A program made the translations under genes and the position numbers. The notes beneath the pieces were generated by a model, which did no database searches, was not told the DNA's origin, and saw only the letters and a list, made by a program, of their open reading frames with translations. From Lachnospiraceae bacterium (GTDB lineage: Bacteria > Bacillota > Clostridia > Lachnospirales > Lachnospiraceae), in contig JAJPWX010000081.1 of NCBI GenBank assembly GCA_021205755.1, forward strand, positions 19,956-56,382: 36,427 nt of DNA, given 5' to 3'. Of the stretch, positions 1 to 36,427 are shown piece after piece; position 1 is the stretch's first letter; each line of letters opens with the position of its first letter.

Positions 1-59
1 TCTTCTTTCTTTTCTTCTTTCTTTTCTTCTTTCTTTTCTTCTTTCTTTTCTTCTTCTCT
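1..59. repeat. Pyrimidine-rich 12-bp tandem repeat at window edge
   Basis: Four perfect copies of TCTTCTTTCTTT (bases 1-48) and a partial fifth. The strand is all T/C, so the complement is all A/G. On the minus strand the unit is four codons long and one frame would read as a Lys/Glu/Arg-rich tail, but I find no ATG with a ribosome binding site upstream. It may continue beyond the window. It could be a coding tail, a slippage-prone spacer or a triplex-forming purine tract. Confidence 0.75.
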
Positions 60-174
60 TTTTGTCTTTGTTTTTGGTCTTTTTCAGTGTTTCCTCTCTT
101 TTATATATTTTAAATAAAGTTATTGTTTATGTTATTGTTATTGTTAGTACGCGATTTTCGAGATTTTTTCGAAT

Positions 175-192
175 AAATGTCGTACGACATTT
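175..192. promoter_or_regulatory. Perfect 18-bp palindrome, candidate operator
   Basis: AAATGTCGTACGACATTT is a perfect inverted repeat with no spacer. The same core, TGTCGTACGACA, recurs at 395-414, and a half-site AAATGTCGT lies at 271-279. Repetition of one palindrome in an AT-rich region without genes is typical of an operator for a dimeric repressor. The regulator is not in the window. Confidence 0.7.
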
Positions 193-394
193 TTCTCTTT
201 CATTGCCTATTTGAGTTTATTTATTTATATCATTCATATATTTTTGCACTATTGTATATTGTGTTTTAACAAATGTCGTTTTTTCGTTTTTCTACCGTGT
301 GATATTTTTTTAACACACTTTTCTGCCGCTTTTTTCGCACTTTTCCGAAAGATATTTTTTCGATAAATTTTCGAATAAGTTGCGACACGTCGAA

Positions 395-414
395 AAAATG
401 TCGTACGACATTTT
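395..414. promoter_or_regulatory. Perfect 20-bp palindrome, candidate operator
   Basis: AAAATGTCGTACGACATTTT is a perfect inverted repeat sharing its 18-bp core with 175-192. Its centre is 221 bp from the first, close to 21 helical turns. It ends 21 bp before the -35 box of the plus-strand promoter at 436-464, so the protein that binds it could control that promoter or a leftward promoter between the two sites. Confidence 0.7.
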
Positions 415-435
415 CTGCAGGACAGAAAAAGCATA

Positions 436-464
436 TTGCATTCCCGGACTGCATATGCTATAAT
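436..464 (+). promoter_or_regulatory. Sigma-70-type promoter for antitoxin RNA
   Basis: TTGCAT (436-441), a 17-nt spacer and a perfect TATAAT (459-464). The predicted start is near 471. The transcript would run into the hairpin at 513-545, giving an RNA of about 75 nt. A strong promoter driving a short RNA without a convincing gene fits the antisense partner of the toxin encoded at 591-680. Confidence 0.8.
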
Positions 465-475
465 GCCGTCAGGCA

Positions 476-504
476 AAACGATGTGAGCATGTCCATTATG
501 AACA
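476..504. repeat. Interrupted direct repeat, antitoxin copy (DRa/DRb)
   Basis: DRa is AAACGATGTGAGCAT (476-490) and DRb is CCATTATGAACA (493-504), separated by 2 nt. Against the toxin copy, DRa matches 14 of 15 and DRb 12 of 12. In par loci such repeats let the antisense RNA pair with the toxin mRNA leader. Confidence 0.85.
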
Positions 505-512
505 GCTATGCG

Positions 513-545
513 AAAACCCCAGAGTGTGCTAGACTCTGGGGTTTT
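513..545. terminator. Shared bidirectional intrinsic terminator
   Basis: The 13-bp perfect stem AAAACCCCAGAGT/ACTCTGGGGTTTT has a 7-nt loop. A and T runs on the two sides make it work in both directions. It ends the plus-strand antitoxin RNA and the leftward toxin and late-operon transcript, so the two RNAs overlap here. Confidence 0.9.
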
Positions 546-590
546 CTATTCCGTTTAAGATGGTGGCTTAAGCCATAGGCGTGTTACCGT

Positions 591-680
591 CTATTTGTTA
601 CTGTCAAGCCATTTGCTGATGAGGTGGCAAACCACACCAGCCGCGACAGCAACGAGAAACGATGTGAACATATTGCCCAT
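591..680 (-). CDS. Type I toxin, small hydrophobic peptide (Fst/holin-like)
   Basis: A 29-residue peptide beginning MGNMFTSFLVAVAAGVV and ending KWLDSNK: a short polar start, one membrane helix of about 17 residues and a charged tail. This is the build of Fst-type toxins, which insert into the membrane. The ATG has a strong AGGAGG eight bases upstream. The start region is the target of the antisense RNA, whose DRb covers the start codon and the bases just before it. A weak TATGAT at 735-740 could be its -10 box, or it may be expressed by read-through from the tail operon. Fst family membership is by architecture rather than close sequence identity. The Cys and KWLD tail resemble small toxins annotated in Lachnospiraceae. 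Confidence 0.8.
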   Translation of the reverse strand: MGNMFTSFLVAVAAGVVCHLISKWLDSNK

Positions 681-688
681 TATGAACA
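657..688. repeat. Interrupted direct repeat, toxin-leader copy (DRa/DRb)
   Basis: AAACGATGTGAACAT (657-671) and CCATTATGAACA (677-688), separated by 5 nt against 2 nt in the antitoxin copy. The repeat covers the toxin's first codons, its start codon and the edge of its ribosome binding site. Confidence 0.85.
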
Positions 689-786
689 CCTCCTTCCTGT
701 CACCAGTATCGGAGGCGGTAACATGGCATATGATATCATACTTATGGTCTGACCGCCATCATTTTCTCTCTTTCTTTCAAATCGGG

Positions 787-1119
787 CTATTCGCTTTCCT
801 CATCACCCATATCCACCGGGGCATAAATGAACTTCGCATTTCCGTCCTTAAAATCATCATGACCGATCCTGTCGAGATTGCTCAGAACGCCGAATACTCC
901 ATCCGGAAGTTCATTGACTCCAAAAAATAGATTCAGTGGAGCCCGTGGAACGATCTTAATACCTATGGCAATCGGGTCTCCCTGATCATCATATAGCCCA
1001 AAGGACCAATAATCCTGTGTGTCGTTGTATGTGAACCGGATCTGATAATCAACATCATCCAGTGTAATTCTTGATATGCTATCGTTCATATCCGGTACTT
1101 CAATGATGATATAATCCAC
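787..1119 (-). CDS. Baseplate plug-like protein (Pam3 gp18-like)
   Basis: 110 residues with a GTG start behind AAGGAGG. The pattern SRITLDDVDYQIRF...YNDTQDYWSFGLYDDQGDPIAIGI...PLNLFF is split here only for reading. It matches the small beta-rich proteins annotated in Firmicutes and cyanophage baseplates as the Pam3 gp18 plug domain, which closes the tip of the tail tube. It follows the Dit-like gene by 15 bp at the end of the tail operon. No hub, wedge or fibre gene follows on this strand, which is unusual. Family assignment is from remembered pattern and I rate it as moderate. Confidence 0.65.
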   Translation of the reverse strand: MDYIIIEVPDMNDSISRITLDDVDYQIRFTYNDTQDYWSFGLYDDQGDPIAIGIKIVPRAPLNLFFGVNELPDGVFGVLSNLDRIGHDDFKDGNAKFIYAPVDMGDEESE

Positions 1120-1134
1120 AACGCTCCTCCTTTG

Positions 1135-1755
1135 CTAAATAAGTCCAAGGCTTGATGCTGCGCTATACAGAATGCTGCTCTTCGATGAAGAACTACTGCT
1201 ACTGCTGCTTGAACTACTGCTGGAGCTAGAGCTGCTGGAGCTCGAACTTGAGCTGGAGCTACTCGATGAGCTGCTTGTAGTGCTGGCTGTTCCGGACGAA
1301 GAACTGGATTCCCCACTTTTCCCGTAGCTATCAGGAATTGTTGTCGTTTTGGACTTTGTTTTCCGGATCTTCCGGAATGTGATCGGGATTTCACGCGAGT
1401 AACCCATTTCGACGCTTTTGCTGATCTTCAGGGACTCAATCGCCATGTTCTTATAGGTTTTATCCGTCGTAACTACCTTGACGGTTTCGCCCTTGTAGTA
1501 TAGGTCTTCAAGCTCTGAAATAACACTTTTCATGCGCCCATTGTTCGAACCATGTCTTTTATACCATGTGACCGGGGTATCAGTCAGGTATAGAACCATA
1601 CTTAGAGTTTCCTCTTCCAGTATGATTGCATCGCTGACCGTAAACCCGCTTTCAACAGCATACTCCGGTACAGTAGCGGTATACTCATGGTCTTCGCTTA
1701 CCAGGGCATCAAATTCAATCCCTGCTATTGATACTGGTTTTTTAGCTCTCGCCAT
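1135..1755 (-). CDS. Dit-like baseplate protein with poly-serine tail
   Basis: 206 residues. The first 140 or so (MARAKKPVSIAGIEFDALVS..., later YSREIPITFRKIR) resemble the Dit-like phage tail proteins that connect tube to baseplate: a beta-rich domain with the ITFRKIR strand near its end. After PDSYGKSGESSSSSG comes an uninterrupted run of 31 serines, then KSSILYSAASSLGLI. All six Ser codons are used in the run, so it is kept at the protein level and is not a fresh DNA slippage product. The gene begins 10 bp after the tape measure stop, with an AGGTGATT ribosome binding site. The serine tract may be a flexible linker or a glycosylation target. Confidence 0.65.
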   Translation of the reverse strand: MARAKKPVSIAGIEFDALVSEDHEYTATVPEYAVESGFTVSDAIILEEETLSMVLYLTDTPVTWYKRHGSNNGRMKSVISELEDLYYKGETVKVVTTDKTYKNMAIESLKISKSVEMGYSREIPITFRKIRKTKSKTTTIPDSYGKSGESSSSSGTASTTSSSSSSSSSSSSSSSSSSSSSSSSSSSSSSSKSSILYSAASSLGLI

Positions 1756-1765
1756 CTCGAATCAC

Positions 1766-4700
1766 CTACCTTGCATACTGTAAGCTCCGGGCCAGTGCGG
1801 ATGTAATATCCTCCGCAGAGTTGTCCATTGCTTTCGCCGTGTTCTGCTGTATTGCCTTGTCACCATTGAACGTGTTATTGATGTTTACATTCTGGTTGAT
1901 GTTCCTGCTGTTATCAGTGTTGCCACCCATCGCAGTTGCTGCGGTATCTGGGCTTACCATATTCGCATTAGCAAGAATCTGAACGTCTCCAATTGCCGTG
2001 CTGATAGCACTCTGGATGCTGTCCTTATTATCGCTCAGGCTTTGAATGATGTTGCTTATAAAGCCGCTCATATCCGTGCTTTGGCCTACCATATCAGCCA
2101 TCGCATCCGATGCTGCGTCTGCATTGTTTTCGATACCAACAGCCATGCCTTCTGGCAGGTAAGCGCCTACTTCATTCTCCATCACTTTTGACGGGGAATT
2201 GATTTGTGCGGCGCTCTTCGCTGCTGATACGGCAGAATTGACCGCGCTTGTCATTGCATTTACAACAGATGACGTACCATTCTTAATGCCATTCACAAGC
2301 CCCTGCATGATATTTGTTCCAATAGTCGTAAATGTGGTCGGTAGGCTACTGAAAACATTTGTCATAGATGTCTTAATGCTATTGCAGGCTGATGTTACCG
2401 TTGATTTTGCTGCTGAAAGCTGGTTTCCCATCGCAGATCCGATTTGTCCGAACAGGCTTTCAGTGCTACTCTTCGCCTGATTCCAGGCTGCAGTCATTGT
2501 TGTGTTGATCTCGCCAGTAACAGTTGAAACATTACCGGACATTTCAGCCAGGAGATCCCCGGCTGTGGATACAATGTTATCCCACGCTTCACTTGTTGTT
2601 GTTAATGCGGCTTCAGCCCACGAAGTCAGCGTCTCCTGGATTGCCGTGAACGTTTCTGACAATTCCTCGGACATTGTTCCTGCCAGTTCAGATATCCCGG
2701 TGAACGCTGTCTCTGCTGCTTCTGTAATGGCATCGAGTGCTTCACTTACAAGTTCTGACATACTGGTGAAGATTTCTCCAACTTCCTCGTCAGTACCTTC
2801 CAATGCCCCAGTCAGTGCCGTTTTGGCAGATTCACCGGCTTCTGCGGCACTCACATCAGCTTCTGAGGCGGCGCTGTCGTCCTCGCTGCCCCATCCAAAC
2901 AGGCTTGCGAACCAGCCGCCAACTCCAGATGCTGCCTCTTGAACGCCTGCCCATGTCTCAGATGCCCAGCTTGCTACATCGCCAACTGCCGTAGAAATCG
3001 TCTCTCCTACACCAGAAAATGTGTCAGAGAACCATCCGGTCACATCTCCGAACCCGCTTTGGATGTCGGACCAGGCGGTTGCTGCCCAGCTCGTAATGTC
3101 CCCTACAGCCCCCTGTATGTCAATACCTTTGAAAAAGCCTGAGATTGTATCGGCTGCCCCATCAAATGCATCTGATATGTCTCCCATCCTGTCAGAAGCC
3201 CACGAGGTTATATCGCCTACAGCGCCCGCAATATCAATTCCTTCAAACCACCCAGTGATTGTTGATGCTGCACCAGAAAGGCTATCGCTTATCAGCCCCA
3301 TACCTTCCTCGGCCCATGAAGATATGTCTCCAACTGTGCCTGATATATCAATCCCGGAGAACCAGCCGGTTATGGAATCAGCTGCGCCTGATAGTGCTCC
3401 GGAAATAGTTTCCATTGCGCCATCTGCCCAGTCACTTACTACAGAAACATTTTCAGCAATATCTATTCCGCCAAACCAGCCGCTGATCGTGTCTGCTGCG
3501 CCAGACAAAGCGCCAGATACTGTCTCCCATGCTCCGGAAGCCCAGTCACTAACAACAGACACGCTATCTGAGATGTCGATTCCAGAGAACCATCCAGATA
3601 TAGTCGTTGCGGCATCTGAAAGAGCATCGGAGATATTTGACATGCCTTCCTCAGCCCACGAGGCAACATCTCCGACCGCATCGGTTATGCTTGTATCGGT
3701 TCCAGTAAACCAGCCGGCCACAGTGCTTGCTGCGTTGCCAAGAAACCCGGTAATGTTATTCAGCCCCTCAGATGCCCATGACGCGATGTCTCCTACAGCA
3801 TCCGTAACGCTTGTATCCGTTCCTGTAAACCATCCAGCAACAGTATTCGCAGCGTCGCCCAGGAGCCCAGTTATGCTGCTCCATCCTTCAGAAGCCCACG
3901 TTGAGATGTCACCAACGACTTCTGAAATACCGCCTCCAGTGCCGTCGAACCACCCAGATATCGTATCTACAGCTCCACCCAGGAGTCCTGTGATGTTTCC
4001 CCAGCCTTCAGATGCCCATCCAGCAATATCTCCTACAGCGCCCGCAATACCTTCTCCAATTCCGGTGAATGCTCCTACAAAGAATCCAAGAGGATCGGAG
4101 AATATTCCCTGAATTCCTTCCCAGATTCCCTGGAAGAATCCGGATATGCCGTCCCATCCGCTATCATTTTCTACTCCCTCTTCAGCATCGCCAAAAAGAT
4201 TTGTGAAGAAATTGATGATCGGTTCGAAAATCCCGCATATTCCTTCCCATATTCCTTCAAAGAATCCTACTACTGTTTCCCAGGCGGTGACGATCGCCTC
4301 TTTCGCAGTAAGGAATGCATTCTTGATCGTCTCCCATGCAGCCTGTAGTTTTTCCTTCACAGTGTCCCAGTTCTGATACAGCCATACGCCAGCTGCAACG
4401 AGAGCAGCAATGGCAACAACTGCTATTCCCATCGGGCTTGTAAGGGTAGATATCGCGCTTGAAACACCATTTATTATGCTTGTTACACTTTTGAATGTCT
4501 TGAAAGCGGCAACTGCAGCCACAACAACTGGAATTAATTCCCCTATTTTTTCGCCAATTCCAGAGTCAACCAGTGCTGTCGATAAGCGTTCAAATAGCTC
4601 AATCACGCCGGCAACTCCATTGCCTATTCCTGCAAAAAGATCTTCATTGCCAAATATGTCTTGTAGTGTTTCTTTGAACCATTGAAATATAGGCGATAGT

Positions 4701-5905
4701 GTTGTTTGTATGCCTGACCAAATTTGTCCGAAGAATGTCTTCAGGTTATTCCAAATTTCAACAACCTTTTGCCGCATTTCCTCGCAATCTATTCCGGCCT
4801 TTTCAAAACAATAGCCTATGACAGATTCATTCCCCTTCATGAAGTTCACGAAGTCTTCTACTACAAGGGCGACTGCCACCACGACCGCAATCAATGCCAC
4901 TGTGCTTAAATGTATTGAACTGATTGCATTTTTGACTGTCTTTAGCGCTGTTGAAAGTTTTCCGGTCCCGTCTGTAAGGTTGGAGAATATTTTTACAATA
5001 CTCGACCAATTCATCGCAACCATTGCTGCCACGGCTGCAGCAGCAACCATTCCAAGGACTTTGACCAGGCCGTTTCCTCCACCTAACGCATTGTTTACAG
5101 TGGTAAGAGCACTTTTCAGGGAGTTCAGTACGCTCATCACCCCATTGAATGCCGAGGTCAATGTCTTTGCTACCGTCTGGCTGATCTGTAGGCTTTCGTC
5201 AATATCATTAACCCAAAAGCCCCACTGGTTCCGGATATTCAGCAATGCATCAGACATTGTGAATTCCAGATCATTGAATGCCAAATCTATCGCGTCGGCA
5301 GAGTTGAGCATAGCGTCCTTGATCGTTTCAGCAGTCAACTCCCCGGCATCAGCCATTGTTTCCAACTCATCTGTGCTGACCTCAAGTGCTTCAGCAATCT
5401 GTTCTGCCAGTTCAGGATAGCTGCTCATCATAGACTGGACATCTGATGCACTTGCCGCTCCGTTTGAAATAATGGTCTGCAAGGTGCTCTGCATAGATTC
5501 AAGTTCGCTGTCTGAATACCCCGCCGCCTTGCCCAGTTTATTTACATATTCAACAAACGTAGATGCATCTTCTATGGGGAACAGATCCGAATTAGCCTTT
5601 GACAGCGATGTAACATCATCTGCCATATCAGCATAAGACATCCGGCAGTTATTTGCTGCTTCAAGAATGGCATTTTCAGCATCTTCAAGCTCCTCTGCTG
5701 AGTCTGTAGCGGATTTGATTGTTGTCTTTATTTCACCGAATTCTTCAGATATCTGATTAAGGGCTGTCAGGGAAATGCCTATCCCAATTGTTCCAAGTAT
5801 TTTTGTAGCAGTGCTTTTAATGCCAGAGATTGCACTATTTACATTATTCACACTGCTCTCATCAACTTTGAAGCCGACCTTGTTTATAAACTCAGCAACA
5901 GTCAC
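1766..5905 (-). CDS. Tail tape measure protein
   Basis: 1379 residues. The GTG start lies 10 nt behind AGGAGG. Residues 1-220 match the tape-measure N-terminal domain: the stretch with SMQSTLQTIISNGAASASDVQSM and ELETMADAGELTAETIKDAM is typical. Hydrophobic helices follow (e.g. IAVVAIAALVAAGVWLYQ). The middle is a tandem series of 38-40-residue repeats with VGDISSWA and ISGWFxGIDI, then coiled Ala/Thr-rich helices and the INSPSKVMENEVGAYLPEGM element common near the C-terminus of Gram-positive phage tape measures. It sets tail length and occupies the tube. No peptidase or lysozyme domain is seen. It lies directly after the frameshifted chaperone gene, as in most tailed phages. Confidence 0.95.
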   Translation of the reverse strand: MTVAEFINKVGFKVDESSVNNVNSAISGIKSTATKILGTIGIGISLTALNQISEEFGEIKTTIKSATDSAEELEDAENAILEAANNCRMSYADMADDVTSLSKANSDLFPIEDASTFVEYVNKLGKAAGYSDSELESMQSTLQTIISNGAASASDVQSMMSSYPELAEQIAEALEVSTDELETMADAGELTAETIKDAMLNSADAIDLAFNDLEFTMSDALLNIRNQWGFWVNDIDESLQISQTVAKTLTSAFNGVMSVLNSLKSALTTVNNALGGGNGLVKVLGMVAAAAVAAMVAMNWSSIVKIFSNLTDGTGKLSTALKTVKNAISSIHLSTVALIAVVVAVALVVEDFVNFMKGNESVIGYCFEKAGIDCEEMRQKVVEIWNNLKTFFGQIWSGIQTTLSPIFQWFKETLQDIFGNEDLFAGIGNGVAGVIELFERLSTALVDSGIGEKIGELIPVVVAAVAAFKTFKSVTSIINGVSSAISTLTSPMGIAVVAIAALVAAGVWLYQNWDTVKEKLQAAWETIKNAFLTAKEAIVTAWETVVGFFEGIWEGICGIFEPIINFFTNLFGDAEEGVENDSGWDGISGFFQGIWEGIQGIFSDPLGFFVGAFTGIGEGIAGAVGDIAGWASEGWGNITGLLGGAVDTISGWFDGTGGGISEVVGDISTWASEGWSSITGLLGDAANTVAGWFTGTDTSVTDAVGDIASWASEGLNNITGFLGNAASTVAGWFTGTDTSITDAVGDVASWAEEGMSNISDALSDAATTISGWFSGIDISDSVSVVSDWASGAWETVSGALSGAADTISGWFGGIDIAENVSVVSDWADGAMETISGALSGAADSITGWFSGIDISGTVGDISSWAEEGMGLISDSLSGAASTITGWFEGIDIAGAVGDITSWASDRMGDISDAFDGAADTISGFFKGIDIQGAVGDITSWAATAWSDIQSGFGDVTGWFSDTFSGVGETISTAVGDVASWASETWAGVQEAASGVGGWFASLFGWGSEDDSAASEADVSAAEAGESAKTALTGALEGTDEEVGEIFTSMSELVSEALDAITEAAETAFTGISELAGTMSEELSETFTAIQETLTSWAEAALTTTSEAWDNIVSTAGDLLAEMSGNVSTVTGEINTTMTAAWNQAKSSTESLFGQIGSAMGNQLSAAKSTVTSACNSIKTSMTNVFSSLPTTFTTIGTNIMQGLVNGIKNGTSSVVNAMTSAVNSAVSAAKSAAQINSPSKVMENEVGAYLPEGMAVGIENNADAASDAMADMVGQSTDMSGFISNIIQSLSDNKDSIQSAISTAIGDVQILANANMVSPDTAATAMGGNTDNSRNINQNVNINNTFNGDKAIQQNTAKAMDNSAEDITSALARSLQYAR
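2890..4066 (-). repeat. Tandem 38-40-residue repeats in tape measure
   Basis: About ten protein repeats. The earlier units are 40 residues long (ending GWFTGTDTS) and later ones 38 (ending GWFxGIDIx). Common positions are VGDI, SWA, I..AL..AA.TISGWF. The DNA copies have diverged at third positions, so the array is old and selected. Two length classes suggest two rounds of expansion. Unit number would change tail length. Confidence 0.85.
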
Positions 5906-5923
5906 TTCCCTTTCACCTCCTCA

Positions 5924-6211
5924 TCAATGCATTCTTTTGGTTTTATCCCTGAGTTCTTCCGCTTCTCCGTTCTGAATGTCAACATCCATCCGGTAAAGAG
6001 CATAAAGCTTCAGTGCTTCATCCAGAGTGTAGTCATTTTCCAATTCTGCCTTTGTGGCAAGTCTTGCTTTAATCAACATATACATCCTCATTTCGAGTTC
6101 ACAAAAGTCGCTCAGGTCGAGCTGCCCCCATTTTTCGTACCACTTTTCTTCACCGTTATCCCCGTAGACCCTGGCAGGCTTCCAAATTGGCCTGCTAGTT
6201 TCTCGAAAAAA
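5924..6211 (-). CDS. Tail assembly chaperone, frameshift extension (gpGT-like)
   Basis: This is the -1-frame continuation of the gene at 6112-6621, read after a slip at T TTT TTC (6205-6211). It adds 93 residues after Phe139 for a fusion of about 232. The added part (RETSRPIWKPARVYG, then WYEKWGQLDLSDFCELEMRM and TLDEALKLYALYRM) is helical and charged. It ends 18 bp before the tape measure start. The -1 fusion of two adjacent products upstream of the tape measure is conserved across lambda-like and many contractile phages, where the long form binds tape measure and tube. An internal start at 6274 has no convincing ribosome binding site. The slip itself is inferred. Confidence 0.75.
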   Translation of the reverse strand, partial: FFRETSRPIWKPARVYGDNGEEKWYEKWGQLDLSDFCELEMRMYMLIKARLATKAELENDYTLDEALKLYALYRMDVDIQNGEAEELRDKTKRMH

Positions 6212-6621
6212 CCGCCGAAATTTATCTTGATCACTTCCCAACACAGGAGAAGCATATCCATGATCTCGCCGCAAAAAATTTCATTCGCAGCTTCATAAGT
6301 CAGCTTCTCCACATCGTCTTCAGTGTCATATGCTATGTTCTTATATGTTACTAATAGTTCTTTCATCAGATGCTCGAAGCTGTCCCCAGAAAGCTGTCCG
6401 AGCGCATCTGCCAATACCGGCAGCATAGTTTCAACGTCCGCATCCATGACATTACTTGCGTTATCACCAACTCCATTCATGAGAGGTGCAAGGCTTCCAA
6501 GCATAGGAGCAAGGACTTTTGACAGTTCTCCGCTTATTCTTGCTGCCGTAAACGCTGGGAACGGAGTTATGTAGAATTTGACTCCACCAATTTTCTTCAT
6601 AGTCGTCTCTGTTTGTTTCAT
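6112..6621 (-). CDS. Tail assembly chaperone, short form (gpG-like)
   Basis: 169 residues from an ATG behind AAGGGAGG. It starts MKQTETTMKKIGGVKFYITPF and is followed by helical segments typical of this phage gene slot. It lies between the tail tube and tape measure genes, as expected. The zero-frame product ends KKSGTKNGGSST. The overlap with the -1-frame extension, the correct frame offset and the slippery heptamer at 6205-6211 support the role. By analogy with lambda gpG, the short form is made in excess and keeps the tape measure soluble. Confidence 0.8.
   Translation of the reverse strand: MKQTETTMKKIGGVKFYITPFPAFTAARISGELSKVLAPMLGSLAPLMNGVGDNASNVMDADVETMLPVLADALGQLSGDSFEHLMKELLVTYKNIAYDTEDDVEKLTYEAANEIFCGEIMDMLLLCWEVIKINFGGFFEKLAGQFGSLPGSTGITVKKSGTKNGGSST
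6205..6211 (-). other. Programmed -1 frameshift site T TTT TTC
   Basis: On the minus strand the zero-frame codons are GGT TTT TTC GAG, giving the heptamer T TTT TTC. After a -1 slip the reading continues as CGA GAA ACT and enters the downstream frame ending at 5924. The heptamer fits the X XXY YYZ rule. I did not identify a stimulating stem or pseudoknot. Confidence 0.75.
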
Positions 6622-6665
6622 CGTATTTTGCCTCCCTTTGAGTTTTCATGTCTTCTTTGATGAGA

Positions 6666-6692
6666 AGAAGGCTCCCGTTATTTGGAAGCCTT
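6666..6692 (-). terminator. Attenuator-like hairpin after tail tube gene
   Basis: GAAGGCT/AGCCTTC, a 7-bp stem, lies between the tube stop (6719) and the chaperone start (6621). The following minus-strand sequence is moderately T-rich. It is likely a partial terminator or mRNA 3'-end stabiliser that raises tube message above downstream genes. Confidence 0.5.
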
Positions 6693-6718
6693 CCTGGTCT
6701 TGTTATTTAATTTGAGAA

Positions 6719-7135
6719 CTATTCTGTGATGGTTCCCGACCCTGTGTGGATCTCCCACTCACGGTTATTTGATTCTTTCCCGTAGCCTTTCGATGCAGGT
6801 TTCGTCACCCACGCGTATGCTGCTGAGAATTTCTGCCCGCCCCTCAGGTCTTTGATAAGTACCGAGAACATGCCGCTCGCATCGCTCTGGTCGGCAGCAT
6901 ACTTCTGCTGCAGGAATTCATTTGTCTCTGAATACTGGAGAACAGAAATCTTGATCGTGTAAGTATCATCCGGTGTAATGCTTCGGATAATTTCGCCATC
7001 GCAGCCGTACTTATATGTGACTCCGTCTCCTGCCGGTTCAATCGTAATGAAACTGTCGTCAGCCAAGCCACTCGCAAGATGTGATCCGAGGGTGACGGTT
7101 ACTTTTTTCGGGTTATAGGTTTTAATCTCGCCCAT
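6719..7135 (-). CDS. Tail tube protein (DUF3277/Phage_tube_2-like)
   Basis: 138 residues with ATG behind GGAGGAAAT. Features include a VTVTLGSHLASGLADDSFITI start, TYKYGCDGEIIRSI, a central DDTYTIKISVLQYSETN and the C-terminal AYAWVTKPASKGYGKE strand. This is the pattern of the short tube proteins paired with DUF3383-type sheaths in contractile phages. It follows the sheath gene by 20 bp. It polymerises into the inner tube through which DNA leaves. Confidence 0.8.
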   Translation of the reverse strand: MGEIKTYNPKKVTVTLGSHLASGLADDSFITIEPAGDGVTYKYGCDGEIIRSITPDDTYTIKISVLQYSETNEFLQQKYAADQSDASGMFSVLIKDLRGGQKFSAAYAWVTKPASKGYGKESNNREWEIHTGSGTITE

Positions 7136-7154
7136 TTCTTAATTTCCTCCTTCC

Positions 7155-8279
7155 TTACAGTGAGTACGCAAGTGTACCAGTAATCTCTGCAAAGTGGATC
7201 GCGCCAGCAAGCCTTGCTGTAAACTTGCAGTCAGTCAGTTCACGGGAGGCTTTCTGACTATCTGAAATATCAATCGCAGACGGGACTGATACCTTGTATC
7301 CAGGAATCTCGTTCCCGTCGTCATCGTATTCCGTTTCGCAGATACCGCCAGCTACCTGCCCTCTCTGCAATGAGGATTCCATTACATTCTGGATAAGCGT
7401 GATACCACCATCCGTGTACGGAACCTTTGGAAGCTTCAAGAACAATGATACAAGTTCAACCTGCATATCATTCTTCAGCCAGTCGCGGAAACGGATGATA
7501 TCGCACCATTCATCTCCAAGAACTTTTCCAAGCATGGTAACGTTCTTGCTTCCAACTGTGATAAAGTAGTTGATGCAGCCTTCTTTCAGCCGTGTCTGCT
7601 CAGAAGACGTAAGCTCCGCCGGATAAACGCTGCTCAACGTCTTGAAAGCAGCAGTCTCAGATCCGGACTCATTCGCCAGCCACGCAACTGTATAAGCCAC
7701 ATTAATATACTTATTAGCTTCCGGTACATCTTCGTCAGCCTGATCGGTGGACTCTCTTCCGTAGACTCCAAAAGTACGCAGGTAAATGTTGCTTACAGTT
7801 GACGCGTCCTCTCCATCATCACCAGCTTCAAAGAACTTAAGCTCCGTATAGGCCATCAGCTTATCCTGAGTTTCAATGTACTCCGCCATCTCTTCCAGCT
7901 CATCGTCTTCAATGCCAGCAGGGCAGACTACATACCATCCGGACGTAGATATTGCTCTCTGGAGTGTGTCAACAGCACTCTCGGCAACACCTTCAACTTC
8001 CTGGATGGGTGCAATATAAATTTTAGTCGGTGTTGGATCTTGCGAGAATGCAATTCTTGCAGCAACACCAACCGGGTCAGCATCGTCTCCTGTGGTAACC
8101 CACCCTGCTTCTGTGACTTCATCAATGCTGGAATATGACCCGCATTTAGCCGGCGCTGTCGCTGGCGCAGTTGCAGGAAGTGGTCCAACAATCAGGATGT
8201 AATCAAAGCTTGTGCTGTCCACAAGGGTAGTCGCAATGTCAATCGTGACTGTTGCGATCTGATCGTAATTATTTCCCAT
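7155..8279 (-). CDS. Tail sheath protein
   Basis: 374 residues with a strong GGAGGAAAC ribosome binding site. It starts with a beta-rich domain ([24 protein letters not shown]), has the central [21 protein letters not shown] motif common to sheath proteins, where slipping of subunits on named periodic units is described, and ends in a compact C-terminal domain ([30 protein letters not shown], split here as one domain). This is the DUF3383/contractile-sheath pattern. Together with the tube gene downstream it makes the phage contractile. The sheath shortens on host contact and drives the tube through the envelope. Confidence 0.85.
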
Positions 8280-8314
8280 TGCTATGTTTCCTCCTTCTTT
8301 TGAATATAAAAAAA

Positions 8315-8845
8315 TCAGGTTTCTTCTGAAACTGTGGTTTCATCGAAGTAACCCATATCTCCTACGCCTGTTCCTGTGTCCTGAGTGAAATAAAACAGTA
8401 CTTCAAGTCTGGCGCGGTACTCATAGTTATTATCGTTCACTGCGCCAGTCAAGTCCTGCGCATCACTCTCTATCAGAAATGTCACATCATACCTGTCACT
8501 CACGTCCAATCCAGACGGGCTGTTCAGATAATTTGCAAACGCAAGCATTTCGTCCATCGCAGTGTTCTCATAAGCGACCGTATCACAGTCTTCATCTTCA
8601 ACCGGAGTCCCGTTTGTGAATAAATCCACAGTAAACGAGATCCGGGACAGATAATGTCCGATCTGGATGCCTTCGCTTATGATTTGGTTAGGCGTCAGCG
8701 GTCGGTGAACGTTACCTGGAAGAATTGTCACGAGTGGTATTTCAGGCTTAACAATTCTGCTCTGATTTGCGAAAATGACCGTATAGCCGTTAAAATAATC
8801 CGCAGTTATCTTACGGAATGTTTCTTTAGCTCCACTCGCCGTCAT
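8315..8845 (-). CDS. Neck/tail terminator protein
   Basis: 176 residues from [14 protein letters not shown] chose this ATG because GGAGG lies 8 nt upstream. An upstream ATG at 8875 would extend the product by ten residues inside the previous gene. The middle reads [26 protein letters not shown] followed by a beta-strand-rich half with [13 protein letters not shown]. The pattern and position between a head-completion gene and the sheath match phage neck terminator (gp12-like) proteins that cap the tail. It overlaps the preceding gene by 20 bp. Confidence 0.65.
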
Positions 8846-9245
8846 CTTCATCCCCTCCATCGTCAAGGTTTTCATCAGGCTCTTCGAGATCTACCGTTCC
8901 AGCTGCGTCCTTTGGCACAAGAGAAAATTTGTAATTCCAGTGGTTCAGTATCGTATGATCCCACTCAACAGCAGAAACACACTCATACCAATCTCCATGG
9001 TAATATAGCAAGTCTCCCTTCACCCCGGCATCCTGGTTCGCGGCTACCAGAATGTCCGTCCCATGTCCCTCCAAATGTCTTATCCTCCGTTCACCTTCCG
9101 GAAGAGCCTGTACGGAATCATCCGCCGGATGGACATTAAGGCTTACTGAAAAATCTGTGTGGGGTGTTGTAACATATCCTCGCACAACCCTTTGCTCACC
9201 AAACCTCCTGGCTTGGTAGGTCTTATTAAAAATCGAGATGTTCAT
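8826..9245 (-). CDS. Head-tail stopper/adaptor protein
   Basis: 139 residues. It starts MNISIFNKTYQARRFGEQRV and contains GDLLYYHGDWYECVSAVEWDHT. The HGxWYxC pattern recurs in small head-tail joining proteins of Firmicutes phages. The C-terminus is very acidic ([17 protein letters not shown]). It lies 4 bp after the previous gene and overlaps the next. It probably sits between the portal ring and the tail terminator. Exact role inferred from gene order. Confidence 0.6.
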   Translation of the reverse strand: MNISIFNKTYQARRFGEQRVVRGYVTTPHTDFSVSLNVHPADDSVQALPEGERRIRHLEGHGTDILVAANQDAGVKGDLLYYHGDWYECVSAVEWDHTILNHWNYKFSLVPKDAAGTVDLEEPDENLDDGGDEDDGEWS

Positions 9246-9249
9246 ATGC

Positions 9250-9708
9250 TCATTCGGACCTCTCTTTGATCTCGTAATTCACCGACTGTCTCATATGGCC
9301 TGTATCTATCAGCGGAGTTGCCGATCCCTTCTTCTTTATCGTTGAGGCAGCGTTTGGCTTGAATCCTCCCTCGAGGATTTCATCCTGGACAAGCCCTTTT
9401 AGATAAACTCCTAAAGGCTGCAGTGCTTCCCCTGCCGTTCCGCCATTAGCCAAGGCTGTATTCACCTGGTCGCAGGCTTTCTGAAGCTCGCCTTGATGGT
9501 TCTCAAAACTCTGCTTCATGAAAGGTCTGGCAGGGATATTAGATGTTCCCAGTTCATTGTAGGCTGCAATCTCTGCCAGGGAGGCCTCCCCGTCAGCAGT
9601 CATTACACCCTCCTGGAAACCAACCCTAACTTCCAGTTTCGCAAGCTTCTCAAGTTCTTCGAAGTATTTTTTTCCTTCCGCTGTCAGGTCGCTCCAACCA
9701 AGGCTCAT
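9250..9708 (-). CDS. HK97 gp10-like neck protein
   Basis: 152 residues. The motif NELGTSNIPARPFM near residue 60 and LIDTGHMRQSVNYEI near the C-terminus are hallmarks of HK97 gp10-like/tail-completion proteins. It starts behind GGAGGGAG, and its reading frame abuts both neighbours, so it is part of the head-neck cluster. It is expected at the head-tail interface. Confidence 0.75.
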   Translation of the reverse strand: MSLGWSDLTAEGKKYFEELEKLAKLEVRVGFQEGVMTADGEASLAEIAAYNELGTSNIPARPFMKQSFENHQGELQKACDQVNTALANGGTAGEALQPLGVYLKGLVQDEILEGGFKPNAASTIKKKGSATPLIDTGHMRQSVNYEIKERSE

Positions 9709-9710
9709 AA

Positions 9711-10100
9711 TCAGTAACTCCCTCCGTTTGCATGGATAGGAATAATGACAGACCGCCTAAGCTGGAGAAATTGGAGACCATAAACCGTCAGGGCAAGTTC
9801 TGCATCCGTAGCAAGATTACTGCTCTGCGATGCCCCGAAGCTTATGCTGCTACCGCCCTCGGATACGCTTCCGACTGCAAAACCGACCCCGATCGTACCC
9901 AGATCTCCCAATGGGCTTTCACCATTCCCGGCCATTTTTAATTTGTGGCACACAAGGTATGCAAGCGCCTGTTTGTACATATTTCCAAACTGCTTCTTGC
10001 TGACCATCGGTGCGATTGTCTCAATCCATTTCTCCAGTTCAGAATCTTCCATATCGTCAAATTCCGGAGCAAACATTCGGATCAGTTCTAAAACAGTCAT
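9711..10100 (-). CDS. Head-tail connector (DUF4054-like)
   Basis: 129 residues. The helical N-terminus [27 protein letters not shown] is followed by a [14 protein letters not shown] helix, a Gly/Ser-rich insert ([19 protein letters not shown]) and a closing helix [17 protein letters not shown]. This matches the DUF4054/gp6-type adaptor that binds the portal. ATG behind GGAGAACG. It stands directly before the gp10-like gene. Confidence 0.7.
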
Positions 10101-10112
10101 ACCGCGTTCTCC

Positions 10113-10376
10113 TTATTTCTCAGTTTTTGCAGCTTCAGGCGCTTTCTTTACAGCAGCTTTCTTCTCAGCAGCCGGAGCCGCTGCTACAGCTTCTTCTTTG
10201 GCTTCCTTAGCTTCAGCCTCTTTCACTTCTGAAATCTCAAGATTCCCGTGTTTTGCAAGAATCTTAATAGCCGGAGTGCTGGCAACCTTTTCAGATACCG
10301 TAACTTCTTCTTTCGGCATAAGAGCCTTCTTCCCGATATGAATAACTTTCTTTCCTGTGTTCTTAACTTTGAGCAT
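10113..10376 (-). CDS. Small structural protein with Ala/Lys/Glu-rich tail
   Basis: 87 residues from MLKVKNTGKKVIHIG. I chose this ATG because CGGAGGAAAATAAA lies just upstream. A longer in-frame start at 10415 has no such site. Residues 1-50 are a small beta domain (GKKALMPKEEVTVSEKVASTPAIK split as strand and loop). The remainder is low-complexity Ala/Lys/Glu. It follows the capsid gene and hairpin at 10438-10466. It could be a head fibre, a decoration protein or a connector cofactor. I do not recognise a named family. Confidence 0.6.
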   Translation of the reverse strand: MLKVKNTGKKVIHIGKKALMPKEEVTVSEKVASTPAIKILAKHGNLEISEVKEAEAKEAKEEAVAAAPAAEKKAAVKKAPEAAKTEK

Positions 10377-10437
10377 TTTATTTTCCTCCGTTTTAGATTT
10401 AGTGCCATTGTTCAAGGATTGATTGTTTTAGATTTGT

Positions 10438-10466
10438 GCAAAGGTTGTCTGATTGGCAACCTTTGC
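10438..10466 (-). terminator. Attenuator-like hairpin after capsid gene
   Basis: A perfect 10-bp stem GCAAAGGTTG/CAACCTTTGC with a 9-nt loop starts 12 bp after the capsid stop. No clear U-run follows on the minus strand. It is more likely an mRNA stabiliser or weak terminator favouring capsid message. Confidence 0.6.
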
Positions 10467-10478
10467 GCATGAATAAAC

Positions 10479-11522
10479 TTAGGATACACCTACTGCGATC
10501 AATGCGGACATCGGGTAATACATCATTACACCTGCCACACGGGACTCGCACGGAACAACTGTTTCAAGGTTTCTCACCTGAATCGGGTACTGCTTGTAAT
10601 ACATCGGGATCTCCAGGGACATCTTTTCAACATCGTTCGTGAAAAGGAATGCCACGCCTACGCCAGTCCCATCTTCTGCCGCATATGGGTTGGTCTCCAC
10701 GCTGTCAGCGTCCAGCTCAGCAGTAGAGATTACATTCTTGATGTACGGAGAATGCTCCAGAATGAATGAAAGCACCGTTGTGCTGGTATCCTCAATTCTT
10801 CTCGTACTGATATCCATATAAACATCAGCTGGAACGCAGAGGGTATCCGGGCGCTCTACATTCTTGGTTGTCTTAGCAACCTGAGCAGCCATACCGTTCA
10901 CGTCTGCAAGGATTTCATCTGCTGTTTTTTCCTTCCAAAGAGTGTTGCCAGACGTAGCACCCTCACCGATTGTGTAGATCGGGATATCCTGACCATCAGA
11001 CAGAACGCCCATAAGGCCTGTCTCTTCATCACCTCTCCAGGCGATTGTATTAGTCTTGCGGTCATTCTGCTTACGTGCAGAGGTAGCCTTTCTGGAATCC
11101 AGGGACTTACCCGCAAGGCGGGATGCTCTCATCTCCTGTGCGGAATATCCATAGCTGACACCGATGGATTTAATCTCTGCATGGCTCGGCTTGCCGATCA
11201 CATCAGCTCTCGGCAGGTCATTTGAATAGTTGTCAATGATCTGAGCTACGCCAGTATCATCATAGGTATAATACGTAATGTACTCAGCTCCCTCATCTGC
11301 CTCAGAAGTCTGCGGAAACAGATTCAGAGCGGTAAGCTCCGGATACTGCACGTCATAAGATTTACTCTTGACGTAATCAAGTTCTCTTGCGAAGAACACT
11401 GATGTCTGCTCTTCACTATCAAACCGAGTCCCTTCTGTCATAATAGCAGCGGGGATAGAAGATGCTGCGAGAGTTCTCGCCTCCGCAGCATTATAATGGG
11501 TGTGTTTTCTTTTTCCTCTCAT
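10479..11522 (-). CDS. Major capsid protein (DUF2184-like)
   Basis: 347 residues from MRGKRKHTHYNAAEARTLA. I chose this ATG for its AGGAGG upstream. A longer frame to 11597 lacks one and overlaps the previous gene. The body contains IGVSYGYSAQEMRASRLAG, NTIAWRGDEETGLMGVLSD and the C-terminal YKQYPIQVRNLETVVPCESR, which together match the DUF2184 family of HK97-fold capsid proteins. It stands after a decoration protein and prohead protease, the usual order in this family. It forms the icosahedral shell. Confidence 0.85.
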   Translation of the reverse strand: MRGKRKHTHYNAAEARTLAASSIPAAIMTEGTRFDSEEQTSVFFARELDYVKSKSYDVQYPELTALNLFPQTSEADEGAEYITYYTYDDTGVAQIIDNYSNDLPRADVIGKPSHAEIKSIGVSYGYSAQEMRASRLAGKSLDSRKATSARKQNDRKTNTIAWRGDEETGLMGVLSDGQDIPIYTIGEGATSGNTLWKEKTADEILADVNGMAAQVAKTTKNVERPDTLCVPADVYMDISTRRIEDTSTTVLSFILEHSPYIKNVISTAELDADSVETNPYAAEDGTGVGVAFLFTNDVEKMSLEIPMYYKQYPIQVRNLETVVPCESRVAGVMMYYPMSALIAVGVS

Positions 11523-11541
11523 TTGAATGATCCTCCTTCCA

Positions 11542-12036
11542 TTATTCCTGTGCCTGGTTGAAAAGTTCAACTGCCGCAATCTGGCTGGAACTATCAACTG
11601 GTCCGATGAACCGGCCTTTAATTGCTATACCGCTTCCAGAATCATTGGTAAAGCAGCCGGCATCATCGCCAGAAACTACCAGATACAGTGCATCACCGTA
11701 TGCCGGTTCTACATCTGTTGCAACTCTCGCGTAAATGCGGCCATAACGCATAACACCCATCGCCTTCGCGTTTCGGATATGGGTAGCACCCTCCATGTCA
11801 TATTCTGTAGTGCGGTTATTGGTGGTAATGCCTTCAAACACTGCCGCTGTTGAGTCTGCTGTCGGAAGGATGACATTTGTTCCAGGTGTGTCCCCCTGTA
11901 CAACGCCAACTCCAAACATCATAACCCCTGTCTCCTCTCCATTCAGGAAGGTGTCAATGGCGTACGGGGTAAGGTCTACAATCCCACCGGCTGACCCGAT
12001 AGGGCTGGAATACTTATAAGTTGTCTGTGCACTCAT
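11542..12036 (-). CDS. Capsid decoration (cement) protein
   Basis: 164 residues. The patterns IGSAGGIVDLTPYAIDTFLN, MMFGVGVVQGDTPGTNVILPT and YGDALYLVVSGDDAGCFT resemble phage structural cement proteins that bind the outside of the capsid at threefold sites. ATG behind GGAGGAAAAAGA. It lies between protease/scaffold and capsid genes, as typical. No signal peptide or enzyme motif is present. Confidence 0.75.
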   Translation of the reverse strand: MSAQTTYKYSSPIGSAGGIVDLTPYAIDTFLNGEETGVMMFGVGVVQGDTPGTNVILPTADSTAAVFEGITTNNRTTEYDMEGATHIRNAKAMGVMRYGRIYARVATDVEPAYGDALYLVVSGDDAGCFTNDSGSGIAIKGRFIGPVDSSSQIAAVELFNQAQE

Positions 12037-12050
12037 CTTCTTTTTCCTCC

Positions 12051-13658
12051 TTATTTCGTGGTTTTCTGCATCCGCTTAATCATCTTCTCACGAGCTGCAT
12101 CAGTCGTGCTGGAGTTGGTCCGGCGGGCAGATCTGCTATCCTTGTTGAACATCTGGCGGCGCTGATACATCGTATCCTTGCGGCTGCGTTTTGAAATCTC
12201 CTTGCAGGAGAGATCAAACAATGCATTGATATATGCAGTACTCTTGCCATCCAGACGAATTCCCGGCTTAACGGCACGGATGATTGTCTTCTTAGCCTTC
12301 ATCGGCTTAATATTCTCAAGACCGTCCATGTTCAACAGGGATGCTGTCTTTGCAATCTGAACACGTTCACGAACGATCCGGTCAATACTGTCAGCATTCA
12401 GCTTTGCAGCTGTAGAAAGATCGGTTGGGTCGCTGGACGGGATGTCATCGTCATCATCGTCGGCGTTGAGGTCTTCTTCCTCCTCATCGTCATCCATGTT
12501 TTCCTCATCCTCGTCATCATCGGTGTTCTCTTCTTCTTCGTCGTCATCGTCGGCATTGAGGTCGTCATCGCCACAGTCTTCAGAGACTACAGGTGTTTCC
12601 TCATCATCGTCATCCTCTGCGACGGCAACAGCCGGCTCTTCCTCGCCCTCATCATCAAATGCAATCTGGGCAAGCAGGGTGTCAATGATATCAAACAGGA
12701 TATCAATATCCTCGTCCTGGTTCGCAATCACACCATTCGCTTCCTTGAGGTTTGTCGGGTCTCCTTCCTCGTCGCGGCGGTCTCTACGGTCCTTCACGAG
12801 CTGAACCTGCTCCTCAACGGACTGATCACTACCAGCAACACCAGCGGTCTGATCATCATCGTCTTCTTTCTTCGGCTGGGCAATGCCATCCGGTGCGGCC
12901 TTTGCAGGTACAGCCGGCACTGCTGTTTCCTCCTCCTCATCTGCTTTCGCGGCCATACGGCTTGCGCGGCGGGCTTTATATTCCTCGACTGCCTTCTTCA
13001 GCTCGTCCGGAGTCAAAATGTCATCCGCGCGTGTTGTTCTTTTTCTGATTTTTTTCTGCTTCATCAGTCTTCCTCCTCTTAATACTGTGTCACGGCTATC
13101 AATATTTAACCGTGCCTGTTCTCCTGCCCTGGCTTCTTTGACCAACGCAAGGTGGTTAATCCGGATGTTTCTCTGGATGGCATCGTAGGGTTCTCCTTCC
13201 CACACACCAGGTACTTCCTCCAGATCCAGATTGTAGCCAAGTGATAATTCCCTGTAGCCGCAGTCTTTCATGGAATCCGTATCGTGTATGACGATCTCTG
13301 CCCTTACGTCGTTACCGCTCCTGTACCCTTCGCTTAAAATTGTGCCAATCTCCTCCTCGGCGACATTGTCCTTCGTGATCAAGCCTGCATCATGAGTCAC
13401 GATTATGGGCTGCCCTCGGTAGGATTTCAGACTCTCAGGGTCAAAAACATCCTCTGGAAGCCGGAGCTCCCGCCTGACGGAACCGTCAGCATTTGTATAC
13501 TCGAAGATACCTGTGCTGGTCAGCACTGGCCTGTCCCGCAGGTAGCCTTCGGGGGTGAAATACGTCTGGTTCAGCGGCTGACTGTCCAGGCGGATTACAC
13601 TTCTTAGTTTAGGCGGCGTTCCACCGCATTTCTTTCCTGTCTTCGGAGATTTATTCAT
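12051..13658 (-). CDS. Prohead protease (DUF2213) fused to acidic scaffold
   Basis: 535 residues from MNKSPKTGKKCGG, chosen for GGAGG 9 nt upstream. Residues 1-190 are a DUF2213-type prohead serine protease: YLRDRPVLTSTGIFEY, THDAGLI (His), YRELSLGYNL (Ser) and INHLALVKEARAG. Residues 200-430 are highly charged, with long Asp/Glu runs, as in scaffold proteins that fill the prohead and are then digested. The C-terminal 100 are basic and helical (SCKEISKRSRKDTMYQRR). Protease-scaffold fusion is common in phages. This enzyme is the best candidate to cleave the Gly-rich tags of the portal polyprotein. It overlaps the gene upstream by 8 bp. Confidence 0.8.
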   Translation of the reverse strand: MNKSPKTGKKCGGTPPKLRSVIRLDSQPLNQTYFTPEGYLRDRPVLTSTGIFEYTNADGSVRRELRLPEDVFDPESLKSYRGQPIIVTHDAGLITKDNVAEEEIGTILSEGYRSGNDVRAEIVIHDTDSMKDCGYRELSLGYNLDLEEVPGVWEGEPYDAIQRNIRINHLALVKEARAGEQARLNIDSRDTVLRGGRLMKQKKIRKRTTRADDILTPDELKKAVEEYKARRASRMAAKADEEEETAVPAVPAKAAPDGIAQPKKEDDDDQTAGVAGSDQSVEEQVQLVKDRRDRRDEEGDPTNLKEANGVIANQDEDIDILFDIIDTLLAQIAFDDEGEEEPAVAVAEDDDDEETPVVSEDCGDDDLNADDDDEEEENTDDDEDEENMDDDEEEEDLNADDDDDDIPSSDPTDLSTAAKLNADSIDRIVRERVQIAKTASLLNMDGLENIKPMKAKKTIIRAVKPGIRLDGKSTAYINALFDLSCKEISKRSRKDTMYQRRQMFNKDSRSARRTNSSTTDAAREKMIKRMQKTTK

Positions 13659-13923
13659 CGTCTTCTTCCTCCCCAAGAACAGAATTTAATTCGCCCTCAG
13701 CGAATGCACCGTCATCAGCCCTCTCTTCACTCACTGCTAATTTGGTAAGTTCCAGAGCAAGGATCTGCACATGCTTTATTTCATCAAGGAGCATGTCTTC
13801 ATAGGTTGCCGCCAGATCCGGATTCGTTGCCTTTATGGTTTCCGAACCGGATGCAAGGCTCCCAAGCTTCCCGCATACCATGCTGAGCTGAGAACTGATA
13901 TCATTAATTGATCTCGTATCCAT
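13651..13923 (-). CDS. Small helical phage protein, possible ferritin-like fold
   Basis: 90 residues from MDTRSINDISSQLSMVC. I chose this ATG for the AGGTGA upstream, and a longer frame would begin within the preceding peptide. It is nearly all helix, with a MLLDEIKHVQILALEL segment whose E..H spacing resembles one half of a ferritin-like site, and an acidic tail (VLGEEEDDE). It precedes the protease gene. No function known to me. Confidence 0.6.
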   Translation of the reverse strand: MDTRSINDISSQLSMVCGKLGSLASGSETIKATNPDLAATYEDMLLDEIKHVQILALELTKLAVSEERADDGAFAEGELNSVLGEEEDDE

Positions 13924-13928
13924 GTCAT

Positions 13929-14012
13929 TCACCTGACCTTTCTCTTTGAAATAGATGTATTGCACGGCGGGCCAGTGTTCCCTACCGGAGATCCGCGTTT
14001 CCTGTTATCCAT
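13929..14012 (-). CDS. Possible 27-residue peptide, translationally coupled
   Basis: ATG with GGAGGG 9 nt upstream encodes MDNRKRGSPVGNTG and ends SISKRKVR. Its stop lies 5 bp before the start of the next gene, and the stop overlaps that gene's ribosome binding site. This suggests coupling or a leader peptide. The short length leaves room for chance. The rest of the gap 14013-14202 has no gene. It holds a TATAAT near 14161-14166 (minus strand) without a good -35 box. Confidence 0.35.
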   Translation of the reverse strand: MDNRKRGSPVGNTGPPCNTSISKRKVR

Positions 14013-14202
14013 ATACTATGTCCCTCCATACGTTGTCTGAGAATTGCTGGTTGCCTTATTTAGGCTGTTTAACCTGTTGTGTGAATATTTTGTGTGTCTA
14101 TAATTATTGCCTTGAGTTCTGGACCTTTTGGCGGATTTGCGGTAAATAGAAAAAACGGTATTATATGCATATCTTTGCGTAAATACTCTCATTTAAAATA
14201 CT

Positions 14203-15048
14203 TTAATATACCATACTAACACTGATATTTCTTTGGTCTTCGCTCCACACATCCTCATCCAAATCTTCGTCATATAATGTTTCATGCCCAATCTCTACAA
14301 CGGCGTACTTAGTAGACGATTTCCACTTTTCTTCATAGTTTTTCGGATTATAAACGTACACTTCATAATAATTACCTTTTTTCTTAGAATCCTCATCATT
14401 TATATCAGTACAATATCCAGCTTTTCTTAATGAATTGCTGAGCGTTTTTGCTGTATCAAGGTTACTTATATTCTTATCGTATGAGCAAGACATTCCAGAA
14501 TCATCTGGACTGTAGCCGCCTTCCCAGAATTCTATTCCGTCCATTGACTTTAAAGCAGAATCTACCGCTTTAGCGCAATTATTCCAATTAAGAGTTTTTG
14601 CAGCTGTTGGCTGTTCGGCATCTGCGATATCTGTTGTTTTACTTACTTTTACAGAAGATTTTGTATAACCAATACCACGTTTTTGGGGAGCGGAACTGCT
14701 CTTTTTAGCTGCTTTCTGTGAAGCGGAATTGCCATTTTCGGATTCTTTTTGTGAAGCAGAACTGCCCTTTTCAGCTGCCTTCTGCTTAGCTGTAGATGTA
14801 TAACCAGACTGGGATGACCCTTGTCTGTTAGCTACTCCGCCTCCTTTTGTGCTTCCGCCTCGCTTCCCTTCCCTGCCTTTATGACCCCAGTTCCCACTTC
14901 CTGGCCCACCGTCCTCTGCTATTGCCCCCCCTGATGAGGCCGCAATTATTTGTGCGAGTCTCAGCTTTTCCTCTCGATCTTCAGTCTGAATGGCTCTAGC
15001 CGCCAATCTTTTCACCTTGTTCTTCCGATATTTTTCTGTTGCATCCAT
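14203..15048 (-). CDS. Tagged accessory protein, unknown C-terminal domain
   Basis: 281 residues. Residues 1-45 (MDATEKYRKNKVKRLAARA... then EEKLRLAQIIAAS) closely parallel the start of the ART at 16279-17538. The Gly-rich tag spans 46-66, followed by GGGVANRQ and SGYTS. Residues 90-125 are Ser/Lys-rich with repeated SASQK/SAPQK. The C-terminal 150 form an unrecognised domain (KTLNWNNCAKAVDSALK, FWEGGYSPDDSGMSC, YYEVYVYNPKNYEEKW). I see no R-STS-ExE triad, so it is not obviously an ART. The shared head and tag suggest it is delivered or assembled like the ART. It follows the hydrolase unit and its terminator. It could be an effector, a partner or an immunity protein. Confidence 0.75.
   Translation of the reverse strand: MDATEKYRKNKVKRLAARAIQTEDREEKLRLAQIIAASSGGAIAEDGGPGSGNWGHKGREGKRGGSTKGGGVANRQGSSQSGYTSTAKQKAAEKGSSASQKESENGNSASQKAAKKSSSAPQKRGIGYTKSSVKVSKTTDIADAEQPTAAKTLNWNNCAKAVDSALKSMDGIEFWEGGYSPDDSGMSCSYDKNISNLDTAKTLSNSLRKAGYCTDINDEDSKKKGNYYEVYVYNPKNYEEKWKSSTKYAVVEIGHETLYDEDLDEDVWSEDQRNISVSMVY
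14851..14913 (-). other. Gly-rich tag, copy 4
   Basis: Residues 46-66 of the 281-residue protein: DGGPGSGNWGHKG and GGS, followed by GGGVANRQ and SGYTS. See the other copies at 17332, 22569 and 23604. Conserved positions are GGPGSGN, GH, G and GGS. Confidence 0.85.
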
Positions 15049-15071
15049 AATTTACTCCTTCCTCTTCATGC

Positions 15072-15099
15072 AAAAAGCGGGTAGCACACGCTCCCGCTT
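15072..15099 (-). terminator. Intrinsic terminator after ADP-ribosylglycohydrolase
   Basis: Minus-strand stem AAGCGGG/CCCGCTT with an 11-nt loop and a five-T tail, located 27 bp after the hydrolase stop. With the promoter at 16234-16262 it defines a separate two-gene transcript. Confidence 0.75.
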
Positions 15100-15125
15100 C
15101 AAAAAATTCTATATTCAGTTACACT

Positions 15126-15941
15126 TCAATTGAACTTCATAGAGACCACATAGACTGCAAAGCAATCTAATATTTCTGACAGTCTATCATCCAGAAAGCT
15201 TCTCGCTTTCTCCTCTATCCACCCAGGCACTCCGTAATATGCGCCGGCAATAGATCCCGCTATTGCTGCCAGTGTGTCGCTGTCACCGCCGAGTGATATT
15301 GCCGTCCGGATTGTATCTTCAAAATCATCAGCTTCCTTGAAACATTCTATAGCCTGCGGCACTGTTTCCATGCAGGTTTCATTGAACCTGTAAGTTGGTC
15401 TAATCTCATCTATCGTGAAATCCAGGCTGTAGTATTCTTCGAGCTTCCGGATGATCTCTTTTTTATCGTAGCCGTTCATTGCCATCCATGCGCCGACCGC
15501 AGTTGCTTCCGCACCTTTAATGCCCTCTGGATGATTGTGGGTGACAGCAGTTACCTTTTCGGACAGTATCTTCACTTCTTCAAGGCTGTTTGCCACACTT
15601 GCTACAGCGCTTACGCGCATCGCAGCTCCGTTACCGAGGCTGTTGTAAGGTTTCGGATTATTACTGTACATCCATCCATAAAACCTACCACCATAACCGC
15701 ATTCGTGATATGGTCTGCCTACTTCCTGCATAGATGAAACTGCCAATTCTGAAAGGTTCTCATAATTTCCATCACTCAGGATCAACGCTTTTGCTATCGC
15801 AAGTGTCATGATGCTGTCATCTGTTGGGAAACATCCTTCAGAGAACAGTGGAAACTCCTTAGAGCGGTGATTGTCAAATTCATACACAGAACCGACAATG
15901 TCCCCTACAATGGCTCCGATCACATTGTTCACATTTTTCAT
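15126..15941 (-). CDS. ADP-ribosylglycohydrolase (ARH/DraG family)
   Basis: 271 residues. It carries the ARH family pattern: GAIVGDIVGSVYEF at the start, PTDDSIMTLA (residues 39-49, the Thr-Asp-Asp that binds metal), GNGAAMRV (103-110), THNHPEG (134-140) and GGDSDTLAAIAG (218-229, the second metal-binding Asp pair). These enzymes use two magnesium ions to remove ADP-ribose from Arg or other acceptors, or to cleave ADP-ribose conjugates. All key motifs are intact. It is located between two tagged genes, one an ART, and shares a promoter with the 74-residue gene upstream. It probably reverses modification made by the phage's own ARTs, or by a host ART-based defence. Confidence 0.92.
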   Translation of the reverse strand: MKNVNNVIGAIVGDIVGSVYEFDNHRSKEFPLFSEGCFPTDDSIMTLAIAKALILSDGNYENLSELAVSSMQEVGRPYHECGYGGRFYGWMYSNNPKPYNSLGNGAAMRVSAVASVANSLEEVKILSEKVTAVTHNHPEGIKGAEATAVGAWMAMNGYDKKEIIRKLEEYYSLDFTIDEIRPTYRFNETCMETVPQAIECFKEADDFEDTIRTAISLGGDSDTLAAIAGSIAGAYYGVPGWIEEKARSFLDDRLSEILDCFAVYVVSMKFN

Positions 15942-15968
15942 GCCATCACGCCCTTCCTCTTTTTTTGC

Positions 15969-16193
15969 TCAATCGTCATCCTTGTCATCAATATAGTACG
16001 GGCAATCATCATTCTGCCAAAGGATACCATGCGGCTTGATCTCGTATACTTCGCAAACGCTCAGTGTCGCTCCTTTTATCTTTCCATCCAGCCTATCTTT
16101 TGCCCGTAATAAGCAGTCTTTGCAGTTGATCTTATCAATATCAGGCTGTCTTAACGCCCCGATCGCCTCATCAGTGAATCTTGGGTTCTTCAT
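15969..16193 (-). CDS. Small Cys-containing protein, unknown
   Basis: 74 residues, MKNPRFTDEAIGALRQPDID, then NCKDCLLR and CEVYEIKPHGILWQNDDCPYY. The C..C and later Cys residues could hold a metal. It resembles short proteins of unknown role in Firmicutes phages. It is the first gene of the promoter-terminator unit that includes the hydrolase, 27 bp upstream of it. It could be a regulator or a hydrolase cofactor. No enzyme motif is seen. Confidence 0.65.
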   Translation of the reverse strand: MKNPRFTDEAIGALRQPDIDKINCKDCLLRAKDRLDGKIKGATLSVCEVYEIKPHGILWQNDDCPYYIDDKDDD

Positions 16194-16233
16194 AATACCA
16201 CCCCCTCATGTGATAACGTTACTCTTTGACTAT

Positions 16234-16262
16234 ATACTACCACATTTTTGCAAAATTGTCAA
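16234..16262 (-). promoter_or_regulatory. Promoter of the hydrolase unit
   Basis: Minus strand TTGACA (16257-16262), 17-nt spacer, TAGTAT (16234-16239). A second TTGACA lies 14 bp upstream. The site is in an AT-rich gap between the ART and the 74-residue gene, with TAACGTTA, an 8-bp palindrome, just downstream. It lets the hydrolase be made independently of late transcription. Confidence 0.75.
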
Positions 16263-16278
16263 ATTATTTGTCAAATCA

Positions 16279-17538
16279 TCACTTTTTCCTTGCTTTGTTG
16301 TAAGCGGTATTCTCATAATCCTGCCCGGTAACAAGGACCTTATATTCAAACTGCTTTGATGCAGAATTGTAACCTCCTGAAACCACACTAATACTCGTCC
16401 CTCTCTGCAATATAGTCTCATCTTCGTTTGAGAAATGGCTTTGAGACGATTTTCCATCCCTATTAACCAGAGAATCCCAATTGTACCCGGCTCCATCTCC
16501 GCAGGCCGAAAACGGTTCAGCGTATAATGCTTTAGTGCCTTTCGGAGCTAATATTTGCATTTTTACAACCCCGCCGTAATCGCCCTGTTGTGAGCTTGAG
16601 GTAGACATGAAAGCGTCATCTGTTCCGGACTTCCCCACAATACTGTCAGCCGTGCTCGATGTTAGTGTGCCTTTTTCCATTCTAAGTAGCTTCTCCATCG
16701 CCGACCTGGTGCATTCTCGGTATAGTACCGTATCTGATTGCAATTCACTCTGGTCGATTGCATCGGTAATACGGTCAATCTTGTCATTTATACTGTCAGA
16801 TCCTGTTTCACCAGCCCGCAGGTTTTGGTTTATTGATACATAGCCTGAATTCGTATATGAATTAAGCGCTTTCTTCGACTGGCTATCCAGGCTTGCATAA
16901 ATATCACCGCTCTGCTGCCGATATGCGTCATCAAATTCTTGTGGCGACCCTGCATTGAAGGAATTTGAAAGCTTTTCATCATAGCTTTTCGCGTCCATAG
17001 TCTTCGTTACACTGTAGTTCGGATTTGCAGCATCCGGAATGTAGATCTTTGCTTCATCGCCATAATCTTCGAACAATATTTCACAATCATATTCATCTGA
17101 AGTGTAATAGATTTCTCCGGTGTCAAAGCACAATAGGTAGTCTCCATATGAATCACTTGACTTGATGAATTTGCTGCCATTGCTGGTTTGCATGACGCTT
17201 CCTTTTGGTACAGATTGAAGCTCTTTCGAATCTGTCTTATGGCTCTTCGCAGCGGCTTTCTTTGTCTTTGAAAATGAAGTGTAACTCCCCGATTCAGTTG
17301 TCTGTCGGTTATGCACGCCTCCTCCGCTTTTGGAGCCACCAATCTCGCCCTTTCTTCCCTCATGTCCCCAGTTCCCAGATCCGGGGCCACCATCAGAATT
17401 ACGGTCAATATCGTTTTTAAAGTAATTTCCGTATATGATAACTGCGAGTCTCAATGCTTCTTTCGGAGATTCCGCATTCCGCATCCTTTCCGCAAGGCGG
17501 AGTTTCTTTCTGCGATTATATTCTTCTGCTGTATCCAT
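16279..17538 (-). CDS. ADP-ribosyltransferase with N-terminal tag
   Basis: 419 residues from MDTAEEYNRRKKLRLAERM, chosen because AAGGAGGA is directly upstream and the start aligns with the paralog at 14203-15048. A longer frame to 17676 lacks both. Residues 49-69 are the Gly-rich tag, followed by GGGVHNRQ. The C-terminal 200 hold an R-S-E class ART: VLYRECT (Arg274), FMSTSSS (STS at 312-314) and NEDETIL (ExE at 372-374), preceded by an INQNLRAG helix as in C3/VIP2-like toxins. The ExE motif predicts transfer to Arg. The substrate is unknown. With the MuF and portal neighbours and the shared tag it is probably virion-associated, like T4 Alt, but that is inference. Confidence 0.88.
   Translation of the reverse strand: MDTAEEYNRRKKLRLAERMRNAESPKEALRLAVIIYGNYFKNDIDRNSDGGPGSGNWGHEGRKGEIGGSKSGGGVHNRQTTESGSYTSFSKTKKAAAKSHKTDSKELQSVPKGSVMQTSNGSKFIKSSDSYGDYLLCFDTGEIYYTSDEYDCEILFEDYGDEAKIYIPDAANPNYSVTKTMDAKSYDEKLSNSFNAGSPQEFDDAYRQQSGDIYASLDSQSKKALNSYTNSGYVSINQNLRAGETGSDSINDKIDRITDAIDQSELQSDTVLYRECTRSAMEKLLRMEKGTLTSSTADSIVGKSGTDDAFMSTSSSQQGDYGGVVKMQILAPKGTKALYAEPFSACGDGAGYNWDSLVNRDGKSSQSHFSNEDETILQRGTSISVVSGGYNSASKQFEYKVLVTGQDYENTAYNKARKK
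17332..17394 (-). other. Gly-rich tag, copy 3
   Basis: Residues 49-69 of the stand-alone ART: DGGPGSGNWGHEG, then GGS, followed by GGGVHNRQ and SYTS. Its DNA differs from the other copies mainly at third positions, so the copies are old and conserved by selection. Confidence 0.85.
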
Positions 17539-17569
17539 GATAGTCCTCCTTGTGCCAGGTGTGCAATTT

Positions 17570-17755
17570 CTACTTCCTTTTGTTTTTCCCGTATCTGTCC
17601 TGCCTGAATGTTTCCTGCCAATCAAGAAATTTATCCCGCTCAACGATATCCGGAATGCAGTTCTTATTGCACCCACGCTTTGATCGCTTGCATATGCAGT
17701 AAGTCTTTCCGTTCCGGAAATCTATGAAAACTTTGATCCGTTCCTTATCTTTCAT
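17570..17755 (-). CDS. Small basic Cys-rich protein, unknown
   Basis: 61 residues, MKDKERIKVFIDFRNGKTYC, then ICKRSKRGCNKNC and WQETFRQDRYGKNKRK. Three closely spaced Cys with another nearby suggest metal binding, perhaps nucleic-acid binding given the charge. A GGAGGAGGAA lies about 14 nt upstream, farther than ideal. It fills the gap between the metallopeptidase and ART. No family recognised. Confidence 0.5.
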   Translation of the reverse strand: MKDKERIKVFIDFRNGKTYCICKRSKRGCNKNCIPDIVERDKFLDWQETFRQDRYGKNKRK

Positions 17756-17784
17756 GGCAAGCTTCTCTTCCTCCTCCGTCAGAA

Positions 17785-18171
17785 TTATACTATCCAGTCA
17801 ACGCCCCACTGGTTAATAACATCTTTGAAGTCTTCAATATCATGCGGAATAATCGAATACTTCAACGTTTCCGCTTCAAACCCCACATGCCGCAATTCAT
17901 GGTACATCAGTTTTTCTTTAGTCTCCTCGCTGAGATCCAGACTGTCTCCATAAAAGGTGATAATGAAGTCGTATGGCAAAAGGGCTTTCAGTTTGTCCTT
18001 AACCTTCTCGGTGTCAGCATATACAGTCTTTCCATTGTTGGTCTTTGACGTATCGCACTCCTGATAGGCAATTCTGCAGGAAGGATTTCTTAGATGAGCA
18101 AACACTTCTTTTTCCTCAATCAGTTTCGAACCGATTTTTGCAAGATCCTCGCTTTTCTTATAAACCGCCAT
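17785..18171 (-). CDS. Putative phage metallopeptidase
   Basis: 128 residues. YHELRHVGFE (HExxH) with a following SIIPHDIEDFKDVINQWG matches small phage metallopeptidase-domain proteins. An acid or His in the last 25 residues would be the third zinc ligand. The start overlaps the MuF stop (TAATG), so the two are coupled. Upstream family patterns FAHLRNPSCRIAYQ and YDFIITFYGDSLD fit. Role unknown: perhaps head protein maturation or degradation of a host target. Confidence 0.75.
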   Translation of the reverse strand: MAVYKKSEDLAKIGSKLIEEKEVFAHLRNPSCRIAYQECDTSKTNNGKTVYADTEKVKDKLKALLPYDFIITFYGDSLDLSEETKEKLMYHELRHVGFEAETLKYSIIPHDIEDFKDVINQWGVDWIV

Positions 18172-19091
18172 TACTTTCCCTCCTTAATTGGAACGTCAAC
18201 CGTATTAACGTCAAATATAGGAATTGCAACACATCTACACGCATAATCCTCGCCGGGATTGCAATGTCTCCCTGTATAAACCTTCCCCTTTTTCGTCATG
18301 TACCACATTTCCGGCGGATCATCCCAGCTGATGATCTTTCCGTGCAGTTCCCTATGGCAATCACGCACTCTGGAATCTTTTGAAGTGGACCATTTGTACT
18401 TTTTGACTCCAGCATCTGTTTGCTGCATTTTGGTAATGGATGCATTCAGTGTGGCAACCTGATCTCTCGCCAGAAGTTCAGCGTTCCGCTTGCTGATATT
18501 GTATTCATTCTGAATATCGCGCTGCATCTGGCGTAGTGAAGTGCCATTCTGGTATCCGTCTAGTATAATCTTTTCCAAACTTCCTAGTGTGTCCTGCGGA
18601 ATGGTCTTGATCTTCAGCACATTTTCGGATACCCACTGTTTCAGAGCCTGCTCATAGGCTTCGCCCTTGTAATAGTCTTCAAAGATATCCACTCCGAGCG
18701 TTTTCTTTACCGTCCGTTTCCACTCCCTTGTTGTCTGTTTGCTCATGAGTTTTGCAATCTTCTCAATATAATCGTCCAGGCCGAATTTCCCTACGGATTG
18801 CTCCAGTTCTTTAGCAATCTCTTCCATCTCCAGACGGAGTTTGCGTTCAAAACTGAGTCTGGAGTCATATCTGGAATCTGTCCGTTCATGTTTGACGGCA
18901 CTCATGATCGCCGGCAAGTGTTTCTTTAAGGAATCATTCAGAAGTTTCATGTATGAGCGGCTCACCCGTTCATACTCTCTTTCTGCTGATCCGGGGTAGC
19001 GTGGAACTACGGCAGAATCCTTGGTATCGGAGCTTCTGAATTTGTCTTTTACAGCCTCTTTTACCATTTCTTGGTGAATTGTGTTGTTCAC
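18171..19091 (-). CDS. Minor head protein (MuF/SPP1 gp7 family)
   Basis: 306 residues. GTG start with AGGAGTG upstream. The MuF domain is in the C-terminal half: AELLARDQVATLNASITK, KKYKWSTSKDSRVRDCH (the W-x-T-x-x-D-x-R-V-R core), GKIISWDDPPEM and GRHCNPGEDYACRCVAIP. MuF proteins sit at the portal inside the head and are needed for DNA ejection, and many are fused to toxin domains. This one is not fused. Instead, effector-like domains lie in the portal gene and in genes just downstream. Confidence 0.92.
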   Translation of the reverse strand: MNNTIHQEMVKEAVKDKFRSSDTKDSAVVPRYPGSAEREYERVSRSYMKLLNDSLKKHLPAIMSAVKHERTDSRYDSRLSFERKLRLEMEEIAKELEQSVGKFGLDDYIEKIAKLMSKQTTREWKRTVKKTLGVDIFEDYYKGEAYEQALKQWVSENVLKIKTIPQDTLGSLEKIILDGYQNGTSLRQMQRDIQNEYNISKRNAELLARDQVATLNASITKMQQTDAGVKKYKWSTSKDSRVRDCHRELHGKIISWDDPPEMWYMTKKGKVYTGRHCNPGEDYACRCVAIPIFDVNTVDVPIKEGK

Positions 19092-19132
19092 GCCTTATCA
19101 CTCCTATTTGGCCTTGTTATCGAATTTTAGAG

Positions 19133-19915
19133 CTATTCTGTAGCTTTTATCTTAGCTTCATGAACAGAGTCAAGAATGCAGTAAGCTTCCATGAATTTCA
19201 CATCGGCATTGATGTACCCATAGCCACTGTCTCCCCATTCTTTTCCCCAGCTGTTCAGAATGATCCAGTGCTTTTTACCATCAATCACTTTCCATCCTGT
19301 GATCAGAATTGCATGGCCTCCCTCTTCCTCTCCAGAGATGGTGATAATGCCATCCGATCCGGTTTTGTACCATCCGGTTGTTACCATATAGGCAGCAAGC
19401 ACAGATCCGGTCTGCATGATCGCCCGCATTACCTCTTTCTGTGTTTTCACAGCGTAGTATGAACTTACCCGGTACGGAAGGGCTTCCGCATCTGCCCTGG
19501 TCTTTGTGTTGTAATACATCTTCTTGCACCTTTGATAATCAGCAAATCCAGGGAGCGTGTCGTAAAAACAATCTCCCGCATGGACAAGCTGTTTCAGGGC
19601 ATCCTTAAGATACATTCCTTCGCCTTCATATATGCCATCTTCCACAACTGATTCCGCCCGATTGCCATATATATACATTGGTGACATCTGGCATTCATTC
19701 CCACTGTCAGTCAGCTCGTGAATATACCTGCTCATTGCAGTCGCGCAGGCACAGCACATAGATGTCTGTCCCTGGTCAAAGAACTCTACCTCGTACTCCG
19801 GTATGTATTCTTCCTGATACTCGGTCCGGTCTATCCCTGTGACCAAATCGGAAAACTGGTAATCTCTACTGTCATATGGGGATTTGAGGCATCCCATGCC
19901 TGGCCTTCTTTCCAT
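19133..19915 (-). CDS. Papain-like (C1 family) cysteine protease
   Basis: 260 residues. The C1 triad is visible: FDQGQTSMCCACATA (oxyanion Gln48, catalytic Cys54), EEGGHAILITGW (His201) and WIILNSWGKEWGDSGYGY (Asn221). There is no signal peptide and the propeptide is very short (about 40 residues), so it may act without zymogen activation. It lies between the toxin-antitoxin unit and MuF, with a GAAAGGATACGG ribosome binding site. Papain-like enzymes are rare in phage head operons. It could mature virion proteins, separate the portal polyprotein, or be carried in as an effector. Confidence 0.88.
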   Translation of the reverse strand: MERRPGMGCLKSPYDSRDYQFSDLVTGIDRTEYQEEYIPEYEVEFFDQGQTSMCCACATAMSRYIHELTDSGNECQMSPMYIYGNRAESVVEDGIYEGEGMYLKDALKQLVHAGDCFYDTLPGFADYQRCKKMYYNTKTRADAEALPYRVSSYYAVKTQKEVMRAIMQTGSVLAAYMVTTGWYKTGSDGIITISGEEEGGHAILITGWKVIDGKKHWIILNSWGKEWGDSGYGYINADVKFMEAYCILDSVHEAKIKATE

Positions 19916-19948
19916 TTCCGTATCCTTTCTGCCTGATTTTTTGGCACG

Positions 19949-19983
19949 AAAAAAGCAGGGCGCACATCAGCATCCTGCCTTTT
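19949..19983 (-). terminator. Intrinsic terminator after toxin-antitoxin unit
   Basis: Minus strand AAAAGGCAGG/CCTGCTTTTT, a 10-bp stem with one G-U pair, followed by further T. It lies 28 bp after the PIN toxin stop. Confidence 0.75.
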
Positions 19984-20010
19984 ACCATTTCTATATAAAC
20001 TTCAATGTCA

Positions 20011-20442
20011 TCAGCCTTTTGCTATGCTGTCCTGAATTATTTTCAGCATATCTTCCGGAGTTTTGACCTCCACTGGGCTGTAACTGGTTTCTGAAAAAAC
20101 CTTATCTCTGGTAACAATGTAATCCGCCCCCGCATTATAAGCGCTATAGGCAAGCACCGCGTCTTCAAAATCAGCCATCAGGGAAGTAAGGGCGTATCCA
20201 CAGATTTCTCCATTGATTTCTGCTACATCAAAAACATTTAAAATTTCCTGTATGGCCTGCCTTGCTTCTAAATCTCCCAAGCTTTTTCTTGAAATGTAAT
20301 AAATATCTGTAATGGTATTGGCTGTCACATATCCAGATATTTCTTCGTCGGCAACTGCATCAAAAAGTTCTCGAACCGATACATATCCAGATCGTTCCAA
20401 TATGGCATCCAGTAATATGTTGGTGTCAAACACAACTTTCAT
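20011..20442 (-). CDS. PIN-domain toxin (VapC-like)
   Basis: 143 residues. MKVVFDTNILLDAI holds the first catalytic Asp. ADFEDAVLAYSAYNAGADYI and VTRDKVF hold further acidic residues. PIN toxins are magnesium-dependent RNases that cleave tRNA, rRNA or mRNA. It starts inside the antitoxin stop (ATGA, 4-bp overlap). It has its own promoter upstream and a terminator downstream, so it is a self-contained cassette in the head operon, possibly for plasmid-like maintenance or to block other phages. Confidence 0.88.
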   Translation of the reverse strand: MKVVFDTNILLDAILERSGYVSVRELFDAVADEEISGYVTANTITDIYYISRKSLGDLEARQAIQEILNVFDVAEINGEICGYALTSLMADFEDAVLAYSAYNAGADYIVTRDKVFSETSYSPVEVKTPEDMLKIIQDSIAKG

Positions 20443-20657
20443 TTGAAACGTTCCTCCCGTTCTTTATCCAGATCTACATCCAACCCTTTAGGGTAAATGT
20501 TATACAGTCTCTCAAGAGCTGCTTTTTTGTCTGGTTTTGCAGAAACGAGTTTTGCAGCAACCTTCCCATTCTTTGTAATCAATACATCCTGCTCCTGTGC
20601 CATCATGACATATTTCCCAGGATTCGTTTTTAATTCAGATACAGAAATTTGCGTCAT
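20439..20657 (-). CDS. Antitoxin (Phd/YefM-like)
   Basis: 72 residues from MTQISVSELKTNPGKYV. The ATG at 20657 has AAAGGAG eight bases upstream, while an ATG two codons earlier is too close to the site. It has the Phd pattern: a DNA-binding N-terminus (ISVSELK), DVLITKNGKVAAKLV, then a toxin-binding helical tail (ALERLYNIYPKGLDVDL). It binds the PIN toxin and usually represses its own promoter. Confidence 0.85.
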   Translation of the reverse strand: MTQISVSELKTNPGKYVMMAQEQDVLITKNGKVAAKLVSAKPDKKAALERLYNIYPKGLDVDLDKEREERFK

Positions 20658-20698
20658 AACCATTTCTCCTTTCTTATGAGTAATTTGTTGCTATTCTT

Positions 20699-20727
20699 AT
20701 TCTAACATAAAAGACCTGTTTTTGCAA
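20699..20727 (-). promoter_or_regulatory. Promoter of the Phd/PIN unit
   Basis: Minus strand TTGCAA (20722-20727), 17-nt spacer and TAGAAT (20699-20704). It overlaps the inverted repeat at 20709-20743. Confidence 0.75.
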
Positions 20728-20743
20728 GAAAAGTAGGTCTTTT
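20709..20743. promoter_or_regulatory. Inverted repeat over -35 box, operator or terminator
   Basis: AAAAGACCT/AGGTCTTTT, 9-bp arms separated by 17 bp, spans the -35 box and spacer. It could be the autoregulatory operator of the antitoxin. On the minus strand it could also end transcription from the SHOCT gene, with its T-run following. Confidence 0.6.
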
Positions 20744-20796
20744 TTTAAGGAAAATATGGTCTTTTCCGAATTTTATACGGCTCAGTATTCCTACTG

Positions 20797-21450
20797 CTAC
20801 TTTTTAAGCAACTGCTTTTTCTTTTTCTCAAACTCTTTCTTTGTAATCACACCATCATCCAGCAGCTGCTTATACTTCAGTATCTCATCAGCAGCAGAAA
20901 GTGCTTGATTCTGCTGCGGTTGTGGCTGATACTGTGGCTGAGATTGACTCTGAGCCTGAAACTGTATCTGATCGTGATGTTGCTGCTCGTATAGTGATTC
21001 CGGTGCTTTTCCTGAATCCTCGTTCATCGAATCTACGACAGTTTTTGGCGTTGGTTGTTGCTCTCTGTATTTCAATAATGCAAGCTTTTCAACAATCGTG
21101 TTGTAGTAGAGATCGCCAACTTCCAGTAGAGACTGTTTTCCGTCCTTAAAGCTTATGATAAGATTATAAGTACCCTTTTGGCCTCCGGATGCTGCACCAG
21201 CAAGAAGCCCGACTGGCCCAAGGAAAAAGTTGCCAACCAACCCTTTCGCCACTCCACTTGCAGCACTTTTTTGATGGTCTTCCGTAATAACATCATACGT
21301 AGCAACTTCATCTGGTATCAAAAGAACATCTTTCTTAAATGCCCCAAGCTCTATTGATACACACTGGCTTTTTTCTTTTCCTTTCCCTATCGTTGCGAAC
21401 TTTAGGTTCTTCCCTTTGTAATCTCCGTCAATCACCATATTCCTTGCCAT
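20797..21450 (-). CDS. SHOCT-domain protein
   Basis: 217 residues. Residues 1-115 form a beta-rich domain (FKDVLLIPDEVATYDVITE, YNLIISFKDGKQSLLEV) with a Gly-rich hydrophobic hairpin GVAKGLVGNFFLGPVGLLAG that may touch membranes. Residues 150-180 are Gln/Pro-rich. The last 32 residues (AADEILKYKQLLDDGVITKK...) are a classic SHOCT motif. SHOCT proteins are widespread, and the domain probably mediates oligomerisation. ATG behind GGGAGGTAC. It sits between portal polyprotein and the toxin-antitoxin unit and may be accessory. Confidence 0.75.
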   Translation of the reverse strand: MARNMVIDGDYKGKNLKFATIGKGKEKSQCVSIELGAFKKDVLLIPDEVATYDVITEDHQKSAASGVAKGLVGNFFLGPVGLLAGAASGGQKGTYNLIISFKDGKQSLLEVGDLYYNTIVEKLALLKYREQQPTPKTVVDSMNEDSGKAPESLYEQQHHDQIQFQAQSQSQPQYQPQPQQNQALSAADEILKYKQLLDDGVITKKEFEKKKKQLLKK

Positions 21451-21524
21451 AACCGTACCTCCCGATATATTTCATCTTTAGAAGTTTCTATATATCAGGA
21501 TTATTCTACATTCTGGTGAAAAAG

Positions 21525-24500
21525 TCAATTCTTTTTGTACTTGCTTTCGCTACTATTTTTGCGATATTCCTTCTTTGGCGGATACGCCTTGAAGTCCCCA
21601 CTGCTTTCCACCCATCTGTCAAGCATAGGCTTTGGTTCCGGTTCTTCCTTGGTTTTCTTTTCTGTGCCATCATCATTATTCATAATTCCATCTCCTTTTG
21701 GCCCAGAGGCGTATTCTCCGCACTCAATTACGGTAATATCAGCGTTTTTACCACCGCCCCCTTTTTCTGTAACCTGCACATTGAGGACCGTCCACTGTGC
21801 TTTGCTGTGTGAGATAACCTCCTCCTCACCAACGCTGTTCAAATAAGCAATGGGTGAAGATGTGCGATTCTTCACGCATTTAATGACAACCGAATTTGCG
21901 TATTGATTCGATCTATGAGAAAAGTTCACGGCATCATCTTCTAATGATGACCAAGATGCATTCATCCCACTCTCATTTGCACTTATTGTGCTTCCTCTTT
22001 GAACATTCTCCATAAACTTTTCATAGTCTTCATCAGTGCCAAAATGTAGCCCCCTGTAAATCGTGCCATCGTAAGTGCTGTCATTTTCTATGAACTTATC
22101 TAGTTGTTCCGTTTTTGCTCCTGGATCATGTGAACTTGATGTCCACGCTCTCATAGCATTTCGGATTTCTAAACACTCATCTTCTGGCAGCCCAGTTGTT
22201 TCTTTGATATAGCCAATCCGCGCTTCTGAATAATCTTTGTATTTCCCACTTTGTATATCATTATGTGGTCCCATCGAATCATTTTCTTCCGTGGTAGGCT
22301 TTTCGCTGGTTGTATCTCCATTCTCTTCGAGGAGTGAATAATACTCCTCTATCTTTTCGGGCAGTGTTCCGTTGTCCATCGCGTCCACGGCTTCATCCTC
22401 AGTGAGATATCCACTATCCCAAAGGGTAGTTGCCTGTTCTTCTTCGTCCTGGCTCAGAAGTGATTCCTTCTCGCTTTTAAGTCTGGCCTTGTACTCAGCT
22501 TTCTTCGCAGACGATGTATAACCAGATTCAGAACTGCCCTGTCTGTTCTCAGATCCACCGCCCTTAGCAGACCCACCAAGTTCGCCAGGCCTTCCTTCGT
22601 GACCCCAATTACCAGAGCCCGGCCCACCATCTTGGTTCTCGCATTCCTCGCATATCAGCTCACAAAGCTCTCGAAGCGTATCATCTGGTGCTGAAAGGAT
22701 TGCATCTACCGTCACGCCAAACTCACTTGCCAGGAAGTCCAAATCCTCCGGGCCAAGCTCCTTGAACATTTCTCCGTAGGGTAAGGTTCCTTTCCCTTTT
22801 ATCATATCGCTTTTTGCATGATTTGCAAGGGTTTTGCCATTAGCAGGAGTGGTAATGGCAAAAGCTGCAGCAAGATCCTTTAGGGACATGATGCCGTCGG
22901 AACGGCTATCACTTTTTGTTCCATTCACGATAGAAGCAACGTTTGACAGGAATGTTAACCTCTGTGCGCTGCCTTCTCCATAGCACAACGCAGAGCCTAC
23001 TGCATCCGCAAACCTCTCAGCTTCTCTCTCAGACGAACTTGCTCCAAAGTACGCGCCCTGGCTATCAGAGAGCCCTGCGTCTTTATTGAGCTTCGCAGAC
23101 CATTCTACCACATCCATTCCTTCAGGCTTTGTAGAGTCTGCATAGGCGTGTGCGAACTCGTGCATTATCTGAAATCCGCTGGCCCTGTCGCTGATGTAGA
23201 GATGTCCTTCGTCCTCAACGTCGTCTTCTCCTGTAGCGCGATATGAATACTGCGCTTGCGCGTCAAGATCCGGATTGTAAACATGAACAGCCTTTAAGGC
23301 AGATAAGCCACCAAGCTCTTCATATTGCTCAATTGCGGCGACAATATAATCCGCTTGCTCTTTAACAGACGCAATTTCTCTGTCCATATGGTCCTGCAGC
23401 GGTTTATAATCTACGACCATCTCAACGCCCTTATCTTCAAGATAGGACTTTAGATCGCTTGCGGTATGGATTTTCTTTGTCGCGCTTTCCACTTTAGACT
23501 TTGCTGTTGACGTCAGGTGCATATCGGAAACGTCTCCAGTCACCTCGAAGTCTCCAGACCCACCTTTGAAATCAGATGCAGACGGCGTACTTCCTTTACC
23601 CGCACTGCCTCCTCTTTGGCCTGGAACTCCTTTGTGTCCATGATTACCGCTTCCAGGGCCACCGTCAAAATGATCATGACCGATTGTTCTCAACAACAGT
23701 TCTATAGCGTCTGCGAACGGCTGGAACAACGCCTTATCCATCTCCTGTAATTCTGCCAGGGAGCGGAACCTCAGATCGCCCATCTCTCCATCCGTATTCT
23801 TCAGATCACCCTCGTATTCAGTTGCCAGGAATACTGCCGGCTTTAACCCGGTATCCGGTTCCCATGGTCCGAAGCCAATCTGAATGATATCCTTCGGCGT
23901 AATGCCAAACTCTTCCTGTGTCTCTCGGATCGCAGCCTGCTCATGCGTTTCTCCGTCCTCAACATGACCGCCAGGACCGCAAACTAGGCCGGGGTTAAAT
24001 CCTGTCAGTCTTGTTCCGGATAAGATACAGCCGTCTTTAATCACGAGAACGCCTACAGAGCCGTGTTTTGGCCTGTTGGTGGATAAATTATTGTTTGCGC
24101 TTATTTCCTCTAATTCTGAGGCTTTTGGCGAATTTGGCGGCGTTTCCACACCTTTACTATGTTCTGTATTATTATACCCGTCATGATTTACAGTTCTTCC
24201 AACTTCTTGATATGTGATCGGAGTTCTGAATGATTTGCCATCCATTCGCCCTTCTTTCTTCTCGGCGGCTTTTTCCTTCTCTTCCTCGCTCATATCCTGT
24301 GGAAGCTTCGTTGCTGCAGGTGCTGCTGTCGGAGCACTGCCCTCTGTTCCGGGGTCGGTGTTGTGTTCTTCAATATCAACTCCTTCAGCATACTTGTCAA
24401 AGCTTCCTTCTTCTGGAATATTCCCCTTTGTCTCGACGACATTTTCCTCTGAAGGATTCTCCTGAGATTCTATGGTTTCCTGTTCCGGAACCATCCCTGG

Positions 24501-25967
24501 GATTTCACCGCCCATAGGCATTTGCTCTTCTTCATCCCCGCCCTGTGGCATGTTGGCAAAAAGTTCATCTTCGTCGTATTCATCAAGCATATTCTCGATG
24601 TCAAATTCATCGCTATCAGCCAGTTTCTTCCGTACCTCAGACGGGTCAATGACCTGTGCATCCATGTAAAGCTGCGCAGTCTGTGCTTTGATCTGTTGAG
24701 TCTGTGCTTTCTGCTGGTCAATGGCAGCCTGATCGCTGTCGCTCATATTCCAAAGAGGATTGAACTTGATATTCAGGTCGGGCACTTCATCCACTTCCCC
24801 ACAGGCAACGCCCGCTTGAAAAACAACACTCAGGAGATACCGCAGGTTCTTCTTTATCATCCTGCTCTGTATTCGTTCAAGGTAATTGTACCAGTTCTCT
24901 AGGTCTGCATCCCCTGTGCTGTTCATTCCCGCAGGGCTGCGTCCGAAAAGGATAGTCTGAGGAATACTGGTCAGTGCGGAAAGATAATTGCAGGCAGAAT
25001 CAATGACATCTGACACACCAGAGAACTGGAATGTCCGGAAATCATAATCCTCACCTTCGGCATCAATTGTAATGGAATTCAGCAGTCCACGAGCCATATC
25101 TATAGTCTGTAGCCTGCGTAGCACTCTTTCCTCGCCCTGCTCTGTGGCAAGTTCAGCAGAGAGGTCTTTCATCTTGTAAACAGCCTGCACGGACCGATCC
25201 AGTAATTTAGGTGCACTGCCATGAGCAATCTCAGCATCGCGAATAGCCTTATTGATCCGGATATACTCCGGAACTCCCCACAGTTGGTAAATGCTGTTGG
25301 TTGTATTCTCTGGCAAGATGCCGTTCTGAAACACAAGGCACCGGCTGTCATGGACACGGAAATTCCCATACTGGCTGTAAACATCGTAATATTCTGGCAT
25401 TCCCAGCCTGCTTGATCTCGTCCGGAATGGATCATCCGAACGATAATTGAACATGCTTGATGTATCCTCCTGGATTACAGAGCGGTCATACACTCGGAGA
25501 TCATCTATGGACTTAATATTTTTCCAGTCAACGGGTTCTTCCAGGCCACGCCCATCATTGATAAGCATGACGATAATGCTGCCGCCGAATAGTCTCGCCC
25601 ATTTAATCGCCGTCATAACCGTTTCTTCCCAATCCAGTTCATCAAGGGCGTTCGTGTAAAAATCTTCAATACTCTGATCTTTTACCTCCAGGGTAAATCC
25701 ATGCTTCACAGCTTCCTCAGCCGGGGTATCTATAATCTTTGCAAACAGGCCGTTGCCCTCATAATACATAGTCAGGTAATCATCCGGAACTGGCGGTTCT
25801 GGCCTGTAATGGTAATGCTCAGTCGTGTCCTTGTTTGTGGCATAGTTATTCAAGAGGTTCGTATAGCCGTCAGAACGGTATGGACGCACTGCTTTCCCAG
25901 TCTGTTTCTCCAGCAGACGTTCAAAATTTCTCAGCTGTTTAAGCTTGTCCTGCTTATTGTCACTCAT
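21525..25967 (-). CDS. Portal polyprotein: portal, Nudix, metallopeptidase, ART
   Basis: 1480 residues, about three times a usual portal. Residues 1-460 are a DUF1073-type portal (LFGRSPAGMNSTGDADLENWY near 340-360 is diagnostic). Residues 460-580 are an acidic linker. Residues 635-760 are a Nudix hydrolase with the full box GGHVEDGETHEQAAIRETQE + EFGI (666-689). Tag copies lie at 768-788 and 1113-1133. Between them is a metallopeptidase-like domain with IMHEFAHAYAD (HExxH 936-940) and SEREAERFADAV. After the second tag, residues 1240-1420 are ART-like: IYRGLHF (Arg1305), NASWSS (1336-1341), EEE (1381-1383). The frame is unbroken. Twelve copies of this chain per virion would be hard to fit uncut, so cleavage at tags is likely, but inferred. 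Confidence 0.9.
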   Translation of the reverse strand: MSDNKQDKLKQLRNFERLLEKQTGKAVRPYRSDGYTNLLNNYATNKDTTEHYHYRPEPPVPDDYLTMYYEGNGLFAKIIDTPAEEAVKHGFTLEVKDQSIEDFYTNALDELDWEETVMTAIKWARLFGGSIIVMLINDGRGLEEPVDWKNIKSIDDLRVYDRSVIQEDTSSMFNYRSDDPFRTRSSRLGMPEYYDVYSQYGNFRVHDSRCLVFQNGILPENTTNSIYQLWGVPEYIRINKAIRDAEIAHGSAPKLLDRSVQAVYKMKDLSAELATEQGEERVLRRLQTIDMARGLLNSITIDAEGEDYDFRTFQFSGVSDVIDSACNYLSALTSIPQTILFGRSPAGMNSTGDADLENWYNYLERIQSRMIKKNLRYLLSVVFQAGVACGEVDEVPDLNIKFNPLWNMSDSDQAAIDQQKAQTQQIKAQTAQLYMDAQVIDPSEVRKKLADSDEFDIENMLDEYDEDELFANMPQGGDEEEQMPMGGEIPGMVPEQETIESQENPSEENVVETKGNIPEEGSFDKYAEGVDIEEHNTDPGTEGSAPTAAPAATKLPQDMSEEEKEKAAEKKEGRMDGKSFRTPITYQEVGRTVNHDGYNNTEHSKGVETPPNSPKASELEEISANNNLSTNRPKHGSVGVLVIKDGCILSGTRLTGFNPGLVCGPGGHVEDGETHEQAAIRETQEEFGITPKDIIQIGFGPWEPDTGLKPAVFLATEYEGDLKNTDGEMGDLRFRSLAELQEMDKALFQPFADAIELLLRTIGHDHFDGGPGSGNHGHKGVPGQRGGSAGKGSTPSASDFKGGSGDFEVTGDVSDMHLTSTAKSKVESATKKIHTASDLKSYLEDKGVEMVVDYKPLQDHMDREIASVKEQADYIVAAIEQYEELGGLSALKAVHVYNPDLDAQAQYSYRATGEDDVEDEGHLYISDRASGFQIMHEFAHAYADSTKPEGMDVVEWSAKLNKDAGLSDSQGAYFGASSSEREAERFADAVGSALCYGEGSAQRLTFLSNVASIVNGTKSDSRSDGIMSLKDLAAAFAITTPANGKTLANHAKSDMIKGKGTLPYGEMFKELGPEDLDFLASEFGVTVDAILSAPDDTLRELCELICEECENQDGGPGSGNWGHEGRPGELGGSAKGGGSENRQGSSESGYTSSAKKAEYKARLKSEKESLLSQDEEEQATTLWDSGYLTEDEAVDAMDNGTLPEKIEEYYSLLEENGDTTSEKPTTEENDSMGPHNDIQSGKYKDYSEARIGYIKETTGLPEDECLEIRNAMRAWTSSSHDPGAKTEQLDKFIENDSTYDGTIYRGLHFGTDEDYEKFMENVQRGSTISANESGMNASWSSLEDDAVNFSHRSNQYANSVVIKCVKNRTSSPIAYLNSVGEEEVISHSKAQWTVLNVQVTEKGGGGKNADITVIECGEYASGPKGDGIMNNDDGTEKKTKEEPEPKPMLDRWVESSGDFKAYPPKKEYRKNSSESKYKKN
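22569..22631 (-). other. Gly-rich tag, copy 2 (portal polyprotein)
   Basis: Residues 1113-1133: DGGPGSGNWGHEG, then GGS, followed by GGGSENRQ and SGYTS. It precedes the ART-like domain of the portal polyprotein. The extended tail after GGS is shared with copies 3 and 4 but not copy 1. Confidence 0.85.
23604..23666 (-). other. Gly-rich tag, copy 1 (portal polyprotein)
   Basis: Residues 768-788: DGGPGSGNHGHKG, then GGSAGKGS. It separates the Nudix domain from the metallopeptidase-like domain. It is the most divergent copy and lacks the NRQ...SGYTS extension. Confidence 0.85.
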
Positions 25968-25990
25968 GCTGTTTCACCTCTTTCTGTCAC

Positions 25991-27385
25991 TTACAATAGG
26001 TTCTTCAAATTGAAATCCGATCCAGTCAGTTCCACAAATGCGTCTGAACTCGCATCTACCATGTCATCATGTTTTGACTCTGGGAATGATTCAAGCTGAG
26101 TGAAATACATATCGTTCCAGTCAGCCACAAGTACCTGAACATTTCCATTCTGCCATTGCGTAGCAAATGGGTTTGCTCGTAGTTCCTTGCTTCCTGAGAT
26201 TGGTAATGCTCTTACCGAGAATCCCATGAGTTTTTTTACATAAGTATCGGCTACAATCTTTCCTGCTGCACCTGGGTCTTGAGGAATTCTGATCTTATAC
26301 CTGAACCCGTATTGGTGCCTGTCCACCACGGAAGTATTGTAGATCAGCTTCTCTACCTCGCCGGCTTTGATTCTCTGGTTTATGACATCAAGGACAATTA
26401 TTGTCCTGTCTTTTCTTAGTCCCATTAGTACACCGGCTGTGTAATCTGGGTCTCCATTCTTGTCTTCCTCGGATGCCGCAATGTCCCATGCCCTGCACCA
26501 CATTTGAATGTCATTCGGTACAGCGCTGACCATTGTGACCTGAGATCTGCGGAAGAACAGCCCGGCTGACGGTCTGATTTTCCAGTTGCCATACAGAAGT
26601 CGTTCTCGTTCCACAGTGGGCAATGCTTTTAGGTTTGCCAGGTAGCCTCGGTTCACCCGTAGGAGTTCCTGGTTGTCTTCTACACTGGACATGATAAATG
26701 TCACAGATTTCGGCGCTTCCCTGTCCGCTTCCGAAACAAGATTGAATTTCTCCCACAGTTCTTCTTTTCTGTTTGCCCAGTGAATCTGGTCGCTTTCCCT
26801 GTACATCCAGCGGATTTTGCCAGATCTTTCTGGTATTGGATACCCAGTGTCTTGGTCTATCCACCATTCTATGAACTTTGCTACCCATGAATCAGAATCG
26901 GGGTTGCAGGTCGCTCTTACGAAAGGCTTTACTCCGCAGGTGGATCTGTTTCTGGACAACATGTAGAAAAACTGTTTCTCACTGAAATGAGTCAGCTCAT
27001 CGAAGCCTAAAAAACAGATCTGTGAGCCCTGCCAGTTAGCAAGCTCGTCATCCCTCTCAATATGAGCAAACTTGACTTTTGATAATGCATTTCCATCTCT
27101 GTCATCAAAGATCCATGAGCCATCGGATATTCTTGGCCTAGCTCCCTTTATGCCGCCGTATACTTCTCCTGCCTCATCCCACAAGCCACCTTGTGCAAAA
27201 ATCTGGTTGTAATTCCGCCGGAATATTGTGGAACCGAAGCCTTTCACATTTTTATATCTGAGGAAAGATAATAGCAGGCCATACGACTTCCCTCCACCAG
27301 CAGCTCCGCCGTAAACGCATACCTCTGCGGGAGTGGTAAGGAACATTGTTTGCGGGCCTTCCTGTGGTTTTATAATGCGAGCCAT
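25991..27385 (-). CDS. terL: Terminase large subunit
   Basis: 464 residues. The ATPase domain has Walker A GGAAGGGKS (26-34) and Walker B ICFLGFDELTHF with the catalytic Glu. The nuclease domain has Asp in AWDIAAS, DPGAAGK and HDDMVDA. It translocates DNA into the prohead and cuts it. It overlaps neither neighbour: 11 bp after the small subunit and 23 bp before the portal gene. Confidence 0.97.
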   Translation of the reverse strand: MARIIKPQEGPQTMFLTTPAEVCVYGGAAGGGKSYGLLLSFLRYKNVKGFGSTIFRRNYNQIFAQGGLWDEAGEVYGGIKGARPRISDGSWIFDDRDGNALSKVKFAHIERDDELANWQGSQICFLGFDELTHFSEKQFFYMLSRNRSTCGVKPFVRATCNPDSDSWVAKFIEWWIDQDTGYPIPERSGKIRWMYRESDQIHWANRKEELWEKFNLVSEADREAPKSVTFIMSSVEDNQELLRVNRGYLANLKALPTVERERLLYGNWKIRPSAGLFFRRSQVTMVSAVPNDIQMWCRAWDIAASEEDKNGDPDYTAGVLMGLRKDRTIIVLDVINQRIKAGEVEKLIYNTSVVDRHQYGFRYKIRIPQDPGAAGKIVADTYVKKLMGFSVRALPISGSKELRANPFATQWQNGNVQVLVADWNDMYFTQLESFPESKHDDMVDASSDAFVELTGSDFNLKNLL

Positions 27386-27396
27386 TACACCACCAC

Positions 27397-27966
27397 CTAT
27401 TCTTCAATGCCAGCATCTTCGTCTGCCTCCCCAGCCTCGTCATCATCATCTACAGAACACTCTTCCTCTGTTTGCTGCTTTGGCATATAAATAACCACAT
27501 CGTTATATCCATCCTCATCATTCATGTTCAGAGAGGTATTTACTCCGTTGGCATTATTTGATAATGCTTGTGCTTTCATATCCAGCTCAGTCTCCCTGCG
27601 CCGATCAGCAGCAACACTCTCGCGTTCTTTGCGTACCTCCTCCGGATCATATCCAGCCATTTTCATCAGGGTCAGGTATGCTTCAATGTTTCCTGACATG
27701 GCAGTTGTAAAAAGCCTAGCCTGAAGTGCAGCCTGGTTCGTCTGCTCATTTTCTGGCAAGCCTAGCTTTTGAAGGTTCTCCTGCAGGCTTCCTTTTGCTT
27801 CCAGATTCAGGAGGTATCTGATGGCTGATCTGGCGTCTCTTTTCGCCCTTCGGGACTCCCCGGACTTGACTCCGCCATTATGTCCGCGACTCTTTGCTTC
27901 TTCTTTGCTTAGCTCGCCCTTCTGAATTGGTTTCAAATTTGCATCCTGTTTTGGGTTCCTTGCCAT
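27397..27966 (-). CDS. Terminase small subunit (putative)
   Basis: 189 residues with a strong AAGGAGG. Residues 20-80 (GHNGGVKSGESRRAKRDARS, then LNLEAKGSLQENLQKLGLPE) and TLMKMAGYDPEEVRKE match small DNA-binding proteins that precede the large terminase in Firmicutes phages. The C-terminus is acidic. Position is the main support. It would recognise the packaging site. Confidence 0.75.
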   Translation of the reverse strand: MARNPKQDANLKPIQKGELSKEEAKSRGHNGGVKSGESRRAKRDARSAIRYLLNLEAKGSLQENLQKLGLPENEQTNQAALQARLFTTAMSGNIEAYLTLMKMAGYDPEEVRKERESVAADRRRETELDMKAQALSNNANGVNTSLNMNDEDGYNDVVIYMPKQQTEEECSVDDDDEAGEADEDAGIEE

Positions 27967-27996
27967 CCTTTTCGCCTCCTTTTATCAAATAAAACA

Positions 27997-28022
27997 GCCC
28001 CTGTGCACGGAGCAACAGGAGC
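27997..28022 (-). terminator. Terminator between early/middle genes and late operon
   Basis: Minus strand GCTCCTGT/ACAGGGGC, an 8-bp stem with one G-U pair and a 10-nt loop, followed by TGTTTTATTTG. It lies between the 244-residue gene and the small terminase gene, so it separates transcripts and could be an antitermination point. Confidence 0.65.
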
Positions 28023-28131
28023 CGCCTTAACGTCTCTCATTCTTCAGTTAATGATAATATGCTGACCGTGGCTACATTCCTGGCGTTACCAGCCGTTCTG
28101 GCAGGTATTCCTGAATGCCGAACCAAGGTAT

Positions 28132-28866
28132 TTATCCAGCCACGCTCCAGCAGTAATTACTATCCCGTAAGATATTTCTGAAAACCACATTGTTAATCCC
28201 GGCAGACATAATTTTCGTCACGTTATACCACCGTTCTTTTTCCCGGTCATATGCCATAACTGCGAATTTCTCATTTCTTGACGCTTTAGCAAGAAACCAC
28301 TGGCTGAAATCATTTCCGAATCCATAAAATTCATCCGTAATCTTGCCTGTTACCATGTCTATAAACTGAACCGTTTTCAGGAATGAATATCTGCTCCAGA
28401 AGGATTCATAACCCGGCTTATGAATTCTGACACCGTTTTGAGTGTAACACTGCGCATCTCTATCTGAAAACATTCCGTACATTTCCGTTTCATCAGCAAT
28501 CTCAACCTCATAAATTTTCCTGTAATCCTTTTCGATTTTTGCTCCAGGATACGCCCCGACATTTTCCAAAAGAAGAGCCTCAGAAAGAGGCTCTCCGTTG
28601 TAGTTGTGTAAGTTGATTGTGTGAAGTACTTCTCCGGTCTCCTCGGAAATAATATCAATATATTTGTAATTATCAATAATTTCCTGAGTAAGGATTTCCA
28701 GAAAATCCTCAGCATTAATCCGGATATGGTTTAATATTTGGTCCTTAATCCATTCCGCCCCGAAAGTTTGGTTTAAAAGTTTTTCCCAAAGGGTGAGGCT
28801 AAAATCCTCCCTGTGTGGAGTGTTTAAAAGGTTGATAAGTTGAGTTGTGGTAATAGTATGTTCCAT
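28132..28866 (-). CDS. Unknown protein, 244 residues
   Basis: No family recognised. It is a soluble mixed alpha/beta protein beginning MEHTITTTQLINLLNTPHRED, with WEKLLNQTFGAEWIKDQIL, DIISEETGEVLHTINLHNY and DMVTGKITDEFYGFGN. Two segments (EETGEVL.. and MVTGKIT..) look like related beta hairpins, suggesting an internal duplication of a small strand unit. ATG behind GGAGGTG. It has its own promoter at 28902-28929 and ends before a terminator. Confidence 0.75.
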   Translation of the reverse strand: MEHTITTTQLINLLNTPHREDFSLTLWEKLLNQTFGAEWIKDQILNHIRINAEDFLEILTQEIIDNYKYIDIISEETGEVLHTINLHNYNGEPLSEALLLENVGAYPGAKIEKDYRKIYEVEIADETEMYGMFSDRDAQCYTQNGVRIHKPGYESFWSRYSFLKTVQFIDMVTGKITDEFYGFGNDFSQWFLAKASRNEKFAVMAYDREKERWYNVTKIMSAGINNVVFRNILRDSNYCWSVAG

Positions 28867-28901
28867 AAGGCACCTCCAAATATGTATTTTTTGACACCTT
28901 T

Positions 28902-28929
28902 ATCGTAACACACCCGACCATTTTGTCAA
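28902..28929 (-). promoter_or_regulatory. Promoter, TTGACA-16-TACGAT
   Basis: Minus strand TTGACA (28924-28929) and TACGAT (28902-28907), 16-nt spacer. The context GTTACGATAAAG is nearly identical to that of the promoter at 30175-30202, suggesting coordinated expression of the two unknown genes. Confidence 0.65.
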
Positions 28930-28982
28930 ATAAATAATCGTGTTTTTAAATTATTTTCTGACAAATTATGGATACTACAAAC

Positions 28983-30134
28983 TCATCCTTTATCAAGATC
29001 ATCCGCTCTATATGGTAGGTATTCCACCGGGTTTGCAGAATGTGTCTGAGCAAATTCACGTATAGGTTTCAATCCTTCCAACGTGATTGCTCCGATCTCC
29101 AAGTCCTGTTCATAAGTATATATCCAGCTTGCATCATCGAAATATGCTCTTTCAAGCGGATTCAGAGCAGCCTGTTCCGTCGTAGTCATATCCCAATCTG
29201 TTTTCCCCATCCGTTTCCCTTTGATGGTATGACAGTCATACGTCCATTCAGGAATCTTCCCATCCCTTAATCCACAGGTTTTTATTGGAACCGTTTCAAT
29301 TCTCGACCAATCTATCAATGTGTGATAATTGATAATCTCACTTCCGAGTATTGTCGGAATATCCTGGTCTTCTGCATAGCAAAGAATCAAAACGGCTTTT
29401 GAAATAAATATTTCGTCTTTTGAAAGATCTTTTCTCTTGCCATTTACTACATCATCAGCCTCTTTCAAAGCTTTAATTTCATCCGTGGCAAGAGGAACAT
29501 TCTTTTCTGCGTAGTCATTGATGACAAGCCATAAGAATTTCCGATCTATTCTCCGTAGCATATCCATGTAAAATCCGATTAAATCCATATCTCTATGCTT
29601 AATCGCTTTTTCCATGCATGCTCCAAAGCTGATCTCTTCTTCATCCTCATCGCTAACCATTTCTTGTGGATCATTCATAGGGAACAACTCCATCTGAACA
29701 AAACCGCTTGCAGGGTTGCTTCCTTGTTTGATAATCCCTTGTTCTGCTGCTTTATCCCACAGCCTTTCAAGATCTTCCTTATCTGGCACTATATTTCTTG
29801 GCTTTCTTGATGCCAGAACAAAATTGCAGGAGAAATAACAAGCGTCCCGGCTCTTCCGTGCACTGCACATTAAAGCAAGGGCGCTACTTAAATTCCTATC
29901 ATTTCTGCTCTTTTCATCCTGTTTTCTTAGATTTACCAGTTCTTTTGTGAGGATTCCAAAACAATCCTCTGAGGATATAACATACAGCCTGTTCCACATC
30001 GTATTCCGATAGGTTCCTCTTAATTGCTCAGCTGCAAATCCAGCATGCCCATAATCTCCTCTCCTGATCGCTTTCTGTATCAGGCTGAGCATGTCGTACA
30101 TGTTATATCCATTCTCCGTATACGGATATGACAT
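28983..30134 (-). CDS. Unknown protein, weak RarA/MgsA C-terminal resemblance
   Basis: 383 residues, mostly helical. Residues 10-110 (MLSLIQKAIRRGDYGHAGFAAEQL, then MWNRLYVISSEDCFG and ALMCSARKSRDACYF) recall the C-terminal oligomerisation domain of RarA/MgsA-type clamp-loader-like ATPases, where small phage relatives without the ATPase occur. Similar SEDCFG-type and paired helical segments return in the second half (KHRDMDLIGFYMDMLRRIDRKF), suggesting duplication. No Walker motifs. Possibly a replication or recombination accessory protein. Similarity is by eye. Confidence 0.7.
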   Translation of the reverse strand: MSYPYTENGYNMYDMLSLIQKAIRRGDYGHAGFAAEQLRGTYRNTMWNRLYVISSEDCFGILTKELVNLRKQDEKSRNDRNLSSALALMCSARKSRDACYFSCNFVLASRKPRNIVPDKEDLERLWDKAAEQGIIKQGSNPASGFVQMELFPMNDPQEMVSDEDEEEISFGACMEKAIKHRDMDLIGFYMDMLRRIDRKFLWLVINDYAEKNVPLATDEIKALKEADDVVNGKRKDLSKDEIFISKAVLILCYAEDQDIPTILGSEIINYHTLIDWSRIETVPIKTCGLRDGKIPEWTYDCHTIKGKRMGKTDWDMTTTEQAALNPLERAYFDDASWIYTYEQDLEIGAITLEGLKPIREFAQTHSANPVEYLPYRADDLDKG

Positions 30135-30174
30135 AACTTTTTACCTCCTGTTGGTATATTTTTGTTCCATCTTA

Positions 30175-30202
30175 ATCGTAACATATACCAGCCGAAAGTC
30201 AA
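30175..30202 (-). promoter_or_regulatory. Promoter, TTGACT-16-TACGAT
   Basis: Minus strand TTGACT (30197-30202) and TACGAT (30175-30180), 16-nt spacer, context GTTACGATTAAG. It precedes the 383-residue gene by about 40 bp. Confidence 0.65.
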
Positions 30203-30252
30203 ATTATTTTTATGCATTTGCATATTTTAACATTCTTTTAATGATAATAGTG

Positions 30253-30963
30253 TTACCTTTGAACTTTAATTGCCGGCTTGTTGTTTTTAAAGTTATAATC
30301 GAAATATTTTCCCCATCGCCGTTTCATCTCATAGTAGCAATCCTTCTGCTCCTGCCGTGTCTTGCTGGAATTCCCTCCTGAGTTGGTGTCTGTCCCTGCC
30401 TTGACCAGCAGATACTTTGGTTTCAGGCAGATCCGGTTTACCAGTAGCTCGTGAAGCATTACATCTAAGTCGCAGTTATGATAAACTTCTTCCCGGAACC
30501 GTGATGCATATTTTGCCTTGTTGAACCACCTCATTGCTCCAGTGGTTCCTTTAAACTCAAATTCAGAACAATAGTTCCAAGGGGCAATCGAAGCATCCTC
30601 TGCTGCAAATCCAATATCCAGATCAACCATGAGTTGCGCAATTCTTTCTATTTCACTAGTGATAATCTCAGGGTCAAGAAGTTTTACGTTCTTATCCAGC
30701 CTGTATATGAAATAGTCTACGTCATCATCTATCATAAAAATGACCTGTTCGGGTGCATTATCAACGATGTAGTTGACAACCTTGCAAATATTGTCAATCT
30801 CATTATCGTTCACAGCCCATATGTTTTCGATTCCTCTTGCCCTGTATTCATCCTCCTGTGACTTTCTAACCACATAGGTGCAGTACTCCAGTAGTTTGAA
30901 TGTGCTTGTGGTCTCTGCCCTGCCATAGCTCGGAACATATATGTTAAACATTGGATTATTCAT
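30253..30963 (-). CDS. Glycosyltransferase (TET-associated, TAGT-like)
   Basis: 236 residues. NIYVPSYGRAETTSTFKLLE at the start, YVVRKSQEDEYRARG, and VIFMIDDDVDYF (DDD, the metal/nucleotide-sugar site) match GT-A enzymes of the TET-associated glycosyltransferase group known from phages, which add sugars to hydroxymethylated bases. EEVYHNCDLDVMLHEL near the C-terminus is also typical. No TET/JBP dioxygenase is seen in the window. It overlaps the WbqC-like gene by 8 bp. Alternative: a surface-glycan transferase. Confidence 0.75.
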   Translation of the reverse strand: MNNPMFNIYVPSYGRAETTSTFKLLEYCTYVVRKSQEDEYRARGIENIWAVNDNEIDNICKVVNYIVDNAPEQVIFMIDDDVDYFIYRLDKNVKLLDPEIITSEIERIAQLMVDLDIGFAAEDASIAPWNYCSEFEFKGTTGAMRWFNKAKYASRFREEVYHNCDLDVMLHELLVNRICLKPKYLLVKAGTDTNSGGNSSKTRQEQKDCYYEMKRRWGKYFDYNFKNNKPAIKVQR

Positions 30964-31660
30964 ATCTCTGTTTCACCCACTCTTCCGGAAGATTGAATCC
31001 CTGATTGAAAATGTAGTCCAACACGGATAGATCTTCGATGAATCCCTCTCTCTTGCATTGCCTGTATTGCACGGGCTTGTAATCGCTGTACATTACCTTT
31101 ATGCCGTTCCCTTCGTACATCTCCTCATCATTGTATTCTTTCCCGCCTGTCCCGGAGTAATATACCGTTCCTCCGAGCTGCTCACATTGATAAACGTTTC
31201 TCTCATTCTTTTTCAACTGAGTCGGAACATCCCTGCTTGCGATCACTATTCTGCATGAAAGCCCAAACCTGCGGGATATCTCCATGAGCAGTGACAGGTT
31301 CAAATTTGCCAGAAATCTATGCTTTACAATAAGGTTTCTTTCCAACATTTCAAAGGTTTCTTCAAAATACCGTGCATTTTTATAATTCATCCACACCGTT
31401 TTCAAAAGCTTGTCCATCCATGGCTTCTCATAATTGATCTCAACCTGGTTGATCAACGCTCCGTGTGGATAGCTGCATGGAATGATAATCCGAAACTTCT
31501 GGTCTCCAACCCTAATGTAATTCGAGTTGTGCAATCCGGTTCTGGAATACTGTACATCATCGTCAAATACAAATATATCTGACTGAAACATTTTATAAAA
31601 GACTCCCATGTACGGAAGGAAGTTTGGCTGGTGTCCGGAGAATACGAATTCACTCTTCAT
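30956..31660 (-). CDS. WbqC-like family protein
   Basis: 234 residues. FSGHQPNFLPYMGVFYKMFQ at the start and FVFDDDVQYSRTGLHNSNYI are the family signature, then FRIIIPCSYPHGALINQVEI. Members occur in O-antigen and other glycan clusters and are thought to help build amino-sugar groups; the reaction is unproven. ATG behind GGAGGAGG, overlapping the ParB-like gene by 11 bp. Together with PIG-L and NeuD-like neighbours it points to modified-sugar synthesis. Confidence 0.85.
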   Translation of the reverse strand: MKSEFVFSGHQPNFLPYMGVFYKMFQSDIFVFDDDVQYSRTGLHNSNYIRVGDQKFRIIIPCSYPHGALINQVEINYEKPWMDKLLKTVWMNYKNARYFEETFEMLERNLIVKHRFLANLNLSLLMEISRRFGLSCRIVIASRDVPTQLKKNERNVYQCEQLGGTVYYSGTGGKEYNDEEMYEGNGIKVMYSDYKPVQYRQCKREGFIEDLSVLDYIFNQGFNLPEEWVKQRYE

Positions 31661-32303
31661 CTTCGGTTTCCTCCTCCGGAGTGTCGTTTCCCTGATATGC
31701 TTTTCTTAGTTTATCTATCTCATCTTTTGGAACGATCTCCGCTTCCATTTTGTCATACCAAATAGCCCTGGCATTGATCTTCCGTTTTGAAATGCTTACT
31801 TTTTTCCCTTCAATCCCCAGCTTCCGGACAAGATCATTGTAATCCAGCTCGCTCCTGCAAACCAGCATCACATAATCATATTTCTCGTAATGAATAAGTT
31901 CCATTTCTGGGATCTCTCGCTCATCTGGCGGCTCTTTTTCTTCTTTTATATCGAAATTGACATTCAAGTCTGCTGTCCAGTCTGAAAGCATATCTAAATC
32001 CCACTCACCGCTGTGAGTATTATCTTTTATATTGATTGCTCTCAGTTCTGCCCTTGTATAGCCGATCAGCCTTTTACAGTCCAATTCCTGTTCTGGTCCG
32101 AAGTGGTCAAGCACAACTTTTAGTCTTTGATTGCCACCAATAATGTTGTTATGTTCGTCTATGAGATAAATACCAAAATCGCCAAATTCGATGATGCTGG
32201 TTTTCAGTTCATCCAGTTTCTTCTGGGATATCTTCCTGGGGTTTCCGAACCCTGTCTTGATGTCCCCTGCTTTCATGGTACATCTCTCTATTCTTTTTTC
32301 CAT
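31650..32303 (-). CDS. ParB-like nuclease-domain protein
   Basis: 217 residues from MEKRIERCTMKAGDIKTG, chosen because GGAGG is six bases upstream. The ParB N-terminal fold is recognised by GNPRKISQKKLDELKTSI, IGGNQRLKVVLDH and TRAELRAINIKDNTHSG. NTHSGEWDLDMLSDW is common in phage ParB-like proteins linked to DNA methylases. No HTH or partition-like C-terminus is seen; the C-terminus is acidic (TPEEETEDEE). It may be a nuclease, CTPase or DNA-modification factor. Location in the sugar cassette hints at DNA modification. Confidence 0.8.
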   Translation of the reverse strand: MEKRIERCTMKAGDIKTGFGNPRKISQKKLDELKTSIIEFGDFGIYLIDEHNNIIGGNQRLKVVLDHFGPEQELDCKRLIGYTRAELRAINIKDNTHSGEWDLDMLSDWTADLNVNFDIKEEKEPPDEREIPEMELIHYEKYDYVMLVCRSELDYNDLVRKLGIEGKKVSISKRKINARAIWYDKMEAEIVPKDEIDKLRKAYQGNDTPEEETEDEE

Positions 32304-32327
32304 TCTGTACCTCCGCATTTGATAATC

Positions 32328-32990
32328 TCATCGGATCTCCCTGGCTACCGTGAAAGCTTCTGCCGCACATACCCCTATAGTGCAGCCGCGATATACCGCG
32401 AGAGCTTCGACAGCCTTAGTAGATCTGGCTCCTGGATATTGATAAAGCTGTGATCTGTAGCATTCAAGAGCATTCTTCTTGATGTACAAATAACAGCTTA
32501 TGTCTTCGTAAACATTCGGGATAAAAGCATTTCCAGCATCTGGAGTGTCCCATCCTGTTTCTGACAGTACTTCATATTCATAGATGGCCTTGACCGCGGA
32601 ATCTATCTTTGGCCTGGTAGCCACCATTACAGCATTGTTTATCAGCTTGTGCTCAATATGGATGTCTCCATGATGCGGAATATATACCACATCCGGTCTT
32701 ATGCTGTCTACAACTCTCTGTATCGGCGAATTCATTTCGTATGTGGTCATTGTATTCATTCGCAAGGACGGAATATCAAGAAAAATCGGCTCATTGCATC
32801 CAATGACCTTCGCAGCTTCTTTTGCCTCCTGCCTCCCCTGCTCAATTAAATGATAATCAAACTCCGGAGGGTATCCTTTTGTCACGATACAAGATGTAAC
32901 ATCATGCCCATTCCGCACCATCTTTGCCATCGTGCCGCCCATACCAAGAATCTCATCGTCCGGATGAGGTGCAAATACCAAAATTTTCAT
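32328..32990 (-). CDS. PIG-L/LmbE family deacetylase
   Basis: 220 residues. FAPHPDDEILGMGGTMAKM is the zinc motif, and HHGDIHIEHKLINNAV supplies the His ligand. These enzymes remove acetyl groups from N-acetyl amino sugars. ATGA overlap (4 bp) with the acyltransferase gene upstream. The pairing of deacetylase with an acetyltransferase suggests replacement of an N-acyl group on a sugar. Confidence 0.9.
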   Translation of the reverse strand: MKILVFAPHPDDEILGMGGTMAKMVRNGHDVTSCIVTKGYPPEFDYHLIEQGRQEAKEAAKVIGCNEPIFLDIPSLRMNTMTTYEMNSPIQRVVDSIRPDVVYIPHHGDIHIEHKLINNAVMVATRPKIDSAVKAIYEYEVLSETGWDTPDAGNAFIPNVYEDISCYLYIKKNALECYRSQLYQYPGARSTKAVEALAVYRGCTIGVCAAEAFTVAREIR

Positions 32991-33628
32991 GGTACATCCT
33001 TTCTGAGTACCCTTGCGGGAATACCTACTACAGTGGAATATGGTTCAACGTCTCTCACTACAACGCTCCCAGAACCGACCACTGAATGATGTCCAATTGT
33101 CAGCTGCCCGTTGCATACGGAACAGCTTCCTACATATGCTTCATCCCCAACAAAAACATCGCCATTGAGAGTGCTGTTAGTTGAAAGATTTATGTGATCT
33201 CCTATCTGGCTCCCATGTTCTATCAAAGCCTTTGAATTGATAATATTGTTGCTGCCTACGATAACTCCAGCATTTATGATCGCAAACTTTCCAACGAAGT
33301 TTCCATTTCCAATCTTCGCCAAATCAGACACGGATGCAGTCTTGTCTATTATATTCAGTGTCCATAGGTTATGATTGATAATCCGCTCATACCATTTCTT
33401 TCTGGCTTTGTTGTCTCCGATGCACACAAAATAAAAGTGCCGGCTTGCTTCCGGAATGTCTTCAATCTCCGAGCCATATATAGGACGCTCAAGGAAGCTT
33501 CCCCGTATCTCCTCATCTATGAATCCAAGAAGTTCGAATTTATCCTTGTCTAATGAATCATAGACTGACATCGCCTGTCCGCCAGCTCCTATGAATACAA
33601 TAGTTTTCTTCGCATGATAATTGTCCAT
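32987..33628 (-). CDS. NeuD/PglD-like sugar acyltransferase
   Basis: 213 residues. The N-terminus (IVFIGAGGQAMSVYDSL, LLGFIDEE) is the Rossmann-like domain of NeuD/PglD. The second half is a left-handed beta-helix of hexapeptide repeats (IGNGNFVGKFAIINAGVIVG, IGDHINLS, DVFVGDEAYVGS, IGHHSVVGSGSVV), ending GIPARVLRKD. It transfers acetyl or another acyl group to an amino sugar. It is the first gene of the five-gene overlapping operon. RBS AGGAGA. I see no clear promoter in the 75-bp divergent gap. Confidence 0.9.
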   Translation of the reverse strand: MDNYHAKKTIVFIGAGGQAMSVYDSLDKDKFELLGFIDEEIRGSFLERPIYGSEIEDIPEASRHFYFVCIGDNKARKKWYERIINHNLWTLNIIDKTASVSDLAKIGNGNFVGKFAIINAGVIVGSNNIINSKALIEHGSQIGDHINLSTNSTLNGDVFVGDEAYVGSCSVCNGQLTIGHHSVVGSGSVVVRDVEPYSTVVGIPARVLRKDVP

Positions 33629-33663
33629 GGTTGCAAATTTCTCCTGTAAAACCTCAGTTGATA

Positions 33664-33672
33664 TGGTATAAT
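33664..33672 (+). promoter_or_regulatory. Extended -10 promoter, TGGTATAAT
   Basis: A perfect TATAAT (33667-33672) preceded by TGG, with no good -35 box, lies 31 bp before the start of the nuclease-like gene. It lies in the 75-bp gap between divergent genes. Confidence 0.65.
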
Positions 33673-33703
33673 TTCCTCACATTCTAAGAAAGGAGGAAAA
33701 TCT

Positions 33704-34363
33704 ATGTACAGCGGCAGCGAAAGTTTGATAAACGATGGCGTATATCTAAAGCCTACCGTCAAAGACTTCTGGCAGTGGGCAATACCCGATCTATCGGATG
33801 CCACGGTCCGTGGGACTTTTGCGGAATTCATAGTCAAATCCGCTCTTGATTCCCACGGTTATGTCTATAACGAGACATCGACGGGATGGGAGCCATATGA
33901 TCTTGACGGACCAGAAATTCCTACTCTAAATCGCAAATCCCGAATAGAGGTCAAATGCTCGGCCTTTCTCCAGAAGAACGCCATCAGGCAGCCGGATCAT
34001 TGCATATTCAGTATCGCGCCAGCTCAGGTAATCCGGTCTCCGGAACAGGGCTTTGTTGACGGAGACCCTAAGCAACGGAACAATGACATTTATGTTTTTT
34101 GCGTCTACACTGCTACACAGGGTAGGGCAAATATTCTCGATCTGTCATGGTGGGAGTTTTATGTTCTTCCAACTCAGCAGATTGAAAATAATCCTAAGCT
34201 TGTAATGCAGAAAACTATATCTCTCAAAAGAGTGAAAGAACTTTGTTCCGCTCTGACTTACGACGAACTATGTCCAGAAATCATCAAGGTCTGCGAAAAG
34301 ACAGTTTCTGATCAAGTCCGTAAATTTTACCCCCCCCCGAATGGCAAAAACGAAGGGGTATGA
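33704..34363 (+). CDS. PD-(D/E)XK nuclease-like protein
   Basis: 219 residues with a strong AAAGGAGG. GTFAEFIVKSALDSHGYVYN carries an early Glu on a helix, YDLDGPEI an Asp and RIEVKCSAF the E-x-K. This order is that of PD-(D/E)XK restriction-like nucleases. The C-terminus is helical (LKRVKELCSALTYDELCPEI). It is the only gene of size on the plus strand and is divergent from the sugar cassette. A run of nine C at 34330-34338 precedes the last few codons. It may be a self-protected nuclease or an exclusion factor, specific for unmodified DNA if the cassette modifies phage DNA (inference). Confidence 0.7.
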   Translation: MYSGSESLINDGVYLKPTVKDFWQWAIPDLSDATVRGTFAEFIVKSALDSHGYVYNETSTGWEPYDLDGPEIPTLNRKSRIEVKCSAFLQKNAIRQPDHCIFSIAPAQVIRSPEQGFVDGDPKQRNNDIYVFCVYTATQGRANILDLSWWEFYVLPTQQIENNPKLVMQKTISLKRVKELCSALTYDELCPEIIKVCEKTVSDQVRKFYPPPNGKNEGV

Positions 34364-34365
34364 GG

Positions 34366-34395
34366 AAAGCCGCTGGCTTATTGCTGGCGGCTTTT
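34366..34395 (+). terminator. Intrinsic terminator after nuclease gene
   Basis: AAAGCCGC/GCGGCTTT, an 8-bp stem with a 13-nt loop and a T-run, immediately after the stop. Confidence 0.85.
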
Positions 34396-34397
34396 CA

Positions 34398-34426
34398 TTG
34401 TCTTGTGCTGTCTCTTATGTTATCAT
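34398..34426 (+). promoter_or_regulatory. Promoter of small basic-peptide gene
   Basis: TTGTCT (34398-34403), a 17-nt spacer and TATCAT (34421-34426), 48 bp before the ATG at 34475. Confidence 0.6.
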
Positions 34427-34474
34427 ACTTATACAAGCTGCTGACACAGCCGAGTACATAGAAAGGAGTCACGA

Positions 34475-34603
34475 ATGCCTACGCAAGACAGCAATAAATC
34501 TAATGATAATAGTAAAAAGGGCGATCCTTCGAGTAAGCCTCTAATTCATGGTGACGGTGCACGTTCTCCAAAGAAGAAACCTACTAGACCGCCAAAGCGT
34601 TGA
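34475..34603 (+). CDS. Small basic peptide, 42 residues
   Basis: ATG with GAAAGGAG upstream encodes a hydrophilic chain: MPTQDSNKSNDNSKKGDPSS, then KPLIHGDGAR and SPKKKPTRPPKR. It is disordered, with a Lys/Arg/Pro-rich C-terminus, probably nucleic-acid binding. It has its own promoter and a terminator, so it is a separate transcript. No family known to me. Confidence 0.6.
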   Translation: MPTQDSNKSNDNSKKGDPSSKPLIHGDGARSPKKKPTRPPKR

Positions 34604-34609
34604 CTTAAG

Positions 34610-34639
34610 AAGAGCCGGGGTTATTCTCCCGACTCTTTT
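34610..34639. terminator. Bidirectional terminator between convergent genes
   Basis: AAGAGCCGGG/CCCGACTCTT, a 10-bp stem that is complete on the minus strand with one G-U pair, plus a T-run. It is shared by the 42-residue gene and the membrane protein gene and overlaps the stop codon of the latter. Confidence 0.75.
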
Positions 34640-35358
34640 CGCTTGTAATATTCCTCATATTTTTTATCATTATAAAATTTAATTAATGTGTCTGTCTCAA
34701 TGTCGTAATACACCGCATCTGCATATGGAAAAAGCCGTTCTGAAACATCTTTGCCCTTGTCGTCTTCGAACAATTCCATAACAGATTCTGTGTTATAAAG
34801 AGCAATATCCTTCTTCTCTTCAGTTGGTGACGGATATTCAAGAATTGACCCTGCGGTAACAATACGTCCTCCTCGTTCAATCTTGATAATGCATTCTGAC
34901 ACATCTATATGTTCATTTGTTTCAAACAGGTTCCTCCATACATCACTGTACTTCAGCTCCTTGTCCCGCCCAGAGGCTTTGTTGAATATGTTCTTTGCTT
35001 TCCTGAAAATCCATTGCCCAACAGAATACCATAAGACGATAACTACAGCGCTCGTAATGAGGTTTAGCAAAAAATAGTGAACCATGAAGCTGAGATATTC
35101 GAAATTCTCTGTCTCAGCAAATGCAGCACGCTCTGTTTCGCTCAATAGTATATATTCGCCAAACTTCATCACTTCCGTTTTCATCAGTGTCATATTCAAG
35201 AAAAGCACTGCCATGCAAAATACGATACATTCTGCAATTTCTACCGATTTATCTTTCTGAATGATTGGAACCTGCCGAATATGAGCGTTATAAATAATGT
35301 TCAGTGCAGCTGGCAGTGAAAATAGTATCAGGAAATAAATATTTTCTGAAAAAACCAT
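34621..35358 (-). CDS. Membrane protein (DUF6338-like)
   Basis: 245 residues. Hydrophobic helices lie at about 8-23 (YFLILFSLPAALNIIY), 43-58 (CIVFCMAVLFLNMTLM) and 95-112 (FLLNLITSAVVIVLWYS), followed by a cytoplasmic domain (VWRNLFETNEHIDVSECIIK, GGRIVTAGSILEYPS, DIALYNTESVMEL). The domain order recalls DUF6338 membrane proteins, whose function is unknown. Possibly a phage exclusion or defence moron. ATG with GAGAGGAGC upstream. Confidence 0.65.
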   Translation of the reverse strand: MVFSENIYFLILFSLPAALNIIYNAHIRQVPIIQKDKSVEIAECIVFCMAVLFLNMTLMKTEVMKFGEYILLSETERAAFAETENFEYLSFMVHYFLLNLITSAVVIVLWYSVGQWIFRKAKNIFNKASGRDKELKYSDVWRNLFETNEHIDVSECIIKIERGGRIVTAGSILEYPSPTEEKKDIALYNTESVMELFEDDKGKDVSERLFPYADAVYYDIETDTLIKFYNDKKYEEYYKRKESGE

Positions 35359-35557
35359 ATCAACGCTCCTCTCAAAATATTGTCTACTTCGTAGCTAATT
35401 AATCATATCATAATTCTACGTTATTATCTATGATTATATTTGCTAAGCATATCCAATCTTTTCGTTAGAAAGGTTCCTCCCCAGCCCGTTCACAGACCTT
35501 TAATCAGCATTCGCTAGGGAGGTATCATCAATGGCAAGCAAAATGTCTAATTAATTA

Positions 35558-35719
35558 TCAGTCCGGCGGATCAACCGGAAACCCAAGCTCCCCGGAAACA
35601 AGCTCCGCATAATCCTGCTGAATGATAATCTTGTAGTGTGGATCTCCGTTCTTCTGAAGCCACTCGATCGCAGGTCTTACTGCTTTTTCAAATTCTTCTC
35701 CGTCAAACTTATGTACCAT
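35558..35719 (-). CDS. Small protein, 53 residues, unknown
   Basis: Start MVHKFDGEEFEKAVRPAIEW at 35719 chosen because GGAGGG is eight bases upstream. The longer frame runs into the tRNA. It continues LQKNGDPHYKIIIQQDYAEL and ends GFPVDPPD. Resembles short proteins found in Firmicutes phages, without known function. The 198-bp gap between it and the membrane protein (35359-35557) shows only a 7-codon plus-strand frame with a ribosome binding site near 35531. Confidence 0.65.
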   Translation of the reverse strand: MVHKFDGEEFEKAVRPAIEWLQKNGDPHYKIIIQQDYAELVSGELGFPVDPPD

Positions 35720-35836
35720 GTTTCTTCCCTCCATAGTAACGTCTTGTATGCTTTTTTCAGAACCCTTATATGTGGAAATATGTGTTTCTGTTTCTGAAAA
35801 ATCAATGTAGCTTCTTGATCCATCATATATTTTTAA

Positions 35837-35910
35837 AGCCGGCGGTAGGATTTGAACCCACGACATGACGATTACAAATCGCCCGCTCTAGCCAACTGAG
35901 ATACACCGGC
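35837..35910 (-). tRNA. tRNA-Thr (UGU)
   Basis: On the minus strand the cloverleaf folds: acceptor GCCGGTG/CGCCGGC with one U-G pair, D arm with TTGGCTAGAG, anticodon stem GGCGA/TCGTC with loop TTTGTAA (anticodon UGU), and T arm with GGTTCAAAT. No CCA is encoded. It may be phage-borne or mark a chromosomal junction; no attachment repeat is visible in the window. Confidence 0.92.
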
Positions 35911-36009
35911 ATGATTGATAATCCATGTTTCAGATGTTCATTTTGCTTATTCAACTGGCAACCATTCTTTATGATTTTTGTTAGTGTACACTTTATCACT
36001 ATCATTATC

Positions 36010-36049
36010 GGAACTACAAGGACTTTTTAGGAACTAATGGGACTTTTCA
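36010..36049. repeat. 20-bp tandem repeat, two copies
   Basis: GGAACTACAAGGACTTTTTA and GGAACTAATGGGACTTTTCA match at 16 of 20 positions and are followed by GGACTCC, a partial third. They lie in a gene-free region near the tRNA. Could be iteron-like protein-binding sites. Confidence 0.65.
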
Positions 36050-36057
36050 GGACTCCA

Positions 36058-36082
36058 GGCGGGCAAACGATCGCTGCCCGCC
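36058..36082. other. GC-rich hairpin
   Basis: GGCGGGCA/TGCCCGCC, perfect 8-bp stem with a 9-nt loop (AACGATCGC). No T-run on either side, so it is not a standard terminator. It lies between the tandem repeat and the GG-phased array. Confidence 0.65.
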
Positions 36083-36121
36083 TCAATATCCATGTTTTAT
36101 ATACCGCCTTAACGCGCCAGG

Positions 36122-36273
36122 ACGTGCCCTGCATTTCCCCGCCATGCCCCAACTGCCGTACCTTACCATGCATTTCCGATCCATGCCTGGCCTTTCCTCG
36201 CCTCGCCTTGACTGCCTTACCAAACCGCGCCTCTCCATACCTTACCTCGCCAATCCTTGCCTATCCTTGCCAC
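36122..36273 (-). repeat. GG-every-5-bases array (NNNGG pentamers)
   Basis: From about 36168 to 36273 the minus strand has GG at nearly every fifth base, e.g. GGCAAGGATAGGCAAGGATT, with the intervening three bases variable. The order is weaker from 36122 to 36167. Such spacing gives GG-N3-GG-N3 tracts able to form two-layer G-quadruplexes. A 5-base period is not that of a coding sequence. It lies just downstream of a stop codon and a GGAGGG at the 36290-36427 gene. No gene assigned. Confidence 0.75.
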
Positions 36274-36289
36274 GTTAAATTTTCCCTCC

Positions 36290-36427
36290 TCAGTTTTTGT
36301 GGAAAAATTCTTCTCTCATATTCGTTTTGATCCGGTTTCCTTCCATCAGTTCTGGTGACATCATTTCAAGGTGGGTTTTGTTGCAAGCAAAAACCTTACA
36401 TATTTCTGGTCGTACCTCGTATATTCT
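36290..36427 (-). CDS. Partial gene, C-terminal 45 residues
   Basis: Open from the window edge to TGA at 36290. It reads RIYEVRPEICKVFACNKTHL, then EMMSPELMEG and ends REEFFHKN. Codon use looks normal. The start lies outside the window. The product is unrecognised. Confidence 0.5.
   Translation of the reverse strand, partial: RIYEVRPEICKVFACNKTHLEMMSPELMEGNRIKTNMREEFFHKN

Follow-up and report, generated by a model that had tools for sequence, protein, structure and literature searches.

A phage toxin-immunity module is probably built into the head operon of the prophage in the stretch of Lachnospiraceae DNA analysed here (36,427 nucleotides; 'the window'), with an ADP-ribosyltransferase (ART) as the toxin and with an ADP-ribosylglycohydrolase (ARG) and a small four-cysteine protein (4C) as the protection. 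The original prediction had read the region as a virion-linked ADP-ribosylation cassette of 'writer', 'eraser' and possible clean-up enzymes, and among the uses it offered for the eraser was protection of the producing cell. That use is favoured by comparative genomics and backed by a tested relative, Bxa with BAH and Bsi (PMC11699363). Pfam matches to portal, MuF, DUF2213, TerL and major capsid give the head context.

The ART effector (419 aa) is encoded on the minus strand (16279..17538), and its start would be M47 (17538), in a reading frame open to 17676. It consists of a two-helix leader (residues 1–48), a tag (49–69), a middle domain and an R-S-ExE ART domain (185–415, 16294–16986). The match to PF03496 (E 4.9e-23, 81.9 bits against a curated cut-off of 23.4), the R/STS/ExE residues and the fold place it with the R-S-E (C3/VIP2-like) ARTs; R274, S312, E372 and E374, encoded between 16417 and 16719, are unchanged across 10 aligned sequences, and PHROG 16625, 'Bxa ADP-ribosyl transferase', is matched at E 1.2e-13. 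The original call of an ART with R274, STS and ExE is thus upheld, and the structure prediction suggested as its check returned an ART fold: pLDDT blocks of the AF2 model are mostly 83–94, weaker over 341–370, and its top Foldseek match is 8za7_B, the ART of a toxin-immunity pair (E 4e-12, TM 0.85 by target), which is also the best phmmer match among solved structures (E 5e-9). Fusion, tag and genomic context suggest that this ART among head genes is probably a packaged and injected toxin.

The ARG (15126..15941, minus strand), of the ARH1/DraG superfamily and a candidate enzymatic immunity protein, lies about 30 bp after 4C and 337 bp from the ART. It had been called intact, and so it proved: it matches PF03747 (E 1.6e-36, 126.9 bits against a cut-off of 26.2), and E21, T40-D41-D42 and D220-S-D222 are present and unchanged in 5 aligned sequences. 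We take E21, T40-D41-D42 and D220/D222 to be the catalytic and metal positions. With these residues, the Pfam match and its adjacency to an R-S-E ART, it belongs with the Imm-ARG type of hydrolase. By phmmer its residues 7–246 align with Lmo0067 in 8za7_A (E 5e-12), which ranks 12th among the matches listed, behind ARH3 chains that score higher over a short stretch. With the Tri1 equivalog model NF041672 it scores 56.9 bits, where the cut-off is 490; it is a relative of Tri1, not Tri1 itself. In a tree it groups with the ARGs of head ARTs (SH-aLRT 94, not starred), beside a mostly-host clade of L124, L127, L128, L129 and L134 with the viral L240 (SH-aLRT 90 and 94, neither starred). Recent capture from a host was considered and rejected, the nearest host-type ARGs falling in that neighbouring clade, outside the one of head ARGs.

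Between ART and ARG lies a 74-aa ORF on the minus strand (15972..16193, stop codon 15969–15971) that the original prediction overlooked, as it did the promoter-like sequence in front of it. This mini-protein, 4C, is preceded by a ribosome-binding-like GAGGGGG, has the pattern C24-x2-C27 / C47 / K53-P54 / C64, matched no Pfam family, and belongs to a family that is unannotated and nearly without PHROG match. From its position, its coupling to the ART and the analogy with Bsi it looks like a second antidote beside ARG, making it a candidate non-enzymatic immunity protein. Just past the ART stop, at 16234..16262 on the minus strand, is TTGACA-17-TAGTAT with a TG before the −10. Such a promoter-like signal separates ART and 4C in 13 of the 15 loci where the gap is at least 50 bp, about 2.6 being expected; in four ARG-containing loci with a short ART-4C gap the gap holds no such site. 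That the eraser has a separate transcript, as had been proposed, is supported, since the promoter-like sequence precedes 4C and ARG or, at other loci (17 of the 30 ART-ARG pairs described below), ARG is on the strand opposite the ART. The 4C-ARG mini-operon is apparently switched separately from the ART.

The family recurs. All 36 ART-linked 4C ORFs are on the strand of the ART, many at most 30 bp away, and at locus L172 4C forms the front part of a fusion with an ARG-like domain. Whole-genome searches with 4C, free of any preselection for ART, matched nine genomes besides the window's own: four have an ART within 2 kb, four have none within that distance, and the ninth was a fragment not found again. 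One of those with a nearby ART also has a DUF4157-like gene, and another 4C copy stands among repeated small genes that, by eye, resemble a polyimmunity array.

How general is the association? Viral contigs scanned with the single ART sequence as query gave five stretches, none confirmed; an alignment as query was productive. The relatives of this ART make up 66 clusters, of which 64 could be judged and which are not phylogenetically independent. Several relatives come from Bacteroides and Prevotella. An ARG lies within 1.5 kb of the ART in 30 of the 64, downstream of it in 29 of these 30 pairs, and ARG matches occur near the ART at about 19 times the density seen elsewhere in the same loci (a match in 30 clusters over 343 kb near the ART, 3 matches over 667 kb elsewhere). 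The ART and ARG distances correlate (25 pairs, r 0.58, 0 of 5000 permutations). None of the 36 ART-less head loci, which are all those that satisfied the stated criterion, has an ARG (0 of 31 once near-copies are set aside; Fisher p 6e-7 for the contrast with the 30 of 64, in sets that were collected in different ways), nor has any of 10 ART-less whole records. Writer and eraser are therefore a recurrent pair. As for small companions, 4C stands beside 36 of the 64 ARTs and another small family, whose position resembles that of Bsi, beside 22, so that 58 have one or the other and none has both. 4C was found in none of the 36 ART-less head loci and none of the 105 ART-less loci among 120 fetched by tag. 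Nearby ARG is absent from 34 of the 64 clusters, and either small companion from six; in six phage records with an ART and no ARG at the locus, none was found elsewhere in the record. The proposal that ARG marks temperate phages was not supported, integrase or recombinase exceeding the cut-off in 5 of 17 ARG-positive and 7 of 12 ARG-negative contigs (p 0.15), contigs that may be fragments.

On the toxin-immunity reading, the ART would be a late product, expressed along with the head proteins, and its leader and tag would bring it into the capsid. It would reach the next cell together with the DNA, and would there ADP-ribosylate bacterial proteins, most likely at arginine, to judge from the ExE motif and Bxa. 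The cell that produces or carries the phage would be protected by the two-gene mini-operon behind the ART: ARG, by its residues and the example of BAH, would strip ADP-ribose, and 4C, by position, coupling and the example of Bsi, may block the ART. If the promoter-like sequence serves the mini-operon as its own promoter, protection would be possible outside the late burst. The recurrent pairing of ART and ARG would also suit a temporal switch in which the ART, once injected, alters the host early in infection in the manner of T4 Alt and ARG later clears the marks, both in the service of the infecting phage; T4 ARTs are indeed known as virion proteins (PMC5512222, PMC9503650). Yet an ARG is missing from about half of the ARTs, and a small companion of no recognised enzyme family is found with 58 of 64, so inhibition fits better than timed removal; moreover Bxa, the relative that has been tested, is lethal to bacteria and requires immunity (PMC11699363); we consider such a switch improbable. 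Might 4C itself have an ordinary head or regulatory function and simply occupy the position behind the ART? Its constant strand and short spacing would be natural for such a gene. Its absence from ART-less head and tag-pattern loci, the nearby ART in four of the nine further genomes, one with the DUF4157-like gene, and the copy in what by eye appears to be a polyimmunity array all speak against this, and it is unlikely.

Two further readings move the target or the purpose elsewhere, and both have very little probability. The ART could add to fitness by modifying epithelial proteins of the animal host, ARG and 4C merely shielding the bacterium that produces it: Bxa of B. stercoris is reported to modify non-muscle myosin II (as told in PMC11699363), and there are the relatives from Bacteroides and Prevotella. 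However, the window ART has its tag in common with a portal protein, and Bxa itself modifies many bacterial proteins (PMC11699363). Alternatively ARG and Nudix, with the ART a separate matter, would remove the ADP-ribose marks or nucleotides of NAD-based host defences, a use that the original prediction had also entertained. ARG-family genes do occur in 47 of 250 genomes of the host family at E 1e-20, the window's own included, and it has been proposed that hosts direct ARG systems at phage ARTs (PMC9503650). Counter-defence by ARG alone is nevertheless unlikely because ARG is missing from all 36 ART-less head loci, as it is from the ART-less whole records; moreover the window ARG clusters with those of head ARTs (the node at SH-aLRT 94, not starred) and beside the mostly-host clade, and the best matches of the Nudix are MTH1/MutT.

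The Nudix domain belongs to the portal polyprotein (1480 aa; 21525..25967, minus strand), in which portal (24693–25769), Nudix (23739–24068), a tag, a HEFAH metallopeptidase-like segment, a second tag and an ART-like C-terminus (21693–22250) follow one another. Since it joins a portal to several effector-like domains (Pfam recognises portal and Nudix, and the HEFAH motif points to the peptidase-like segment), it is a polyvalent virion protein. The full Nudix box that had been predicted is there (GHVEDGETHEQAAIRETQEEFGI, 23901–23969; PF00293, E 1.4e-14), but its role in an ADP-ribose loop is not supported: MTH1/MutT gives the best matches both among solved structures and in NCBIfam, those to the NAD(H) pyrophosphatase type and to one ADP-ribose pyrophosphatase being weaker, and the domain also occurs in portal cassettes that have neither ART nor ARG. 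We therefore leave it out of the cassette. A second ART had been predicted at the C-terminus of the portal polyprotein. The R / SWSS / EEE motif of this part is retained with small changes in two relatives, and it matches PHROG 16619, 'minor head protein' (E 1.2e-11), but an ART fold is unproven: AF2 produced a poor model (pLDDT 52), profile comparison with the genuine ART gave no match (hhalign probability 1), and Pfam found nothing in the window sequence and, in one of the two relatives, PF01129 at E 0.041. The MuF minor head protein (18171..19091, minus strand; PF04233, E 8.6e-23) is a separate gene with neither tag nor toxin fusion, and so differs from the MuF polymorphic toxins (Bxa, Apk2).

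The shared tags that had been noted (DGGPGSGN...GGS) are present in four copies in three ORFs, all on the minus strand: DGGPGSGNHGHKGVPGQRGGS (23604..23666) and DGGPGSGNWGHEGRPGELGGS (22569..22631) in the portal polyprotein, DGGPGSGNWGHEGRKGEIGGS (17332..17394) in the ART, where the model has pLDDT below 50, and DGGPGSGNWGHKGREGKRGGS (14851..14913) in a 281-aa ORF (14203..15048) that has no Pfam match and a leader like that of the ART. In viral loci the tag was found in 144 ORFs, at 111 of 120 loci, and the leaders of tagged ORFs are alike within one phage (the ORF shared by L034 and L156 being counted once). Twelve of 76 ART ORFs have the tag, against none of 72 ARG ORFs; at L183, L226 and L231 the ART is fused to a MuF or a head-morphogenesis domain. 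The tag as a recombination site at the DNA level was rejected: synonymous codons vary freely, tag pairs within one protein having 43% of codons in common at like residues. A tblastn search of named phages with the tag gave no match, a result made uninformative by the short query and the low-complexity filter. It is tempting, if rather speculative, to see here a modular cargo code that spans different portal families, in which a phage-typical N-terminal leader and a 20-residue tag that hardly varies (GGPGSGN-x-GH-x-G-[RVI]-x-G-xx-GGS) before each effector would load or release cargo in the virion, and in which ARTs so shipped would be policed by a mini-operon whose 4C is a new class of ART inhibitor, used also outside heads.

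Should these proposals be true, an antidote generally accompanies injected phage ARTs, 4C is a directly testable family of candidate inhibitors, the tag marks virion cargo from sequence alone across different portal families, and an 'eraser' among head genes is explained as immunity rather than as a loop of host signalling.

Among known systems T4 Alt is, as proposed for the window ART, a packaged and injected ART, but the passage on it describes no paired ARG or small companion (PMC5512222). Polyvalent, MuF and virion-packaged ART proteins resemble the window in that ART, Nudix and peptidase domains occur in fusions with portal or MuF, with injection predicted, and 14% of 191 MuF toxins are putative ARTs; the one viral ART-ARG pair named in those passages, DraT-DraG-like, is of certain Aeromonas phages, and they mention neither the tag nor a four-cysteine protein (PMC5512222, PMC9503650, PMC5576092). 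In polymorphic toxins Imm-ARG is tied to Tox-ART-RSE and predicted to undo its modification, as here; delivery of that clade is given as T2SS, T6SS or T7SS, unlike that proposed for a head-encoded ART, and the other companion, Imm41 (alpha+beta; SF, W), is by its description unlike the four-cysteine protein (PMC3482391). Closest to the window ART in structure and sequence is Lmo0066/Lmo0067 (PDB 8za7), described by its title as an ART-ARH toxin effector-immunity pair, whose two chains are matched by the window ART and ARG; judged by title, none of the papers listed for it concerns the pair.

The tested precedent is Bxa with the hydrolase BAH and the blocker Bsi, from a prophage of Bacteroides stercoris: like the window it has an R-S-E-type ART from the head region, an adjoining ARH1-type hydrolase and a second small non-enzymatic immunity gene (PMC11699363). 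Bxa itself forms the C-terminal part of a MuF protein (PMC11699363), whereas the window ART is separate, with leader and tag. In the Bacteroidota-type loci compared here ARG and the small gene oppose the ART, whereas in the window ARG and 4C are on its strand behind a promoter-like sequence, and the A6 (Bsi-type) profile, defined by position and not by the sequence of Bsi, found no such protein among the window ORFs, which have 4C instead. The principle of a toxin with both hydrolase and blocker is thus already known from experiment. New here are 4C, as a family of candidate immunity proteins, a form of the ART that bears the tag and is free of MuF, and the breadth of a tag whose leaders are alike inside one phage.

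The window (G000:C108:19956-56382, in a bacterial genome of 4.02 Mb) carries a prophage with Pfam matches to TerL, major capsid and tape measure, together with a DUF3383 protein (7155-8279) that we take to be sheath-like. Its head genes, on the minus strand, run TerS (assigned by position, having no Pfam match), TerL, portal polyprotein, SHOCT protein, PIN, papain-like peptidase, MuF, small metallopeptidase, ADP-ribosyltransferase (ART, 16279-17538), a four-cysteine mini-protein (4C, 15972-16193), ADP-ribosylglycohydrolase (ARG, 15126-15941), a 281-aa tagged ORF (at 14203), a small ORF, DUF2213 prohead protease and capsid. Within this head operon lies a real, recurrent toxin-immunity-like module of the kind known from Bxa, the ART toxin of a Bacteroides stercoris prophage, and with an unusual peptide tag; its homology, coupling, promoter-like sites and tag distribution are matters of observation. 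The original prediction's ART, ARG and Nudix box are real, as are its tags, by Pfam, active-site residues and motif check, and a probable start at 17538 gives the ART the predicted 419 residues. Structure prediction bears the ART out: AF2 (10 sequences) models its domain well, with the tag in a low-confidence stretch (40-90), and the first Foldseek match is 8za7_B (E 4e-12), an ART from an entry entitled 'ART-ARH type toxin effector-immunity protein pair'. That chain is also the best match by sequence (E 5e-9), the other 8za7 chain matching the window ARG at rank twelve, behind ARH3 chains (E 5e-12), and the ART has a further match (E 1.2e-13) in PHROG 16625, which takes its name from Bxa. For the proposed ART-like portal C-terminus, the R / SxS-like / ExE pattern is kept in three relatives, but model, profile comparison and Pfam did not confirm the fold. 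The portal Nudix, with MTH1/MutT as its closest matches, is not supported as part of the cassette, being present in this portal lineage with or without an ART.

Searching with ten aligned ARTs yielded 74 viral and 13 bacterial-genome loci, which, grouped by ART domain at 90% identity and with the window excluded, gave 66 clusters. In the window the 337-bp ART-ARG interval encodes an ORF of 74 aa in which four cysteines are conserved, one of a family with 39 distinct short members, the 25 aligned sharing invariant C24, C27, C47, K53, P54 and C64; these 25 had no Pfam match and one weak PHROG match, and no PDB relative was found at E <0.4. A second family, called Bsi-type by position, occupies the place reported for Bsi beside Bxa. 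Among the 64 clusters that either extend 700 bp or more downstream or show a companion (the other two had too little sequence), 25 have 4C only, 11 ARG with 4C, 5 the Bsi-type gene only, 17 ARG with the Bsi-type gene, 2 ARG only and 4 none: exactly one small companion in 58/64, and both together in 0/64. Among the matches listed, 4C occurs in none of the 105 ART-less loci (867 kb) of 120 fetched by the tag (0/104 under a whole-sequence threshold), and in one locus (L172:10721-11863) a single ORF behind the ART carries 4C N-terminal to an ARG-like domain (E 2e-9). We regard 4C as a new candidate immunity family. Elsewhere a tagged protein of 637 aa adjoining an ART (L041:679-2589) has a four-Cys-like stretch (E 2e-9) as its leader; one phage (L051 / L149) has four tandem tagged ARTs with one 4C match, and no ARG in its 100 kb record; and another locus has three ARTs with two 4C.

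ART and ARG form a pair. Of the 61 clusters that either extend 1.5 kb or more downstream or have an ARG, 30 carry one within 1.5 kb of the ART (17 convergent, 12 same-strand downstream, 1 upstream), as do 8/13 of the clusters with a bacterial-genome member; these 30 clusters have their ARG in the 343 kb near the ART, against 3 matches in the other 667 kb of those loci. Distances among ARTs correlate with those among their ARGs (Mantel r 0.58, 25 pairs, 0/5000 permutations, six pairs with weak ARG matches left out), both for same-strand (r 0.77, 7 pairs, 99/5000) and convergent pairs (r 0.46, 17 pairs, 0/5000). The ARG tree unites the window's ARG and four further head-ART ARGs (SH-aLRT 94, not starred) beside a clade of mostly host ARGs. 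As a control, 46 head loci with a TerL, portal, MuF or DUF2213 relative were drawn from the tag-pattern loci among the matches listed, plus L147 and L148: the 36 without an ART (31 without near-copies) lacked ARG, 4C and Bsi-type gene alike, and the 10 with an ART, several incomplete, had an ARG in 3 and 4C in 7. ARG is absent from 16 whole records (6 with an ART, 10 without), and fragmentary records prove little. Five ARG loci had at first looked ART-less. At L249 a divergent ART-like ORF (PF03496 at 1e-4, slightly under cut-off, its R position resembling S) is convergent to an ARG with a Bsi-type match between them, and the other four (L250-L253) have Bsi-type matches too.

The predicted separate transcript for the eraser gains support from a promoter-like site that recurs ahead of 4C. 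Between the ART stop (plus 60 bases of ART) and the 4C start, a sigma-70-like match of at least 9/12 is present in 13/15 loci with a gap of at least 50 bp (7/7 with ARG, window included; 6/8 without), where mononucleotide shuffles lead one to expect ~2.6. The window's is TTGACA-17-TAGTAT, with TG; that of L212 is a perfect 12/12. Four ARG-bearing loci with a shorter gap lack a site there, one of them (L207) having it between 4C and ARG instead. Since matches over 8 kb of the window are at chance level (17 vs 16.2), the argument is one of position and recurrence rather than of any single site, and transcription itself is predicted. In Bacteroidota-type loci the small gene and ARG oppose the ART in direction; in L226 the set sits between genes for portal and capsid, its ART protein having matches to head-morphogenesis families, and in Versailles, an isolated Bacteroides phage, a long block of small genes opposite to the ART ends with the ARG and next small gene.

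The tag, a near-constant GGPGSGN...GGS motif of ~20 residues, occurs twice in the portal polyprotein and once each in the ART and the 281-aa ORF. A degenerate DNA pattern for it matched at least 120 viral stretches; among the matches listed, its first half is in 153 ORFs, and the second half, G..GG[SA], outside the search pattern, follows in 144 of them (111/120 loci). Even freely varying positions are narrow (R/I/V at 12, 83% R; P at 13, 93%; F/W/H at 7), and, synonymous codons being free, selection is on the peptide. Near-copy removal leaves 122 tagged ORFs with 1 to 5 copies each and, among the matches listed, Pfam families that overlap within proteins: PF03496 (14), ART-PolyVal (3), DRAT (3) and PARP (1); portal families PF06381 (14), PF04860 (6), Portal_Mu (1) and P23-45 (1); and NUDIX (10), MuF (8), DUF2213 (4), GNAT (3), Zeta toxin, topoisomerase IB, Ntox50 and PF13563 (2 each) and others. 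By window-derived searches, portal (13/34), DUF2213 (2/23) and ART (12/76) ORFs are tagged, and TerL (0/26), capsid (0/17), sheath-like (0/5), MuF (0/32, the search missing the 8 tagged MuF proteins found by Pfam) and ARG (0/72) are not. Of 94 ORFs with a complete end, 92 continue for 40 residues or more beyond the last tag. In the 57 leader-tag ORFs of 24 phages that have at least two apiece, leaders resemble each other more within phages (0.283, 43 pairs) than between (0.140, 1553 pairs; 0/2000 permutations), as also in 35 within-phage pairs with unlike cargo (0.243; p 1.4e-4 in a rank test on pairs that are not independent), many within-phage pairs being nonetheless dissimilar. The tag may be a loading signal, a cleavage site or a plain linker; its strings were not found in the literature searched, weak evidence because sequences are seldom printed. 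We infer packaging, injection, toxicity and immunity for the module.

The papain-like C1 peptidase (19133-19915; PF00112, E 3e-16) could be a cargo processor or cargo itself, and a tag-flanked portal segment with an HEFAH motif (23148-23162, residue 936; weak PF06114, E 0.086) is, on its motif, possible metallopeptidase cargo. Upstream of TerS (30253-33628), genes for a TET-associated glycosyltransferase-like protein (PF20691, E 3.7e-7), WbqC (PF08889, 2e-53), a PIG-L deacetylase (PF02585, 2.5e-27) and a PglD/NeuD-type acyltransferase (PF17836, 1.6e-13) are perhaps a DNA hypermodification or glycan set; a ParB-like gene, seen by eye and without a Pfam match, accompanies them. ARAGORN reports tRNA-Thr (35837-35910) close to the window end and a probably false tRNA-Trp (4076-4164) within the tape-measure ORF.

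How strict is the coupling of 4C to ART? Searches without ART preselection in overlapping sets of 392, 391 and 398 genomes (order, class, phylum) found 9 genomes with a 4C match beyond the window's own: four with an ART within 2 kb, four with none in the 7.6-10.2 kb inspected, and one fragment. Of the four ART-less copies, judged by eye, one has recombinases nearby and another an integrase, a third lies in a different setting, and the fourth (L271, G871:C10) is in what looks like a polyimmunity array, where an unrelated ~150-aa gene recurs several times, its copies ending in EETIRRFL-like strings. Such orphans are expected of immunity genes, yet they weaken a claim of strict coupling. One of the four loci with an ART (L262, G579:C3:1-8000) has, beside 4C and the ART protein, a DUF4157-like gene (its motif presumably eCIS-type) and another large ORF; by eye this is an extracellular contractile injection system whose ART has the same companion.

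The toxin-immunity principle is already known. In the accessible portions of PMC11699363, Bxa, a MuF-ART, modifies arginine and kills E. coli; the adjoining hydrolase BAH (catalytic E15) removes the modification and restores growth; and the small protein Bsi binds Bxa with moderate protection. Imm-ARG had earlier been proposed for R-S-E ART toxins (PMC3482391, in part), and the available text of PMC9503650 makes a case that ARTs are packaged and mentions one ART-ARG pair, of Aeromonas phages. By counting, E21 of the window's ARG, in a GAIVGDIVGSxxE stretch, would correspond to BAH E15. Beside these systems, as far as those accounts describe them, the window is a variant, and what it adds is another small companion in the candidate immunity family 4C, an unusual tag and another delivery architecture.
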